A stretch of DNA of 64,000 nucleotides from Rhodobacterales bacterium LSUCC0031 (GTDB lineage: Bacteria > Pseudomonadota > Alphaproteobacteria > Rhodobacterales > Rhodobacteraceae), in assembly GCA_015689735.1 (NCBI GenBank), contig WVSP01000001.1, positions 608,001-672,000 of the forward strand. The letters run 5' to 3'. This document shows, one piece after another, positions 1 through 64,000 of this stretch. Within the stretch, counting starts at the first letter, position 1. Every line of letters starts with the position of its first letter. The notes beneath the pieces are model-generated. The model worked only from the letters and a program-made list of their open reading frames with translations. It did not search any database and was not told the DNA's origin. A program made the position numbers and the translations under genes.

Positions 1-42
1 ATCAAGGGTATGTCTCCCTTGCGAGTGGTCGGCGGTGTAAGC

Positions 43-102
43 GAGGGCGGTAGCCTGTGCAAGGGAAAAATCGTGTGTTTCCCGGCCCAATTCACCGCCC
101 TC
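43..102. terminator. nested inverted repeat beyond the 3' end of the FYDLN-acid gene
   Basis: Two inverted repeats are nested here: an outer pair GAGGGCGGT (43-51) and ACCGCCCTC (94-102), and an inner pair GGGAAA (63-68) and TTTCCC (78-83). They lie 37 nt past the stop codon of the minus-strand gene ending at 139, so a transcription stop is the simplest reading. No clear T-run follows on either strand. A weak leftward promoter-like pair (TTGCAC, then TTACAC 16 nt later, minus strand) overlaps the structure. I found no gene in 1-138. Confidence 0.3.
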
Positions 103-138
103 GATGGTTGTCAGATCATTGCGGCGCGCCGCAGGTAA

Positions 139-477
139 TCAGTCTTCGTCGCCGGGGCCTGCGACATCGGCGAGGTCGTCAAGCGCGACTGTATCGCCAT
201 CATCGTCATCGTCGAGCACATCATCATCAAGCTCGACATCAGCGTCATCATCGAGTTCGATATCATCATCAAGGACGAGATCATCATCATCCATGATCGC
301 CTCTTTCGCGACCTTCTTGTCGGCTTTGCTGGCGACAAGGCCACGGCCCGGCTTGGCGGCGTCGATATCGACAACCTCGCCGGTATAGGGGCTGATGATG
401 GGCTTGCGGTTCAGATCGTAGAACCGTTTGCCGGTCGTGGGACAGACGCGTTTGACGCCCCATTCCTCTTTGGGCAT
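139..477 (-). CDS. TIGR02300 (FYDLN acid) family protein
   Basis: 112 residues. The N-terminal half holds the family signature: a GVKRVCPTTGKRFYDLN stretch (residues 7-23, FYDLN at 19-23), followed by PIISPYTGE. From about residue 62 the protein is nearly all Asp, Leu and Val in an acidic repeat, giving the low-complexity DNA at roughly 170-295. The family is typical of Alphaproteobacteria and has no assigned function; the single CP motif and the acidic tail suggest a nucleic-acid- or protein-binding accessory factor, but that is a guess. It is divergent from the zinc peptidase gene, with a 77 bp gap. The call is secure; the function is unknown. Confidence 0.9.
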   Translation of the reverse strand: MPKEEWGVKRVCPTTGKRFYDLNRKPIISPYTGEVVDIDAAKPGRGLVASKADKKVAKEAIMDDDDLVLDDDIELDDDADVELDDDVLDDDDDGDTVALDDLADVAGPGDED

Positions 478-554
478 GAAACCCCCTTCAAAGAAGTCTT
501 CGGTATCGCTGGATGCGGTCCTCTGCCATAGTAGCGTGATGCTGTAAACCCCGT

Positions 555-1325
555 ATGCTTGGCGACGACTGCCGCTTGCTCAGGACGATCGATCTGGTGA
601 CGAAAAAACGCCTTTCGACCCATATTCTTCCCGGCGACCCGCCGGTTGAGATTGCGCTCAAACGCTCGCACCGTGCGACTCGGTTCAGCTTGCGTGTCTC
701 GCGCGCCGATGGGCGTGTGAGCCTGTCCTTGCCGGTTTGGGCGCCCGAGACCGAAGCCTTGGCCTTTCTGCGCGCCCGCGAGGCATGGCTACGGGGGCAT
801 CTGGCTCATGCCTTAGCTGTGCAAAGCGCGCAGATCGGGGCTTGGGTGCCGATATGTGGCACTCCGCGTGAGGTGGTCGCTGGCCAAAGCCGCGCCACCC
901 GTTTTCGCGATGGTCGGATCGAAGTGCCTGATGGGCCGCGTGCAGGCCCGCGCATCCGTGCGCTTCTGGCGGCCTTGGCGCGTGAGCGGCTGACCCAAGC
1001 CGCGCAGCTACATGCCGCAAAGCTTGGTCGCGACATCGGGCGCATCACCTTGCGCGACCCGCGCAGCAGATGGGGCAGTTGCACATCCAAAGGCGATCTG
1101 ATGTTTTCTTGGCGGTTGATCATGGCGCCCTCGGCGGTGCTGGATTACGTCGCCGCCCACGAGGTCGCCCATCTGGCCGAGATGAACCATTCCGCTGCTT
1201 TTTGGCAGGTTTGCCAGCATCTCAGGCCAGATTACGAGATCCATCGCGCATGGTTGAAACGGCATGGCGCAACATTGCTGGCTTGGCGCTTCGATACCAT
1301 GCAGGAGCCGCCATCATGCAAATGA
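555..1325 (+). CDS. YgjP/DUF45-type zinc metallopeptidase
   Basis: 256 residues. It has the WGSC signature (RSRWGSCTSKG, 170-180) and an HEVAH zinc motif (202-206) with a downstream NHSAAFW whose His212 is the expected third ligand. This is the M48-related YgjP-like (DUF45) layout. The family is predicted to be a soluble metal-dependent hydrolase and is often called a SprT-like peptidase; its substrate is unknown. Start: ATG 555 has no visible ribosome site, whereas GTG 597 (residue 15) is preceded by an AGGA and may be the true start. The 3' end overlaps the next gene by a few bases, so the two are probably co-transcribed. Confidence 0.85.
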   Translation: MLGDDCRLLRTIDLVTKKRLSTHILPGDPPVEIALKRSHRATRFSLRVSRADGRVSLSLPVWAPETEALAFLRAREAWLRGHLAHALAVQSAQIGAWVPICGTPREVVAGQSRATRFRDGRIEVPDGPRAGPRIRALLAALARERLTQAAQLHAAKLGRDIGRITLRDPRSRWGSCTSKGDLMFSWRLIMAPSAVLDYVAAHEVAHLAEMNHSAAFWQVCQHLRPDYEIHRAWLKRHGATLLAWRFDTMQEPPSCK

Positions 1326-1969
1326 ACCCCCGCCCAACAGAGACAGGGGCTGCCGTGGCCCATGACCGTGTCTATCGCGCCCTGCGCGCGCGGATCATGC
1401 ATGGCGAGGTGGGGCCGGGGCAGGCGATGACGCTGCGCGGTCTGGGGGCCGAATTCGGCGTCTCGATGACCCCTGCGCGCGAGGCGGTTCGGCGGTTGGT
1501 CAGCGAGGGCGCGCTGTTTCTGTCCAGCTCGGGCCGCGTCTCGACGCCGGAATTGTCCAATGAGCGGATCGAGGAACTGGCCGCGCTGCGCGCGCTGTTG
1601 GAGCCGGAACTGGCCACACGCGCCTTGCCGCGTGCGCACCCCGCGCTAATCGAGCGGATGGAGGCGATCAACGCCACGATCGGCCAAGCGATCGCGCGGC
1701 GCGATGCGGTGGCCTATATCCGGCGCAATCTCGAATTTCATCGCACGCTTTACCTGCGCGCGCAGGCACCCGCGATGCTGGCCTTGACCGAAACCGTGTG
1801 GCTGCAACTCGGCCCGACCATGCGGGCGCTTTACGGGCGGCTCAATCGCACGGAACTGCCGCAGCATCACCGCTTGATCGTGGCCGCCCTCAAGGCGGGA
1901 GATGAACCGGGGTTGCGGCTGGCCGTGCGGGCCGATGTGACGCAAGGTTTGCGGCTTTTGGCGGGGTAA
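1316..1969 (+). CDS. GntR family transcriptional regulator (FCD/FadR subfamily)
   Basis: 217 residues. The N-terminal winged helix-turn-helix contains the GntR hallmark MTLRGLGAEFGVSMTPAREA followed by a basic recognition helix. The C-terminal helical part (about 80-210) has the ELAALRALLEPELA and LEFHRTLY motifs of FCD ligand-binding domains, which usually sense small carboxylates through a metal. The start is ATG 1316, or ATG 1322, which forms an ATGA overlap with the preceding stop. An open frame continues upstream to 1070 but lies inside the peptidase gene. The gene sits at the edge of the TCA-cycle cluster, tail to tail with lpd. FadR-type regulators bind palindromes of the TNGT...ACNA type, so it is one candidate for the paired TGTGATCACA sites at 11002 and 17879. 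That link is inference. Confidence 0.85.
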   Translation: MQMNPRPTETGAAVAHDRVYRALRARIMHGEVGPGQAMTLRGLGAEFGVSMTPAREAVRRLVSEGALFLSSSGRVSTPELSNERIEELAALRALLEPELATRALPRAHPALIERMEAINATIGQAIARRDAVAYIRRNLEFHRTLYLRAQAPAMLALTETVWLQLGPTMRALYGRLNRTELPQHHRLIVAALKAGDEPGLRLAVRADVTQGLRLLAG

Positions 1970-1989
1970 GGCCCTTTGGAAAGGGCCTT
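1968..1989. terminator. terminator hairpin between convergent gntR and lpd
   Basis: A 10-bp perfect stem, AAGGCCCTTT (1968-1977) and AAAGGGCCTT (1980-1989), with a 2-nt loop begins on the stop codon of the GntR gene. A second hairpin from the repeat element follows directly. The position between two genes meeting tail to tail supports a bidirectional stop. Confidence 0.55.
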
Positions 1990-1990
1990 G

Positions 1991-2043
1991 CCGGGGGTTT
2001 TCCACCCCCGGACCCCCGGAGGATATTTTTGAAACAGAGAAGG
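1991..2043 (+). repeat. GC-rich dispersed element, copy 1
   Basis: Hairpin CCGGGGG (1991-1997) / CCCCCGG (2005-2011), then CCCCCGGAGGATATTTTTG and AAACAGAGAAGG. The order (G-run/C-run hairpin, second C-rich block, a GATATTT core, then AAACnnAGAAG) recurs at 37891, 48405, 55152, 57192 and 62849. It occupies nearly all of the gap between the GntR gene and lpd. Confidence 0.7.
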
Positions 2044-2056
2044 GGGTTAGCCCCGT

Positions 2057-3445
2057 TCAGGAATGGATCGGGCCATCGCCGCAGGCGAGTGCTGCCTCGC
2101 GCACCGCTTCGGAATATGTCGGGTGCGCGTGGCAGGTCATGGCGAGGTCTTGGGCGGATGCGCCGAATTCCATTGCCACGCAGACCTCGTGGATCAGATC
2201 GCCCGCCATCGGGCCGATGATATGGGCGCCCAGGATGCGGTCGGTGTTCTTGTCGGCGAGGATTTTCACGAAGCCGTCGCCCGCGAAATTCGCCTTGGCC
2301 CGGCCATTGCCCATGAAGGAGAACTTGCCGACCTTGTAGGCGCGGCCCTCGGCCTTGAGCGATTCCTCGGTCGCGCCGACATTTGCGACTTCGGGGTGGG
2401 TGTAGATGACGCCGGGGATGATGCCGTAGTTCACATGGCCATGGCGGCCTGCGACCACCTCGGCCACGGCCATGCCTTCATCCTCGGCCTTGTGGGCGAG
2501 CATGGGGCCGGTGATGGCGTCGCCGATGGCGTAGATGCCCTTGATATTGGTGGCATAATGGCTGTCGGTGGCGATCTGGCCGCGGTCGGTCATGGTAACG
2601 CCAAGCGCGTCGAGGCCGAGGCCGTCGGTATAGGGTTTGCGGCCCGTTGCGACGAGGACGGTGTCGGCGTCGATGCTGTGGGTGCTGTCATCCTTGCGCA
2701 GCTTGTAGGTGACGGTGGCGCGGCCCTTGGCCGTTTCCACGGCCTGCACAGCGGCGCCAAGTGTGAAGCCAAGCCCTTGTTTTGCCAAGATACGTTGGAA
2801 GTTCTTCGACACTTCGGCGTCCATGCCGGGGGTGATGTGGTCGAGATACTCGATCACCTGCACCTCAACCCCTAAGCGGGCATAGACCGAACCCAGTTCC
2901 AGCCCGATGACACCTGCGCCGATCACGACCAGTTTCTTGGGGATCTTGGGCAGTGACAGCGCGCCCTCAGATGTCACCACGATCTTTTCGTCGATGCTGA
3001 TACCGGGCAGCGCGGAGGGCGTGGAACCTGTTGCGATGATTATGTTTTTCGCCTCAAAGGTCGTGTCGCCCACGCGGACCTTGCCGGGTTCCGGGATCGA
3101 TCCCCAGCCCTTGAGCCAGTCGATCTTGTTCTTTTTGAACAGAAATTCGATGCCCTTGGTGTTCTGGCCGATCACGTCGTCCTTGTAGGCGAGCATCTGT
3201 TTCCAATCGACGGAGGGCGCTTTGCCGACCAGCCCCATTTTGGCAAAATTATGTTCCGCTTCATGGAGTTGGTGGGAGGCATGCAACAGCGCCTTGGAGG
3301 GGATGCAGCCGATGTTGAGGCAGGTGCCGCCCAAGGTCTCGCGCCCCTCGACCACGGCGGTTTTCAGGCCCAGCTGTGCGCAGCGGATGGCGCAGACATA
3401 GCCGCCGGGGCCGGAACCGATGATGATGACGTCATAGCTGGACAT
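2057..3445 (-). CDS. lpd: dihydrolipoyl dehydrogenase (E3)
   Basis: 462 residues; reoxidises dihydrolipoamide on the E2 component with NAD as acceptor. Seen: N-terminal FAD motif GSGPGG, the redox-active disulfide in [13 protein letters not shown] (Cys42/Cys47), a second dinucleotide motif [10 protein letters not shown], and the C-terminal [10 protein letters not shown] with the catalytic His-Glu pair. The start MSSYDV is chosen over an upstream in-frame ATG because an AGGAGG lies just before it (3451-3456). It is the last gene of the minus-strand odh/suc group, separated from odhB by the MAPEG gene, so it most likely serves the 2-oxoglutarate dehydrogenase complex. Confidence 0.97.
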
Positions 3446-3478
3446 GGTGTCCTCCTGTCGAGTTCTGCCGTCACAGGG

Positions 3479-3507
3479 CGTACACACCCTGTACACAGGC
3501 TGTACAT
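3479..3507. promoter_or_regulatory. three GTACA repeats at 11-bp spacing upstream of lpd
   Basis: CGTACAC, TGTACAC and TGTACAT have their GTACA cores at 3480, 3491 and 3502, exactly 11 bp apart and so on one face of the helix. They lie in the 69-bp gap between the MAPEG stop and the lpd start, 35-60 bp upstream of lpd. This suggests a regulator site or a promoter for lpd; no regulator can be named. Confidence 0.35.
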
Positions 3508-3514
3508 ATCGCGG

Positions 3515-3916
3515 TTACGCTGTCCCGCCGAAGAGCGCGGCCAGCAGCATGATGAGGGTGGCGAGAAATCCCACGGCCCAGATCAGGCTGCGCCACGGGA
3601 CAAGGCCTTGAGCATAGGCGGGAATGTAGAGGATGCGCGAGATCAGATAGGCATGCGCACAGGCTTGGGTCAGGGCGGAGGAGCGATCCGAAAGCGTGAC
3701 GACCACCACCGCGATCCCGAACAGGATCAGCCCCTCGAAATGATTGTTCATCGCGCGCTGGAGGCGACCGGCTGTGCCGGTCAGGTCCACCTTTTGGTCG
3801 CGCGGCCCCATGGCGGCCTTGGTGCCTGCCTGTGCGTTGCCGGCGACGGAGTAGAGGCCGATCTGGACATATTGCAGAAGGGCCGCGAGGGCGAGGATGT
3901 AAAGCTCGGTGGTCAT
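3515..3916 (-). CDS. MAPEG family membrane protein
   Basis: 133 residues with four hydrophobic segments (about 4-24, 61-80, 84-101, 107-129) and the family-type loop NNHFEGLILFGIAVV near residue 57. MAPEG proteins are small integral-membrane proteins related to microsomal glutathione transferase and leukotriene synthases; bacterial members are mostly uncharacterised. The gene lies between odhB and lpd on the same strand, but a 22-bp inverted repeat separates it from odhB, so it could be in its own unit with lpd. Confidence 0.85.
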   Translation of the reverse strand: MTTELYILALAALLQYVQIGLYSVAGNAQAGTKAAMGPRDQKVDLTGTAGRLQRAMNNHFEGLILFGIAVVVVTLSDRSSALTQACAHAYLISRILYIPAYAQGLVPWRSLIWAVGFLATLIMLLAALFGGTA

Positions 3917-3933
3917 GGGATGCTCTCCGGTTT

Positions 3934-3992
3934 GCCGGGCTGAAGCCCGGCCTACGGTGCATGAGGGGCGGTAGGCCGGGCTTCAGCCCGGC
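3934..3992. repeat. perfect 22-bp inverted repeat between odhB and the MAPEG gene
   Basis: The left arm (3934-3955, starting GCCGGGCTGAAG) and the right arm (3971-3992, ending CTTCAGCCCGGC) are exact reverse complements, with a 15-nt loop at 3956-3970. Each arm also holds a smaller palindrome (GCCGGGCTGAAGCCCGGC). There is no T-run, so this resembles a REP/BIME-type element more than a factor-independent terminator, though it may stop or stabilise the odhB transcript, which ends 7 nt away. Confidence 0.8.
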
Positions 3993-3998
3993 CCGCCA

Positions 3999-5498
3999 TT
4001 ACAGATCCATCAGCAACCGGCGCGGATCTTCGAGGGCTTCTTTCACCCGGACGAGGAAGGTCACCGCGCCTTTGCCGTCCACGATGCGGTGGTCATAGCT
4101 GAGTGCGAGATACATCATCGGGCGGATCACAACCTGGCCGTTGATCGCCATCGGGCGGTCCTGGATCTTGTGCATGCCCAAGATGCCCGATTGCGGCGGG
4201 TTCAGGATCGGTGAGGACATGAGCGAGCCATAGACGCCGCCATTCGAGATGGTGAAGGTACCGCCCTGCATTTCGGCCATCGAGAGCTTGCCGTCACGCG
4301 CGCGACGGCCTTTTTCGGCGATTTCCTTTTCCAGCTCGGCGAAGGATTTCTGGTCGGCGTCGCGGATCACCGGCACGACGAGGCCCTGCGGCGTGCCGGC
4401 CGCGATGCCCATATGGACGAAGTTCTTATAGACGATGTCGGTGCCGTCGATCTCGGCGTTGACCTCAGGCACCTCGCGCAGCGCGTGGACGCAGGCCTTG
4501 GTGAAGAAGGACATGAAGCCGAGACGGACGCCGTGCTTTTTCTCGAAGAGATCCTTGTATTCGTTGCGCAGCTCGCTGACGCCGGTCATGTCCACCTCGT
4601 TATAGGTGGTCAGCATCGCAGCGGTGTTCTGCGCATCTTTCAGGCGGCGCGCGATGGTCTGGCGCAGGCGGGTCATCTTGACCCGTTCCTCGCGGGCAGC
4701 ATCCTCGGCCGGGGAGGGGGCGCGGGGGGCGCTGGCCATCGGTGCGGGTGCTGCGGCTTGCGGGGCAGAGGCGGCCTTCATCACATCTTCCTTCATGATC
4801 CGACCGTCGCGGCCGGTGCCTGTGATCTGAGCGGGGGAGAGGCCCTTTTCGGCCATCAACTTCTGAGCCGAAGGGGCGTTTTCGACATCTTTGTTGCCCG
4901 TCGCGGCAGGTGCGGCTGCGGGGGCGGCTGCGGGTGCCGGGGCGGCGACGGCACCAGAGGCGCCGCCGATCACGGCGAGCTTGCCCGCGGCCTGCACGGT
5001 GCTGCCTTCGGCGGCGAGGATTTCACTGAGCACACCTGCCGCGGGGCTTGGTACCTCGACCGATACTTTGTCGGTTTCCAGTTCGCACAGCATCTCGTCT
5101 TGCGCGACGGTGTCGCCGACCTTCTTGAACCATGTGGCGACCGTCGCTTCGGTCACGCTTTCGCCCAAGGTGGGGACCATGACGTCAACGGCTTTGCCGC
5201 CTGCATTGGCGGGGGCGGCTGTGGTGGCTGCGGCTGCGGGTTTGGCCGGGGCGGCACCCGCGCCTTCGCTGAGCGTGGCGAGGAGCGCGTTGACGCCCAC
5301 GGTCTCGCCTTCGGCGGCGATGATGCTGCCAAGAGTGCCGGAAGCGGGGCTTGGCACCTCGACCGTGACCTTGTCGGTTTCCAGCTCGCACAGCATTTCG
5401 TCGACCGTGACGGTATCTCCGGGCTTTTTGAACCAGGTGGCCACGGTGGCCTCGGTGACGCTTTCGCCCAAGGTGGGGACGCGGACTTCTATGGACAT
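3999..5498 (-). CDS. odhB: 2-oxoglutarate dehydrogenase E2, dihydrolipoyl succinyltransferase
   Basis: 499 residues; transfers the succinyl group from E1 to CoA. There are two lipoyl domains (about 2-77 and 104-178), each with ELETDKV, lipoylated at Lys43 and Lys144. Ala/Pro-rich linkers follow, then a peripheral-subunit-binding domain (about 205-240) and the catalytic domain ending with SYDHRIVDG, with catalytic His470 and Asp474. E. coli SucB has one lipoyl domain; here the two are nearly identical over about 45 residues. The start lies 4 nt beyond the odhA stop, so translation is likely coupled. Confidence 0.96.
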
Positions 5499-5502
5499 CG
5501 GA

Positions 5503-8460
5503 TTACCCTTCGATGGTCAGCGCTTCGTTTACGAGCGCGGTCTGTTGGGATTTGTGCTGGCTGGCCAAGCCCGTTGCGGGCGAGGCCGAGGCCGCGCGGC
5601 CCACATAGCGCGGGCGGGTGTGCTTGGCGCCGATGCGGGTCAGCACCCATTCGATGTTGGGCTCGACAAAGGACCAAGCGCCTTGGTTCTTGGGTTCTTC
5701 CTGGCACCAGATGATCTCGGCGCCCTTGAAGCGTTCGAGTTCCTTCATCAGCGAATGTGCAGGGAAGGGATAGAACTGTTCGAGACGCAGCAGGTAGATA
5801 TCGGTGATGCCGCGCGCATCGCGTTCTTCGAGAAGATCGTAATAGACCTTGCCCGAGCAAATCACGACGCGGCGGACCTTGCTATCCTTGGCGAGCACGG
5901 TGTCGGAATGACCCTTTTCGGCGTCATCCCAGAGCACGCGGTGGAAGCTGGAGCCGGTCGTGAAATCGGCCGCATCCGAGATGGCGAGCCTGTGGCGCAA
6001 CAGCGATTTGGGCGTCATCAGCACAAGCGGCTTGCGGAAGCTGCGGTGGATCTGGCGGCGCAGGATGTGGAAGTAGTTGGCGGGCGTGGTGCAGTTGGCG
6101 ACGATCCAGTTATCCTCGGCGCACATCTGCAAGAACCGTTCGAGTCGGGCCGAGGAATGCTCGGGGCCTTGGCCTTCGAAGCCGTGGGGGAGTAGCATGA
6201 CAAGGCCGGACATGCGCAGCCATTTGCGTTCGCCGGAGCTGATGAACTGGTCGAACATGATCTGTGCGCCATTGGCAAAATCGCCAAACTGCGCCTCCCA
6301 CATGGTGAGCGCGTTGGGTTCGGCGAGGCTGTAGCCATATTCGAAGCCCAAGACCGCGTATTCCGACAGCGCGCTGTCGATCACCTCGAATTTCGCTTGC
6401 CCCTCGCGGATATGGTTGAGCGGGTAGAAGCGATCTTCGGTGGTTTGGTCGATCAGGCCGGAATGGCGCTGCGAGAAGGTGCCGCGGGTGCTATCTTGGC
6501 CGGCAAGGCGGACGGGGAACCCTTCGGTCAGGAGCGAGCCAAAGGCCAGCGCCTCGGCGGTGGCCCAGTCAAAGCCCTTACCGGTGGCGAGCATTTCTTG
6601 CTTGGCTTCGAGCAGGCGCGTGACGGTCTTGTGCAGCGTCACGCCCTCGGGCGGGGTGCTGATCGCATGGCCCACTTCAGCCAGTGTTTCAGGCTTGATC
6701 GCGGTTTCGCCGCGCTGGTAGTCGGCGCCTTCGCGGTTGAGATGCGACCAGCGGCCATCGAGCCAGTCGGCCTTGTTGGGCTTGTATTCCTTGCCGGCCT
6801 CGAACTCGGTGTTCAGGCGGGCTTGGAAGGCGGCCTTGGCATCCTCGATCTCGCCTTCGGGGATCAGGCCATCCTTGACCAGACGCTCGGTGTAAAGCTG
6901 GAGGGTGGTTTTGTGGGTCTTGATGCGCTGATACATCACCGGGTTGGTGAACATCGGCTCATCGCCTTCGTTATGGCCGAAGCGGCGGTAGCAGAAGATG
7001 TCGAGCACGACGTCGCGCCCGAATTTCTGGCGGAACTCGGTGGCGACGCGGGCGGCATGGACCACGGCCTCGGGGTCGTCGCCATTCACATGGAAAATGG
7101 GCGCTTCGACCATCAGGGCGATATCGGTCGGATAGGGCGAGGAGCGCGAGAAATGCGGCGCGGTGGTGAAGCCGATCTGGTTATTGACCACGATATGCAT
7201 CGTGCCGCCGGTGCGGTGGCCACGGATGCCCGAAAGCTGGAAGCCCTCGGCCACGATGCCCTGGCCCGCAAAGGCCGCGTCGCCATGGAGCAGCACGGCC
7301 ATGACCTGACGGCGCTCGGTGTCGCCAAGCTGGTCTTGCTTGGCGCGTACCTTGCCCAAGACCACGGGGTTTACCGCCTCGAGATGCGAGGGGTTGGCGG
7401 TCAAGGACAAGTGGACGGTGTTACCGTCAAACTCACGGTCCGAGCTTGCCCCAAGGTGATATTTCACATCCCCCGAGCCATCGACATCTTCGGGCTTGAA
7501 GCTGCCGCCTTGGAATTCGTTGAAGATCGCGCGGTAGGGCTTGCCCATCACATTGGCCAGAACCGACAGGCGGCCGCGATGGGGCATGCCGATGACGATC
7601 TCTTTCAGGCCCAAGGCACCGCCGCGCTTGATGATCTGTTCCATCGCGGGGATCAGCGCCTCGCCGCCATCAAGGCCGAAGCGCTTGGTCCCCATGTATT
7701 TGACATGGAGGAATTTCTCGAAGCCTTCGGCCTCGACCAGCTTGTTGAGGATCGCCTTGCGCCCTTCGCGGGTAAAGGCGATTTCCTTGCCGTAGCCCTC
7801 GATCCGCTCTTTCAGCCACGCGGATTGTTCGGGGTCGGAAATATGCATGTATTGCAGCGCGAAGGTGCCGCAATAGGTGCGCTTCACGATCTCGAGGATC
7901 TGGCGCATCGAGGCCATTTGCAGGCCCAGCACATTGTCGATGAAGATCGGGCGATCCATGTCGGCCTCGGTGAAGCCGTAGGATTTGGGGTCAAGCTCGG
8001 GGTGGGGGGTGGTCTCGCGCATGCCCAGCGGGTCGAGATCGGCGACCAGATGGCCACGGATGCGGTAGGCGCGGATGATCATCAGTGCGCGGATACTATC
8101 GAGCACGGCGCGCTGAATCTGGGCATCGGTCACTTTGACGCTTTTTTCCTGTGCCTTGGCCTTGATCTTGTCGGCGGCGCCCTTGGCCTCGGCGGCTTGC
8201 GGCCATTCGCCGGTGAGGGCTGCGGTCAGGTCATCGGCTGGCTGGGGCGGCCAGTCGCGGCGCGCCCAGCTTGGGCCTTGCGCCTCGGCCTTGGCATCGG
8301 CGGGTGTGTCGCCCAGCGAGGCGAAGAAAGTTGCCCATGCCGCGTCGACCGCGCCCGGATCCTGGGCGTATTGCGCGTAGAGCTGTTCAAGATACGCCGC
8401 GTTATGCCCTTGCATGAAGGAAGAGGCGTGGAACTGGTCGTTGGGGCTTTGGTCGGTCAT
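5503..8460 (-). CDS. odhA: 2-oxoglutarate dehydrogenase E1 component
   Basis: About 985 residues; thiamine-diphosphate-dependent decarboxylase of 2-oxoglutarate. Seen: an N-terminal E2-docking segment ([18 protein letters not shown]), [11 protein letters not shown], the cofactor-binding region [13 protein letters not shown] with [23 protein letters not shown], and [10 protein letters not shown]. An upstream in-frame ATG at 8475 would add [14 protein letters not shown] at 8460 is preferred because AGGTG precedes it. It is followed by odhB after 4 nt and preceded by sucD, from which a GC-rich inverted repeat (8485-8510) separates it. Confidence 0.96.
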
Positions 8461-8484
8461 GGCTGCACCTGACATGGGTTGAAC

Positions 8485-8510
8485 CCCGGGCAGGTCTGGC
8501 CCCGCCCGGG
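8485..8510. promoter_or_regulatory. GC-rich hairpin in the sucD-odhA gap
   Basis: CCCGGGC (8485-8491) pairs with GCCCGGG (8504-8510) across a 12-nt loop in the 61-bp gap. No T-run follows on the minus strand. It could trim or stabilise the mRNA and set the sucCD/odhAB ratio; that role is inferred. Confidence 0.35.
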
Positions 8511-8521
8511 TCGCTTTGTCT

Positions 8522-9403
8522 TTAGCCGATCGCCTTGAGCACGGCTTCGCCGAGGCCCGCGGGGCTGTCGGCCACGATGATGCCTGCGGATTTCATCGCT
8601 TCGATCTTGCTTTCCGCGTCACCCTTGCCGCCCGCGACGATGGCGCCGGCATGGCCCATGCGGCGGCCCGGAGGGGCGGTGCGGCCGGCTATGAAACCGG
8701 CGGTGGGCTTCCAGCGGCCGCGCTTTTTCTCATCGGCGAGGAACTGGGCGGCTTCTTCTTCGGCGGAGCCGCCGATTTCCCCGATCATGATGATCGAGTG
8801 CGTCTCGGGGTCGGCGAGGAACATCTCGAGCACGTCGATATGTTCGGTGCCCTTGATCGGATCGCCGCCGATACCCACGGCCGAGGATTGGCCAAGGCCG
8901 ACGTCGGAGGTCTGTTTCACCGCCTCATAGGTCAGCGTGCCGGAGCGCGAGACCACGCCGACCGAGCCGCGGCGGAAGATCGAGCCGGGCATGATGCCGA
9001 TCTTGCAGGCGTCGGGCGTCATCACGCCGGGGCAGTTGGGGCCGATGAGCCGGGATTTGGACCCTTCCAGCGCGCGCTTGACCTTCATCATGTCGAGCAC
9101 CGGGATACCTTCGGTGATGCAGACGATCAGCTCCATCTCGGCGTCGATCGCCTCGAGGATACTGTCGGCGGCGAAGGGAGGCGGCACATAGATCGCGGTG
9201 GCGTTGGCCTGCGTCGCGTGCTTGGCCTCATGGACCGAGTTGAACACGGGCAGGTTCAGGTGGGTGGTGCCGCCTTTGCCGGGCGTCACGCCGCCGACCA
9301 TCTTGGTGCCATAGGCGATGGCCTGTTCGGAATGGAAGGTGCCTTGGCTGCCGGTGAAGCCTTGGCAAATGACGCGGGTGTTTTCGTTGACGAGGACTGC
9401 CAT
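8522..9403 (-). CDS. sucD: succinyl-CoA synthetase, alpha subunit
   Basis: 293 residues. It makes ATP (or GTP) from succinyl-CoA with SucC. The CoA-binding Rossmann region ([20 protein letters not shown]) is N-terminal, and [15 protein letters not shown] carries the phosphohistidine. The start MAVLVNEN at 9403 has a GGAG site 6-9 nt upstream that overlaps the stop of the preceding small gene. An ATG at 9418 would overlap that gene and is not favoured. Confidence 0.97.
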
Positions 9404-9414
9404 CGTCTTTCTCC

Positions 9415-9681
9415 TCAATGCATATGCGGGTCGAAGGGCCAGGGCCGCTCCGAGATTGTGAAGGTCACGCCGCCCATGGTGATCAGGTCCGGGGCGGCGG
9501 TGGGTTCGGCTTGGGCGAGGTGGGTGAACATCGCGAGCAGGAAAAGCCCCGCACCCAAAAGATGCAGCGCCGACCAGATGGCGCGCCGTTTGCCGACGCT
9601 CGGCCGATGACGGACCAGCACATGCTGGTGCGCCACGGCGCGCGCTTCGGGCAAGCTGACGGCAATCTGGTTCAGGCGCAT
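9415..9681 (-). CDS. small single-pass membrane protein between sucC and sucD
   Basis: 88 residues. A basic N-terminal part (1-33) precedes one hydrophobic helix (about 35-56, [20 protein letters not shown]), then a short tail ending PFDPHMH. The gene lies 17 nt after sucC and 11 nt before sucD on the same strand, so it is part of the operon. I do not recognise a domain. The frame is kept open and bounded by close ribosome-site spacing, which argues for a real gene. It may tether or regulate the enzyme at the membrane, but no direct evidence shows this. Confidence 0.6.
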
Positions 9682-9698
9682 GCGCGGCGTGTCCCCGT

Positions 9699-10892
9699 TC
9701 AGCCCTTGACCGCTTTCACGATCTTTTCGGCCGCATCCGAAAGGTTGTCGGCGGCGATGACGTTCAGGCCGGAGGTATTAATGATCTCTTTGCCCTTTTC
9801 GACATTCGTCCCTTCGAGACGGACAACAAGCGGCACCTTGAGGCCCACTTCCTTGACGGCGGCGACCACGCCTTCGGCGATGATGTCGCAGCGCATGATG
9901 CCGCCGAAGATGTTGACCAAGATGCCCTTCACGTTCTGATCGGAGGTGATGATCTTAAAGGCCTCGGTCACCTTTTCGCGGGTGGCCGAGCCGCCGACAT
10001 CGAGGAAGTTGGCGGGCTCCGAGCCGTAGAGCTTGATAATGTCCATCGTGGCCATCGCAAGGCCCGCGCCGTTGACCATGCATCCGATTTCACCATCGAG
10101 GGCGATGTAGTTGAGGTCGTATTTGGAGGCGGCAAGCTCCTTGGGGTCTTCCTCGGTCTCGTCGCGGAGTGCGGCGATATCGGCATGGCGATAGACCGCG
10201 TTGCCGTCGAAGCCGAGCTTGGCGTCGAGCACCTTGAGCGAGCCTTCGTCGGTGACGATCAGCGGGTTGATTTCCAGCATCTCCATGTCCTTCTCGACGA
10301 AGGCTTTATAGAGAAGGCCCATCAGCGCCACGCATTCCTTGACCTGCTTGCCCTCGAGCCCGAGGGAATAGGCGATGCGGCGGCCATGATAGGGCTGGTA
10401 GCCGGTGGCGGGATCGACCGAGAAGGAGAGAATCTTTTCGGGGCTATGCGCCGCGACCTCTTCGATGTCCATGCCGCCCTCGGTGGAGCAGACAAACGAG
10501 ATGCGGCTTGTCTGGCGATCGACGAGGAGGGCGAGATACAGCTCGCGCTCGATGCCCGAGCCATCTTCGATATAGATGCGGTTGACCTGCTTGCCGGCCG
10601 GGCCGGTCTGGTGGGTCACCAGCGTGCGGCCGAGCATTTTCTTGGCTTCCTCGGCGGCTTCCTCGACGGATTTGGCAAGGCGCACGCCGCCCTTTTCGCC
10701 GGCATCGGCTTCCTTGAATTTGCCTTTGCCGCGGCCGCCGGCATGGATCTGTGCCTTGACGACCCAAAGCGGGCCGTCCAGCTCGCCCGCTGCGGTTTTG
10801 GCATCTTCTGCCTTGAGAACCACGCGGCCATCGCTGACCGGTGCGCCGTATTGCCGAAGAAGCGCTTTCGCCTGGTATTCATGAATGTTCAT
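9699..10892 (-). CDS. sucC: succinyl-CoA synthetase, beta subunit (ADP-forming)
   Basis: 397 residues, the usual length. ATP-grasp N-terminus [19 protein letters not shown], the [19 protein letters not shown] nucleotide region, and the C-terminal succinyl-CoA-ligase part with [13 protein letters not shown] and IFGGIMRCD. The start at 10892 is the conserved MNIHEYQ; an open frame runs back to 11000 but is non-conserved. It is the first gene of the sucC-orf-sucD-odhA-odhB group. The 182-bp region in front holds two TGTGATCACA sites and a hairpin. Confidence 0.97.
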
Positions 10893-10959
10893 GAAACTGT
10901 CCCGTCGTTGGTGGTGTTTGGCAGGGCATAAACACAACCAAGGGTCGCATGTGAACGCA

Positions 10960-10992
10960 TTTTTCGCGGCAATGCGGTCATTTCGCGAAAAA
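10960..10992. promoter_or_regulatory. inverted repeat in the sucC leader
   Basis: TTTTTCGCG (10960-10968) and CGCGAAAAA (10984-10992) pair across 15 nt, between the TGTGATCACA sites and sucC. It may be a second operator or a leader hairpin. Confidence 0.35.
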
Positions 10993-11001
10993 ACCGACAT
11001 T

Positions 11002-11032
11002 TGTGATCACAGCCAGAAAAAGTGTGATCACA
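11002..11032. promoter_or_regulatory. paired TGTGATCACA operators upstream of sucC
   Basis: Two exact 10-bp palindromes at 11002-11011 and 11023-11032, with starts 21 bp apart (two helical turns), about 110 bp upstream of sucC. The same pair with the same spacing lies upstream of sdhC (17879-17909). The TTGTGATCACA form fits the TNGT-N4-ACNA pattern bound by many FadR-type GntR proteins. In Rhodobacter sphaeroides a GntR protein (AkgR) is reported to activate TCA-cycle genes; whether it or a relative acts here is not shown by the sequence. Confidence 0.75.
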
Positions 11033-11074
11033 AGTTGAGCTTGCAAACGGTATGCAATGGTATGCGGCGACGAC

Positions 11075-12307
11075 TCAGCCTGTCGCGCGCTGTGCGATCT
11101 GCACCATCAGCCGTGTGGCAAGGGCCATATCCTGCACCGAGACATATTCCAGCGGGCCATGCACATTCTGCATCCCGGTGAAAAGGTTGGGGCAAGGCAC
11201 CCCCATTTCGGTGAGGCGCGAGCCATCGGTGCCGCCACGGATCACCGCTTCGATCGGGGTCTGGCCCAGATCACGCAGCGCCTCGCGGGCGAGATCGACG
11301 GGGGTCATTTCGTTCTCGAGCCAGTAGCGCATGTTGCGGTATTGCGGCGTGATCTCGACATCGATCCGGGCGCGCGGTTCGGTCGCCGCGATGGCGGCAC
11401 AGACTTGGCGGACCAAATCGCCCTTTGCGGCCAAGCCGTCACGTTCGAAATCGCGCAAGATCAGGCGCAGCACCATCTGGTCGGCGCTGCCTTTCATATC
11501 GACGGCATGGATAAAACCTTGGCGACCTGCGGTGGTTTCAGGTGTCATGGTCGCCTGTGGGAGCGTTTCGACGATCCGCGCAGCGAGGTGGATGGCGTTC
11601 ACGAGCTTGCCTGTCGCCTCGCCGGGATGGATCGACACGCCGGTGACCGTGATCACGGCGAAATCGGCAGAGAAGGTTTCATAGACAATCTCGCCTGCAT
11701 CGCCACCGTCGAAAGTATAGGCGAAATCGACGCCCAGATAGACGGGAAGCTTGGGATCGACACCGCGCCCGATCTCTTCGTCGGGGGTGAAGGCGATGCG
11801 GATATCGGGGCGCGGCAGGTCGGGGTTGGCTAGCAGATGGCGCGCGGCGGTCATGATGATGGCGATGCCCGCCTTGTCATCGGCGCCCAAGAGCGTGGTG
11901 CCGGAGGCGGTGACGATATCTTCGCCGATCTTGGTGGCGAGATAGGGGAAATCATCAGGTGTCAGCGTCAGCTCGGGTGCGTCAGGAAAGCTGATCGCGC
12001 CGCCGTTATAGCCACGGATCACGCGGGGTTTGACGCCCGAGGCGTTGAACTGCGGGGCGGTATCGACATGGGCGAGAAAACCGATGGTGGGGCCGGGGCG
12101 GTTGCCGGGAATGGTGGCGATGACGGTGCCGTAGGGGGTTTTGGTGACATCCGCCGCGCCGATCTCGGTCAGTTCAGCCACCATCAGGTCGAGCATCGCG
12201 TGCTGGATCGCGGTCGAGGGCTGGGCGGGGCTGTCCATGTCTGATTGGCTGTCGATAGCGGCGTAGCGGACAAGCCGTTCTTCCAGTTCACTGTCGAAAT
12301 CGCGCAT
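11075..12307 (-). CDS. pepT: peptidase T (M20 aminotripeptidase)
   Basis: 410 residues. Cytosolic zinc enzyme that removes the N-terminal residue of tripeptides. Metal and catalytic motifs: FLAHVDTAP (His80, Asp82), GADDKAG (Asp143), FTPDEEIGRG (Glu177/178) and a late FTGMQNVHGPLEY. The start MRDFDSELEERL is chosen; the open frame further upstream runs through the hairpin cluster and into the methyltransferase gene and is not coding. The gene lies between mdh and sucC, which are close neighbours in Rhodobacter sphaeroides. Confidence 0.93.
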   Translation of the reverse strand: MRDFDSELEERLVRYAAIDSQSDMDSPAQPSTAIQHAMLDLMVAELTEIGAADVTKTPYGTVIATIPGNRPGPTIGFLAHVDTAPQFNASGVKPRVIRGYNGGAISFPDAPELTLTPDDFPYLATKIGEDIVTASGTTLLGADDKAGIAIIMTAARHLLANPDLPRPDIRIAFTPDEEIGRGVDPKLPVYLGVDFAYTFDGGDAGEIVYETFSADFAVITVTGVSIHPGEATGKLVNAIHLAARIVETLPQATMTPETTAGRQGFIHAVDMKGSADQMVLRLILRDFERDGLAAKGDLVRQVCAAIAATEPRARIDVEITPQYRNMRYWLENEMTPVDLAREALRDLGQTPIEAVIRGGTDGSRLTEMGVPCPNLFTGMQNVHGPLEYVSVQDMALATRLMVQIAQRATG

Positions 12308-12369
12308 GGGCTTTCTCCTGTCGGACAGGGCGATGAGGACGCGCGCGCGGCTGCTTGTCAACGGGGGGC

Positions 12370-12437
12370 GGAAAACTCCAGTTTTCCGCGCGGGAAATCT
12401 CGAGATTTCCTGTGCGTTTTCCGTAAGGAAAACGCAC
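12370..12437. repeat. three tandem AT-rich hairpins after the methyltransferase gene
   Basis: Three perfect stems follow one another: GGAAAACT/AGTTTTCC (12370-12387, 2-nt loop), GGAAATCTC/GAGATTTCC (12393-12410, no loop) and GTGCGTTTTCC/GGAAAACGCAC (12412-12437, GTAA loop). They begin 3 nt past the stop of the minus-strand methyltransferase and resemble the CGTACG-centred palindromes after sdhB and near 48460. A terminator or mRNA-stabilising role is inferred. Confidence 0.7.
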
Positions 12438-12440
12438 ACC

Positions 12441-13100
12441 TTACCCCTGCCAGAGCACTTGGCCGCGCGGCAGGCGGTCGGGCTGTCGGGTGAGGCACAG
12501 CCCCGCGTCTTGCGCCATCGCCAAAAGGGCGGCCTCGCGCATGTGATAGGGCGGGCGGTCGGGATGGGTGACGACACCATCGGGTTGGCGCAGGCTTTGG
12601 CCCGCCTGTCCCTCGGGGGCGAGGAAGACGGTGAACAAGAAGACGCGCGGCGCGGGCCAGCGGCGGGCGATTTGCGCCAGCGCATGGGCGGTCTGTTCAG
12701 GCGGCAGGTGCGTGAAGACGCCAAAGGCGATCAGGTAATCCATGTGATCGGGTAGGTCCGGAAAGGCGAAATCCGCATCTTCGACCAGATGATCAGCAGG
12801 CAGGCGGTCGGGGTCGGGTAGTTCGACGGCGCGGCCCCTCAGCATCAGGGGGCGGCTTGCGTCGGTGGCCCAGTAATGGCCGGGATCGAGATACGACACG
12901 GCCTTGCAGCCAAGCCGCAACGACCCCGCGCCGATATCGAGAAGCTGGTGGTGGGGCTGCATCCCGTGCGCTTGCAAAAGCGCCAGTTGCAGGCGGCCTA
13001 TTTCCTCCCAGCGGCCGCCGACGACGTCGCGGTGGCGGCCCTCGGCCAAGGCACGGTCGTAGAAGCCGGGGACAACATAGGGGGAGGTGGGGCGCCTCAT
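12441..13100 (-). CDS. class I SAM-dependent methyltransferase
   Basis: 219 residues. Motif I is QLLDIGAGSLRLGC (near residues 52-65), followed by an acidic motif ATDAS and a VFTHLP segment, the normal order of a Rossmann methyltransferase. The substrate is unknown. It lies 55 bp after mdh on the same strand, but a strong hairpin (13118-13147) separates them. The downstream end is marked by three hairpins. Confidence 0.8.
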   Translation of the reverse strand: MRRPTSPYVVPGFYDRALAEGRHRDVVGGRWEEIGRLQLALLQAHGMQPHHQLLDIGAGSLRLGCKAVSYLDPGHYWATDASRPLMLRGRAVELPDPDRLPADHLVEDADFAFPDLPDHMDYLIAFGVFTHLPPEQTAHALAQIARRWPAPRVFLFTVFLAPEGQAGQSLRQPDGVVTHPDRPPYHMREAALLAMAQDAGLCLTRQPDRLPRGQVLWQG

Positions 13101-13117
13101 CGCGCGCAGCCGGGAAT

Positions 13118-13147
13118 GCGGCGGCCCAACTCTGGTCGGGCCGCCGC
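13118..13147. terminator. GC-rich hairpin after mdh
   Basis: A perfect 10-bp stem, GCGGCGGCCC (13118-13127) and GGGCCGCCGC (13138-13147), with a 10-nt loop, 9 nt beyond the mdh stop. No T-run is visible, so it is either a weak terminator or a 3'-end stabiliser. Confidence 0.5.
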
Positions 13148-13155
13148 GAAAGGCA

Positions 13156-14214
<1,059 letters not shown>

Positions 14215-14275
14215 TCACCGAGAAACGACCACGCAACAAGGGCAAACCCCTGAGAAAATTGGGAAAGGGTGATCC

Positions 14276-15028
14276 GTGCTGGAAGGGTGGATGTTCGGGC
14301 TTGCCGCGCTGGGCGCAATGCTGGCGGGCATATCGAAGGGTGGCTTTGGTGGATCTCTGGGATTCGCGGGGTCAGCGATTCTGGCGGTGGTGGTCGAGCC
14401 GGGTGTGGCGCTTGCCTTGATGCTGCCGGTGCTGATGGCGATCGATGTGGCGGCGGTGCGCGCCTATTGGGGGCGCTGGGACAGGCCATCGGCTGGCGCG
14501 ATCCTGACCGGGGCGGTGCCGGGGCTGATCCTTGGGGCGGTGTTGTTCAAGCTTGTCTCGGCCGACGCGATCCGGGTGCTGATCGGGGTGGTGGCGGTGG
14601 GCTTTCCGCTATTTCGCATCGCGCTGGCGCGCGGGTTGATCGCGCCACGGCCCACGGGGTTTGATCGGCGCAAGGGCTGGATCGCGGGCATGGGCGTGGG
14701 GTTCACCAGTTTTGTCGCCCATGCAGGCGGGCCGCCCTTCGCGGTCTTCATGCTGGGCCAAGGCGGCATCGACAAGACGCGTTACCATGCGACATCGGTC
14801 ATCGTCTTTTGGGTCGTCAATGCGCTGAAAGCCGCGCTTTACACGATGCTCGGCCTGTTTTCATGGCAGCTTTTGGGGTGGAGTGCCGCGCTGATCCCCT
14901 TCGCGATGATCGGTACGCTGATCGGGGTCAAAGCGCATAAGCTGATCCCTGAGCGCGTGTTTTTCATGGTGGCCTATACGGCGTTGATGCTGACGGGGTT
15001 GAAGCTGTTGTGGGATGGCTTGCTTTAG
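14276..15028 (+). CDS. TauE/SafE family sulfite/anion exporter
   Basis: 250 residues with about eight hydrophobic segments, including an N-terminal ISKGGFGGSLGFAGSAIL and a repeated KGWIAGMGVGFTSFVAHAGGPP, the two-repeat layout of TauE/SafE (DUF81) proteins. These export sulfite, sulfoacetate or related organic anions. The start is GTG 14276. Neighbouring genes give no sulfur context, so the substrate stays open. Confidence 0.88.
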   Translation: MLEGWMFGLAALGAMLAGISKGGFGGSLGFAGSAILAVVVEPGVALALMLPVLMAIDVAAVRAYWGRWDRPSAGAILTGAVPGLILGAVLFKLVSADAIRVLIGVVAVGFPLFRIALARGLIAPRPTGFDRRKGWIAGMGVGFTSFVAHAGGPPFAVFMLGQGGIDKTRYHATSVIVFWVVNALKAALYTMLGLFSWQLLGWSAALIPFAMIGTLIGVKAHKLIPERVFFMVAYTALMLTGLKLLWDGLL

Positions 15029-15171
15029 GCCGGGGTTGGGGTGTTTTATTTCGTTTCGCACTCTGCGTGCGACATATTTTTGCTGCGATGCGGCATGCTG
15101 TGCCTTGCCTTCGTGGGAAAGCTGTGGTCGGACAGGCCGAGAAGTGCTCCCCTGCCGCAAGGAGATGGCCG

Positions 15172-16053
15172 ATGGACCTGCGCGCCCGCCCTTACCGTTC
15201 TGTCCTGTATATCCCCGGATCGCGTGATCGCGCGCTTGATAAGGCGCGGGGCTTGGCCGTCGATGCGATCATCTTTGACCTCGAGGATGCGGTCAGCATC
15301 GAGGAAAAGGCCAATGCGCGCGACCTTTTGGCTGCGACGCTGACCCAAGGCGGCTATGGCGCAAGGGCGCAGATCGTGCGGATCAACGGATTGGATACAC
15401 CTTGGGGCGCGGATGATCTGGCCGCGATCGCGGCGATCGGGCCTGAAGCGATCCTTTTGCCCAAGGTGGGGGCGGCGGCAGATGTGGCGGCGGTGGCGGC
15501 CATGCTGGACACGATCCCGGCGGCCAAGGACACACAGCTTTGGGCGATGATGGAAACGCCCATCGGCGTCCTGAACGCTGCTGAGATTGCGCGCGCGCCG
15601 CGGATGGCGGGGTTCGTGATGGGAACCAATGATCTGGCCAAGGATCTGGGGTCGCGCACGCGGGGTGCGATGACAATGGCCTTGCAGCATTGCCTATTGG
15701 CGGCGCGCGCGGCGGGGATCATCTGTGTCGATGGGGTCTATAATGCATTCAAGGACGAGGAGGGCCTGGCCGCCGAGTGTGCCGAGGGGCGGGATTTCGG
15801 CTTTGACGGCAAGACGCTGATCCATCCGGCGCAGGTAGCAATTGCCAATGTGGCCTTCGCACCCTCGGCCGCAGAGGTCGAACTGGCAGAACGCCAGATC
15901 GCGGCCTATGAGGCGGCGCTGGCCGAAGGCCAAGGCGTGGCGGTCGTCGATGGCAAGATCGTGGAAAACCTGCATGTCGCAACGGCGCGTGCTACACTGG
16001 CCAAAGCCGCGGCAATCGCCGTGGCCGAACAAGCACATGGGGGTGCAGCGTAA
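15172..16053 (+). CDS. mcl2: (3S)-malyl-CoA thioesterase / CoA ester lyase-like
   Basis: 293 residues of the HpcH/HpaI (citrate-lyase beta) superfamily: YIPGSRDRALDKA, the metal region IIFDLEDAV, and WAMMETPIGVLNA. The location between mdh and mch matches the R. sphaeroides locus where Mcl2 was shown to hydrolyse (S)-malyl-CoA to malate in the ethylmalonyl-CoA pathway. The start at 15172 follows AAGGAG; the open frame back to 15010 overlaps the exporter gene and is not used. It overlaps the NnrU gene by one base (TAATG). The assignment rests on synteny plus family; a true malyl-CoA lyase is the alternative. Confidence 0.82.
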   Translation: MDLRARPYRSVLYIPGSRDRALDKARGLAVDAIIFDLEDAVSIEEKANARDLLAATLTQGGYGARAQIVRINGLDTPWGADDLAAIAAIGPEAILLPKVGAAADVAAVAAMLDTIPAAKDTQLWAMMETPIGVLNAAEIARAPRMAGFVMGTNDLAKDLGSRTRGAMTMALQHCLLAARAAGIICVDGVYNAFKDEEGLAAECAEGRDFGFDGKTLIHPAQVAIANVAFAPSAAEVELAERQIAAYEAALAEGQGVAVVDGKIVENLHVATARATLAKAAAIAVAEQAHGGAA

Positions 16054-16607
16054 TGGGTTATCTTCTTCTGATCATCGGGATCACGATGTTTGCAGGTGGG
16101 CATTGGGTGCGGCGGCTGGCACCTGCGCGCCGCGCGGCGTGGGGCGACAAGGGCAAGGGGATCTTGTCGCTGATCATGGTCTTGGGCGTGGTCGCGATGG
16201 TCATCGGCTACCGCAACGCGGGTTTCGCGAGTGTCTGGGTGCCGCCGGCCTTCATGACGCATATCGCCAACCTGTTGGTCTTGATCGGCGTTTGGTTCTA
16301 CGCGCTCAGCTTTATCAACGGCACCATGGCCGCGCGGGTGCGTCATAAGCAGTTGACGGGCGTCAAGGCTTGGGCGGTTGCGCATTTGCTGGTGAATGGC
16401 GATCTGGCTTCGATCATCTTGTTCGGCGGTCTGCTGGCTTGGGCGGTTGTGTCGGTGATCTTGATCAACCGCGCCAATCGCGCTTGGGATCGTCCGCAAA
16501 ATACAAGCCCGGCGAAGGATGCCATCGCCCTTGTCGTGGCGGTCGGCCTTTACGGTGTGGTGGCCTATATCCACACATGGCTTGGCTATTACCCTTTCCC
16601 GATGTGA
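16053..16607 (+). CDS. NnrU family membrane protein
   Basis: 184 residues with an N-terminal MGYLLLIIGITMFAGGHWVRR and a multi-helix layout, including the conserved RHKQLTGVKAWAVAHLLVNGDLAS. NnrU proteins were first linked to nitric-oxide metabolism in Rhodobacter, but the family is wider and its job is unclear; here no denitrification genes are nearby. It starts inside the stop of mcl2, so the two are translationally coupled, and precedes DUF1737 and mch. Confidence 0.85.
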   Translation: MGYLLLIIGITMFAGGHWVRRLAPARRAAWGDKGKGILSLIMVLGVVAMVIGYRNAGFASVWVPPAFMTHIANLLVLIGVWFYALSFINGTMAARVRHKQLTGVKAWAVAHLLVNGDLASIILFGGLLAWAVVSVILINRANRAWDRPQNTSPAKDAIALVVAVGLYGVVAYIHTWLGYYPFPM

Positions 16608-16614
16608 GGCTGGG

Positions 16615-16818
16615 ATGAAGATCTATCGTTTGCTGACCGAAGATGACACCTCGGCCTTTTGCCACAAGGTGTCGGAGGCCTTGTCGAAGGGCTGGGTGCT
16701 GCATGGCGACCCGGTGATGTCGTTTGATGCCGCGCGCGGTGTGATGCGCTGCGGTCAGGCCGTGACCAAGGAGATCGACACCCCCTATAGCCCCGAGATG
16801 AAGCTGGGGGCGCAATAG
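16615..16818 (+). CDS. DUF1737 domain protein
   Basis: 67 residues beginning MKIYRLLTEDDTSAFCHKV and containing LSKGWVLHGDP, the core of the small DUF1737 family (unknown function). Its start lies 7 nt past the nnrU stop, and mch begins 1 nt after its own stop, so it is an integral part of the mcl2-nnrU-mch operon. Confidence 0.85.
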   Translation: MKIYRLLTEDDTSAFCHKVSEALSKGWVLHGDPVMSFDAARGVMRCGQAVTKEIDTPYSPEMKLGAQ

Positions 16819-16819
16819 C

Positions 16820-17860
16820 ATGGCCGGGGCCAAGACCAATAAGGGCCGTTTCTTCGAGGATTACCGGCTGGGCGAGGTGATTGCGCATGCCGTGCCGCGC
16901 ACGGTGTCGGGGGGCGAGCGCGCGCTTTATCACGCGCTTTACCCCGCGCGCGGGGCGCTGCATTCCTCGGATGAATTTGCGCGCGCTTGTGGGCTGGCGG
17001 CCAGTCCGATGGATGATCTGATCGCTTTCCACACGGTCTTTGGCAAGACGGTGCCTGATATCTCGCTCAACGCGGTGGCCAATCTCGGCTATGCGGAGGG
17101 CCGGTTTCATGCGCCGGTCTGGCCCGGCGATACCTTGACCGCGCGCTCGACCGTGATCGGGCTGAAGGAGAATTCCAACGGCAAGACCGGGGTGGTTTAT
17201 GTCCGCAGCGAAGGGCGCAACCAGCATGGGGCCTTGGTGCTGGAGTATGTGCGCTGGGTGATGGTCCGCAAACGCGATGTGGCGGCCCCCGCGCCTGATC
17301 CGGTGGTGCCGGACCTGGCAAAGGTCGTCGATCCGGCGGCGCTGGTCATCCCGGCGGGTCTGGATTTCACGGGCTATGATTTCGCCCAAGCGGGTGAGCC
17401 GCACCGCATGGGCGATTATACGGTGGGCGAGGTGATCGACCATGTTGATGGTGTCACCGTCGAGGATGCCGAGCACATGATGGCCACGCGGCTGTGGCAG
17501 AACACCGCCAAGACCCATTTCGACGGGACATTGCGCGAGGATGGGCGGCGGTTGATCTATGGCGGGCATGTCATGTCGCTGGCGCGGGCGCTGAGCTTCA
17601 ACGGGCTGGCCAATGCGCAGATGATCGTGGCGATCAATGGCGGCGCCCATGCCAACCCCTGTTTCGCGGGCGACACTGTCAGGGCATGGTCCGAGGTGCT
17701 GGATATGGCCCCCATATCCGCCCCCGGTGTGGGGGCGATGCGGCTGCGGCTGGTGGCGGTGAACGAGGCCGGACAGGCAGGTGCGCTGCGCGATGGGGCG
17801 GGGAAATACCACGCGCATGTCTTGCTTGATCTTGACTATTGGGTGTTGATTCCATTGTGA
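16820..17860 (+). CDS. mch: mesaconyl-CoA hydratase (double MaoC-like)
   Basis: 346 residues. Two hot-dog MaoC-like halves: residues about 10-160 (FFEDYRLGEVIAHAVPRTVSGGE, then FHAPVWPGDTLTARSTVIG) and about 190-340 (GDYTVGEVIDHVDGVTVEDAEHM, then CFAGDTVRAWSEVLDMA). It interconverts mesaconyl-CoA and beta-methylmalyl-CoA in the ethylmalonyl-CoA pathway. Length, architecture and the spot just before sdhC match the characterised R. sphaeroides enzyme. Its stop codon overlaps a TGTGATC half-site of the sdhC control region. Confidence 0.88.
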   Translation: MAGAKTNKGRFFEDYRLGEVIAHAVPRTVSGGERALYHALYPARGALHSSDEFARACGLAASPMDDLIAFHTVFGKTVPDISLNAVANLGYAEGRFHAPVWPGDTLTARSTVIGLKENSNGKTGVVYVRSEGRNQHGALVLEYVRWVMVRKRDVAAPAPDPVVPDLAKVVDPAALVIPAGLDFTGYDFAQAGEPHRMGDYTVGEVIDHVDGVTVEDAEHMMATRLWQNTAKTHFDGTLREDGRRLIYGGHVMSLARALSFNGLANAQMIVAINGGAHANPCFAGDTVRAWSEVLDMAPISAPGVGAMRLRLVAVNEAGQAGALRDGAGKYHAHVLLDLDYWVLIPL

Positions 17861-17878
17861 TCGCTTACATTCAGGATA

Positions 17879-17909
17879 TGTGATCACATGGTTGAAAACT
17901 GTGATCACA
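17879..17909. promoter_or_regulatory. paired TGTGATCACA operators upstream of sdhC
   Basis: Exact palindromes at 17879-17888 and 17900-17909, with starts 21 bp apart, the same geometry as upstream of sucC. A third, imperfect copy (TGTGATCGCT, 17856-17865) overlaps the mch stop. The pair lies about 140 bp upstream of sdhC, far enough for an activator or an upstream promoter. The rest of the 186-bp gap shows no clear -35/-10 pair. Confidence 0.75.
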
Positions 17910-18046
17910 TACGCGCGATCTGCGGCGTTACGCCCCAATCGGGTGTGCGAAATGCCCGATCGTTGCAGGTGACAGTGACGTAAAACGCGCTATTGATGCA
18001 TGTGACAACCGCCAGACCTTTGAGCGACAACGGAAGGGCCCAAGCC

Positions 18047-18430
18047 ATGGCCGATGTGAACCGGGGAAATCGACCGCTTTCCCCCCATCTGACGATCTAT
18101 CGTCCGCAACTGAACTCCATCACCTCGATCTTTGTGCGGATCACCGGCAACGGGTTGATCGTCGGCGCGATTGGTGTGGTCTGGTGGCTGATGGCCGCTG
18201 CCAGCGGCGGGGCCTATTACAGCGTGATCGACGGGCTGATCACCTCGGTCTTGGGCGATATCGTGATGGCGCTGTCGGTGCTGGCGCTTTGGTATCATGC
18301 GCTGGGCGGTGTGCGGCACCTGATCTGGGATACGGGCCGTGGTCTTGATGTGAAGAGCGCTGATCAGCTTGGCTGGGCGATGATCATCGGTTCGGTCGTG
18401 CTGACCGCGCTGACCTTGGTCGCGATCTGA
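18047..18430 (+). CDS. sdhC: succinate dehydrogenase cytochrome b556 subunit
   Basis: 127 residues, three membrane helices. Family motifs: NRPLSPHLTIYRPQL at the N-terminus and LWYHALGGVRHLIWDTG in the second helix, whose His is the haem b ligand. The start MADVNRGNRPLSP at 18047 is preferred over ATG 17993. First gene of sdhC-sdhD-sdhA-orf-sdhB. Confidence 0.95.
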   Translation: MADVNRGNRPLSPHLTIYRPQLNSITSIFVRITGNGLIVGAIGVVWWLMAAASGGAYYSVIDGLITSVLGDIVMALSVLALWYHALGGVRHLIWDTGRGLDVKSADQLGWAMIIGSVVLTALTLVAI

Positions 18431-18443
18431 GGGGGGGGGCGAC

Positions 18444-18815
18444 ATGGCCTATGTAACCGACCGCAAGCGCGTGACGGGGCTTGGTTCCGCGAAATCTGGC
18501 ACAGCGCATCATTGGACGATGACCGTGACCTCGGTCGCGCTGTTGATTTTGACGCCGTTTTTCCTTGGGATCATCGGCGGGCTTTTGGGCCAGCCGCATG
18601 AGGCGGTGGTGGCCAGCCTGTCGCGGCCCATGCCTGCGCTGATCGTGGCGGCCTATCTGGTCGTCGGCATGCATCACATGCGCTTGGGCATGCAGGTATT
18701 GATCGAGGATTACACGCGCGGCCTGAGCCGCAAGCTCGGGCTGATTGCCACGACGATCCTGTGCTATGGGCTTGCCGCGGGCGGGCTGGTAGCGCTGGCG
18801 CAGATTGCACTGTGA
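18444..18815 (+). CDS. sdhD: succinate dehydrogenase membrane anchor subunit
   Basis: 123 residues with three hydrophobic helices and the conserved [15 protein letters not shown] segment near the quinone/haem site. The ribosome site is a run of nine G (18431-18439) directly after the sdhC stop; such a run could slip in replication and alter SdhD output. Confidence 0.94.
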
Positions 18816-18823
18816 GGATGCAG

Positions 18824-20644
18824 ATGAAAGATACGCTCTCTCCCGCTTATGATCTGAATACGCATAGCTACGATGTGGTCGTGGTCGGTGCAGGTGGCGC
18901 CGGTCTGCGCGCGACCTTGGGCATGGCCGAGCAAGGGCTCAAGACGGCCTGCATCACCAAGGTGTTCCCGACCCGCTCGCATACCGTGGCGGCGCAAGGC
19001 GGCATCGCGGCCTCGCTTGGCAATATGGGGCCTGACCATTGGCACTGGCACATGTACGACACCGTCAAGGGGTCGGACTGGCTGGGCGATACGGATGCGA
19101 TGGAATACCTCGCCCGCGAAGCGCCCAAGGCGGTCTACGAGCTTGAGCATTACGGTGTGCCGTTCTCGCGCACCGAGGATGGCAAGATCTACCAGCGCCC
19201 CTTTGGCGGCCACACCACCGAGTTTGGCGAAGGCCCGCCAGTGCAGCGCACCTGTGCCGCAGCCGATCGCACCGGGCATGCGATCCTGCACACGCTTTAT
19301 GGCCAGTCGCTGAAGCAAAAGGCCGAATTTTACATCGAGTATTTCGCGACCGACCTGTTGATGAACGATCAGGGCGAATGCGTGGGTGTCGTGGCGTGGA
19401 AGCTTGACGATGGCACCATGCATGTCTTCCGCGCCAAGATGGTGGTGTTGGCGACGGGCGGCTATGGGCGCGCCTATTTCTCGGCCACCTCGGCGCATAC
19501 TTGCACCGGCGATGGCGGTGGCATGGTCGCGCGTCAGGGCTTGCCGTTGCAGGATATGGAATTCGTGCAGTTCCATCCGACCGGCATCTATGGCGCGGGT
19601 TGTCTGATCACCGAAGGCGCGCGCGGCGAGGGTGGCTACCTGACCAACTCCGAAGGCGAGCGTTTCATGGAACGCTATGCGCCGACCTACAAGGATCTGG
19701 CGTCGCGCGACGTTGTTTCGCGCTGCATGACCATGGAGATCCGCGAGGGGCGCGGTGTGGGCAAGGATGGCGATCATATCCATCTGCACCTGAACCATTT
19801 GCCGCCTGAAACGCTGGCGCTGCGGCTGCCGGGTATTTCGGAATCGGCGCGCATTTTCGCCGGTGTCGATGTGAACAAGGAGCCGATCCCGGTTCTGCCG
19901 ACCGTGCATTACAACATGGGCGGCATCCCCACGAACTACTGGGGCGAAGTGCTGCGCCCCACGGCGAAAAACCCCGACGCGATCGTGCCGGGCCTGATGG
20001 CCGTGGGCGAAGCGGGCTGTGCAAGCGTGCATGGTGCGAACCGCCTTGGCTCGAACAGCTTGATCGATCTGGTCGTTTTCGGTCGTGCCGCCGCGATCAA
20101 GGCAGGCGAAGTGGTTGATCCGAGCAGCGCGGTGCCAGATGTGCCGAAAGCCTCGCTCGATTTCGCGCTGTCGCGGTTTGACGATATCCGCCATGCATCG
20201 GGCAATGTCGGCACAGCCGAACTGCGCCTCGAGATGCAAAAGACGATGCAGGCTGACGCCGCCGTCTTCCGCACCGACAAGACGCTGGCCGAGGGCGTCG
20301 AGAAAATGAAGGGCGTGGCCTCCAAGATGGATGATATCAAGGTCACGGATCGCTCGATGATCTGGAATTCCGACCTGATGGAAACGCTCGAGTTGACCAA
20401 CCTCATGCCCAACGCGATGGCAACGATCGTGTCGGCCGAGGCGCGCAAGGAAAGCCGCGGCGCGCATGCGCATGAGGATTATCCCGATCGCGACGACAAG
20501 TCATGGCGTAAGCATTCGCTGGCCGTGGTCGATGGCGACAAGGTCGATCTGGCCTATCGCCCTGTCCATCTGAACCCCTTGATGGGCCACAATGAGGGCG
20601 GCATCGATCTGGAGCGGATCAAGCCCAAGGCGCGGGTCTATTGA
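18824..20644 (+). CDS. sdhA: succinate dehydrogenase flavoprotein subunit
   Basis: 606 residues. [12 protein letters not shown] motif; [13 protein letters not shown], whose His53 is the covalent FAD attachment residue; [23 protein letters not shown] and SRDVVSR in the active site. The start MKDTL at 18824 has GAGG 6 nt upstream; an ATG at 18818 is also possible. It overlaps the downstream lipoprotein gene by 4 nt. Confidence 0.97.
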
Positions 20645-20922
20645 TCCGCGCGCTGCCCCTTGTCGCCTTGGCGCTGCCCTTGCTTGCGGCCTGTGGGCCG
20701 GTGAGCGAGGAAAGCGCCTATGCGCAATGCAGCGAACGTGCGCGGCTGGCCGTCCAACCCCGTGGTGAGATCGGGATTGGATACGGCACCGGCGGCGCCG
20801 CCGCGCGGGGCAATGTGACCATCAGTAGCGATTTCATCGCGGGGCGTGATCCGCAGATCGTTTATGACAATTGTTTTCGACAACTCACCGGTGCGGGGCC
20901 GACACGGCCCCTGATCCTGTGA
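20641..20922 (+). CDS. small lipoprotein embedded between sdhA and sdhB
   Basis: 93 residues from a TTG start that overlaps the sdhA stop. The N-terminus is a lipoprotein signal: a hydrophobic [14 protein letters not shown] with the lipobox LAAC (Cys18). The mature part is small and Gly/Ala-rich, with a second Cys (30) and a late Cys (78). No domain is recognised. Translational coupling to sdhA and a stop 29 nt before sdhB suggest it is made with the complex, but an outer-membrane-facing lipoprotein has no known role in succinate oxidation. Confidence 0.7.
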
Positions 20923-20951
20923 CCGCCGACCGGACCCGGAGGATATGATCC

Positions 20952-21731
20952 ATGGTTGAACTGGCTCTTCCCAAGAATTCCCGCATCCGCACAGGGAAAA
21001 CATGGCCCAAGCCCGCGGGCGCGACCAACCTGCGCAAGTTCCAGGTCTATCGCTGGAACCCCGATGACGGGGAAAACCCGCGCGTCGATACCTATTGGGT
21101 CGATATGGACAGCTGCGGGCCGATGGTTCTGGACGCGCTGATCAAGATCAAAAACGAGATCGACCCCACGCTGACCTTCCGCCGGTCCTGCCGCGAGGGG
21201 ATTTGTGGATCTTGCGCGATGAATATCGACGGGATCAACACGCTGGCCTGCATCTACGGCATGGATGAGATCAAGGGCGATGTGAAAATCTACCCCTTGC
21301 CGCATATGCCGGTGATCAAGGATCTGATCCCGGATCTGACGCATTTCTATGCCCAGCATGCCTCGATCATGCCTTGGCTCGAGACCAAGACCTCAAAGCC
21401 CGAGCATGAGTGGCGCCAGTCGATCGCCGATCGCGACAAGCTGGACGGGCTTTATGAATGCGTGATGTGCGCCTGCTGCTCGACATCCTGCCCGAGCTAT
21501 TGGTGGAACGGGGACCGCTATCTTGGTCCGGCGGCGCTTTTGCATGCCTACCGCTGGATCATCGACAGCCGCGACGAGGCGACGGGTGAGCGTTTGGACG
21601 ATCTGGAAGATCCCTTCAAGCTTTACCGCTGCCATACGATCATGAACTGCGCCAAGACCTGTCCGAAGGGTCTGAACCCGGCCAAGGCGATTGCCGAGAT
21701 CAAGAAGATGATGGTTGAGCGTCAGCTCTGA
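20952..21731 (+). CDS. sdhB: succinate dehydrogenase iron-sulfur subunit
   Basis: 259 residues. [2Fe-2S] cysteines in [16 protein letters not shown] with a later TLAC; [4Fe-4S] and [3Fe-4S] cysteines in [16 protein letters not shown] and [17 protein letters not shown]. Ends the sdh operon; two AT-rich palindromes and a GC hairpin follow. Confidence 0.97.
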
Positions 21732-21734
21732 ATC

Positions 21735-21785
21735 CGAATTTTCGTACGAAAATTCGCAATATGCGATTATTCGTACGAATAATCG
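21735..21785. repeat. two 22-bp palindromes with CGTACG centre after sdhB
   Basis: CGAATTTTCGT/ACGAAAATTCG at 21735-21756 and CGATTATTCGT/ACGAATAATCG at 21764-21785 are perfect palindromes sharing the core TTCGTACGAA. The first recurs exactly at 48460-48481. They begin 3 nt past the sdhB stop and precede a terminator hairpin. Confidence 0.85.
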
Positions 21786-21791
21786 AATTCA

Positions 21792-21811
21792 CCCCGCCCC
21801 CAAGGGCGGGG
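21792..21811. terminator. terminator hairpin between convergent sdhB and trpS
   Basis: CCCCGCCC (21792-21799) and GGGCGGGG (21804-21811) pair over a CCAA loop, followed by TTAT. It lies between two genes meeting tail to tail and probably serves both. Confidence 0.6.
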
Positions 21812-21818
21812 TTATGCG

Positions 21819-22844
21819 TCAGCTGCGCAACATGCCCACGATGTCATAGGTCTGCGCAAGGATAGGTGCCGTGATCGCGCGCGCGCGATCCGCCCCGCGC
21901 CCCAAGATGCGGTCGATTTCCGCCGGGTCGGCCATCAGCCGTGTCATCTCGGTCGAGATAGGGGCAAGCCTGTCCACCGCCAGATCGGCCAAGGCCATCT
22001 TGAAATGGCCAAACAGAGCGCCCGCATGTTGATCGAGCACCGCTTGCGGCGCGATATCAGCCAAGGCTGCGTAGATATTGACCAGATTGCGCGCCTCGGG
22101 GCGGCCATCAAGCCCCGCCAGCGCCTCGGGCAGCGGATCAGGGTCGGTCTTGGCCTTGCGGATCTTTTTCGCGATCTCATCGGCGCTGTCGGTCAGGTTG
22201 ATGCGTGTCTTATCCGAGGGGTCGGATTTCGACATCTTCTTGGTCCCGTCTTGCAGGTTCATCACCCGCGTGGCCGCCCCCTCGATCACAGGTTCCGCGA
22301 TGGGGAAGAACTCCACCCCGTAATCATGGTTGAACTTGGCCGCGATGTCGCGGGTGAGCTCGAGATGCTGTTTCTGATCCTCGCCCACCGGCACATGTGT
22401 CGCGTGATAAACCAAGATATCGGCGGCCATCAGGGCAGGATAGGCAAACAGGCCGAGGGAGGCCGCTTCGGCATTCTTGCCCGCCTTGTCCTTCCACTGG
22501 GTCATGCGGCCCATCCAGCCCATCCGCGCGATACAGTTGAAGATCCAGGCCAGCTGCGCGTGTTCAGGCACTTGGGATTGGTTGAAAAGGATGGATTTTT
22601 CCGGGTCGATGCCGACCGCGATGAAGCCCGCGCATAATTCACGCGTGTTGTGGCGTAGCGTGTCGGGCTCTTGCAAGGTTGCGGTGATCGCATGCAGATC
22701 GACCATGCAATAGATCGTCTCATGGGTGCCGGCATCCTGCATCGTCACGAAGCGTTTCATCGCGCCGAGATAGTTTCCCAGTGTCAGGCCGCCGGACGGC
22801 TGGATGCCCGAGAACACGCGCGGTGTGAAAGCGGTCTGTGCCAT
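21819..22844 (-). CDS. trpS: tryptophanyl-tRNA synthetase
   Basis: 341 residues, class I synthetase. [17 protein letters not shown] replaces the HIGH box, and [12 protein letters not shown] is the KMSKS loop. The start [13 protein letters not shown] is placed at 22844 because AAGGA is 6 nt upstream; an ATG 6 nt earlier sits too close to it. The open frame up to 22898 is not conserved. Confidence 0.95.
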
Positions 22845-22944
22845 GATCATTCCTTGGCTGGTCGATGACGCCGCCCCACTGGCCAAGCGCCGCGCCATCG
22901 CTTACCCACGGGGGCAGAGCGCGTCAACCAATGGGACATGAGCT

Positions 22945-23628
22945 ATGCAAGACAACAGCATTTCGCCCTTTAACGCGTTGCCGCCGGTTGTGGTGGCCTT
23001 GGCGGTTGTCATCGCTGGCTTGGAGGTGATGTTCCAAGCAGCGAGCATGGGGTTCTTGGGGGGGGCTGCCGGTGTCGGTTGGCGGCTTGATGCAATCCGC
23101 GATTGGGCCGTCTTCGACGAGATCTTGGCGTATATGCAAGCGCGTGGCGAGGTCTTGCCGGGGGAATTGGTGCGGCTGTTGAGCTATCCTTTGATCCATA
23201 CGGGCTTTGTGCATGCGGCTTTTGTCGTGGTCTTCATCCTTGCCATCGGCAAGATGGTGACCGAGGTCTTTTCGCCCTTGGCCTTTGTGTTGCTCTTTTG
23301 GCTCTCGGCCGTGGTGGGGGCTTTGGGCTTTGTGCTGTTGATCGACAGTCCCTATCCGTTGATCGGGGGCTATCCCGGTGTCTATGGGTTGATCGGGGCA
23401 TTTACCTATCTGATGTGGACCGAGGCACGCCTGCGCGGCGGCAATCGGTACCGCGCCTTTGGGCTGATCGGCATGCTTTTGGCGATCCAGATCTTCTTTG
23501 GGCTGCTCGAGGGGCAGTTTGCCAATGTGGTGGCCGATCTGGCAGGCTTTGCCACGGGGTTCGGGTTGTCGTTCCTGTTGCGGCCGGGGGGCTTGGCACA
23601 GCTTTTGGCCAAGCTCAGACAGCGTTAA
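22945..23628 (+). CDS. rhomboid-like membrane protein, predicted inactive as a protease
   Basis: 227 residues with six hydrophobic helices and the rhomboid order: LIHTGFVHAAFVVV (helix 2), GGYPGVYGLIGAFTYL (helix 4) and ANVVADLAGFATGFG (helix 6). Active rhomboids have Asn in helix 2, Ser in GxSG and His in the helix-6 AHLGG. Here the positions hold Val94, Pro144 and Asp198, so the catalytic dyad and oxyanion Asn are all lost while the helix-packing glycines and His90 remain. This is what a rhomboid pseudoprotease (iRhom/derlin-like role) would look like, perhaps binding membrane proteins. Its stop overlaps the convergent murJ stop in TTAA. Confidence 0.75.
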   Translation: MQDNSISPFNALPPVVVALAVVIAGLEVMFQAASMGFLGGAAGVGWRLDAIRDWAVFDEILAYMQARGEVLPGELVRLLSYPLIHTGFVHAAFVVVFILAIGKMVTEVFSPLAFVLLFWLSAVVGALGFVLLIDSPYPLIGGYPGVYGLIGAFTYLMWTEARLRGGNRYRAFGLIGMLLAIQIFFGLLEGQFANVVADLAGFATGFGLSFLLRPGGLAQLLAKLRQR

Positions 23629-25232
23629 CGCCGCCTGAGCGCACGGCCGAATTCCGAGAGGCGAAACGCGCCCAAAAGCTGACCCGCAGCGCCGTAGAGC
23701 GCAATGCCGCCCATGACCAGCACCATCAGCGCAAGATAGCGCCAGCCGGCTGTGCCAAGGAGCGGCGAGAGCGCGGTTGCCCCCATCACCAGCCCAAGGC
23801 CCATGATGAAGGCGGCCAGCACGATGCGCCCAAGGCGTAGGCGATAGCGGTCGTCAAAGCGGGCGCTTTCGCCCATATGGGCTTTGCCGCGCAACAAGAG
23901 CCAGACCATTGTCCAGCCTGCCACGCTCGTGGCGATCGCAGCGCCGACAAAGCCGATGGCGAAAGACAGGCCGATGGCCACGACCGCATTCACCACCATG
24001 GCCACCAGCGCGTAGCGAAATGGGCTGCGTGTATCTGCGCGGGCGAAGTAGAGCGGTTGCAGCACTTTTTGCAGCACGAAAGCTGGAAGGCCCAAGCCAT
24101 AGGCGGCCAGTGCAAGGGCGGTTTGGGCGGTATCGTCAGCGGTGAAGGCGCCGCGCTCGAACAGGACCGAGACGAGTGGCGTCGGGATCACGCAAAGTGC
24201 CACGGCGGCCGGCACGGTCAGGGCAAGGCTGATCTCGCCTGCGCGGCTGAGCGCGTCGCGCCCGCCGGCCGTGTCGCCTGCCTGCAAGCGCCGCGACAGG
24301 TCAGGCAAAAGTACGACACCGATAGCAATGGCCACCACCCCTAGGGGCAGTTGATACAGCCGATCGGCAAGCGACATCCATGCGATGGCCCCGTCAAAGA
24401 AGCTGCCGACCTGGCGTCCAACGAGAAGATTGACCTGCACAACGCCCGCGGCCAGCATCGCGGGCAGCATGATCATGGCAAGTTTGCGCATGTCGGGTGT
24501 CAGGCGGGGGCGGCTTGGAAGCAGGCGAAAGCCGATGCGCGCGGCGGCGGCCCAGACAAGGGCCAATTGCGCAACACCGGCGATCACGGTCGCCCACACC
24601 AAAAGCGTGCCGTGATGAAGCCCGGTCAGTGTTGCGGTGATCGGTGTCGTGACAGTGAATGTCGCACCGGCGATCAGGCCGCTTTCGGCCAAGACCAAGG
24701 CCGCTATCAAGATCAGGTTGAGCAAGATCGGTGCCGCAGCGGCGGCCGCAAAGCGCCCGGTCGCGTTCAACAGCCCCGACAAGAGCGCGGCCAGCGAGAT
24801 GAACAAGATATAGGCGAACGCCACGCGCCCCATATCGACGGCCATTTCCAAGCGAACATCGCCCGCGAAGCCACTTGCCATCGCCAAGACGAGCCACGGC
24901 ATCGCCAGTTGTGCCACAAGCGTCAAAACGATGAGCACACTGGCCAAGCCTGCAAAGGCATCGCGCGCAAAGCCCAACGGGTTGTCATCGGCTTCGAGTT
25001 TCTTGGAAAACATCGGCACGAAGGCCGTGTTGAACGCCCCTTCGGCGAAAAAGCGGCGGAACATGTTGGGCAGCGAGAAGGCGACGAAAAACGCCTCGGC
25101 CACGGGGCCAGTGCCGATATAGGCCGCAATCAGGATATCGCGCAAAAAACCCAAGATCCGGCTGGCCAGGGTCCAGAACCCGACTGTGATAAAGCCCGCG
25201 ATCAGGCGGATGGGGCGCAGGACCGATCCCAT
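23625..25232 (-). CDS. murJ: lipid II flippase MurJ
   Basis: 535 residues, about 14 membrane segments. N-terminal GFWTLASRILGFLRDILIAAYIG, FRRFFAEGAFNTAFVPMF and FERGAFTADDTAQTA are characteristic of MurJ/MviN, which moves lipid II to the periplasmic face for peptidoglycan synthesis. The start at 25232 lies 1 nt after the glnD stop, so the two are coupled; the frame reaching back to 25295 is inside glnD. Confidence 0.95.
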   Translation of the reverse strand: MGSVLRPIRLIAGFITVGFWTLASRILGFLRDILIAAYIGTGPVAEAFFVAFSLPNMFRRFFAEGAFNTAFVPMFSKKLEADDNPLGFARDAFAGLASVLIVLTLVAQLAMPWLVLAMASGFAGDVRLEMAVDMGRVAFAYILFISLAALLSGLLNATGRFAAAAAAPILLNLILIAALVLAESGLIAGATFTVTTPITATLTGLHHGTLLVWATVIAGVAQLALVWAAAARIGFRLLPSRPRLTPDMRKLAMIMLPAMLAAGVVQVNLLVGRQVGSFFDGAIAWMSLADRLYQLPLGVVAIAIGVVLLPDLSRRLQAGDTAGGRDALSRAGEISLALTVPAAVALCVIPTPLVSVLFERGAFTADDTAQTALALAAYGLGLPAFVLQKVLQPLYFARADTRSPFRYALVAMVVNAVVAIGLSFAIGFVGAAIATSVAGWTMVWLLLRGKAHMGESARFDDRYRLRLGRIVLAAFIMGLGLVMGATALSPLLGTAGWRYLALMVLVMGGIALYGAAGQLLGAFRLSEFGRALRRR

Positions 25233-25233
25233 C

Positions 25234-28059
25234 TCAGGCCCCCGCCCTTTCGGCCACGCGTGCGATCGCATCGCGCAGCTTGCGCTCAAGGGCATCCTGG
25301 CGAGATTTGGCGTGGAGTTTCAGGCCGAACATATCCTTGACGTAGAAGGTATCGACCACCTGCGCGCCATAGGTCGCGATCACGGCCGATGAGATATAGA
25401 TATTGGATGCGGCCAAGGTCTTGGTCAGATCATAAAGCAGGCCGGGGCGGTCGCGCGTATCGACTTCGATGATGGTGTAGATCTCGGAGCCGTCATTGTC
25501 GAAGGTGATGTTGGTTGCGACCGCAAAGGGGCGTTCGCGTTTCTTGATCTTTTCGCGCCCTTCCAAGGCGCGCGAAGCCACGACCTCGCCCTTGAGCGTC
25601 TTGTCGATCATGTCGCGCAGGCGCGGCAGGCGGCGCGCCTCGTAGGGGTTGCCTTCGGCGTCCTGCACCCAAAACACCGCCGTGGCGTAGCCATCCTTGG
25701 AGGTATAGGTGCGCGCGTCCACGACATTGGCGCCGACAAGCGACAAGGCACCAGCCAAGCGGCTGAAGATACCGGGGTGATCGTTCAGCGCGAAGCAGAC
25801 GCGGGTAGCGTCACGATCGAGGTCTTCGCGGGTATCGATGCGGATCTCGTCATCGCCCAGATCGCGCAGCATTTCGGCAAAGGTGATTTGCGTTGCCAGA
25901 TCAAGACCTTGCCAATAGGGGCCATAATGGCGGTCGATTTCGGCCTTGAGATCTGGTTTCGACCAGCCATCGAGCGCATCGCGCAGGGCGCGCTTTGCCT
26001 CGCCCTCGAGCTTGTCGCGGTTGAGGTCTTCCAGCCCGGTATCAAGCGCCATGGCGGTCGCCCGGTGCAGCCCGCGCAACAGGGTTGCTTTCCAATTGTT
26101 CCACGTATGCGGGCCGACACCGCGAATGTCGCACACCGTCAGCACCGTCAGCAGGTCGAGCCTTTCGCGGGTTTTCACCGCCTTGGCGAAATCGCGCACC
26201 GTGCGCGGGTCCGAAATGTCGCGCTTTTGCGCCATGTCCGACATCAACAGGTGATAGCGCACCAACCATTCGACTGTCTCGGTCTCGGCCTGTTTCAAGC
26301 CCAAGCGCGGCCCAACATTGCGCGCGATACGCGCCCCAAGGATGGAATGATCCTCGCGCCGACCTTTGCCGATATCGTGCAAGAGGCACGCAAGATAGAG
26401 CACCTTGCGGTTGATCGGACCTTTCAGGATGCTTGATGCGACCGGCAATTCCTCGTGCAATTCGCCGCGCTCGATCTGGGCCAAGGTCGAGATGACTTGG
26501 ATCGTATGCTCGTCCACCGTGTAGCTGTGATACATGTTGAACTGCATCATTGCGACGATGGGGGCGAATTCGGGCAAGAAGGCAGCGAGAACACCCAACT
26601 CGTTCATCCGGCGCAAGGCGCGCTCGGGGTTGCCATGCTTGAGCAGGAGATCAAGGAAGATCCCTACCGCCTCGGGATTGCGGCGCATCTCGTCGTCGAT
26701 CCGCGTGAGATTGGCGGAAATCGCGCGCATAGCGTCGGGATGCAACAAATAGCCAGTGCGCAGCGCCTCTTCGAAAAGGCGGAGGATATTGAGCTTGTCG
26801 GCGAAAAACGCCGCCTCGTCAGCCACGCTGATGCGGTTTTGTTTGACCACATAGCCGGGCTTGAGCTTTTTGCGCCGGGTGCGTCCGCGCAAGAAACCCA
26901 GCAAGGCAGGTTCTTGTTTGATGTGGCGGGCCTCCAGCTCCGTCAGGAAGATCCGTGTCAACTCACCCACGCGGGTGGCGTGGCGGAAGTAATCTTGCAT
27001 GAAATGTTCGACCGCGCGTCGCCCGGAGTGGTCACGGTAGCCCAAGCGTTCGGCGACTGCGACTTGGTTGTCGAAGGTCAGCTGGTCTTGGGCGCGCCCC
27101 GCGATCAGGTGCAGGTGGCAGCGCACCGCCCACAAGAAACGCTCGGCTGCGTCGAAGGCAGCGAATTCCTCGGGCAAGAAGACGTCAAGTGCCACCAGAT
27201 CGCCCGCGCGCGCCACGCCATGTTCGTATTTCGCGATCCAATACAGCGTTTGCAGGTCGCGCAGGCCGCCCTTGCCTTCTTTGACGTTGGGCTCGAGCAC
27301 ATAGCGTTGGCCACCCTGCTTGCGGTGGCGGGTGGCGCGTTCCTCGAGCTTGGCCTCGATGAATTCGCCGACCGTGCCGCGAAACAGTTTTTCGCGCAGC
27401 GCCCTTTGCAGTTCGTCCGCGATCGGGGCATTGCCGCTGATCTGGCGCATCTCGAGCAGGCTGGTGCGGATGGTCACATCTTGTTTGCCGAGCTTGAGAC
27501 ATTCCTTGACCGTCCGGCTGGCATGACCAACCTTGAGATGAAGATCCCACAGCATGTAAAGGGCAAACTCGATCACCTTTTCCATGAGCGGCGTGATCTC
27601 GCGATTGGTCACGAAGAGCAGATCAACATCGGAATGGGGGGCCATTTCGCCGCGTCCATAACCGCCGACGGCCATCACCGCCATGTGGTTTGTCGCGGGC
27701 TCGTCGCCTGCTGCGAGATGGGTGTTGGCCACATGCAGCACCGCGCGCACAAGGCCATCTGTGAGATGGGTATAGGCGCGGGTAATCCGCCGCGCGGTCA
27801 TCGGCTGTGCCGCAACGCCATCGGCAATCGCGGCGCGGCCTTTTTCTTGGGCAGCCTGAAGGCATTGCGTGGCCGCCGCGCGCAATGCGGCTGGATCGCT
27901 CAGACCTGCGATCGCGGTATCGAGAGCGGTGCGCAAGGCGGCTTCGTCAAGAATATCCGCCGCCGGGGCGATCAGCGCGCCCGGCTCGGATGGGGTCGGG
28001 GGAAGGGTCGGGTTTCGATCAGAAACCGAGACCGCCAAGGCGTCTTGGGGCGGGGTCAA
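25234..28059 (-). CDS. glnD: bifunctional uridylyltransferase/uridylyl-removing enzyme
   Basis: 941 residues. Nucleotidyltransferase motif GGYGRGEMAPHSDVDLLFV (near 133-151), a KEGKGGLRDLQTLYW segment, an HD domain with HDIGKGRREDHS, and two C-terminal ACT domains (DHPGIFSRLAGALS and DRPGLLYDLTKTLA). It modifies and demodifies PII proteins in response to glutamine. The TTG 28059 start overlaps the upstream lipoprotein gene by 41 nt; the N-terminus (1-35) is low in conservation and an internal start is possible. Followed at once by murJ, an arrangement common in Rhodobacterales. Confidence 0.94.
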   Translation of the reverse strand: MTPPQDALAVSVSDRNPTLPPTPSEPGALIAPAADILDEAALRTALDTAIAGLSDPAALRAAATQCLQAAQEKGRAAIADGVAAQPMTARRITRAYTHLTDGLVRAVLHVANTHLAAGDEPATNHMAVMAVGGYGRGEMAPHSDVDLLFVTNREITPLMEKVIEFALYMLWDLHLKVGHASRTVKECLKLGKQDVTIRTSLLEMRQISGNAPIADELQRALREKLFRGTVGEFIEAKLEERATRHRKQGGQRYVLEPNVKEGKGGLRDLQTLYWIAKYEHGVARAGDLVALDVFLPEEFAAFDAAERFLWAVRCHLHLIAGRAQDQLTFDNQVAVAERLGYRDHSGRRAVEHFMQDYFRHATRVGELTRIFLTELEARHIKQEPALLGFLRGRTRRKKLKPGYVVKQNRISVADEAAFFADKLNILRLFEEALRTGYLLHPDAMRAISANLTRIDDEMRRNPEAVGIFLDLLLKHGNPERALRRMNELGVLAAFLPEFAPIVAMMQFNMYHSYTVDEHTIQVISTLAQIERGELHEELPVASSILKGPINRKVLYLACLLHDIGKGRREDHSILGARIARNVGPRLGLKQAETETVEWLVRYHLLMSDMAQKRDISDPRTVRDFAKAVKTRERLDLLTVLTVCDIRGVGPHTWNNWKATLLRGLHRATAMALDTGLEDLNRDKLEGEAKRALRDALDGWSKPDLKAEIDRHYGPYWQGLDLATQITFAEMLRDLGDDEIRIDTREDLDRDATRVCFALNDHPGIFSRLAGALSLVGANVVDARTYTSKDGYATAVFWVQDAEGNPYEARRLPRLRDMIDKTLKGEVVASRALEGREKIKKRERPFAVATNITFDNDGSEIYTIIEVDTRDRPGLLYDLTKTLAASNIYISSAVIATYGAQVVDTFYVKDMFGLKLHAKSRQDALERKLRDAIARVAERAGA

Positions 28060-29182
28060 TCATGGCCACCTGATTTTGGGTCACTTGCGCAATCGCCATG
28101 GCGCGTTCGTTCGTGCCATCGCTGCGCAGCCGGAATACCCCGTTCGCACCCTGAAAACCAGTGCTTGCGGTCAGGTCGGCCACGCCGATGCGGCCGGTGC
28201 TGGCGGCCGTCTCGCCCACGGCGCGGATCGCGTCGTATCCCAAGGCCCCCAACAGATGCGGCGGGCCGGCAAAGGCCGCTGTATAGCGCGCGTTGAAATC
28301 GGCGGTGGCTTGCGGATCAGGCACGGCAAACCAGCCGCCCTGAAGGCCGGAGAGTTCCAGCGTTTGCGGCGGCGTATCCCAGCGGGTCAGCCCCATCATC
28401 CGCACCATGCCAATATCAAGGCCGTTCTCAGGCAAGAGCTGCGCCAAGAAGGGCAGCGCACCGGCGCTGTCAGCGGTCATCATCAGGGCGTTGGCACCGG
28501 TGTCATTGACCGCCGCGACGATGCGCGGCACGGCCTCGATCACGCCGTTTTGCGAGAAGGTGTAAGGCACGACCGAGACGACATCGGCATTTGCCGCTTG
28601 GGCCGAGCGCAAGACGGCGTCGCGCGCGACCTCGCCTGCAAGGTTTTGGGCATGGGCCACGACGATGCGATTGCGCCCCTGCGCTGCCGCGTACGAGATG
28701 ACGCGCGCGGCAGTATTGGCAAAGGTATGGCCAAGGACAAAGACATTACCGCCTGCGATCTCGGTATTGTTGGAAAAGCTCAAGACCGCGATATCGGTCC
28801 CGGCGACAGCCACGCCAACGGCGGCTGCGGCATCCGATCGCAAGGGGCCGACAATGACATCGGCGCCGGCAGCCACCGCTTCGCGCGCCACATTGGCCGC
28901 CGTCGCGGCAAGACCCGCCGTGTCATAGACGGTGATCTCGATCGGAACACCCGCTAGATCGGCCACCGCCAAACGGGCGGCATTCTCAAGGCTGCGCGCG
29001 ATCACCGCGTCACCGCCTTGCTGCGAACTCATCGGCAAGAGCATGGCGACCTGAACGGTTTCGACCCGGCCGCCGACACCTGCAACCGGCCCTGCGCTCT
29101 GACAGGCGGCCATCAGCGTCACGGCGGCCAGAAGCGCTGTCAACCGCAAGGGCTTGCGGAAAAGTCGCAAAGCGGAAATCAT
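28019..29182 (-). CDS. LppC/LpoA-like lipoprotein (penicillin-binding protein activator family)
   Basis: 387 residues. Signal peptide with lipobox LMAAC (Cys27), then a periplasmic-binding-protein fold: VQVAMLLPMSSQQGGDAVIARSLENAARLA, ITVYDTAG and ADVIVGPLRSDAAAAVG. This matches the LppC/Leu-Ile-Val-binding-like family, whose E. coli member LpoA activates PBP1A at the outer membrane. It lacks the N-terminal TPR half of LpoA, as usual in Alphaproteobacteria. It is divergent from rsmI-yraN, a widespread neighbourhood. The start MISALRLF is chosen over ATG 29212 for a better signal peptide. Confidence 0.85.
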   Translation of the reverse strand: MISALRLFRKPLRLTALLAAVTLMAACQSAGPVAGVGGRVETVQVAMLLPMSSQQGGDAVIARSLENAARLAVADLAGVPIEITVYDTAGLAATAANVAREAVAAGADVIVGPLRSDAAAAVGVAVAGTDIAVLSFSNNTEIAGGNVFVLGHTFANTAARVISYAAAQGRNRIVVAHAQNLAGEVARDAVLRSAQAANADVVSVVPYTFSQNGVIEAVPRIVAAVNDTGANALMMTADSAGALPFLAQLLPENGLDIGMVRMMGLTRWDTPPQTLELSGLQGGWFAVPDPQATADFNARYTAAFAGPPHLLGALGYDAIRAVGETAASTGRIGVADLTASTGFQGANGVFRLRSDGTNERAMAIAQVTQNQVAMIDPAPRRLGGLGF

Positions 29183-29296
29183 CGTCACTGCACCTCCGAT
29201 GGACGCTGCCATTGTCTTGGACCTAGGCTAAGGCGTTCGCCGTGACAAGTAAACGATGCTGGCAGCAAAGCCTGCATGACGGGCAGGACTTCACCC

Positions 29297-30193
29297 ATGG
29301 ATGATGACGCACAGGACAGCGCTGCGGGGACCGCCGCGCGAAAGCCCTTGGCCGAGGGGCTTTACCTCGTGGCTACGCCCATCGGCGCGGCGCGCGATAT
29401 CACCTTGCGTGCGCTCGACATTCTGGCCAGCGCCGATGTCTTGGTTGCTGAAGATACACGCACCTTGCGGCATTTAATGGAAATTCATGGTGTCAAGCTG
29501 GGCGGCAGGCCGCTTTGGGCCTATCACGATCATAACGGTGCCGAGATGCGCCCACGGATCCTGCGCGCGTTGGCCGATGGCAAAAGCGTGGCCTATACAT
29601 CGGATGCCGGCACGCCGGTTGTGGCCGATCCGGGCTATCAGTTGGCACGCGCGGCGATTGCCGCAGGGCTGCCCGTGACCGCCGCACCCGGACCATCAGC
29701 CGCGATCATGGCGCTTAGTATTTCGGGTCTGCCTTCGGATCGGTTCATGTTCGCAGGCTTTCCCCCGGCACAAGCCGGTGCAAGAGCGCGCTGGCTGACA
29801 GAAATCGGGACCGTGCCGGCGACACTGGTGATCTATGAAAGCCCAAAACGCATTTACAGATTGTTAGGTGAATTGTGCGACACATGGGGCGAAGACCGGG
29901 AAGCGGCGATTTGCCGGGAACTGACCAAACGCTTTGAAGAGGTGCGGCGCGGCACCTTGGCAGGTTTGCGTGACGGGCTGGCCGATACCCAATTGAAGGG
30001 CGAGATCGCCTTGGTGGTTGGTCGGCCCTTGGCGGTGGTGGCCGATGCGGCCGATATCGATGCGGCCTTGCGTGATGCGCTTGGCCGCTTGCGGGTGAAA
30101 GACGCGGCCGAAGAAGTGGCCAACGCCTTGGGCTTGCCCAAGCGGGAAGTGTATCAGCGCGCCTTGGCGCTCAAGGATGAGGATGCGACATGA
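29297..30193 (+). CDS. rsmI: 16S rRNA (cytidine(1402)-2'-O)-methyltransferase
   Basis: 298 residues. LYLVATPIGAARDITLRAL, AEDTRTLRHLM, YTSDAGTPVVADPG and APGPSAAIMALSISGLP are the tetrapyrrole-methylase-like motifs of RsmI, followed by YESPKR. ATG 29276 would add seven residues but has no ribosome site; AGGAC precedes 29297. ATGA overlap with yraN. Confidence 0.94.
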   Translation: MDDDAQDSAAGTAARKPLAEGLYLVATPIGAARDITLRALDILASADVLVAEDTRTLRHLMEIHGVKLGGRPLWAYHDHNGAEMRPRILRALADGKSVAYTSDAGTPVVADPGYQLARAAIAAGLPVTAAPGPSAAIMALSISGLPSDRFMFAGFPPAQAGARARWLTEIGTVPATLVIYESPKRIYRLLGELCDTWGEDREAAICRELTKRFEEVRRGTLAGLRDGLADTQLKGEIALVVGRPLAVVADAADIDAALRDALGRLRVKDAAEEVANALGLPKREVYQRALALKDEDAT

Positions 30194-30546
30194 GCGGATT
30201 GAAATCCTATCTTGCGGGCAAGGCGGCCGAAGATGCGGTTTTGGCGGCTTATACCGCAAGGGGGCATCGCCTTGTGTGTCGCAGGTGGCGCGGTGCCGGC
30301 GGTGAGATTGACCTGGTAATGGAAAAATCCGGTGAGATCATTTTCGTTGAGGTGAAGTGCTCTCGTCGTTTTGCCAGCGCAATCGCCCATCTGACGCAGC
30401 GCCAGATAACGCGGCTTTTGCGCAGTGCCGAGGCAGGTTTGGGGTTCTTCCGTTCGGGGTCGCTGACCGCGATGCGATTCGACGTGGCATTGGTCGATCG
30501 GGCCGGTCGGATCGATGTCATCCCCAATGCGATACAGGCCTGCTGA
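30190..30546 (+). CDS. yraN: YraN family (UPF0102) endonuclease-like protein
   Basis: 118 residues. A nuclease-like core GAGGEIDLVMEKSGEIIFVEVKCSRR gives the E/D...ExK pattern of the restriction-endonuclease fold. Function not settled; it is widely coupled to rsmI, with which it shares an ATGA overlap here. Confidence 0.92.
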   Translation: MSGLKSYLAGKAAEDAVLAAYTARGHRLVCRRWRGAGGEIDLVMEKSGEIIFVEVKCSRRFASAIAHLTQRQITRLLRSAEAGLGFFRSGSLTAMRFDVALVDRAGRIDVIPNAIQAC

Positions 30547-30618
30547 CGGGCGGGCTTGCGCACAGGCCTTGCGCGGGCCAAACAGGGGCGAAACACACCA
30601 CCGCCGGGAGCCCGCAGG

Positions 30619-31554
30619 ATGAAGGTCGCCTTTCAGATGGACCCGATCGGGTCGGTCAATATCGATGCCGATAGCAGCTTTCGTTTGGCTGAAGAGGCCC
30701 AAGCGCGCGGGCATGCGCTGTTCGTCTATACGCCCGACCATCTCAGCTATCGCGAGGGGCGCATCGTGGCGCGCGCCCATGCGCTCCGTGTGCAGCGCGT
30801 CAAGGGCGATCATGCGCATCTTGGGCCGATGATGGATCTGGATCTGGCCGATGTCGATGTGGTCTGGCTTCGCCAAGATCCGCCTTTCGACATGGGTTAT
30901 ATCACGACCACCCACCTTCTCGATCGGCTCAAGGGCCAGACCTTGGTGGTCAATGATCCGTTCTGGGTGCGCAACAATCCTGAAAAGCTGTTGGTCCTCG
31001 ACTTTCCCGATCTGACGCCGCCCACGACCATCGCGCGCGACCTGTCGGTCTTGCGCGAATTCAAGGATCGCCATGGCGACATCATCCTCAAGCCGCTCTA
31101 CGGCAATGGCGGTGCGGGGGTGTTCCGGCTGCCTGAAAGCGATCGCAACCTCAATTCGTTGCATGAGCTGTTCACCGGCATGAACCGCGAGCCGCTCATC
31201 GCGCAGAAATACCTGCCCGACGTGGCCAAGGGTGACAAGCGGATCATCTTGGTCGATGGCCAGCCCGTGGGCGCGATCAACCGGGTGCCTGCCGCGGGTG
31301 AGACGCGGTCGAACCTGCATGTTGGTGGCCGCGCCGAGAAGATTGGCCTGACCGCGCGCGAACATGAGATTTGCGCCGCCATCGGCCCGCGTCTGAAAGA
31401 AATGGGGCAGGTTTTCGTGGGGATCGATGTGATCGGCGGTTACCTGACCGAGATCAACGTGACCTCACCCACGGGCATTCAGGAATTGGAACGCTTCGAC
31501 GGCATCAATGTCGCCGCCCGCATTTGGGAGGCGATCGCGGCACGGCTTGGCTAG
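30619..31554 (+). CDS. gshB: glutathione synthetase
   Basis: 311 residues. Joins gamma-glutamylcysteine and glycine with ATP. N-terminal [44 protein letters not shown]-grasp [14 protein letters not shown] and the C-terminal [15 protein letters not shown]. The start at 30619 is the conserved methionine; the frame further up to 30556 is not conserved. Convergent with comM, 4 nt apart. Confidence 0.96.
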
Positions 31555-31558
31555 GGTG

Positions 31559-33097
31559 CTAGCCTGCCCCGCCCATGAGGCGATAGCCGACGGCTTCGGC
31601 GATATGGGGTTGGGCCACAGTCGCATCGCCATCGAGATCAGCGATCGTACGGGCCAGACGCAAGATGCGGTGATAGCCGCGCGCGGTCAGCTTGAAGCGG
31701 TCTGCGGCTTGCAGCAACAGTGCCTTGCCCGCGGCATCAGGTGTCGCGATCTGGTCCAAAAGCGCACCTTCGGCATCGGCGTTCACCCGCGCCGACGCGC
31801 CTAGTGCAGCGAAGCGGGCCGTTTGCACGGCGCGCGCATGGGCGACGCGTTTGGCGATCGTGGCGCTGCTTTCACCTGTCGCGGGCAAGTCGAGATCGGC
31901 ATAGGCCACGGGTGGCACCTCGAGCCGCAGATCGAAGCGGTCCATCAGCGGCCCCGAGATGCGCCCCATATAATCCGACCCGCACAGCGGCGCGCGCCCG
32001 CATGCCTGCGCCGCATCGTAAAGATGCCCGCAGCGACAAGGGTTTGCCGCTGCAATCAGCAAGAAGCGGCAAGGATAGGTGACATGGGCATTGGCGCGCG
32101 CCACGACCACATCGCCGGTTTCGATCGGCTGGCGCAGGGTTTCGAGCACAGCGCGGGGATATTCGGGAAATTCGTCGAGAAACAGCACACCGTTATGGGC
32201 CAAGCTGATCTCACCCGGCTTGGCGCCACGCCCACCGCCAACGATCGCCGCCATCGAAGCGGTATGATGCGGCGCACGATAGGGCCGCGTGCGCGAGATG
32301 CCGCCATCATCCAAAAGCCCCGCCAGTGAATGGATCATCGAGGTTTCCAGCGCCTCGGGGGCCGACAACTCTGGCAAGATGCCGGGCAGGCGTGCGGCCA
32401 GCATGGATTTGCCCGATCCGGGCGCACCCACCATCAACATGTGATGGCGACCGGCGGCGGCGATTTCCAAGGCGCGCTTGGCGCGTTCTTGGCCGCGCAC
32501 CTCGGAAAGGCATTTGGCATGCGCGGTCGCCGTGACCTCGCCGGGGCGGGCGGGCTCAAGCGGGGCGCGTTCGGTCAGATGGGCGATCAGCCGTGCAAGA
32601 TCGGGGGCGGCAAAGACGGTTGTCGCCCCGACCCATGCCGCCTCGGCGCCGCAACCTTGGGGGCAGTAAAGCACGCGCCCATCCTCGCCTGCGGCCAAGG
32701 CCGTGGGCAGCGCGCCGATCACGGCGATCAGGCCACCGTCAAGCGACAATTCACCCAGCGCCATCGCCTCTTCGACGCGCTCGCGTGGGATGATGTCGAG
32801 GGCAGCCAAAAGCGCGAGCGCGATGGGCAGGTCGAAATGCGATCCTTCCTTTGGCAGATCAGCGGGCGACAAGTTCACGGTGATCCGCTTGGAGGGCAGC
32901 GCGATCGCCATGGCCGAGAGCGCGGTGCGCACCCGCTCGCGCGCTTCGGACACGGCTTTGTCCGGCAGGCCCACGACCGTGAAGGCGGGAATACCGGGGG
33001 TGATGGCGCATTGCACCTCGACCCTGCGCGCATCGAGCCCTTCGAACGCGACGGTTTGGATACGGGCGATGGCTTCGGCGCGGTGTGTGTCAAACAT
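31559..33097 (-). CDS. comM: YifB/ComM family Mg-chelatase-like AAA ATPase
   Basis: 512 residues. N-terminal Lon-like domain (GLPDKAVSEARERVRTAL, SPADLPKEGSHFDLPIAL), Walker A MVGAPGSGKSM, Walker B GVLFLDEFPEY, and a CRCGHLYDAAQAC zinc-type motif before the C-terminal domain. ComM is a hexameric helicase that promotes branch migration during natural transformation. A bulged inverted repeat lies just in front of its ATG. Confidence 0.92.
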   Translation of the reverse strand: MFDTHRAEAIARIQTVAFEGLDARRVEVQCAITPGIPAFTVVGLPDKAVSEARERVRTALSAMAIALPSKRITVNLSPADLPKEGSHFDLPIALALLAALDIIPRERVEEAMALGELSLDGGLIAVIGALPTALAAGEDGRVLYCPQGCGAEAAWVGATTVFAAPDLARLIAHLTERAPLEPARPGEVTATAHAKCLSEVRGQERAKRALEIAAAGRHHMLMVGAPGSGKSMLAARLPGILPELSAPEALETSMIHSLAGLLDDGGISRTRPYRAPHHTASMAAIVGGGRGAKPGEISLAHNGVLFLDEFPEYPRAVLETLRQPIETGDVVVARANAHVTYPCRFLLIAAANPCRCGHLYDAAQACGRAPLCGSDYMGRISGPLMDRFDLRLEVPPVAYADLDLPATGESSATIAKRVAHARAVQTARFAALGASARVNADAEGALLDQIATPDAAGKALLLQAADRFKLTARGYHRILRLARTIADLDGDATVAQPHIAEAVGYRLMGGAG

Positions 33098-33100
33098 GGT

Positions 33101-33123
33101 TAACGCTTAGCGCCGAAGCGTTA
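33101..33123. promoter_or_regulatory. inverted repeat at the comM start
   Basis: TAACGCTT (33101-33108) and AAGCGTTA (33116-33123) pair over 7 nt, 4 nt upstream of the comM ATG and 20 nt past the GST stop. It may be an operator for comM or a weak terminator for the GST gene. Confidence 0.4.
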
Positions 33124-33142
33124 CCAAAGTGTAAATTTGCGC

Positions 33143-33835
33143 TCAGCTCTCCGGCGGCGCGATCGGGAAGGGCAGGCGCGGCAGGCCCATCTCATAGGTT
33201 GGCTGCTCGGGGCCATCAGACAGGCCCAAGGCACGCCATTGGCGCAGCGGCAGGTGGTTCAGATGCGCCGCAACATAGGCGTGTGCGCGGTCCGACACGG
33301 GCAGGCCATAGCCCGCGATGCGCATCGCGACGGGGGCATAAAACACATCGGCCAGTGAGTAGCTGCCAAAGAGGAACGGCCCATCGGCGCGGTTGAGGGC
33401 GACGGCCCAAATCGCCTCGATTCGGGCAAGATCGGCCAAAACGGCCTCGGACGGGGTGAAGCCCGCCCATGCGTTGCGCAGGTTCATCGGGCAAGCACTG
33501 CGCAGCGCGCCAAAGCCTGAATGCATCTCGGCGATCAGGCTTTGCGCCATGGCGCGCTGGGCAGGGTCCACGGGCAAAAGCCCGCGCTCGGGAAAGGCCT
33601 CGGCCAGATGCCATGCGATGGCGATACTGTCGCTCAAGATTGCGCCTTGCGGTGTCTTGAGTGCTGGCACGCTGCGCAGCCCGGGGGCGAAGGCCGCCAG
33701 ATCATCGACGAATGCCGCGCGGTACAGGATATTCGATTGCACCGTGACCGGGATGTCGAAGGCCGCAAAGGGCAGCCAGCCGCGCAACGACCAGCTGGAG
33801 TATGAACGATCCCCGATCAAAAGTGTGTATACCAT
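33143..33835 (-). CDS. glutathione S-transferase family protein
   Basis: 230 residues. The thioredoxin-like N-terminus MVYTLLIGDRSYSSWSLRGWLPF places a serine pair where GSTs carry the catalytic Ser, followed by SVPALKTPQGAILSDSIAIAWHL (the cis-Pro and glutathione-binding SDS segment). The helical C-terminal half is complete. Substrate unknown. The gene has its own promoter region shared with rpoH2 (divergent). Confidence 0.88.
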   Translation of the reverse strand: MVYTLLIGDRSYSSWSLRGWLPFAAFDIPVTVQSNILYRAAFVDDLAAFAPGLRSVPALKTPQGAILSDSIAIAWHLAEAFPERGLLPVDPAQRAMAQSLIAEMHSGFGALRSACPMNLRNAWAGFTPSEAVLADLARIEAIWAVALNRADGPFLFGSYSLADVFYAPVAMRIAGYGLPVSDRAHAYVAAHLNHLPLRQWRALGLSDGPEQPTYEMGLPRLPFPIAPPES

Positions 33836-34011
33836 TGCAAAATCCTTGTCTGCTTGGGTCCTCGCTATTGTGAGGCCGGCCGGTGCGACACGATTTCACC
33901 GAAGCCAGATTTTTTTCCATCCCAAAAGTGAACCGGACAGCGCTTGGCTGCGTAAACCCTATCAGAACGTGACTTGCCGATGCGTGATCAAGAGGAACCG
34001 GGGGGTCCCAG

Positions 34012-34893
34012 ATGGCACTGGACATGGGTGGAGATCAGAACCTCAGCCGCCGCGCGATGCGGGCCGAGCTTTTGGATGCAGAAACGGAATTGCGCCTTGC
34101 CTACGCGTGGCGTGACCAACGCGATGAAGAGGCGCTACACCGCCTTGTGACCGCCTATATGCGGCTCGCGATTTCGATGGCGGCCAAGTTCAAGCGTTAT
34201 GGCGCGCCGATGAATGACCTGATCCAAGAGGCGGGTCTTGGCCTGATGAAGGCCGCCGATAAATTCGATCCTGATCGCGGCGTGCGCTTTTCGACCTATG
34301 CTGTGTGGTGGATCAAGGCCTCGATCCAAGATTACGTGATGCGCAACTGGTCGATGGTGCGCACAGGGTCCACTTCGTCGCAAAAATCGTTGTTCTTCAA
34401 CATGCGCCGCGTGCAAGCACGGCTCGAGCGCGAGGCGCAGGCCGCGGGTCAATCCCTCGATAAGCACCAGCTGCGCCAGATGATCGCCACCGAAGTGGGC
34501 GTGCCTTTGCATGATGTCGAGATGATGGAAGGGCGTTTGGCGGGATCCGATTACTCGCTCAACGCAACGCAATCGGTCGATGATGACGGGCGGGAGTGGA
34601 TCGACGCTCTGGAAGATGACAGCGCGCAGGCGTCCGATATCGTCGAGGCCAATCACGACACCGCGCAGCTGCGCGATTGGTTGATCATGGCGATGCAAGC
34701 CCTCAACGACCGCGAGCGTTTCATCGTGCGCGAACGCAAGCTGCGTGATGAGCCGCGCACCTTGGAGAGCTTGGGCGAAGAACTTGGCCTGTCCAAGGAA
34801 CGTGTGCGCCAGCTTGAGGCGGCGGCATTTGCCAAGATGCGCAAGACGCTTGAGGCACAATCCAAGGAGGTGCGGTCATTCTTCGCCGCGTGA
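34012..34893 (+). CDS. rpoH2: RNA polymerase sigma-32 factor, RpoHII type
   Basis: 293 residues. Region 2 is intact (NDLIQEAGLGLMKAADKFDPDRGVRFSTYAVWWIKASIQDYVMRNWSMVRTG), with the RpoH box QKSLFFNMRR, and a C-terminal region 4 ending ERVRQLEAAAFAKMRKTL. The N-terminus (MALDMGGDQNLSRRAMRAELLDAETELRLAYAWRDQRDE) resembles R. sphaeroides RpoHII, the second sigma-32 induced by singlet oxygen, rather than the heat-shock RpoHI. A TGAACC (33929-33934) and GTAAA (33952-33956) pair, 17 nt apart, is a possible ECF-type promoter, but this is weak. Confidence 0.88.
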   Translation: MALDMGGDQNLSRRAMRAELLDAETELRLAYAWRDQRDEEALHRLVTAYMRLAISMAAKFKRYGAPMNDLIQEAGLGLMKAADKFDPDRGVRFSTYAVWWIKASIQDYVMRNWSMVRTGSTSSQKSLFFNMRRVQARLEREAQAAGQSLDKHQLRQMIATEVGVPLHDVEMMEGRLAGSDYSLNATQSVDDDGREWIDALEDDSAQASDIVEANHDTAQLRDWLIMAMQALNDRERFIVRERKLRDEPRTLESLGEELGLSKERVRQLEAAAFAKMRKTLEAQSKEVRSFFAA

Positions 34894-35021
34894 TCCTTCA
34901 TGCACCATTGGTGCTTTTGGCAGGGCTGTTTGCCCTGTCAGTTTCGGTTGCCGCGCCGGATGCGGGGATCGGGGCTGATGAGGCCGTGGTCCCGACACAG
35001 ATCATCGCCTTTTTGCGCTGA
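34890..35021 (+). CDS. candidate 43-residue secreted peptide overlapping the rpoH2 stop
   Basis: A GTG start at 34890 overlaps the TGA of rpoH2 (GTGA). The 43-residue product begins MILHAPLVLLAGLFALSVSV and continues AAPDAG, a plausible signal peptide with a cleavage site after VAA, leaving about 20 mature residues. AAGGAGG lies 22 nt upstream inside rpoH2. Coupling to a stress sigma factor gives it some weight. It is too short to judge by homology and could be chance. Confidence 0.4.
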   Translation: MILHAPLVLLAGLFALSVSVAAPDAGIGADEAVVPTQIIAFLR

Positions 35022-35100
35022 GGCGTGACCGCGCGCTGGGGCCTTGCCCTTGCTGGGGTGCGCCCGTAACCTCTGCCACCGTGCAACAGGGCGACCCGAG

Positions 35101-36297
35101 ATGCTGGCGGATAAGCGGATTTTATTGATCATCGGTGGCGGGATCGCGGCCTATAAGGCGCTCGACCTGATCCGGCGGCTGCGCGAGCAGGGCGCGCATG
35201 TCACCCCGGTTTTGACCCGCGCGGGCGAGGAATTCGTCACGCCGCTCTCTGTATCGGCCTTGGCGGCGGAAAAGGTATATCGGGATCTGTTTGACCTGAC
35301 GGATGAGGCCGAGATGGGCCATATCGAGTTGAGCCGCGCCGCCGATCTGGTCGTGGTGGCACCTGCGACCGCTGATCTGATGGCCAAGATGGCGGCGGGG
35401 CTTGCGGGGGATCTGGCCAGCACGCTTTTGTTGGCGACCGACAAGCGGGTGCTGATCGCGCCGACGATGAATGTGCGGATGTGGGACCATCCCGCGACGC
35501 GGCGCAACCTCGCACAGCTTTTGGCTGACGGCGTTTTGGTCGTGGGACCGGGCGAGGGGACGATGGCCTGCGGCGAATTCGGCGCGGGCCGCATGGCCGA
35601 GGTGCCTGAGATCGTGGCCGCGATCGGTGCGGCTTTGGGGGATGGGCCGCTCAAGGGGCGGCATGTGATCGTGACATCAGGCCCCACACATGAGCCGATC
35701 GATCCTGTGCGTTACATTGCCAATCGCTCATCCGGGGCGCAGGGCGCCGCCATGGCGGCGGCGTTGCGCGATTTGGGGGCAAGGGTCAGTTTTGTCACCG
35801 GGCCTGCCGCCGTACCGCCACCCGCAGGTGTCGATGTCGTCGCGGTCGAGACGGCGCGCGAGATGCAGGCGGCGGTTCTCGCGGCGCTTCCGGCCGATGC
35901 GGCCGTCTTTGCCGCGGCCGTGGCTGATTGGCGGGTGGTCAATGCCGCTACGCAGAAGATGAAAAAGGATGGCTCAGGCCTGCCGCCTGCGCTGGAATTC
36001 GCCGAAAATCCCGACATTTTGGCACAGGTGGCCCAGATGGGGGCGGGTCGGCCGCGTCTTGTCGTGGGTTTCGCCGCCGAGACCGAAACTGTCGCGGATC
36101 ATGCGACAGCCAAGCGCGCGCGCAAGGGCTGTGACTGGATCGTGGCCAATGATGTCTCACCTGAGACGGGGATCATGGGCGGCGGGGAAAACGCGGTGAT
36201 GCTGATCACCGGGGATGGGGCGGAAAGCTGGCCGCGCATGGCCAAGGGTGAGGTCGCGCGGCGGTTGGGATTGCGCATCGCCGATGCCCTTGCCTGA
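35101..36297 (+). CDS. coaBC: bifunctional phosphopantothenoylcysteine decarboxylase / phosphopantothenate-cysteine ligase
   Basis: 398 residues. CoaC half (1-180): LIIGGGIAAYKALDLIRRL, GHIELSRAADL with the catalytic His, and APTMNVRMWDHPA. CoaB half: VTSGPTHEPIDPVRYIANRSSG, FAAAVADWRV and the KMKKDG loop. Two successive steps of coenzyme A synthesis. The start MLADKRIL is chosen over an ATG at 35044. Followed by dut, a common pairing. Confidence 0.96.
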   Translation: MLADKRILLIIGGGIAAYKALDLIRRLREQGAHVTPVLTRAGEEFVTPLSVSALAAEKVYRDLFDLTDEAEMGHIELSRAADLVVVAPATADLMAKMAAGLAGDLASTLLLATDKRVLIAPTMNVRMWDHPATRRNLAQLLADGVLVVGPGEGTMACGEFGAGRMAEVPEIVAAIGAALGDGPLKGRHVIVTSGPTHEPIDPVRYIANRSSGAQGAAMAAALRDLGARVSFVTGPAAVPPPAGVDVVAVETAREMQAAVLAALPADAAVFAAAVADWRVVNAATQKMKKDGSGLPPALEFAENPDILAQVAQMGAGRPRLVVGFAAETETVADHATAKRARKGCDWIVANDVSPETGIMGGGENAVMLITGDGAESWPRMAKGEVARRLGLRIADALA

Positions 36298-36342
36298 GCC
36301 GGGCGGTCGCATGCCGATTTGGGGAAAGATGAAGGTGGCGCG

Positions 36343-36810
36343 ATGGGCATGATGATCGCGGTCTTGCGCGAGGCATGGGCCGATCCGGGGGTGGACTTGC
36401 CCGACTATGCCACGGCGGGTGCGGCGGGGGCCGATCTGCGCGCCAATCTCTTGCCCGAAGATCGGGCGGCGGGGTTGGTGCTTGCGCCAGGTGCGCGGGC
36501 CTTGGTGCCTGTGGGGCTGCGCGTTGCGCTTCCGGCGGGCTACGAGATGCAGATCCGGCCACGCTCGGGGCTGGCCTTGACCCACGGGGTAAGCTTGCTC
36601 AACAGCCCCGGCACCATCGACAGCGATTATCGCGGGCCGTTGGGGGTGATCTTGGTCAATTTCGGAACGGCTGATTTCGTGGTGGTGCATGGTGCGCGGA
36701 TTGCGCAAGCGGTAATCGCGCCGGTGATCCAGGCGCGGTTTCTTGCAGTGGATGACTTGGACGAGACTGCGCGCGGTGCGGGCGGTTTCGGCTCGACCGG
36801 GGTGGCGTGA
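36343..36810 (+). CDS. dut: dUTP diphosphatase
   Basis: 155 residues. All five dUTPase motifs: [36 protein letters not shown] with the catalytic Asp, RIAQAVI and [10 protein letters not shown]. The start at 36343 has AAGGTGG upstream. It overlaps the next gene, which begins at GTG 36807 or ATG 36810. Confidence 0.96.
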
Positions 36811-37856
36811 TGATCTTTGTTCTTGCGCTTGCGGGCATGCTGTGGGGGCTGGGGCATCTGATGAAAGCCCCCTACAAGGCGCGTTTTGTGATGTTGGCGC
36901 TGCTTTACCTTGCGGTGGTGGCAGTGCAGCTGATCCTGCCCTTGGCCCATCCCTTGCGGCAGGCGACGGGCGGATCGCTGGGCGAATGGCTGTTTCTGGG
37001 GCTATTGGTGGGTTTTGTGCTGGTCTATCGCGGTGGGCTGGCATGGCTGCGCGCGCGGGCAGAGCGCCGAGTGGATGCCCTGGCCGCCGCCCCGCCCAAG
37101 GGGCTGTTTTCGGATGCAGAGTTGGAGCGCTATGCACGCCATATCAGCCTGCGCGAGATCGGTGGGCCGGGCCAGCGCGCGCTGAAGCAGGCGCGTGTGC
37201 TGGTCGTCGGAGCAGGCGGGCTTGGGGCGCCTGTTCTGTTGTACTTGGCGGCGGCAGGTGTTGGGCGGATCGGGGTGATCGATGCCGATGCGGTCAGCCT
37301 ATCGAACCTGCAACGGCAGGTGATCCATACCGATGCGCGCCAAGGCATGCCCAAGGTGTTCTCGGCACAGGCCGCGATTGCCGCGCTCAACCCCCATATC
37401 GATGTCAGACCCTATCATCGGATGTTGACCGAGGAGATCGCCCAAGCCCTCTTCGCCGAATATGACCTCATCCTTGACGGCACCGATAGTTTCGCGGTCC
37501 GCGCGATGATCAACCGTGCGGCGGTGGCTGTGGGCAAGCCTGTCGTGGCGGGGGCCATCTCGGCATGGGAGGGGCAGGTCACCATCTATGACCCTGCGCG
37601 CGGTGCGCCCTGTATGGCCTGCATCTTTCCCCATGCGCCAGCGCCGGGCATGGCGGCAACCTGTGCCGAGACAGGGGTTGTGGGCGCCTTGCCCGGGGTG
37701 ATCGGCGCGATGATGGCGATGGAAGCGATCAAGCGGATCACGGGGGCTGGCGCGGGTTTGGCCGGGCGCATGATGATCCATGACGCGCTTTTCGGGGAAA
37801 GCCGCGAGATCAAGCTTGCGCGGCACCCGGATTGCCCGGTTTGTGGCGAGAAATAG
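36807..37856 (+). CDS. HesA/MoeB/ThiF family protein with an N-terminal membrane domain
   Basis: 349 residues. Residues 1-75 form about three hydrophobic segments ([33 protein letters not shown] and [14 protein letters not shown]); residues 105-349 are a MoeB-like E1: [41 protein letters not shown] and CxxC pairs (CMAC, CPVC) for zinc. Such enzymes adenylate a sulfur-carrier C-terminus for molybdopterin, thiamine or cysteine synthesis. Cytosolic MoeB has no membrane part, so this adenylating enzyme is predicted to be anchored. Start GTG 36807 or ATG 36810, inside the dut stop. Confidence 0.85.
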
Positions 37857-37890
37857 GGCGCGCAGCTTGCCAAAGGGCGTGCGGGGTTTG

Positions 37891-37947
37891 GGGGGCTCTG
37901 CCCCCGGCCGTTCCGGCCTCCCCCGGGATATTTATGAAACGAAGAAG
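37891..37947 (+). repeat. GC-rich dispersed element, copy 2
   Basis: Hairpin GGGGGC-TCT-GCCCCC (37891-37905), then GGCC-GTTCC-GGCC, then CCCCCGGGATATTTATG and AAACGAAGAAG. It has the full order of the element. The 210-bp gap between the ThiF-like gene and the dimethylglycine dehydrogenase holds nothing else but a likely promoter. Confidence 0.75.
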
Positions 37948-38066
37948 CGGCAGATCGTTGGCGTGTCGCTTTCGTGTCGATTTCGGTCGGGTGGGCGTGG
38001 CGCGACCTTTCCGGCTCGGGCAGTTAGTGAGAGCATCGCGCGCTTGCCTTAAGGAATGGACTGGCC

Positions 38067-40580
38067 ATGAACACCGCCCTCAAGTCTCATGTCAAAGCCC
38101 TCGTCATTGGTGGGGGTGCTGTCGGCACCGGGATTGCCTATCATCTTGCGCGCGCGGGGTGGGCGGATGTCATGCTTCTCGAGCGTGACGAATTGACGAG
38201 CGGCTCGACCTGGCATGCGGCCGGCTTGTTGCCTTTGTTCAATATGGGCTATGCGACCAGTCACATCCATGACTATTCGGTCAAGTTCTACAAGACGCTT
38301 GAGGCAGAGACGGGGCTGAACGCAGGCTTTTCGGTCGTGGGCAATTTGCGCATGGCGCAGACCCAAGATCGGATGGACGAGTATATGCTTTATGCTGCCA
38401 CCGCCGAAACGGTCGGCATCCCCTTTGAGTGGCTGACACCCGACGCGATCCGTGCGCGCTGGCCCTTGGTGCGGACCGATGATCTGAAGGGTGCCATTTA
38501 TCATCCGACCGATGGCTACATAAACCCCGCCGATGTGACCATGGCGATGGCCAAGGGTGCGCGGCAGCGCGGTGTCGTGATCGAGCGGAAATGGCAGGTC
38601 GATGGTTACCAATGGACCGGCTCGGAATGGCGCGTGAACGTGACCAAGATGGTCGAGAAGGGCGGCAATCTCGTGCCTTCCGACGAGACCGCCGTGATCA
38701 CCGCCGAGCATGTCGTCACCGCGACCGGCAACCATGCGCAGCGCACGGCGAAGCTTTTGGGGATCAAGATCCCGGCGATCCCGGTCGAGCATCAATATAT
38801 CGTGACCGAACCCGACCCCGCGCTGGTGGAATACCGCAAGACGCATGGTGAGCATCCGGTGCTGCGCGATGCCGATGCCAAGTGGTATGTGCGCGAGGAG
38901 CGTGGCGGTTGGATCCTTGGTCCCTACGAGGAAGGTGCGCCTGCGCGGTTCGAATACAGCGTGCCTGACAGTTTCCGTGCCGATCTCTTCCCGCTCGATC
39001 TGGAGCGGATCGAAGAGGAATATATGAGCATGATCCACCGCATCCCCTCGTCCGAGACGGTGGGGCTGAAGGATGATTTCAACGGCCCGATCTGCTACAC
39101 ACCCGATGGCAACCCGCTGGTCGGCCCCGCCCCCGGCCTGCGCAACATGTGGCTGGCCGAGGGGTTCAGCTTTGGCATCACGGCGGCGGGCGGCACGGGC
39201 TACTACCTTGCGCAGATGATGGTCGAAGGCGAGGCCGAGATCGACATGGCATCGCTTGATCCCAAGCGCTACGGGTCTTGGATGACGACCGAATATGCCG
39301 CACGTAAGAACGAGGAATGCTACGCCCATGTCTTCATCTTGCATCATCCCGATGAAGAGCGTGAAGCCTGTCGGCCCTTGCGCACGGCACCTGTCTATGA
39401 GCGGCAAAAGGCGTTGGGCGCGCAGTTCGGGCAGGTCAATGGTTGGGAACGGCCCAATTACTATGGCCCCAAGGAGGCGCCGGAAGGTTTCGATCACGAT
39501 ACGCGGAGCTTCCGCCGGGGCGGCTGGTGGGAGTATGCCCGTGCTGAGGCCGAAGCGATCCGCAAGGGCGCGGGGCTGATCGATGCAACGGCCTTCACCA
39601 AGCATCTGGTGCGCGGGCCGGGTGCGACGGCGTTTCTTGACGGCTTCACCTGCAACAAGCTGCCCAAGGTCGGGCGGATCAACCTGACCTATGCGCTGAC
39701 GCCGGCTGGCACGGTGCGCACGGAATACACCATCGTGCGGCTGGCCGAGAATGAATATTACCTTGTCTCGGCAGGCGCATGGACAGCCTATGATGCCGAT
39801 TACCTGATCAAGGCGGCTGAGGATTTCATGGGCGCGGGCGGCGGCTATGTCGATATCCACGACGTGACCACGCAATGGGGCGTCTTTGCCATCGCCGGCC
39901 CGAAATCGCGCGATGTGCTCAAGGAGATCGTCAAGGATGCCGATCCCGAGACGGTCTTGGGCAACAAGCGTTTCCCGTGGCTGTCGATGCGCAATATCGA
40001 GCTTGGCATGTGCCCGGTCCGCGCGATCCGCGTGGCCTATACCGGCGAATTGGGCTGGGAGCTCCACCACCCGATCGAGATGCAGCGCTATCTCTGGGAT
40101 CAGCTGATGGCGGCGGGGGAAAAGCATGGGCTAAGCCTTGTCGGCGCGCGGGCGCAGAACTGGCTCCGGCAGGAGAAGAGCTATCGCGCCTTCGGCACCG
40201 AGCTTGGCCGTGATGCGACGCCCTTGGAGGCGGGCCTCGATCGTTTCGTCGATCTTGACAAGGACTTCACCGGCAAGGCCCGCATGCTGGAGACGGGTGT
40301 GCGCGCGGCCTGTGTGACGGTGCTGATCGATGGCCCGACGGATGCCGATCCTTGGGGGCGCGAGGCGCTTTTGCATGAGGGGCAAAAGATCGGGCGCTTG
40401 ACCTCGGGCGGATATTCCGTGGCCTTTGGCAAGCAGATCGGCATGGGTTATGTGCGCCCCGATCTGGCCAAGCCCGGCACCAAGCTGAAGCTGCGGATGT
40501 TCCGCGAATTGTGGGATGCGGTGGTGACCGAGGACAGCCCCTATGACCCGCAGAACGCGGTGATCCGGGTGGATGGCTAG
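38067..40580 (+). CDS. dimethylglycine/sarcosine dehydrogenase-like flavoprotein (FAD + GcvT)
   Basis: 837 residues. N-terminal FAD oxidase domain (VIGGGAVGTGIAYHLA, then GSTWHAAGLLPLF, where His50 matches the covalent FAD histidine of DMGDH/SARDH), a central FAO-type domain, and a C-terminal aminomethyltransferase (GcvT) domain (about 450-837; RVAYTGELGWELHHP, GRDATPLEAGLDRFVDLDKDF). Oxidative N-demethylation of dimethylglycine or sarcosine with tetrahydrofolate taking the methylene group is expected. The next two genes are convergent, so it is monocistronic. The exact amine is not settled. Confidence 0.88.
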   Translation: MNTALKSHVKALVIGGGAVGTGIAYHLARAGWADVMLLERDELTSGSTWHAAGLLPLFNMGYATSHIHDYSVKFYKTLEAETGLNAGFSVVGNLRMAQTQDRMDEYMLYAATAETVGIPFEWLTPDAIRARWPLVRTDDLKGAIYHPTDGYINPADVTMAMAKGARQRGVVIERKWQVDGYQWTGSEWRVNVTKMVEKGGNLVPSDETAVITAEHVVTATGNHAQRTAKLLGIKIPAIPVEHQYIVTEPDPALVEYRKTHGEHPVLRDADAKWYVREERGGWILGPYEEGAPARFEYSVPDSFRADLFPLDLERIEEEYMSMIHRIPSSETVGLKDDFNGPICYTPDGNPLVGPAPGLRNMWLAEGFSFGITAAGGTGYYLAQMMVEGEAEIDMASLDPKRYGSWMTTEYAARKNEECYAHVFILHHPDEEREACRPLRTAPVYERQKALGAQFGQVNGWERPNYYGPKEAPEGFDHDTRSFRRGGWWEYARAEAEAIRKGAGLIDATAFTKHLVRGPGATAFLDGFTCNKLPKVGRINLTYALTPAGTVRTEYTIVRLAENEYYLVSAGAWTAYDADYLIKAAEDFMGAGGGYVDIHDVTTQWGVFAIAGPKSRDVLKEIVKDADPETVLGNKRFPWLSMRNIELGMCPVRAIRVAYTGELGWELHHPIEMQRYLWDQLMAAGEKHGLSLVGARAQNWLRQEKSYRAFGTELGRDATPLEAGLDRFVDLDKDFTGKARMLETGVRAACVTVLIDGPTDADPWGREALLHEGQKIGRLTSGGYSVAFGKQIGMGYVRPDLAKPGTKLKLRMFRELWDAVVTEDSPYDPQNAVIRVDG

Positions 40581-40583
40581 GCC

Positions 40584-41234
40584 CTAGACCGGGCGGCGAA
40601 ACACCAGCAAGAGGTTGTTGGCAGGCATGGGGATGGTGCGGTGATGCGCCATCCCTTTTTCCTTGGTCCACAGGATGACATCGGCCATGTCCTTGTAGCC
40701 GATGGCGGCGTCTTGCGCCCTGAGACTTGCGTGAAATGCCGCATCGCCATCGCTTGTCGCCGCGCCGTCGCGCAGGAAGGGGCCGTAAAGGGCGAATTGC
40801 CCGCCGGGGGCAAGGGCCAGCGCCACCTCGGTCAGCACGATCTTCGTTTCGGCATCGCAGATCAGGTGCAGCAGGTTCACCAAGACGATCAGATCGGTCG
40901 GGCCATGTCGGGCGGCCCAGCCGGGTTGCGCGGCATCGAGCGCCAGGGGCGGGCGGATATTGGGCAATCCCGCCGCCGCCGTCCATGCGGCGATGGAGCC
41001 GCGGCGCGTGGGGTCGGGATCGCTGGGCTGCCAGGTCAGCCCCGGCATGGCGGCGGCGAAACGGATCACATGCTCGCCCGTGCCGGAGGCGATTTCCAGG
41101 GCGCGGCCGGATGCGGGCGCGATGCGTGTCAATTCCGCCGTGATCGCGTCGCGGTTCCTCAGCGCCGACGGCGCCGAAAGCCGCGCGGTATCGGACGGCG
41201 CCGCGCCGTCGGGCAGGTCGAGCTTGCGGATCAT
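40584..41234 (-). CDS. DUF938 family methyltransferase-like protein
   Basis: 216 residues. Motif I RALEIASGTGEHVIRFA, acidic SDPDPTR, LIVLVNLLHLICDA, and a C-terminal FHASLRAQDAAIGYKDM plus NNLLLVFRR typical of DUF938, a SAM-binding family of unknown substrate. ATGA overlap with the upstream flavoprotein gene. Confidence 0.88.
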   Translation of the reverse strand: MIRKLDLPDGAAPSDTARLSAPSALRNRDAITAELTRIAPASGRALEIASGTGEHVIRFAAAMPGLTWQPSDPDPTRRGSIAAWTAAAGLPNIRPPLALDAAQPGWAARHGPTDLIVLVNLLHLICDAETKIVLTEVALALAPGGQFALYGPFLRDGAATSDGDAAFHASLRAQDAAIGYKDMADVILWTKEKGMAHHRTIPMPANNLLLVFRRPV

Positions 41235-42316
41235 GGCCTGAACCGCGCGGGCGAGAGGGTGGCGACAAGATCGGCGTCAAGCTCAGGGCTGCGCCCCGCG
41301 ACCAGATCGGCCACCAACCGCGAGGCGGCGGGCGCGGTCTGGAACCCGTAGCCGCCCTGCCCGGCGACCCAGATGAAACTGGGATCAAGCGGATCGGGAC
41401 CTAGCACCAGCACCCGGTCGGGCGCGAAGCTGCGCAGGCCAGCCCATGTCGCGGTCAGCCGCGTCACCTCGGGCGTCACAAAGGCCTGATAGCGCGCGAT
41501 CCCCTCGGCCAGCACCATGTCGTCGGCCCAAGCGTCATGGGGTGCGCCGACCGGATCTTCTTCGGCGGGCGAGATAATGAGTTGGCCAGCATCGGGCTTG
41601 GCATACCATGTCTCGCCCGCGCCCATCAGCATGGGCCAGCGCGCGACATCGTGGCCGCCGGGGGCGGGGATGCGCGCGACCGAGCGGCGCAAGGGCGTGA
41701 TCCCGATGGGCGCGATCCCCGCCATGCCCGCGATCCGGTCGGCCCAAGCACCGGCTGCATTCACCAAGATACGTGCATTGTGGATCGTGTCGCCCACCGC
41801 GACCTGCCAGCCCTGTGGCAGCCGGGTGATCGCGGTCACGCGCGCGGCGGTGATGACCTGCCCGCCATGGGCGCGGATGGCCCTCGCGAAATGCTGGATC
41901 AGCCGGTCGGTGTCGATATCCCATGCCTCGGCATGGATAGCGGCGGCGTGGATCGCGTCGGCCCGCAGGATCGGCACCTGCGCCACCGCTTCATCAACCG
42001 GGATCTGGGTCAGGCCCATATCGGCAACGTCATGGCCAAAGGCCGCGCCTTGGCCGGGGGCCGCCAGCACCATCAGGCCACGGGGGCTGAGAACGCCCCC
42101 ATCGAGGCTATCGTGATCGGCACGCGAGGCAAGGTTGAGCGCGACCGTCGCAGGCTTGCCATATTGCGCTTCATACAGCGCGGCCGACCGGCCCGAGGCG
42201 TGATAGGCAAGCGCGGGTTCGGCCTCGATGAGCAGCACCCGGCCCAGTTCGGCAAGCCGCGCCCCGGCCGAGACACCCGCGATGCCACCGCCGATGATGA
42301 GAAAGTCATGGGTCAT
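41231..42316 (-). CDS. FAD-dependent amino-acid oxidase-like protein (DAO family)
   Basis: 361 residues. N-terminal LIIGGGIAGVSAGARLAELG, a HASGRSAALYEAQYG substrate loop, VNAAGAWADRIA, and the C-terminal GQGGYGFQTAPAASRLVADL of FAD-binding D-amino-acid oxidases. A D-arginine dehydrogenase-like enzyme is the closest description. It is the first gene of a two-gene unit with DUF938. Confidence 0.85.
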   Translation of the reverse strand: MTHDFLIIGGGIAGVSAGARLAELGRVLLIEAEPALAYHASGRSAALYEAQYGKPATVALNLASRADHDSLDGGVLSPRGLMVLAAPGQGAAFGHDVADMGLTQIPVDEAVAQVPILRADAIHAAAIHAEAWDIDTDRLIQHFARAIRAHGGQVITAARVTAITRLPQGWQVAVGDTIHNARILVNAAGAWADRIAGMAGIAPIGITPLRRSVARIPAPGGHDVARWPMLMGAGETWYAKPDAGQLIISPAEEDPVGAPHDAWADDMVLAEGIARYQAFVTPEVTRLTATWAGLRSFAPDRVLVLGPDPLDPSFIWVAGQGGYGFQTAPAASRLVADLVAGRSPELDADLVATLSPARFRP

Positions 42317-42376
42317 GGGGCGATGGGTGGCATGGGGGAAGGGGTGGGGGCAAGGGGGATGGGCCTGCGCACTCCC

Positions 42377-42994
42377 TCAGGCCGCCACCACCCAAGCGAT
42401 TTCGCGGAGTTTTTCTAGGCCTGCGGGCCTGTCTGGCCGCACCAGATCCTTATCGATTTGGTGGATGATTGCACGGATCAGATCAGTTTTTTTCAATCCT
42501 GAGGCGGCCATCAACTGATTGATCGCATGATCGGTCTTCGGCGCGATCTTGACCGACAATCGCCGCTTGGGTGTTTTGTCGGCACGCAGGCGGCCCGCTG
42601 ATTGCATCCCGGCTGTGGCCTGCAAAGACGCAATCGTGGCGGGGTCATCCACGAAGCGGCGGATATAGTTGGCCAATAGCGGTTTGCGCAGTCTTTGTCC
42701 GGCATCGGGGTCGATCCGCCAAATCGCCAGATCGAGAAGCTCCATCTCGGGGGCAAACAGCATCACCTCAAGCGGCACATCTGCCGCATTGCGTGCGCGC
42801 CTAATCGCGGGCGTGGATTGCGGCGGCACTGCCACGACATGGTCGCAACGATCGCAGACAGCACATAGGATGTCTTTCACCAACCCAGTGCCATCGTCGA
42901 AAGGCACATCGCGATAGGCAAAGGTCGTGGTAACAAGCGATTTGCAGCGCTCGCAAATCGCCTTTGATGTCTCTCCTGCTTTGTAAACGATCAT
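42377..42994 (-). CDS. zinc-ribbon plus ribbon-helix-helix protein (candidate antitoxin)
   Basis: 205 residues. N-terminal zinc-ribbon pattern CERC (Cys14/17), 26 residues, CAVCDRC (Cys44/47/50), with the intervening DVPFDD resembling the MqsA/YgiT antitoxin zinc domain. The C-terminal RRLSVKIAPKTDHAINQLMA/ASGLKKTDLIRAII (145-178) reads as a ribbon-helix-helix DNA-binding domain, whereas MqsA carries a helix-turn-helix. It lies 7 nt behind a 98-residue gene, the toxin-first order of mqsRA. The start MIVYKAG is used; ATG 43042 would overlap the upstream gene. Function is inferred. Confidence 0.6.
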   Translation of the reverse strand: MIVYKAGETSKAICERCKSLVTTTFAYRDVPFDDGTGLVKDILCAVCDRCDHVVAVPPQSTPAIRRARNAADVPLEVMLFAPEMELLDLAIWRIDPDAGQRLRKPLLANYIRRFVDDPATIASLQATAGMQSAGRLRADKTPKRRLSVKIAPKTDHAINQLMAASGLKKTDLIRAIIHQIDKDLVRPDRPAGLEKLREIAWVVAA

Positions 42995-43001
42995 GATCGC
43001 C

Positions 43002-43298
43002 TTACCTATGCACACTGATGAAAATCGTGTCGGGATCGACAAAGTAGAACTTCACATACCAACCATCGCGGCGAAGGATATGCACATCGACGCTGGGTTC
43101 GGCATGATGCGGTGACCGGCTGTGATGTTGGCCCGCGCAACGCCTGACGACTGCCAAAAGCTCCTCCGTCGTCACCTGCCCCATTAGCAGCAGGTTCTTC
43201 GTCTCGATCTGGTCGCGCCCCTCGTGTAGGAACCGCCCTTCGGATAGCGCGCGGATCAAACGCTGTTTTGCCTCCGTGAACCCGATACGTTTCGTCAT
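43002..43298 (-). CDS. 98-residue protein, candidate MqsR/RelE-like toxin
   Basis: 98 residues, the same length as E. coli MqsR. N-terminal helix FTEAKQRLIRALSEGRFLHEG, a second helix VTTEELLAVVRRCAG, then a beta-rich end VDVHILRRDGWYVKFYFV, DPDTIFISVHR. The YVK...ISV end matches MqsR in position (VYLK...IVSF) and in the RelE/DUF4258-type fold in general, but catalytic residues cannot be assigned. The GAGGA ribosome site lies inside the palindrome that ends at its start codon. Confidence 0.55.
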   Translation of the reverse strand: MTKRIGFTEAKQRLIRALSEGRFLHEGRDQIETKNLLLMGQVTTEELLAVVRRCAGQHHSRSPHHAEPSVDVHILRRDGWYVKFYFVDPDTIFISVHR

Positions 43299-43317
43299 TT
43301 ACGACGATCCTCGTAAA
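43298..43317. promoter_or_regulatory. palindromic operator over the ribosome site of the toxin candidate
   Basis: TTTACGA (43298-43304), CGATCC spacer, TCGTAAA (43311-43317). The left arm includes the first base of the start codon, and the spacer region contains the GAGGA ribosome site. A site this close would let a DNA-binding antitoxin shut off its own operon. Confidence 0.5.
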
Positions 43318-43362
43318 AAATCAAGCAGCATGCACGCCCTTAATCGGCGTCATCCCTTGCTT

Positions 43363-43378
43363 GGGGGGTATGCCCCCC
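43363..43378. terminator. GC hairpin after the 2-hydroxyacid dehydrogenase gene
   Basis: GGGGGG (43363-43368) and CCCCCC (43373-43378) pair over TATG, 2 nt past the minus-strand dehydrogenase stop. The G/C-run hairpin resembles the first part of the dispersed element, but no GATATTT tail follows. Confidence 0.45.
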
Positions 43379-43380
43379 CC

Positions 43381-44367
43381 TCACAACATGCTCGGCACCA
43401 CCAGATCTGGCGGCCTGTGGCCATCGGCGAAGGTCTTGATGTTGATGATCACCTTCTCGCCCATCTCGATCCGGCCTTCGCGGGTGGCCGAGCCCATATG
43501 AGGCAGAAGCACCACATTGGGCAGTTCGCGCAGCCGCGGGTTCACTTCGCGGCCGCGTTCGAACACGTCGAGGCCCGCCCCCGCGATCTCGCCTGCGCGC
43601 AGCATGCGGGTCAGCGCGTTCTCGTCGATCACCTCGCCGCGCGATGTGTTCACGATCACAGCCGTTGGCTTCATCAGCTTCAGCCGCCGCGCGTTGAGCA
43701 AGTGGAAGGTCGCGGGCGTATGCGGGCAGTTGATCGAGATCACATCCATCCGCCGAAGCATCTGATCGAGATTATCCCAATAAGTGGCCTCAAGCGCCGC
43801 TTCGATATCGGCATGAAGCCGGCGGCGGTTGTGGTAATGCACCTGCATGCCAAAAGCCCGCGCGCGCCGCGCTACGGCCTGACCGATCCGGCCCATGCCA
43901 AGGATGCCAAGGCGTTTGCCCGCCACGCGCCCACCCATGAAGGCGGTGGGCGCCCACCCCTCCCAGCGGCTTTGCTGCATCACCTCCATCCCCTCGGGCA
44001 GGCGGCGGAGCACGGCCAAGATCAGCGCCATCGCCATATCGGCGGTGTCATCGGTCATCACGCCGGGCGTGTTGGAAACCAAGATCCCACGCTGACGCGC
44101 GGTTGCAACATCGATATGGTCCACGCCTGCGCCATAATTGGCGATGAGCTTGAGCCGATCACCGGCCTGCGCCAACATCGCGCCATCGATCCGATCGGTA
44201 ATGCAAGGTACGATGACATCGGCCCCTGCCATGGCCGCGACAAGCTCGGCCTTGGACATCGGCACATCGTCGCTGCGCAGCTTGACGTCGAACAATTCAC
44301 TCATCCGGGTCTCGACGACCTCGGGCAAGCGTCGCGTCACGACAACACTCAAGCGCTGTGCTGGCAT
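43381..44367 (-). CDS. D-2-hydroxyacid dehydrogenase (glyoxylate/hydroxypyruvate reductase type)
   Basis: 328 residues. NAD motif LGILGMGRIGQAVARRARAFG, ANYGAGVDHIDV, NTSRGEVIDENAL with the substrate Arg, GAGLDVFERGREVNP and LLPHMGSATREGR with the catalytic His. The AGVDHIDV...NTPGV pattern fits the glyoxylate reductase/GyaR branch. The start MPAQRLSVVVTRRLP has AAGGGG 9 nt upstream; MRQM (44376) is the alternative. Confidence 0.9.
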   Translation of the reverse strand: MPAQRLSVVVTRRLPEVVETRMSELFDVKLRSDDVPMSKAELVAAMAGADVIVPCITDRIDGAMLAQAGDRLKLIANYGAGVDHIDVATARQRGILVSNTPGVMTDDTADMAMALILAVLRRLPEGMEVMQQSRWEGWAPTAFMGGRVAGKRLGILGMGRIGQAVARRARAFGMQVHYHNRRRLHADIEAALEATYWDNLDQMLRRMDVISINCPHTPATFHLLNARRLKLMKPTAVIVNTSRGEVIDENALTRMLRAGEIAGAGLDVFERGREVNPRLRELPNVVLLPHMGSATREGRIEMGEKVIINIKTFADGHRPPDLVVPSML

Positions 44368-44508
44368 CTGTCGCATCCCCTTACTGGCATTCCGGCGTTG
44401 GCTCTGACACTCTCGCATCCGAACCGGCGACGCAAGCCGTGCGGCGCGCGCTGGAAAGACCCATCCCGCTTCAATAGGCAAGCGGGACCAAGGACAGAGA
44501 CGAGCAGA

Positions 44509-45159
44509 ATGCAATATGCATGGGTTAAGCGCGGCCTTTGGGTCGTTTTTCTGAGCGTGAGCTTTGGTTTTTCAACCGTCGCGCTGGCCGAGACAAATAC
44601 CGCGACGGTGCAGCCTCAGCCGCGTCCAGCAACGATGATTGCGACGGCGCCAACGCCTTCGGTGCAAGACACCTTGCCATCAGAGCAAGCCACGTCCGCC
44701 GCGTCTGCCACCGACCACGCCGAGGGACCACAGCGTGGCCCGGTGACCGGCTTTCCGTTGCCCCGCTTTGTCTCGCTCAAAGCATCCGAGGCAAATGCCC
44801 GGCGTGGCCCCTCGCGCAGCCACCGCATCGATTGGGTGTTCCAGCGGCGCAACATGCCGGTGATGGTTGTGGCCGAACATGGCCACTGGCGTCGTATCAT
44901 CGACCGAGATGGTGCTGGCGGATGGGTGCATCACACGTTGTTGTCGGGCGCGCGCACGGCCATCGTCACGGCCGAGATGTTGCCGATCTATACGCGCCCC
45001 GACACAAGTGCCACGATCCGCGCAAGGGCCGAGCGCGACGTCATCGCCGAACTCCGCCAATGCCGCGCAAATTGGTGCGAGATCGATGCGGGTGGTTTTC
45101 GCGGATGGGTGGAGGTCACCGGGCTTTGGGGTGTCGATCCTGGTGAAGACATCGATTGA
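44509..45159 (+). CDS. secreted SH3-domain protein
   Basis: 216 residues. Signal peptide (1-27, ending STVALA), a low-complexity linker rich in Thr/Pro/Ser (28-85), then two bacterial SH3-like modules: FVSLKASEANARRGPSRSHRIDWVFQRRN with WRRIIDRDGAGGWVHHTLLSG, and IVTAEMLPIYTRPDTSATIRA with WCEIDAGGFRGWV. Matches the DUF1058/SH3_4 family; likely periplasmic, binding cell-wall or protein ligands. An open frame reaching back to 43276 is antisense to the dehydrogenase and not real. Confidence 0.85.
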   Translation: MQYAWVKRGLWVVFLSVSFGFSTVALAETNTATVQPQPRPATMIATAPTPSVQDTLPSEQATSAASATDHAEGPQRGPVTGFPLPRFVSLKASEANARRGPSRSHRIDWVFQRRNMPVMVVAEHGHWRRIIDRDGAGGWVHHTLLSGARTAIVTAEMLPIYTRPDTSATIRARAERDVIAELRQCRANWCEIDAGGFRGWVEVTGLWGVDPGEDID

Positions 45160-45197
45160 CGACTTTCCATGACCCGCGCATCGATAAGCACCCGATC

Positions 45198-46334
45198 ATG
45201 ACAACTTCCGCACTCCGGCTGCGCGCAGCGATGTTGGCCACGCGGCTATCCTTTTTGGCGGCGGGGTTCGTGATGGCCTGTTGGGCGCCCTTGATCCCCT
45301 TTGCCAAGGCACAGGTGGGGGCGGATGAAGGCATTTTTGGCCTTTTGCTGCTTTGCCTTGGGCTTGGTGCGATCGTGGCCATGCCACTCACGGGCTATCT
45401 GAGCGCGCGCACGGGGGCGCGGCCGATGGTCTTGCTTGGCGGCTTCGGCCTTGTTGCAATCTTGCCCCTGCTGGTGCTGGCCCCTTCGGTCTGGGCGCTG
45501 GGCCTGGCCTTGGCACTGTTTGGCGCGGCGCTCGGCACCATCGATGTGGCGATGAACATTCACGCCGCCGAGGTCGAAACCCGCGCTGCGCGGCCCATGA
45601 TGTCGGGCTTTCACGCGATGTGGAGCGTGGGCGGCATCTTGGGTGCGGGTGGCCTGACGGCGCTCTTGTCTGTCGGCCTGTCACCGTTTGGTGCAGCCCT
45701 GTTGGGGAGCGGTCTGGCCGGCAGTGCCATGATCTTGGCAGCGCCGCGCCTTTTACGGCAATCGGCCGGCGCAAAGCCTGAATTCGTCCGTCCCCGCGGT
45801 TTGGTGCTTTTATTGGCGATCCTTGCCGCGATCTCGTTTCTGGTCGAAGGCGCCGTGCTGGATTGGGGTGCGCTCTTGATCGTGGCCCAAGGGCTGATGG
45901 AACCGACAGGTGCGGGGATCGGCTATATGCTGTTCTCGCTTGCCATGACCATCGCACGTCTGACAGGTGACCGCGTTGTCGCGGCTTTGGGGCGCAAACG
46001 GGTCATGATCCTTGGCGGTCTGATCGCCATGGCCGGTATCGCACTGACCCTTTTGCCGGGCATGCTGTGGTCGGCACTTTTGGGGTTTGCTCTGATCGGT
46101 CTGGGCTGTGCCAATCTGGTGCCGGTCATCTTCAGCCTTGCCGCGGCAAGCCGCGACATGCCATCCGGCATGGCGGTCGCGGCGGTGACGACGACCGGCT
46201 ATGCAGGGATCTTGCTTGGCCCAGCCCTGATCGGCTTTGCCGCCGATGCGACAAGCCTCGCCATTGCATTTGGGGCTTTGGCGCTGTGCATGGCGGCCTT
46301 CCCTTTAGCCGCCGCGCGCGCCAGCCGACCTTAG
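45198..46334 (+). CDS. MFS transporter
   Basis: 378 residues, 12 hydrophobic segments. N-terminal ATRLSFLAAGFVMACWAPLIPFAKAQ, the loop LSARTGARPM between helices 2 and 3, and DRVVAALGRKRVM in the second half. Resembles YbjJ-type carriers of unknown substrate. The start MTTSALRL is used; a TTG at 45156 would overlap the SH3 gene by 4 nt. Its stop overlaps the convergent M3 peptidase stop. Confidence 0.85.
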   Translation: MTTSALRLRAAMLATRLSFLAAGFVMACWAPLIPFAKAQVGADEGIFGLLLLCLGLGAIVAMPLTGYLSARTGARPMVLLGGFGLVAILPLLVLAPSVWALGLALALFGAALGTIDVAMNIHAAEVETRAARPMMSGFHAMWSVGGILGAGGLTALLSVGLSPFGAALLGSGLAGSAMILAAPRLLRQSAGAKPEFVRPRGLVLLLAILAAISFLVEGAVLDWGALLIVAQGLMEPTGAGIGYMLFSLAMTIARLTGDRVVAALGRKRVMILGGLIAMAGIALTLLPGMLWSALLGFALIGLGCANLVPVIFSLAAASRDMPSGMAVAAVTTTGYAGILLGPALIGFAADATSLAIAFGALALCMAAFPLAAARASRP

Positions 46335-48349
46335 GCTACCCGGTCGAGGCCACGGCCCTTCAACAACGCCTCCACCCCCGGCATCCGGCCCCGAAACGCG
46401 GTGTAAAGCTCATCGGCCTCCCTGCTGCCACCTGCCGACAAGATAAACCGCTCAAGCCGCGCCGCTGTCTTGGGGTCAAAGGGATCGCCCACCTCCTCGA
46501 AGGCCGCGAAAGCATCGGCATCCATAACCTCTGACCACATGTAACTGTAATACCCTGCCGAATACCCGTCGCCCGAAAAGACATGGGCAAAATGCGGCGT
46601 TGCATGGCGCATGCCGATAGCCGCGGGCATGCCGATGCGCGCCAAGGTCGCAGCCTCGGCCGCCATCGGGTCGGCGGGCGCAGGCCCATCATGAAAATCC
46701 AGATCGACAAGGGCCGAGGCAACATATTCCACCGTCTGGAACCCCATGTCATAGGTCCGCGCCGCCAAGAGCCGGTCACGCAGATCGGCCGGGATTGGCG
46801 CACCCGTGACCGCATGGCGGGCATGACGATCAAGCACCTCCGGCACCTCCAGCCAATGCTCATAAAGCTGGCTGGGCAATTCCACGAAATCGCGCGCCAC
46901 GCTTGTGCCGCTGATCGACCCATAGGTCACATTCGACAACATCTGGTGCAGCGCATGGCCGAACTCGTGAAACAGCGTGCGCGCATCATCATAGGACAAA
47001 AGGCATGGATTGCCTTTGGCGAAATTGCAGACATTGACCACGATCGGTCGCACATCGCCGCCCAGCTTGCGCTGGCTGCGGATCGCCGAACACCACGCGC
47101 CTGAACGTTTCGATCCACGCGCGAAATAATCGCCGATAAAGACAGCCACATGATGGTCATCGCGCGTTACTGCCCATGCGCGGGCATCAGGGTGGTAGAG
47201 ATCGACATCAAGGGGCCGAAACGCCAAGCCAAACAAGCGGCTGGCGCTGTCAAATGCCGCGTCGATCATCGCGTCGAGCTGGAAATAGGGCTTAAGCTCG
47301 GCATCATCCAGATCATGTTCGGCCAAGCGTCGCTTTTCAGCGTAATAGCGCCAATCCCAAGGTGCCAGCGCGTCGTTGATGCCATCTGCATGTAGCATGT
47401 GGGTCAGTCGCGCGGCATCGACATCGGCCTGTGCGCGCGCAGGTTCCCATACCGCCATCAACAAATCGCGCACTGCCTGCGGATGGCCGGCCATTTCTGT
47501 CTCAAGCTTGTAGGCTGCGAAACTTTCATAGCCCAGAAGCGCCGCGCGCTCGGCGCGCAGGGCCAAGATCTCGGCGCTCAAGGCACGGTTATCCGTCGCC
47601 CCGCCATTCGCCCCCCGCGCAGCCCATGCGCGGTAGGCCCGTTCGCGCAGATCACGCCGGGGCGAGAATTGCAAAAACGGCACGATTAGCGAGCGCGACA
47701 AGGTAATGACCGGCCCGTCCTGACCCTTTTCGCGGCCTGCTTCGCGCGCGGCGGCCACAAGGAAATCGGGCAAGCCCTCCAGATCTGCCTCCGCCAAACC
47801 CATGAACCAGTCGCGCTCATCGGCCAAAAGGTTCTGGGTGAATGCTGTACCCAACACCGCCAGACGCGATTTCACCTCTGTCAGCCGATCCCGCGCCGCC
47901 CCTTCAAGTGCAGCCCCCGCCCGCAGAAAGGCGCGATGCGTCAGCGCCAGCACCCGCATCTCCTCGTCCGTCAAGTCCAGCTCATCGCGCCGTTGCCACA
48001 AATCATCGATCCGTGAAAACAGCACCGCATTATTGGTGATCTCCGAGGCATAGGCCGAAAGCTTCGGCGCGAATTCCCGCTGGAGCGCATCGCGCACGGG
48101 GTTCGCATCTGCACCCGAAAGGTTATAAAAAACACCCGCCACACGGTCGAGCAGGTCATCGGCCATTTCCAGCGCTGCGATGGTATTGGCAAAGCTTGCC
48201 GGCTCTGGGTTCTCGGCAATCGCCGCCACGCCCGCCCGCCCTTCGGCCAAGGCCGCCTCGAGCGCAGGTCTGAAATCTTCGTCCGTGATCTGCGCAAAGG
48301 GCGGCAGTGCGAATTCCGTGTTCCAAGCCTCAAGTAGCGGGTTTGTCAT
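46331..48349 (-). CDS. M3 family oligopeptidase
   Basis: 672 residues. Zinc motif TLFHEFGHALHQML, SGTSVARDFVELPSQLYEHW (the second part of the M3A metal site) and the DDHHVAVFIGDYFARGSKRSGAW strand. Cytosolic oligopeptidase A/Dcp type that finishes peptide degradation. The start MTNPLLEAWNTEF at 48349 follows AAGGAG by 9 nt; the frame to 48484 runs into the dispersed element and is not coding. Confidence 0.92.
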   Translation of the reverse strand: MTNPLLEAWNTEFALPPFAQITDEDFRPALEAALAEGRAGVAAIAENPEPASFANTIAALEMADDLLDRVAGVFYNLSGADANPVRDALQREFAPKLSAYASEITNNAVLFSRIDDLWQRRDELDLTDEEMRVLALTHRAFLRAGAALEGAARDRLTEVKSRLAVLGTAFTQNLLADERDWFMGLAEADLEGLPDFLVAAAREAGREKGQDGPVITLSRSLIVPFLQFSPRRDLRERAYRAWAARGANGGATDNRALSAEILALRAERAALLGYESFAAYKLETEMAGHPQAVRDLLMAVWEPARAQADVDAARLTHMLHADGINDALAPWDWRYYAEKRRLAEHDLDDAELKPYFQLDAMIDAAFDSASRLFGLAFRPLDVDLYHPDARAWAVTRDDHHVAVFIGDYFARGSKRSGAWCSAIRSQRKLGGDVRPIVVNVCNFAKGNPCLLSYDDARTLFHEFGHALHQMLSNVTYGSISGTSVARDFVELPSQLYEHWLEVPEVLDRHARHAVTGAPIPADLRDRLLAARTYDMGFQTVEYVASALVDLDFHDGPAPADPMAAEAATLARIGMPAAIGMRHATPHFAHVFSGDGYSAGYYSYMWSEVMDADAFAAFEEVGDPFDPKTAARLERFILSAGGSREADELYTAFRGRMPGVEALLKGRGLDRVA

Positions 48350-48404
48350 CGATGCCATCTCCTTTTGCCCGCAAGATAGGGCATGGCGTGCCAAGCTGCA
48401 CCCT

Positions 48405-48460
48405 ATCTTTGCTTGAAAAATACTCCGGGGGAGCCCGGCACGGGCGGGGGCAGAGCCCCC
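48405..48460 (-). repeat. GC-rich dispersed element, copy 3
   Basis: On the minus strand: GGGGGC-TCT-GCCCCC (48460-48446), a GCCCGTGCCGGGC hairpin, then CTCCCCCGGAGTATTTTTC and AAGCAAAGATAGG. It lies between the BMP-protein terminator and the M3 peptidase start and abuts the 22-bp CGTACG palindrome, sharing its last C. Confidence 0.75.
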
Positions 48461-48481
48461 GAATTTTCGTACGAAAATTCG
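48460..48481. repeat. 22-bp palindrome with CGTACG centre
   Basis: CGAATTTTCGT/ACGAAAATTCG, identical to 21735-21756 although 27 kb away. It sits between a terminator and dispersed-element copy 3. Confidence 0.85.
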
Positions 48482-48500
48482 CATCCCCCCGCCACGAAAC

Positions 48501-48526
48501 GAAAAGGCCCGCCACGCGGGCGGGCC
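48501..48526 (-). terminator. factor-independent terminator of the xdh-ABC operon
   Basis: On the minus strand, GGCCCGCC, a CGCGT loop and GGCGGGCC (48526-48506) are followed by TTTTC (48505-48501). It lies 22 nt past the BMP-protein stop and is the best terminator in the window. Confidence 0.8.
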
Positions 48527-48547
48527 AATCCGTGACGGCGTCTTGGC

Positions 48548-49624
48548 TTAGTTCGGAATGTCGCCGGTGATGCCTTCGACGTAGAAGTTCATCCCCAACA
48601 GCGTGCCGTCATCGGCCACTTCGCCTGCGGCCAGCCAAGGCGAGCCGTCTTGCTTGTTGATCGGGCCGGTGAAGGGGTGATAGGTGCCTGCCTTAAGGGC
48701 ATCGATCATCTCTTGCGCGCTGGCGCGGACTTCGGCGGGAATCGCCTCGGTCAACTCACCGATCACGACCATACCTTCGGGCATCCCCTCCCAGATGTCC
48801 GACTGGGTCCACGTCCCGTTCATCGCTTCACCCACACGGCGGATGTAGTAAGGCGCCCAGTTGTCGATGATCGAGGCCACGCGCGGGCGCGGCGCAAACT
48901 GGATCATGTCCGATGCCTGACCGAAGGAGATGATCCCCGCTTCCTGCGCCACGGTCTGGGGCGCGGTCGAGTCGGTGTGCTGCATGATCACATCGGCACC
49001 GGCATCGATAAGCGCTTGGGCTGCGTCAGCTTCGATCGCGGGATCGAACCATGTATAGGCCCAAACCACGCGGAATTCGACATCGGGATTGACCGCGCGT
49101 GCATGCAGGAAGGCCGAATTGATACCTTGGATCACTTCGGGGATTGGATAGGATCCGATGTAACCGATGATGTTGCTTTCCGTCATCTGGCCCGCGATAT
49201 GACCAAGCACGGCGCGGCCTTCGTAGAAGCGCGCATTATAGGTCGAGACGTTGGCATGCTCGCGCATATAGCCCGTGGCATGCTCGAAATAGACATCGGG
49301 GAAGCGCGCTGCCACGGCATTGGTCGCCTCGCCATAGCCGAAAGAGGTTGTGAAGATCATGTCCGCACCGCCCAAGATCATTTGGGTGATCGACCGCTCG
49401 GCATCGGCACCTTCCGGCACGCTTTCAAGGTAAACAGTTTCGACGGCGTCGCCATAGGTGGCCTCGACCGCCAAACGTGCCTGATCATGTTCATAAGTCC
49501 ACCCATAGTCACCGGGTGTGCCGACATAGATAAACCCGACCTTGAAGGGGTCTTGCGCAAACGCGGGCATCGCAAGGCCCACGGCAAGCGCCGCAGAGGT
49601 CAGAAATTTTGGCAGCAGTTTCAT
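48548..49624 (-). CDS. BMP family ABC transporter substrate-binding protein
   Basis: 358 residues. Signal peptide (1-23, ending MPAFA), then FKVGFIYVGTPGDYGWTYEHDQARLAVE and GADMIFTTSFGYGEATNAVAARFPDVYFEHATGY, the BMP/PnrA periplasmic-binding pattern. These bind purine nucleosides or related bases; the adjoining xdhABC genes point to xanthine or hypoxanthine. The ribosome site GGAGGATAA is strong. It is the last gene of the operon; a 95-bp gap (the only long gap inside it) may carry its own control. Confidence 0.9.
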   Translation of the reverse strand: MKLLPKFLTSAALAVGLAMPAFAQDPFKVGFIYVGTPGDYGWTYEHDQARLAVEATYGDAVETVYLESVPEGADAERSITQMILGGADMIFTTSFGYGEATNAVAARFPDVYFEHATGYMREHANVSTYNARFYEGRAVLGHIAGQMTESNIIGYIGSYPIPEVIQGINSAFLHARAVNPDVEFRVVWAYTWFDPAIEADAAQALIDAGADVIMQHTDSTAPQTVAQEAGIISFGQASDMIQFAPRPRVASIIDNWAPYYIRRVGEAMNGTWTQSDIWEGMPEGMVVIGELTEAIPAEVRASAQEMIDALKAGTYHPFTGPINKQDGSPWLAAGEVADDGTLLGMNFYVEGITGDIPN

Positions 49625-49719
49625 TCAGTTATCCTCCAGTTTGGATAGGGTGAAGATGATGCGCGCTGGCGCGTGCGGGGGTGATTAGGGTCAGGCGTCT
49701 TTGGCATGTCGCGTCGCCC

Positions 49720-50643
49720 TCAGCCAGATGTGTGAAAGATACGGCCCAGCATCGCGGGTGCGTTGAGCGCCGCGCGGCTACGGTCCGACGAGATGATGAC
49801 AAGCACGATGATCGTGATGAGGTAGGGTGAGGCATCGAGGAGGGCCACGGGAACCCCGACTTCGGCGGCCTGTAGGCGCAGCTGCAACGCCGCGATACCG
49901 CCAAAAAGCCATGCGCCCAAAAGTACGCGCCACGGCTTCCATGCTGCAAAGACGACCAGTGCCAGCGCGATCCAGCCTGCGCCTGCGGTCATGCCCTCAA
50001 GCCAGTTTTGCACGCGCACCACAGACAAAAACGCCCCGCCCAACCCCGCGCAGGCCCCGCCGAACAGGATCGCGGCGATGCGGATGCGCACCACCTTGTA
50101 GCCAAGCGCATGGGCGGCATCGTGATTTTCGCCCACCGCCCGCAGCACCAGCCCGATGCGCGTGCGCGTGAGCACAAGCCAGACGGCGACCACAAGCAAA
50201 AGCGCAACATAGACGAGCGCGGAATGTGAAAACACGATCGGCCCAATGACAGCGATATCATGCCAGACTTCGGGAAAGGGGCGATACACCGCCGGAAGGT
50301 CACGCCCGCCATAGCCTACCCCGATCAATGCCGCGAGCCCAAGGCCAAAGAGCGTCAGCGCCAAGCCCGAGGCGACCTGATTGGCCATCAGAAGTTGTGT
50401 CAGAACGGCAAAGAGCATCGCCAGTGCTGCGCCACCTGCCATACCAGCGGCGAAGCCCACAGCCGCCGATCCGCTGTGATGGGCGACGACAAAGCCACAG
50501 ACCGCGCCCATGATCATCATTCCCTCGACCCCGAGGTTCAGAACACCGGCCTTTTCCACGACCAACTCGCCGATGGCGGCCAAAAGCACGGGCGTGGCAA
50601 CGGTGATCAAGGCCACCATCAGTGTGACGGGATCAACGATCAT
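49720..50643 (-). CDS. ABC transporter permease (BPD_transp_2), second subunit
   Basis: 307 residues with 8-9 helices. MVALITVATPVLLAAIGELVVEKAGVLNLGVEGMMIMGAVCGFV is the family N-terminus, and LGYKVVRIRIAAILFGGACAGLGGAFLS carries the EAA-like coupling region. Pairs with the upstream permease; their genes overlap by ATGA. Belongs to a nucleoside/purine importer with the BMP protein. Confidence 0.9.
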   Translation of the reverse strand: MIVDPVTLMVALITVATPVLLAAIGELVVEKAGVLNLGVEGMMIMGAVCGFVVAHHSGSAAVGFAAGMAGGAALAMLFAVLTQLLMANQVASGLALTLFGLGLAALIGVGYGGRDLPAVYRPFPEVWHDIAVIGPIVFSHSALVYVALLLVVAVWLVLTRTRIGLVLRAVGENHDAAHALGYKVVRIRIAAILFGGACAGLGGAFLSVVRVQNWLEGMTAGAGWIALALVVFAAWKPWRVLLGAWLFGGIAALQLRLQAAEVGVPVALLDASPYLITIIVLVIISSDRSRAALNAPAMLGRIFHTSG

Positions 50644-51725
50644 GCCGCGACCCTCCGTTTCAGTTTGACCCGGTAATTGGCCAGCACATCAAGCGCCAAG
50701 AGAAAGAACAACAGCATGCCTTGAAAGGCTTGGATCGCGGGGGCGGGGATACCGAGCATCAGCTGCGCCAGCTCACCACCGATAAAGGTCAGCGCCAAGA
50801 GAAGCCCGGCCAGCAAGATGCCGATCGGGTTCAACCGGCCAAGGAAGGCAACGATGATCGCGGTAAAGCCATAGCCGACGTTGAAATCGATCGAGATGCG
50901 GCCCGCGGGGCCCGCGACCTCGAACAGCCCCGCCATGCCCGCGAGCGCGCCCGAGACACCCATGCACAAGATCACCAGCCGCCCGGCATTGACCCCCCCA
51001 AAGCGCGCCGCGCGCGGGGCTTGGCCCGCAAGCCGGATCTGGTAACCCAGCACATGGCGCGTCATGATCACATAGGCCATGATCACGGCGACGAAGGCCG
51101 CCAAAACACCCCAATGCATCCCCGTTCCCGCGATCAATTCGGGATTGTCCGTGCCTGCGTGGCGCGCAAGGTTGCGCGAGCCGGGAAAGCCTGCACCTTC
51201 GGGGTTGCGCAACCATCCGGTCGCGGCCGAAGCCAGCATCGCCTCGGCGACATAGACCAGCAAAAGCGACACGAGGATTTCATTGGTGCGCGCATAAACC
51301 CGCAGCAAGGCCGGGATCATCGCCCAGAGCACGCCACCCAAAAGGCCGGCAAGTACCATGCCGGGAAAGATCAGCGGATGGGTCGAGGGCCAAAACGCAA
51401 GGCCAAAAGCCGCGCCACAAAGCGCGCCGACGATATATTGCCCTTCGGCCCCGATGTTCCAGATCCCTGCGCGGAACCCAAGGCTGAGGCCGATGGCGAT
51501 CAAGATCAGCGGCCCCGCCTTGACCAAGAGTTGCGGCCGCGAATAGCCCGAGAACTGTTCGGAAAAGAGTGGATCCCAAAAGATGATGCGGATCGCGCCG
51601 ACCGGATCTTTGCCCAAAGCCGCGAACATGATCCCGCCTGCGATCATTGTGAGCACCACCGCCAAAAGCGGCGCGCCGATCACCCAGCCACGGGCGGGCT
51701 GCGGGCGTTTTTCCAGCGCGATCAT
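50640..51725 (-). CDS. ABC transporter permease (BPD_transp_2), first subunit
   Basis: 361 residues with about 10 helices. IALEKRPQPARGWVIGAPLLAV at the N-terminus, GFRAGIWNIGAEGQYIVGA (the conserved NIGAEGQ of this permease family) and GAIRIIFWDPLFSEQ. Overlaps the ATPase gene by ATGA. Confidence 0.9.
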   Translation of the reverse strand: MIALEKRPQPARGWVIGAPLLAVVLTMIAGGIMFAALGKDPVGAIRIIFWDPLFSEQFSGYSRPQLLVKAGPLILIAIGLSLGFRAGIWNIGAEGQYIVGALCGAAFGLAFWPSTHPLIFPGMVLAGLLGGVLWAMIPALLRVYARTNEILVSLLLVYVAEAMLASAATGWLRNPEGAGFPGSRNLARHAGTDNPELIAGTGMHWGVLAAFVAVIMAYVIMTRHVLGYQIRLAGQAPRAARFGGVNAGRLVILCMGVSGALAGMAGLFEVAGPAGRISIDFNVGYGFTAIIVAFLGRLNPIGILLAGLLLALTFIGGELAQLMLGIPAPAIQAFQGMLLFFLLALDVLANYRVKLKRRVAA

Positions 51726-53236
51726 GCCACCACCTCGGCCATGTCATGCGCCCCGCCTAGCATCAGGCCGATCTCTTCCATGCTGAGCGCGCGTGCATCG
51801 CGGGCAGACGACATCCGCCCCTCGTTCAACGCACAAAAACGATCGGCAATCTCCAGCAACTCATCAAGGTCTTGGCTGATCACGATCACCGCAGCGCCGC
51901 CTTGGGCCAGATCCAAAAGCGCCTGCCGGATCGCGGCGGCGGCCGAGGCATCGACGCCCCAAGTGGGCTGGTTGACCACCAAGACGCTGGGCGCTTGCAG
52001 GATTTCGCGTCCGATCACGAATTTCTGCAAATTGCCGCCCGACAAGGCGCGTGCCACGACCTCCGTTCCGGGGGTGCGCACATCGAAGCGGGTGATGATC
52101 TCTTGCGCGAATTCGCGCGTGCGCGCCCAATCGACAAAGCCCCCCTGATCCAGTCCGCGCCGGATGCGCGCGGTCAGCAGCGCATTCTCGGTCAAGCTCA
52201 TATCCGGGGCAGCGGCATGGCCCAGCCGCTCTTCGGGTGCGCAGAGCACACCTTTTTCACGGCGCGCGTGCGGCCCTAAAGCGCCAATCGGCGCGCCAGC
52301 GAGTGTGATCGTGTCTGGGGCTGTGGTGATCTCGCCCGAAAGGACACTTAACAGCTCATCTTGCCCGTTGCCTGCGACACCGCCAATGCCAAGGATCTCG
52401 CCTGCGCGGACCGAAAAGCGCACATCGCGCAAGCTTGTTCCAAAGCTTGACGTTGCGGGCAGGTTCAGCCCATTGATCGCAAGCAAGACCGCGCCGGGTG
52501 CTTGTGCCGCGCGGGCCGGCTGCGCTAGCGATTTGCCGACCATCAACTCGGCCATATGGGCCGCCGTGACCGCGGCGGGTGTACATTCCCCGACCTTGCG
52601 CCCCAGTCGCAAGATTGTGGCCGCATCGCACAGCGTGCGAATTTCCTCGAGCTTGTGACTGATATACAAGATCGCCGTCCCCTCGGCCGCGAGCTTGCGC
52701 AACGTGTGAAACAGGATCTCGACCTCTTGCGGGGTCAAGACGCTGGTCGGCTCGTCCATGATCAAGAGCTTGGGATCTTGCAACAGGCAACGGATGATCT
52801 CGACCCGCTGACGTTCACCTGCCGACAGATCGCCGACCAGCCGAAACGGATCAAGTGGCAGGCCATAGGCCTGCGAGACCGCGCTGATCCTGGCCGCCAG
52901 ATCGCGGGGCTTTGGTGGGTCTTCCATGCCAAGCGCGATATTTTCGGCCACGCTCAGCGCTTCGAACAGGCTGAAATGCTGGAACACCATGGCGACACCG
53001 GCGGCCCGTGCTGCGCGCGGCTCGGCGGGAGCATAGGGCGCACCCCTCAGGCGCATGGTGCCATGGTCGGGTTTGACCAAGCCATAGATCATCTTGACCA
53101 GCGTCGATTTGCCCGCGCCATTTTCGCCCAAAAGCGCATGCACCTCGCCCGGTTGGATCGCAAAAGACACGTCATCATTGGCAACAACGCCCGGATAGGC
53201 TTTGCAAAGCCCCGAAATCTCCAAGAGCGCGGTCAC
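51722..53236 (-). CDS. ABC transporter ATP-binding protein (duplicated, sugar/purine type)
   Basis: 504 residues, two ABC domains. First: Walker A GENGAGKS (37-44), signature LSAGERQRVEI, Walker B LLIMDEPT. Second: Walker A is degenerate (GVAGNGQDE), signature LSGGNLQKFVI, and the Walker B DEPT is NQPT, so only the first site is expected to hydrolyse ATP, as in RbsA-type proteins. The start is GTG 53236, overlapping the xdhC stop (GTGA); the frame further up to 53497 is xdhC antisense or frame noise. Confidence 0.93.
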   Translation of the reverse strand: MTALLEISGLCKAYPGVVANDDVSFAIQPGEVHALLGENGAGKSTLVKMIYGLVKPDHGTMRLRGAPYAPAEPRAARAAGVAMVFQHFSLFEALSVAENIALGMEDPPKPRDLAARISAVSQAYGLPLDPFRLVGDLSAGERQRVEIIRCLLQDPKLLIMDEPTSVLTPQEVEILFHTLRKLAAEGTAILYISHKLEEIRTLCDAATILRLGRKVGECTPAAVTAAHMAELMVGKSLAQPARAAQAPGAVLLAINGLNLPATSSFGTSLRDVRFSVRAGEILGIGGVAGNGQDELLSVLSGEITTAPDTITLAGAPIGALGPHARREKGVLCAPEERLGHAAAPDMSLTENALLTARIRRGLDQGGFVDWARTREFAQEIITRFDVRTPGTEVVARALSGGNLQKFVIGREILQAPSVLVVNQPTWGVDASAAAAIRQALLDLAQGGAAVIVISQDLDELLEIADRFCALNEGRMSSARDARALSMEEIGLMLGGAHDMAEVVA

Positions 53237-54006
53237 GTCTGGTTCACTTTCCCCCGGTGGATCGGCTTGTCTGCCGATTCCTTGTGCAGATGCTCTTTCA
53301 GTAGCCGCCGAGCGACCCCCACGGCAATGGCTTGTGGGCTTCGGCCCAGTTCCGGCTCGCCAATTGGACAAAGAATGCGCGAAATTTCGGCATCTCGATG
53401 TCCCAATGCCTTGAGACGCGCCTGAAACCGCGCCCACTTCGTTTCTGATCCGATCAAGCCACAACTCGCAAAGCCATGGCCCAGCGCGGCGTGACACAAG
53501 CCAAGATCGATCTCGTGGCTGTAGCTGAGGATCAGGTGATGCGCCAAAGGCGGTGCATGGGCCATGAGGCGGGCCATGTCGGTGGCGACCACGATATCCA
53601 CGCCCTCCGGGGGCTTTTCCGGAAAGCGCGCCGCGCTGTCATCGACCCATGTGATCGCGACCTCAGGCAAAGGGGCCATGACCGCAGCCACCGCGCGTCC
53701 GACATGGCCAGCACCCCAAATCCATAGGGGCGCGCCCGCATGTTGCACAAGGCTTTCGGCCTGCTCGAACTGCAAGACCACCGCTCCGCCACAGCATTGG
53801 CCCAAGGCGGGGCCAAGCGGCAGGCGATGCTCGGCCTGATCCCGTCCCTCGGCCAGCATGGCGCGGGCGATGCGCATCGCCTCCCATTCCAGCGCGCCGC
53901 CGCCAATGGTGCCGGTTATATCCTCGGATGTCACCAGCATGGCCGCCCCCACCTCGCGCGGGGCCGAGCCTTGAACGGCGGTGATGGTGACGCGGATCGC
54001 GCTCAT
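53233..54006 (-). CDS. xdhC: xanthine dehydrogenase accessory protein
   Basis: 257 residues. SAPREVGAAMLVTSEDITGTIGGGALEWEA and LGQCCGGAVVLQFE (the GxCCGG of XdhC), then WIWGAGHVGRAVAAVM (Rossmann) and IGSETKWARFQ. XdhC binds and sulfurates the molybdenum cofactor and hands it to XdhB. Its N-terminus is short because the start (54006) is fixed by an ATGA overlap with xdhB. Confidence 0.93.
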   Translation of the reverse strand: MSAIRVTITAVQGSAPREVGAAMLVTSEDITGTIGGGALEWEAMRIARAMLAEGRDQAEHRLPLGPALGQCCGGAVVLQFEQAESLVQHAGAPLWIWGAGHVGRAVAAVMAPLPEVAITWVDDSAARFPEKPPEGVDIVVATDMARLMAHAPPLAHHLILSYSHEIDLGLCHAALGHGFASCGLIGSETKWARFQARLKALGHRDAEISRILCPIGEPELGRSPQAIAVGVARRLLKEHLHKESADKPIHRGKVNQT

Positions 54007-56345
54007 GCGCTCCGCGCCCGGTCGATCGCGGCCAATACCGCCTCTGCCGTGGCGGGGCCTTGCAGATCGGGATAATGCGGCCCGCAGGCGCTACAGGCCT
54101 CCGACAAGGCCATCAAGACGCTGATCCCGAGCATAAAGGGCGGCTCACCCACCGCTTTGGAGCGATAGATCGTCCGGGCCGGGTTCGGCTGATCCCAGAG
54201 CGCCACGTTGAAGATGGGCGGGCGGTCCGAACAGGCGGGGATCTTGTAGGTCGAGGGTGCGTGAGTTTTGAGCCGCCCGCGATCGTCCCAGACCAACTCC
54301 TCGGTGGTCAGCCAGCCCGCACCTTGTACGAAGCCGCCCTCGATCTGCCCGATATCAAGGGCGGGGTTCAGGCTCGCGCCTGCATCATGCAAGATATCTG
54401 CGCGCAGGATGCGGTTCTCGCCGGTAAGCGTGTCGATCACCACCTCGGTGCAGGCCGCGCTATAGGCGAAGTAGAAGAAGGGCTGCCCTTTGCCCGCGAT
54501 GCGGTCCCAGGCGATGTCGGGGGTCTTGTAGAACCCGGTGGCCGACAGGCTGACGCGCGCGGCATAGGCTGATTGCACGGCTTGGGCAAAACTGAGCCTT
54601 TGATCATGGCCGATATCGACACAGCCATCCCGGAAATTGATGTCGTCCTTGCCGTACACCTCCGCCAGATGCGCCGCGATCCGATCGCGGATCGTGTCGC
54701 AAGCGGCCTGCACGGCCATGCCGTTCAGATCGGTGCCGGAACTGGCCGCCGTGGCAGAAGAATTCGGCACCTTGCCGGTATCGGTCGCGGTAATCTTGAT
54801 CTTCTCCATCCCGACGCCAAAGCGGCTGGCGGCAACCTGCGCCACTTTCTGGAACAGGCCTTGGCCCATCTCGGTGCCACCATGATTGATCTGGATCGAT
54901 CCATCTTGATAGACATGGACCAGCGCGCCCGCCTGGTTGAGATGGGTCAGCGTGAAGGAAATCCCGAATTTCACCGGCGTCAGCGCGATGCCGCGCTTAA
55001 GCACCGGGTTCGCGGCGTTCCAGCGCGCGATCGCCACGCGCCGCCCGGCATAATCGCAAGACTGCGCCAAGCGTTCGGTCAGGCCATGCAAGATGAAATC
55101 GCGCACCTCCATGCCATAAGGCGTTGTCCCGGTCCGGGGGGCTTCATGCACCATCTTTGCTTCAGAAATACTCCCGCCGGAGGCCCCGGACGGTGCCGTT
55201 TGCGCTTCGGGATAGTAATTGAGGCGCCGAATATCCAAAGGATCGCGGCCCAGATGATGGGCGATATGGTCCATCACCCGCTCGATGCCGACCATGCCTT
55301 GCGGCCCGCCGAAGCCGCGAAAGGCCGTGGCGCTCTGGTGATTGGTCCGCAAGCGGTGCGAGGTGATGCGCGCCGCCGGCAACTCATAGGCATTGTCGGC
55401 ATGCAGCATGGCGCGGTCGGCCACGGGCAGCGACAGATCCATCGACCAGCCGCAACGCAGCACATGGGTGAAATCGACACCGAGAATGCGGCCATCGGCG
55501 TCAAAGCCCGCGCGGTAGTCGATGCGGATGTCATGCCGCTTGCCGGTGATCATGAAATCATCGTCGCGGTCATAGCGCATCTTGGCGGGCCGCCCGGTGC
55601 GGGCTGCGACGAGCGCACAGGCGATGGCCAGCGCATTGCCCTGGCTTTCCTTGCCGCCGAACCCGCCGCCCATGCGTCGCACCTCGACGCGGACGCCATG
55701 CATGGGCAAGCCCAGCGCATCGGCGACCTTGTGCTGGATCTCGGTCGGATGCTGGGTCGAGGCATGGATGACCATGTCGCCGTTTTCCTGCGGCAGCGCG
55801 AGGGCGGCCTGGCCTTCGAGGTAGAAATGCTCCTGCCCGCCGATCGCGATCCGGCCTTCCACGATATGGGGCGCTTGGGCGAGTGCGGCCTCGACATCGC
55901 CCTTGGCATAGATGCGCGGGCCATCCTCGAAGCGGGCATTGGCGGCGAGCGCGTCTTCGATGCTCAGGATCGGGGTTTCTTCGGCCAGATCGAGCTTGGC
56001 CAAAAGGGCGGCACGGCGCGCAGCCAGATGGGTGTCGGCGATCACCAGGAAGAGCGGCTGGCCCGCGTAATGGATCGTTCCATCAGACAGCAGCGGCTCG
56101 TCATGGGCCGCCGGCGCGCAATCGGGGATCGGGTCGAGATCGGCGCCCGCGATCACATCCACCACGCCCGGTGCCGACCGGACGGCAGACAGGTCCATCG
56201 CCCGGATGCGCCCCTTTGCGATGGGCGAGAGGCCAAAGGCAAGATGCAGGCAATCGGTCGGGGTAGGGATGTCGTCGATATAGCGCGCGCGTCCAGTCAC
56301 ATGCAGGTGGGCCGCATCATGCGGCAGGCTCTCATGCGCGCTCAT
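54003..56345 (-). CDS. xdhB: xanthine dehydrogenase, molybdenum-binding subunit
   Basis: 780 residues. [13 protein letters not shown] at the N-terminus, [14 protein letters not shown] (226-235), [18 protein letters not shown] (333-350), and the C-terminal [15 protein letters not shown] whose Glu is the catalytic base. Binds xanthine/hypoxanthine at the molybdopterin. An insertion at about residues 382-406 ([10 protein letters not shown], then [15 protein letters not shown]) has no counterpart in the flanking domain and is encoded partly by the dispersed element (copy 4). ATGA overlaps on both sides. Confidence 0.95.
55152..55187 (-). repeat. dispersed element copy 4 inside xdhB
   Basis: On the minus strand GGGGCCTCCGGCGGGAGTAT, then TTCTGAAGCAAAGATGG: the tail of the element (compare copy 3 TATTTTTCAAGCAAAGATAGG), read in frame as [12 protein letters not shown], XdhB residues 387-398. 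The leading hairpin is missing or decayed. Confidence 0.65.
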
Positions 56346-57787
56346 GGCTGCACCTCCAGCAGACCGACAGGCTGCCCCCGGCTTTCATGGAAGTAACGCA
56401 TCAGCATGGCCTTGGCCGCGCGCAGCCTGTAGCGTGCCGAGGCGCGCATGTCCGACAGCGGTGTGAAATCCGCCGCGAAGGCGTCTTGAGCGGCAAGCAC
56501 TTTCGCCTCGGTCCAATCCTGCCCGATCAGTGCGGCCTCGACCGCGTGGGCGCGCTTGGGCGTGCCTGCCATGCCGCCAAATGCAATGCGCACGGCAGTA
56601 ACTTTCTCGTCCTCGACCGTGATGCTGAAGGCCCCGCAAACCGCCGAGATGTCCTGATCGAAGCGCTTGGAGAGTTTGTAACAGGCCAGCCGGTCAGGCT
56701 GGACGGGGATGCTGACGGCTGCGACGAATTCGCCCTCTGCGCGGTCCTGCTTGCCGTAGTCGAGAAAGAAATCCTCAAGCGCGATCACCCGGCGCGTATC
56801 GCCGCGGCGCAGATGCAGGCTCGCCCCGAGCGCGATCAGCGCGGGCGGGCTGTCGCCGATGGGCGAGCCATTGGCGATGTTGCCCCCAATGGTTGCAGCG
56901 TTGCGCACTTGGGCCGAACCGTAGCGGCGGATGAGTTCAGCGAAAGCGGGATGCCTGTCGGCGATGAAGGTGCCAAGTTCGGCGATGGTGGTCATGGCGC
57001 CGATGTGGATTGTTTCGTCATCCGCAACAATGCCGCGCAGATCGGCGCATTGGTTCAGGAACGCGATAGGGGCAGGGTCGCGCAATCCTTTGGTGACCCA
57101 AAGCCCCACATCGGTTGCGCCCGCGATCAGCGTGGCCTTGGGGTTCTCGAGATACCATGCAGCAAGATCATCGGCGGAGGTCGGGCAGGTGGGGGGCTGT
57201 CTGCCCCCGTCGCCATTGTCACTCGGACCAATGGCGCTCCGTTGGCGACCCCCCGATGATATTTGTGAAACAGAGAATGAGGCGGACCTCAGCGTTTCGG
57301 CATCGGCGCGCATCCAGCCCGGCACGGGTGCTGTTTCCACCGCCTTGGCCGCGCGGATGATCGGGGCGTAGCCTGTGCAACGGCACAGATTGCCTGCCAA
57401 TTGGTCGTCATGGTCGGTGCGGCCATTGCGATGCGCTACTGCCATCGAGACCACGAAGCCCGGCGTGCAAAAGCCACATTGCGATCCATGATGGTCGATC
57501 ATCGCCTGTTGTACCGGGTGAAGCGCGCCATCGGGGCTTGCGATCCCCTCGACCGTTCGGACCGCGCGCCCGGCCAGTTGCGGCAAAAACAAGATGCAGG
57601 CATTCAACGCCCGCGCGCTGCCATCAGGGTCGGTCACCATCACGGTGCAGGCACCGCAATCACCCTCGTTGCAACCTTCCTTGGTGCCGGTGAGCCGCCG
57701 TTCCTCGCGGAGCCAATCCAAGAGCGTCGCAGTGGGGGGCGCATCGACTTGCACAGGTTCCCCGTTGAGAAGAAACCGGATTGTCAT
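56342..57787 (-). CDS. xdhA: xanthine dehydrogenase, iron-sulfur and FAD subunit
   Basis: 481 residues. [2Fe-2S] domain [11 protein letters not shown] (39-49) plus a later Cys64; second cluster CGFCTPG (104-110) with LCRCTGY (134-140); FAD domain starting about 205, with LIAGATDVG and [24 protein letters not shown]. Electrons pass from XdhB through both clusters to FAD and NAD. The linker between the halves (about 167-205) is encoded by a full copy of the dispersed element. The start [10 protein letters not shown] is at 57787; a longer frame running to 60829 is antisense to dnaE. Confidence 0.95.
57192..57280 (+). repeat. dispersed element copy 5 inside xdhA
   Basis: Plus strand (opposite to xdhA): GGGGGC-TGTCT-GCCCCC (57192-57208), an internal inverted repeat GTCGCCA...TGGCGAC, then CCCCCCGATGATATTTGTG and AAACAGAGAATGA. 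This is the full element order. It stays open in the xdhA frame for about 30 codons and codes for the FeS/FAD linker. Confidence 0.75.
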
Positions 57788-58015
57788 GACTTTAGCCTGC
57801 CGCGTTACCCGATACCGGGGAGGTCGTCCGGCGCTCGATGCGGCGTAGAGCGCGGCCCCGTCTTGTTTGACCGACACCCACAAAAGCGGGGTTAGTCCGA
57901 TATTGCAAGCTTTGGGTTGCAACATACCCGATCTTGCGCAGGCGGCGCGCCATTTCTGTGCATAATCGTCGTGTTGCGGTTCCATCCTGCACCGCGCTGC
58001 GATAGCCTTGCGCGC
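57788..58015. promoter_or_regulatory. divergent control region between xdhA and dnaE
   Basis: A 228-bp gap with head-to-head genes, so it must hold promoters for the xdh-ABC operon and dnaE. It is less GC-rich than its surroundings around 57895-57975. No clear -35/-10 pair, palindrome or operator was recognised, and no gene. Confidence 0.5.
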
Positions 58016-61000
58016 ATGTCTGACCCGAAATTCATCCATCTGCGTCTGCACACCGAATATTCGCTGCTTGAAGGCGCGATGCGGGTCAAGAAATTGCCCG
58101 GATTGGTGGCCGAGGCGGGGATGCCCGCCGTCGCCGTGACCGACACCAACAACATGTTTTGCGCCCTGGAGTTTTCGGAGACAGCCGCAAAGGCCGGGGT
58201 GCAGCCTATCCTTGGTTGTCAGATCGATGTTGAATACGACCCAGTCCGCCCCGGTGAGCGGCCCGTGCCGCCCGCGGCGCTGGTGCTCTTGGCGCAGGAT
58301 CGTGTGGGTTACGAGAACCTGATGAAGCTCAATTCCGCGCTTTATCTGCGCGGGGACGGCAGCTTGCCCCATGTCACGCTCGACGAGTTGGCCGCGCATG
58401 GCGCCGGGCTGATCTGCCTGACAGGTGGGCCTGACGGTGCGCTTGGGCGGCTCTTGCAGACGGGCAATTCGGTCAAGGCCGAGGCGCTGTTGACCCGGCT
58501 GGAGGGGATCTATTCCGACCGTCTTTATGTTGAATTGCAACGCCATCCCGGCGAAGGCGGTGCGACGCCAGCCGAGCAGTTGACCGAGCGTCCAAGTATC
58601 GAATTGGCCTATGCTCGCGATCTGCCGCTGGTGGCGACAAATGATGTCTATTTCCCCAAGGCCAATATGTTCGAGGCCCATGACGCGATGATTTGTATCG
58701 CCCAAGGTGCCTATGTCGATCAATCCGAACCGCGCCGCCGCCTGACGCCGCAGCATTATTTCAAATCCCCCGAAGAGATGACGGCGCTCTTCGCCGATCT
58801 GCCCGAGGCGCTGGAAAACACGGTCGAGATCGCGCGCCGCTGCGCCTATCGCGCGCGCACCCACCCCCCGATCCTGCCGCGCTTTGCCGAGGACGAAGTC
58901 GAAGAATTGCGCCGTCAGGCCCGCGAAGGTCTTGCCGCGCGTCTTGCCGTCATCCCCCATGCCGCCCCGGTCGCGGAGTACGAGAAACGCCTCGATTTCG
59001 AGTTGGGCATTATCGAACGGATGGGCTTCCCCGGCTATTTCCTGATCGTGGCCGATTTCATCAAATGGGCCAAGGACCAAGATATCCCCGTCGGCCCCGG
59101 TCGAGGTTCGGGGGCGGGCAGCCTTGTCGCCTATGCGCTCACGATCACCGACCTTGATCCGTTGCGCTACTCGCTGCTGTTCGAGCGGTTCCTGAACCCC
59201 GAACGCGTCTCGATGCCCGACTTCGATATCGACTTCTGCATGGACCGCCGCGAAGAGGTGATCCGCTACGTTCAGGAGAAATATGGCCGCGATCGTGTGG
59301 GCCAGATCATCACCTTCGGCGCGCTTCTCTCCAAGGCGGCGGTGCGCGACGTGGGCCGCGTGCTTCAGATGCCCTTTGGTCAGGTCGACCGGCTTTCCAA
59401 GATGATCCCGGTCGAGGGCGTAAAGCCTGTTTCCATCACGCAGGCCGTCGCGCAGGAGGAACGTATCCGCGAGGAAATGCGCGAGACCGAGCAAGATCGC
59501 CGCGAGGGGCGCACCAACCCGGTCAAGCGCCTGTTCGACTATGCCGAAAAGATCGAGGGGCTGCTGCGCAATGCCTCGACCCATGCGGCGGGCGTGGTGA
59601 TCGGGGACCGCCCGCTCGACGCGCTGGTGCCGATCTACCGCGATCCGCGTTCCGACATGCCCGCCACCCAGTTCAACATGAAGTGGGTGGAACCCGCCGG
59701 TCTGGTGAAATTCGACTTCCTCGGCCTCAAGACGCTGACGGTAGTGCAAAACGCCATCGACCTGATCCATGCAAGCGGTCGCCAGTTGCACGAAGCCCCC
59801 GATGGCACGCGGCTTTACGACCCCGCGCCGGGGGCGGAAAACCAGATCAACGCCATCCCGCTGGATGACGCGAAAACCTACGCGCTTTACGCCAGCGCCA
59901 AGACGGTCGCGGTGTTCCAGGTGGAAAGTTCGGGCATGATGGATGCGCTGCGGCGCATGAAACCCACCTGCATCGAGGATATCGTGGCGCTCGTGGCGCT
60001 CTATCGCCCAGGGCCGATGGAGAACATCCCGACCTATTGCGAGGTCAAGAACGGGCTGCGGCCGCTCGAATCCATCCACCCCTCGATCGACCACATCTTG
60101 CAAGAGACCCAAGGCATCATCGTCTATCAAGAACAGGTGATGGAAATCGCCCAAGTCATGGCGGGCTATTCGCTCGGCGGCGCCGACCTTTTGCGCCGCG
60201 CGATGGGCAAAAAGATCGCCGAGGAAATGGCCAAGGAGCGCCCGAAGTTCATCGAAGGGGCGACCGCCAATGGCGTGTCCAAGGAAAAGGCGGGCGAGGT
60301 TTTCGACCTGCTCGAAAAATTCGCCAATTACGGCTTTAACAAGTCCCACGCCGCCGCCTATGCGGTCGTCAGCTACCAGACCGCGTGGCTGAAAGCGAAC
60401 CACCCGGTCGAATTCATGGCCGCCGTCATGAACTGTGACATCCACCTGACCGACAAGCTCGGCATCTACCGGCAGGAGGTCGCGCGGATGGGCATCGAGG
60501 TCATCCCGCCTTGCGTCAACCGCTCCGCCCCGACCTTTACCGTCGAGGAGGGCAAGATCCTCTATGCGCTCGGCGCGCTCAAGAATGTGGGCGTCGATGC
60601 GATGCGTCTGATCCATGAGGCGCGTCGCGCGGACCCGCGCGCCCCGGAAAAGGGCGACAAACCCTTCCGCTCGCTTTTCGATGTCGCGCGCCGCGTCGAT
60701 CTCAAGCGTGTAGGCAAGCGCCCGCTCGAGATGCTGGCGCGCGCCGGTGCCTTTGACGCGCTTGACCGCAACCGCGCGCGGGTCTTTGCGTGTCTCGATG
60801 CGCTGGTGGCTTATTCGGCGGCGATCCATGACGCGGCGGCCTCGAACCAGGTCAGCCTGTTCGGCGCGGCGGGCGAGGATCTGCCTGAACCCCGGTTGCC
60901 CAACCCCGAGGATTGGCTACCCGCTGCGCGGCTGAGTGCCGAACACGCGGCGGTGGGCTTTTACCTGTCGGGCCACCCGCTCGACGATTACCTGCCTGCG

Positions 61001-61561
61001 CTCAAGCGCAAGGGCGTGCTCACGCTCGAAGAGGTCGCCCAAAAGGTGCAGGGCGGCGCCTTTGTCGCGCGCATGGCTGGGGCCGTCTCCTCCCGCCAAG
61101 AGCGAAAATCGCAAAAGGGCAACCGATTTGCCTTTGTCGCGCTCTCCGATCCGACGGGGCTCTACGAGGTGACGATGTTCTCTGATGTGCTCGACGCGTC
61201 GCGCCCGCATCTCGAGACGGGGATGAACATCTTGTTGCAGGTCGAGGCGACCTTTGAGGCCGATCAACTCAAGCTGCTTTGCCGGGGCGTGCAGCCGCTT
61301 GATGCTGCGGTCGCAAGTGCCACAACCGGCCTGCGTGTCTTTGTCGATGGTGAGACGGGGATCGCTTCGGTGCAATCGCTGCTCGCACGCATGGCCAATG
61401 ATGCGGCGCGTGCCGTGCGCGGGCCAATCCATCTGTGCCTTTTGGCACCTGATTTGCCGGGTGAGGTCGAATTGGTTCTGGGCGATGATTTTCCCGTCTC
61501 GCCCCAGATCAAGGGCGCGCTCCGCGCCATGGACGGGATCGTGACCGTCGAAGAGGTTTGA
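58016..61561 (+). CDS. dnaE: DNA polymerase III alpha subunit
   Basis: 1181 residues. N-terminal PHP domain ([17 protein letters not shown]), palm region with [16 protein letters not shown] and the preceding [24 protein letters not shown], the [24 protein letters not shown] segment, and a C-terminal OB-fold ([19 protein letters not shown]). Main replicative polymerase. The start MSDPKFIHL at 58016 is chosen; ATG 57917 would add 33 non-conserved residues. Confidence 0.97.
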
Positions 61562-61600
61562 CCCCTTTCCAATCCCCAAAGGTCAGCCTAGCCTCGCGCC

Positions 61601-62830
61601 ATGCATGCAGATGGCCCCGCACTCATTTTCGATAGCCGCGCATCATGGACGCGCCTTGGCCTATCGCTTTTGATTTCGCTGATCGGCAATGTCGGCATGT
61701 GGTCGATCATCGTGATCATGCCCGCGATGCAGGCCGAATTCGGTGTTGACCGGGCAGATGCCGCCATCCCCTACACGTTGACGATGCTGGGTTTTGCGGC
61801 AGGCAATTTCCTGATCGGGCGCGCGGTCGATCGCTGGGGGGTGGCGCGGGCCTTGGCGGCCTCGGCCCTGCTGATGGCATTTGGCTTTGCCGCTGCCGCC
61901 ATGGCGCCTAACATCGCGACGCTCGCGGCGCTGCAACTCCTGATCGGCTTCGGCACGGCGACAAGCTTCGGACCGCTCATCGCCGATGTCAGCCAATGGT
62001 TTCTCAAGCGCCGCGGCATCGCGGTCGCGATGATCGCCTCGGGCAATTACCTTTCAGGTGCCATCTGGCCCTTGATCTTGGCCGATATCCTTGCCGGTCC
62101 CGGCTGGCGGACCGCCTATCTGGTGATTGCGGCCGCGGCCCTTTTCGTCATGCTGCCCGCCACATGGCTTCTGCGCCGCCCGCTGCCCGCCGGCGCGATG
62201 GAGGCGTCAGACACCGCCGCCGCGGCGCGCGCGCGCGACAGCGGGCTTGGGCCGCGTGCCTTGACGTGGCTTTTGGCGGCCGCAGGCATCGGCTGCTGCG
62301 TGGCAATGTCCATGCCGCAGGTCCATATCGTCGCCTATTGCGCCGATCTGGGCTATGGCCCCGCCGTGGGGGCGGAAATGCTCAGCCTGATGCTCTTGGG
62401 CGGGGTCGCCTCGCGGCTGGTCTCGGGGCTTTTGGCCGATCGGTTGGGCGGGGTCATGACGCTGCTTGTCGGCTCCACGCTGCAAATGCTGGCCTTGATG
62501 CTCTACCTGCCCACGACCGGCCTGACCCCGCTCTATCTCGTCAGCCTGATCTTCGGGCTGAGCCAAGGGGGCATCGTGCCTGCGTATGCGATCATCGTGC
62601 GCGAATACCTGCCCGCGCGCGTGGCAGGCGCAAAGGTGGGCTTCGTGATCATGGCCACGATCATCGGCATGGCGCTGGGCGGCTGGCTTTCGGGGCTGAT
62701 CTACGACCTCACCGGCGCCTATCATTGGGCCTTTATCAACGGCATTGCCTTCAACGCGCTCACTGTCGCGATCATGATCTTCATCATCGCCCGGTCACGC
62801 CCGCGCAGACCAGAGGCCCTGCCTGCCTGA
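61601..62830 (+). CDS. MFS transporter, OFA/monocarboxylate-like
   Basis: 409 residues, 12 helices. FLIGRAVDRWGVARALAASALL as the helix 2-3 loop, GFGTATSFGPLIADVSQWFLKRRGIAVAMIASGNYLSGAIWP, and LVSGLLADRLGGVMTLLVGS in the second half. The RRGIAVAMIASGNYLSG stretch is typical of oxalate/formate-antiporter-like and monocarboxylate carriers. Substrate unknown. It lies 39 nt after dnaE. Confidence 0.85.
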   Translation: MHADGPALIFDSRASWTRLGLSLLISLIGNVGMWSIIVIMPAMQAEFGVDRADAAIPYTLTMLGFAAGNFLIGRAVDRWGVARALAASALLMAFGFAAAAMAPNIATLAALQLLIGFGTATSFGPLIADVSQWFLKRRGIAVAMIASGNYLSGAIWPLILADILAGPGWRTAYLVIAAAALFVMLPATWLLRRPLPAGAMEASDTAAAARARDSGLGPRALTWLLAAAGIGCCVAMSMPQVHIVAYCADLGYGPAVGAEMLSLMLLGGVASRLVSGLLADRLGGVMTLLVGSTLQMLALMLYLPTTGLTPLYLVSLIFGLSQGGIVPAYAIIVREYLPARVAGAKVGFVIMATIIGMALGGWLSGLIYDLTGAYHWAFINGIAFNALTVAIMIFIIARSRPRRPEALPA

Positions 62831-62848
62831 CGAAAGACCCGCTGCCCC

Positions 62849-62915
62849 CTTCTTCGTTTCCCAAATATCCCGGGGGGGACGCGGCCCAAGGGGCCGTGTT
62901 GGGGGGCAGCGCCCC
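62849..62915 (-). repeat. GC-rich dispersed element, copy 6
   Basis: Minus strand: GGGGGCGCTGCCCCC, then a GGCCC-CTT-GGGCC hairpin, then CCCCCGGGATATTTGGG and AAACGAAGAAGG. It has the full element order, follows the MFS stop by 18 nt, and runs into the tandem array. Confidence 0.75.
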
Positions 62916-63007
62916 CCCCAAACGAAGGACTCTGGGGCAGCGCCCCCCACAAACGAAGGACTCTGGGGCAGCGCCCCCCCACAAACAAAGGGTTCTGGGG
63001 CAGCGCC
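62903..63007. repeat. 31-bp tandem repeat, three copies plus part
   Basis: Units GGGGCAGCGCCCCCC followed by ACAAACGAAGGACTCT at 62903-62933, 62934-62964 and 62965-62996 (32 bp, third with AAACAAAGGGTTCT), then a partial GGGGCAGCGCC. Each unit repeats the hairpin and part of the AAACGAAG tail of the adjoining element, as if that end had been duplicated in tandem. Confidence 0.85.
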
Positions 63008-63018
63008 GTCGCTGGGTG

Positions 63019-63222
63019 TCACCAATGCGGTGGCCGCTGATCTGCCAGGGGGATCGTGCCGCTTGCATCGACCTCGCGTTCCGCTTCACGCGCCATCAGC
63101 ATCTCGACCTGGCGTGTCAGCCGCGCGATCTCACCGTCTTGGCGGGCGACCACTTCCGACAGATCTTCCACCATCCGCTCCAGATGGGCAATGCGTTCTT
63201 CTTGCGCGGTTGTGTCGTTCAT
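63019..63222 (-). CDS. slyX: SlyX family protein
   Basis: 67 residues. A short coiled coil (EERIAHLERMVEDLSEVVARQDGEIARLTRQVEMLM) then a proline-rich end PLADQRPPHW, the SlyX pattern; function unknown. The start MNDTTAQ is used; a frame running to 63795 is antisense to hisS. Convergent with the MFS gene, with the element and tandem array between them. Confidence 0.88.
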   Translation of the reverse strand: MNDTTAQEERIAHLERMVEDLSEVVARQDGEIARLTRQVEMLMAREAEREVDASGTIPLADQRPPHW

Positions 63223-63359
63223 GATCCTTGCTCCTTGCCCCGCAGTGCGGTCAGCCAATTTTGCAGGCTTTGCTATCGTGCATCGCCCGCCTGTGCCTTG
63301 CCGATTGCGCCCCCCTCCGCTAGAGGGAGGCCGACCCCGAGCGCAGGGATATGCCACCC

Positions 63360-64000
63360 ATGGCCAAAGACCGCAAACAGCCCCGCCCCAAGGCAGAAAC
63401 GCCCAAAGGCTTCCGTGATTATTTCGGTGCCGAGGTGCTGGAACGTCAAGCAATGCTTGATGCGATCGCGCGCGTCTATCACGCCCATGGCTTCGATCCG
63501 TTGGAAACCTCGGCCGTCGAAACGGTCGAGGCGCTGGGCAAGTTCCTGCCCGATGTGGACCGGCCCAATGCCGGCGTCTTCGCCTGGCAGGAGGAGGAGG
63601 GCGAGGGCGGCAATTGGCTCGCCTTGCGCTACGACATGACCGCCCCCTTGGCGCGGGTCGCCGCCCAATACCGCAACGATCTGCCCAGCCCCTATCGCCG
63701 CTACGCGATGGGGCCTGTCTGGCGCAACGAGAAACCGGGGCCGGGGCGGTTCCGGCAATTCTACCAATGCGATGCCGATACGGTGGGTGCGGCAAGCGTC
63801 GCGGCCGATGCCGAGATCTGCGCGATGCTGGCCGATGCGCTCGAGGCGGTGGGGATCGAGCGGGGCGACTACATCGTGCGGATCAACAACCGCAAGGTGC
63901 TGAACGGCGTGCTCGAAGTCGCGGGCCTTTCGGGCGACGACAAGGAAGAGGCGCGCGGCATCGTGCTGCGCGCCATCGACAAGCTCGACCGTCTGGGCGA
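63360..64000 (+). CDS. hisS: histidyl-tRNA synthetase (partial, runs off the window)
   Basis: First 213 residues. [38 protein letters not shown] (class II motif 1 region), [14 protein letters not shown], and motif 2 [31 protein letters not shown], which is specific for HisRS. ATG 63351, three codons upstream and in frame, is possible; 63360 has AGGGAT at a better distance. The 3' part lies beyond 64000. Confidence 0.93.

Follow-up and report, generated by a model that had tools for sequence, protein, structure and literature searches.

An interspersed hairpin repeat in frame in xdhA and xdhB of a Rhodobacterales bacterium, with stable positions and cores that appear to be rewritten in place

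DUS/USS are genome-specific dialects of a short motif that is also found in coding DNA, and DUS reach many hundreds of copies per genome. According to the available part of PMC2267715, DUS/USS form terminator hairpins; its survey of stem-loop repeat families in 40 genomes includes one family, Cod-2, that lies in coding sequence in different frames, and its text contains none of the words Rhodobacter, Silicibacter and Caulobacter. Rickettsia palindromic elements (RPE) are short palindromic interspersed repeats, located in frame within genes of unrelated proteins as an extra peptide (available text of PMC10969869 and PMC2267715), with a length of about 150 bp (PMC10969869, same portion). REP/REPIN sequences, palindromic repeats outside genes, differ in version from genome to genome, and a single genome contains several subfamilies, as described in the accessible portion of PMC3116915. 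Among the matches listed from the open-licence literature there was no paper on the Rhodobacteraceae repeat described here, and the sole match there to four 14-nt versions of its core, used as a text query, concerned CRISPR in periodontal bacteria.

The window, a stretch of 64,000 nucleotides from Rhodobacterales bacterium LSUCC0031 (genome G000), contains the genes for both subunits of xanthine dehydrogenase (XDH), each with one in-frame copy of the repeat (Table 1). Both copies had been proposed in an initial annotation and are confirmed by the open reading frames, which stay open across them, by matches to model R1 and by shuffled controls (3 and 4 window pattern matches versus 0 in 100 shuffles). 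Its size estimate of about 30 codons in XdhA was right, as were the opposite orientations relative to the genes and the placement of the XdhB copy within a 25-residue stretch before TTPYG, where the translated core is an 11-residue peptide by codon reading. An AlphaFold2 model built from a 28-sequence alignment (mean pLDDT only 74.8) predicts residues 384-403 of XdhB to be coil, with pLDDT below 50, between helices 369-376 and 419-429. Two further coding copies in G000, in bchB and in a methyltransferase-like ORF, are likewise in frame. In-frame copies in linkers support the proposed role as a tolerated protein spacer, in that respect similar to RPE.

In the element, a G-run/C-run hairpin (hairpin 1), often joined by another hairpin whose sequence varies, is followed by a C-run and the core unit; core and hairpins together cover about 35-90 nt. 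Within the core unit, a purine dinucleotide precedes TATTT, after which come 2-4 free bases and a tail of about 12 nt that is rich in purines. Hairpin 1 was found in 72 of 75 hairpin-type copies, and of the 50 middle segments that reach 11 nt, 49 form a second stem of at least 4 bp, with 30 different 5' arms. A known RNA family was set aside because no Rfam family matched within the window at the gathering score.

Table 1. Genes and repeat copies in the window (positions are those of the window).
Feature	Position	Strand	Basis and remarks
Intergenic copy (core)	2011..2043	+	Window pattern matches; model R1
Intergenic copy, hairpins and core	37888..37947	+	Sequence; model R1
Intergenic copy, second core subfamily (AGTATTT..AAGCAAAGATAG)	48406..48463	-	Sequence; model R1
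xdhB, molybdenum-binding large subunit of XDH	54003..56345	-	ORF; residues 1-778 match R. capsulatus XDH chain B 1jro_B
Repeat core in xdhB, sense, in frame (GCC TCC GGC GGG AGT ATT TCT GAA GCA AAG ATG G)	55151..55184	-	Model R1 match G000:C1:663151-663184; also at the site in relatives
xdhA, iron-sulfur/FAD subunit of XDH	56342..57787	-	481-aa open frame; whole-length match to R. capsulatus XDH chain A 2w3r_A
xdhA copy, full element (hairpin 1, inverted-repeat segment, core), antisense to xdhA	57191..57277	+	87 nt = 29 codons; peptide includes G-G-R-Q-P-P
Hairpin 1 of xdhA copy (GGGGGGCTGTCTGCCCCC)	57191..57208	+	Sequence; hairpin type of copies with this architecture
Variable inverted-repeat segment of xdhA copy	57209..57246	+	8-bp stem; similar segments at L018 and L237
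Repeat core in xdhA, antisense, in frame	57247..57277	+	Model R1 match G000:C1:665247-665277; alignment with three congeners
Intergenic copy (core), downstream of dnaE-like ORF	62848..62879	-	Model R1; congeners G008 and G001 differ in core subfamily at the same place

The copies in the xdh linkers are not fresh insertions; many Rhodobacteraceae have the element at these sites, always in one orientation per gene. The core was present in 42 of 120 parsed xdhB linkers (42 sense, 0 antisense, one frame) and in 31 of 122 parsed xdhA linkers (31 antisense, 0 sense, three frames with 18, 10 and 3 cases), counts that depend on looser rules devised after the relatives' linkers had been viewed; alternative rules give 45 of 120 for xdhB (strict rule) and 26 of 122 for xdhA. 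Model R1 fits the G000 dialect and misses diverged ones, with only 8 matches in G001 and 31 at E<=1 over 80 named loci. These were the best 80 of 570 matches, and because of this choice, and because the six search peptides include EAKMVHEA, which is itself part of the linker, the xdhB core frequency is biased upward. Four duplicates were dropped from the 130 loci, and the xdhB linkers L092, L096, L101, L132, L138 and L143 and the xdhA linkers L071, L083, L146 and L176 were left out of the parsed sets. L096, L132 and L138 visibly carry the core, and L101 comes from another family of the class. Linkers without the element comprise 7, 8, 9 and 9 codons in L099, L100, L084 and L079 and 76 codons in L153; linker length alone is thus no marker of the element.

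The codons bear the same mark. At the element's isoleucine position, located in 58 places by peptide motif, ATT was found 44 times, ATC once and a codon for another residue 13 times, compared with 911 ATT versus 3465 ATC and ATA elsewhere in the same ORF stretches (Fisher p=8e-29 on Ile codons). The initial annotation had held that the same residues in relatives devoid of the element would speak against an insertion; many relatives do have similar residues, which is explained by the fact that they carry the element too. As far as one pattern tests it, the repeat appears to be confined to Rhodobacteraceae.

The tail of the repeat is genome-specific, and in a comparison limited to dispersed copies of the GCCTCCGGCGGG type, for 9 of 11 genomes the xdhB tail resembled the dispersed tails of the same genome more than those of any other. 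The observed sum was not attained in any of 100,000 permutations; it draws on 13 of 15 rows in G000, 26 of 27 in G015, 9 of 35 in G024 and 2 of 4 in G038. The two misfits were G010 and G024, in which the own genome ranked fourth and ninth.

Positions are stable between congeners, while cores change. In the comparison with two contigs of one congener (G008), 34 of the 35 G000 copies with both flanks mappable sit at the same place, the exception being one member of a head-to-head pair. The core subfamily had switched in 11 of these 34 pairs, at both ends of the 21-nt unit and at about five positions together. Matching ends were kept in all 68 in-register cores, and one core was read out of register. 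Identity of the upstream hairpin was 0.88 at swapped versus 0.89 at unswapped loci. The free dinucleotide was unlike in 24 of the 34 pairs, which exceeds the expectation under a joint conservation of 0.6-0.7 (p 3e-4 to 1e-6). In the bchB linker, the copy belongs to one subfamily in G000 and to the other in G001 and G008, and is in frame in all three. Hybrid cores are rare (1 of 182 distinct cores of four congeners, in G001 at L257), and in G008 the L305 core is mixed at its tail end.

With conserved positions and coordinated core swaps, the copies therefore look less like recent hops than like old spacers that are tolerated and are rewritten in situ. On balance, and by little, the repeat is probably an old interspersed hairpin element that lodged in linkers and whose cores are rewritten from other copies in the same genome. 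Long ago, single copies would have entered flexible linkers, in sense orientation in XdhB and in antisense orientation in XdhA, presumably by one ancestral insertion per site; this genus has one in the BchB linker too. The frame would have been retained by ordinary selection at the protein level, presumably with no benefit to the enzyme. While copies would keep their positions between the congeners compared, their cores would be repeatedly overwritten from same-genome copies, most likely through hairpin-promoted conversion over very short tracts or through template switching, and coding copies would thereby also track the current dialect of the genome. Against conversion, ordinary RecA conversion would need more common tail sequence than the two subfamilies offer, and the swapped unit spans only about 21 nt. 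The hybrid core and the mixed tail end are what stepwise change would give and count against overwriting. The three xdhA frames, which may reflect more than one insertion, and the 75 of 120 xdhB linkers that fail the strict rule also weigh against this reading. No donor-recipient pair behind the swaps was traced. In-place change to a genome-specific dialect goes beyond the initial annotation, which did not foresee it.

An unlikely, though substantial, alternative is that the core is a recognition site for a genome-specific trans-acting DNA- or RNA-binding factor, similar to a DUS dialect, with coding copies that follow the factor and are kept as useful. Such a site would fit the retention of copies in place and the conservation of the unit, since 419 of 437 unit positions outside the free dinucleotide are identical in the 23 unswapped pairs versus an identity of 0.78 in the 40 nt downstream. 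It would also fit the xdhB core, which is 94% identical among four congeners compared with 66% for the rest of the linker, the free bases, which resemble an unrecognised spacer, and the existence of one hybrid core. However, about five positions changed at once with so few hybrids are hard to reach stepwise, several tail subfamilies coexist within one genome (for example in G015 and G043), and 75 of the 120 xdhB linkers fail the strict core rule, some with decayed cores and others without any.

Rather unlikely, too, is a dedicated process, either site-specific exchange or a hairpin-primed template switch, that writes a cassette of about 21 nt into about 90 fixed addresses per genome, including xdhA, xdhB and bchB. 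It would edit protein linkers in concert with intergenic DNA, using a cassette alphabet particular to each lineage.

It is doubtful that the repeat is a miniature mobile element that remains active, strongly prefers particular sites and orientations, and repeatedly reinserts into the same linkers in place of older copies. The genome-specific tails would agree with this, as would the three frames in xdhA, which could reflect several independent insertions in that gene, and the recurrence of the long inverted-repeat segment of the xdhA copy at L018 and L237, which brings it to three G000 loci. G000, G007 and G008 share the xdhA block, which in G001 is absent or decayed, with a length difference of 45 nt. 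Whole elements have therefore spread at some time, and the earlier view that the repeat is or was mobile holds for the past; present mobility is not supported, given the shared positions in a congener whose flanks are 75-91% identical. The expected presence or absence as a block is seen at xdhA, but the G001 site keeps an apparent decayed tail (TTTGTGAAACGATGA) and may represent a loss rather than an empty site. Neither a clean empty site nor the target-site duplication that the initial annotation had proposed to look for was seen in the congener alignments. Recent block insertion with target duplication was rejected, as only the xdhA block behaves as present or absent in these alignments, and independent insertions are an unlikely main source in xdhB, given the fixed orientation and frame. 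A PF01797 search found no Y1 transposase, one transposase family, in G000 and detected it in only 2 of the 30 family genomes searched; a REP/RAYT system was rejected for its absence from G000.

It is more doubtful still that the intergenic copies serve as terminators of transcription or as structures at mRNA 3' ends, and that the coding copies are by-products with a weak attenuating effect upon failure of translation. In G000, model R1 gave at least 98 matches at E<=1, including at least 87 copies at E<=0.001; the figures are minima, since scoring covered 150 of the 908 first-look candidates. By gene calls from a simple custom codon model, 83 of 91 copies are intergenic at gene ends, with a bias toward 3' ends that a terminator would explain, and copy-bearing gaps are convergent in 34, co-directional in 43 and divergent in 6 cases, versus 3, 30 and 16 element-free gaps. 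GC hairpins followed by TATTT and a covarying hairpin 2 also have the appearance of a terminator, and a sequence scan of window positions 44001-64000, only suggestive in itself, picked up the copy at 48406 and, as a weak site, that in xdhA. On the other hand, free bases come after the T tract, which is itself short, the purine tail lies past any termination point, and 15 of the 43 co-directional copies are antisense to both neighbouring genes. Furthermore, most of the 31 scanned sites (17.1 in shuffles) lie elsewhere, and the 62848 and xdhB copies were not flagged. Chance similarity of low-complexity, GC-rich linkers can be practically dismissed, given the frame, orientation and codon biases, the window shuffles and 71 cores in the 80 named loci versus 9 in one mononucleotide shuffle under the same rule.

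If the sequence of a repeat is rewritten genome-wide at addresses that stay fixed, in enzyme genes as well as between genes, the concerted evolution of short interspersed repeats becomes directly testable. Residues that seem odd and lineage-specific in a well-studied XDH may likewise stem from the element: by sequence, the R. capsulatus peptides GLSAPPSPPEPIATKKTQ, matching XdhB, and AQLSSGVRGQTAP, matching XdhA, look like remnants of the same insertions.

Among known systems, a MITE or active insertion element differs from this repeat, for which empty sites and target-site duplications were not seen in the congener alignments and nearly all mappable copies are shared with G008. Like DUS/USS, it may be regarded as a genome-specific dialect of a short motif that also enters coding DNA, but its copies number about 90-100 per genome, are flanked by structured hairpins and contain free spacer bases. 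With the families of the stem-loop survey it shares the stem-loop and the presence in coding sequence (available part of PMC2267715). REP/REPIN are likewise palindromic and genome-specific with multiple subfamilies per genome (accessible portion of PMC3116915), whereas here a Y1/RAYT transposase is absent from G000 and hairpins with a one-sided purine tail replace the symmetric REP pair. The proposed resemblance to RPE, compared by description rather than by sequence, holds for a hairpin-forming interspersed repeat in frame in unrelated genes (xdhA, xdhB, bchB and the methyltransferase-like ORF). It does not extend to the mostly intergenic location at gene ends, the length of about 35-90 nt versus about 150 bp (PMC10969869, available text), the genome-specific dialects, or the stable positions with in-place change; moreover, the coding copies lie in linkers shared across genera. 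The element would add a second bacterial group to RPE-type repeats that supply protein sequence.

A dispersed repeat occurs throughout the genome of LSUCC0031 (G000; 2.98 Mb in 7 contigs), with 98 matches at E<=1 and 87 at E<=0.001 to a model built from 40 cores; both numbers are lower bounds, with 150 of 908 first-look candidates scored. Scanning the fetched loci with a weight matrix resolved 91 distinct copies. The usual copy consists of hairpin 1 (a G-run, C-NNN-G or a longer loop, and a C-run), in many cases a hairpin 2 whose sequence varies, then a C-run with GG or GAG, and finally the unit, which exists in two subfamilies, GA-TATTT-NN-GAAACRRAGAAG and AG-TATTT-NN-GAAGCAAAGATG. A second architecture, to which the xdhB copy belongs, has GCCTCCGGCGGG immediately 5' of the unit. 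Hairpin 1 is present in 72 of 75 hairpin-type copies. The middle segment is shorter than 11 nt in 22 of these 72, and 49 of the other 50 form a stem of at least 4 bp (mean 5.6 versus 3.8 after shuffling), with 30 different 5' arms. Hairpin 2 covaries across copies. At four loci (L008, L009, L011 and L012) a further partial hairpin unit (GGGGGCTGTCTGCCCC or a variant of it) lies farther upstream of the core, as if elements were stacked.

Based on gene calls by a home-made codon-model caller, 83 of the 91 copies are intergenic: 34 in convergent gaps, 6 in divergent gaps and 43 in co-directional gaps, the last group comprising 28 sense and 15 antisense copies (p=0.066). Gaps of 60 nt or more that lack the element at the same loci, a small background taken from element loci, divide into 3 convergent, 30 co-directional and 16 divergent ones (chi-square p=2.5e-6). 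Four of the eight remaining copies lie inside ORFs (xdhB, xdhA, bchB and one that is methyltransferase-like), and two extend over gene ends (L007 and L224). The placement of the last two (L041 and L047) hinges on questionable start calls or a questionable ORF. At L007, around 1437 (-), the stop codon of a TetR-like ORF is a TAA within the element's TATTTAAG, and an identical TATTTAAG is found at this position in the congener G008. The window also contains other repeats. Three tandem 31-nt units (GGGGCAGCGCCCCCC..AAACGAAGGACTCT; 62903-62995) adjoin the repeat copy downstream of dnaE, a stretch that is shorter in two congeners. The palindrome TGTGATCACA occurs in pairs, about 21 nt apart, in two places (11002-11032 and 17879-17909), which resemble operators for a single regulator, and a 151-nt direct repeat (5041-5191 and 5344-5494; 82% identical) is spaced 303 nt.

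The initial annotation had placed in-frame copies of differing orientation within xdhA and xdhB, and both were found.

Repeat copies lying in frame within genes of LSUCC0031
Feature	Position	Strand	Remark
Repeat core in xdhB	55151-55184	gene's strand (sense)	in frame
Repeat element in xdhA	57191-57277	opposite to gene (antisense)	in frame
bchB	L221:1316-2896	(-)	in-frame copy in C-terminal linker
Copy in methyltransferase-like ORF (L246)	G000:C4:211937-211963		in frame; different frame (SPGYLENEEA)

The xdhA and xdhB products match R. capsulatus XDH along their length, and the solved R. capsulatus chains of both subunits contain peptides that may resemble remnants of the same insertions. The core in xdhB shows 94% identity among G000 and its congeners G007, G008 and G001, compared with 66% for the rest of the linker. 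The 87-nt xdhA element is common to G000, G007 and G008, while xdhA of G001 is 45 nt shorter, with an apparent decayed tail. The middle segment of this element recurs at L018 and L237, so whole elements have spread at some time. An AlphaFold2 model of XdhB, computed with 27 relatives (mean pLDDT 74.8), shows the linker as coil, with helix 369-376 on one side and helix 419-429 on the other. Residues 384-403 of this coil score less than 50 in pLDDT, which hints only weakly at disorder, since other stretches of the model also fall below 50. In BchB (subunit B of protochlorophyllide reductase) the linker carries the repeat in frame in G000, G001 and G008. Its core belongs to one subfamily in G000 and to the other in G001 and G008, and hairpin 2 is altered in G001 and absent in G008. 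At the protein level, 8vqi, the best match of BchB among solved structures, differs in the aligned linker.

The XdhB linker, from the NYY to the TTPYG motif, is hypervariable in length, and many genera have the repeat at this same site. From 130 loci, after dropping 4 duplicates, 120 XdhB linkers were parsed; this sample is biased, as the named loci are the top-ranking 80 out of 570 and one of the peptides used in the search falls within the linker. A strict rule detects the repeat in 45 of the 120 (26 hairpin-type, 19 GCCTCCGGCGGG-type), and a rule requiring TATTT in 42, all sense and in a single frame, with none antisense. A core is present in 31 of 122 parsed XdhA linkers, all antisense and in three frames (18, 10 and 3). 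The XdhB element peptide motif occurs at 58 places, where the Ile position is ATT in 44, ATC in 1 and another residue's codon in 13; elsewhere in these genes ATT is a minority codon (911 versus 3465). The exact pattern CTCCGGCGGGNNTATTT is found in three of four family genomes (16, 15, 1 and 0 copies) and, across 285 further genomes from the class, as a single match in two. One xdhB (L092, G009:C18) has stop codons in the linker region, possibly a frameshift; G009 is listed as 73% complete.

G011 (Rhodobacteraceae) belongs to the same genus as G000. All ten relatives examined contain repeat matches. Their left half, GCCTCCGGCGGG-RR-TATTT, varies little among the ten, while the tail after 2-4 free bases varies by genome, often with several tails per genome. 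When xdhB tails of 11 genomes were compared with dispersed tails, the own genome scored best, without ties, in nine, the misfits being G010 (own rank 4) and G024 (own rank 9). The summed score of 139 (96.6 expected) was reached in 0 of 100,000 permutations, with rows omitted for G024 (26/35), G038 (2/4), G000 (2/15) and G015 (1/27, its xdhB copy). The match holds with six copies drawn per genome (115.7 versus 85.2; 10 genomes).

Both flanks of 35 of the 91 G000 copies map, at 75-91% identity, to the two G008 contigs compared (396,265 and 319,046 bases), and 34 occupy the same place; the exception is one of a head-to-head pair. The subfamily is changed at both unit ends in 11 of these 34 pairs. 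Matching ends are kept by 68 cores, and one core, lacking a base, was read out of register. Among 182 distinct fetched cores (G000 89, G008 69, G007 14, G001 10) the only hybrid is L257 of G001; in G008, the tail of L305 ends in a mixed form. Similarity is 0.88 at swapped versus 0.89 at unswapped loci for the upstream hairpin, and 0.77 versus 0.78 for the downstream 40 nt. Free dinucleotides are discordant in 24 of the 34 pairs, which exceeds drift at 0.6-0.7 joint conservation (p=3e-4 to 1e-6), and the rest of the unit is identical at 419 of 437 positions in the 23 unswapped pairs.

The fixed orientation per site, the single xdhB frame and the near-total conservation of position speak for old insertions. 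Coordinated 21-nt swaps, the rarity of hybrids and neighbouring hairpins without extra change favour copying of the unit from other genomic locations over stepwise selection. The strongest rival explanation is a binding factor that co-evolves with the core, consistent with the greater conservation of unswapped units relative to their surroundings and with the existence of one hybrid core. On the combined evidence for age and for copying, the favoured reading is that the linker copies are old insertions, tolerated by the protein, which would have been rewritten in place. Ordinary homologous conversion would probably need a tract longer than the 21-nt unit.

A REP/RAYT system was rejected for this repeat, since a search for the Y1 transposase found none in G000. 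Rfam gave no match at gathering score within the window, and a description of the repeat was not found among the matches listed from the open-licence literature. The resemblance to Rickettsia palindromic elements (RPE), proposed initially, extends to the supply of protein spacer. In contrast to RPE, as judged by their description, the G000 repeat is mainly intergenic, spread over a family and changed in place.
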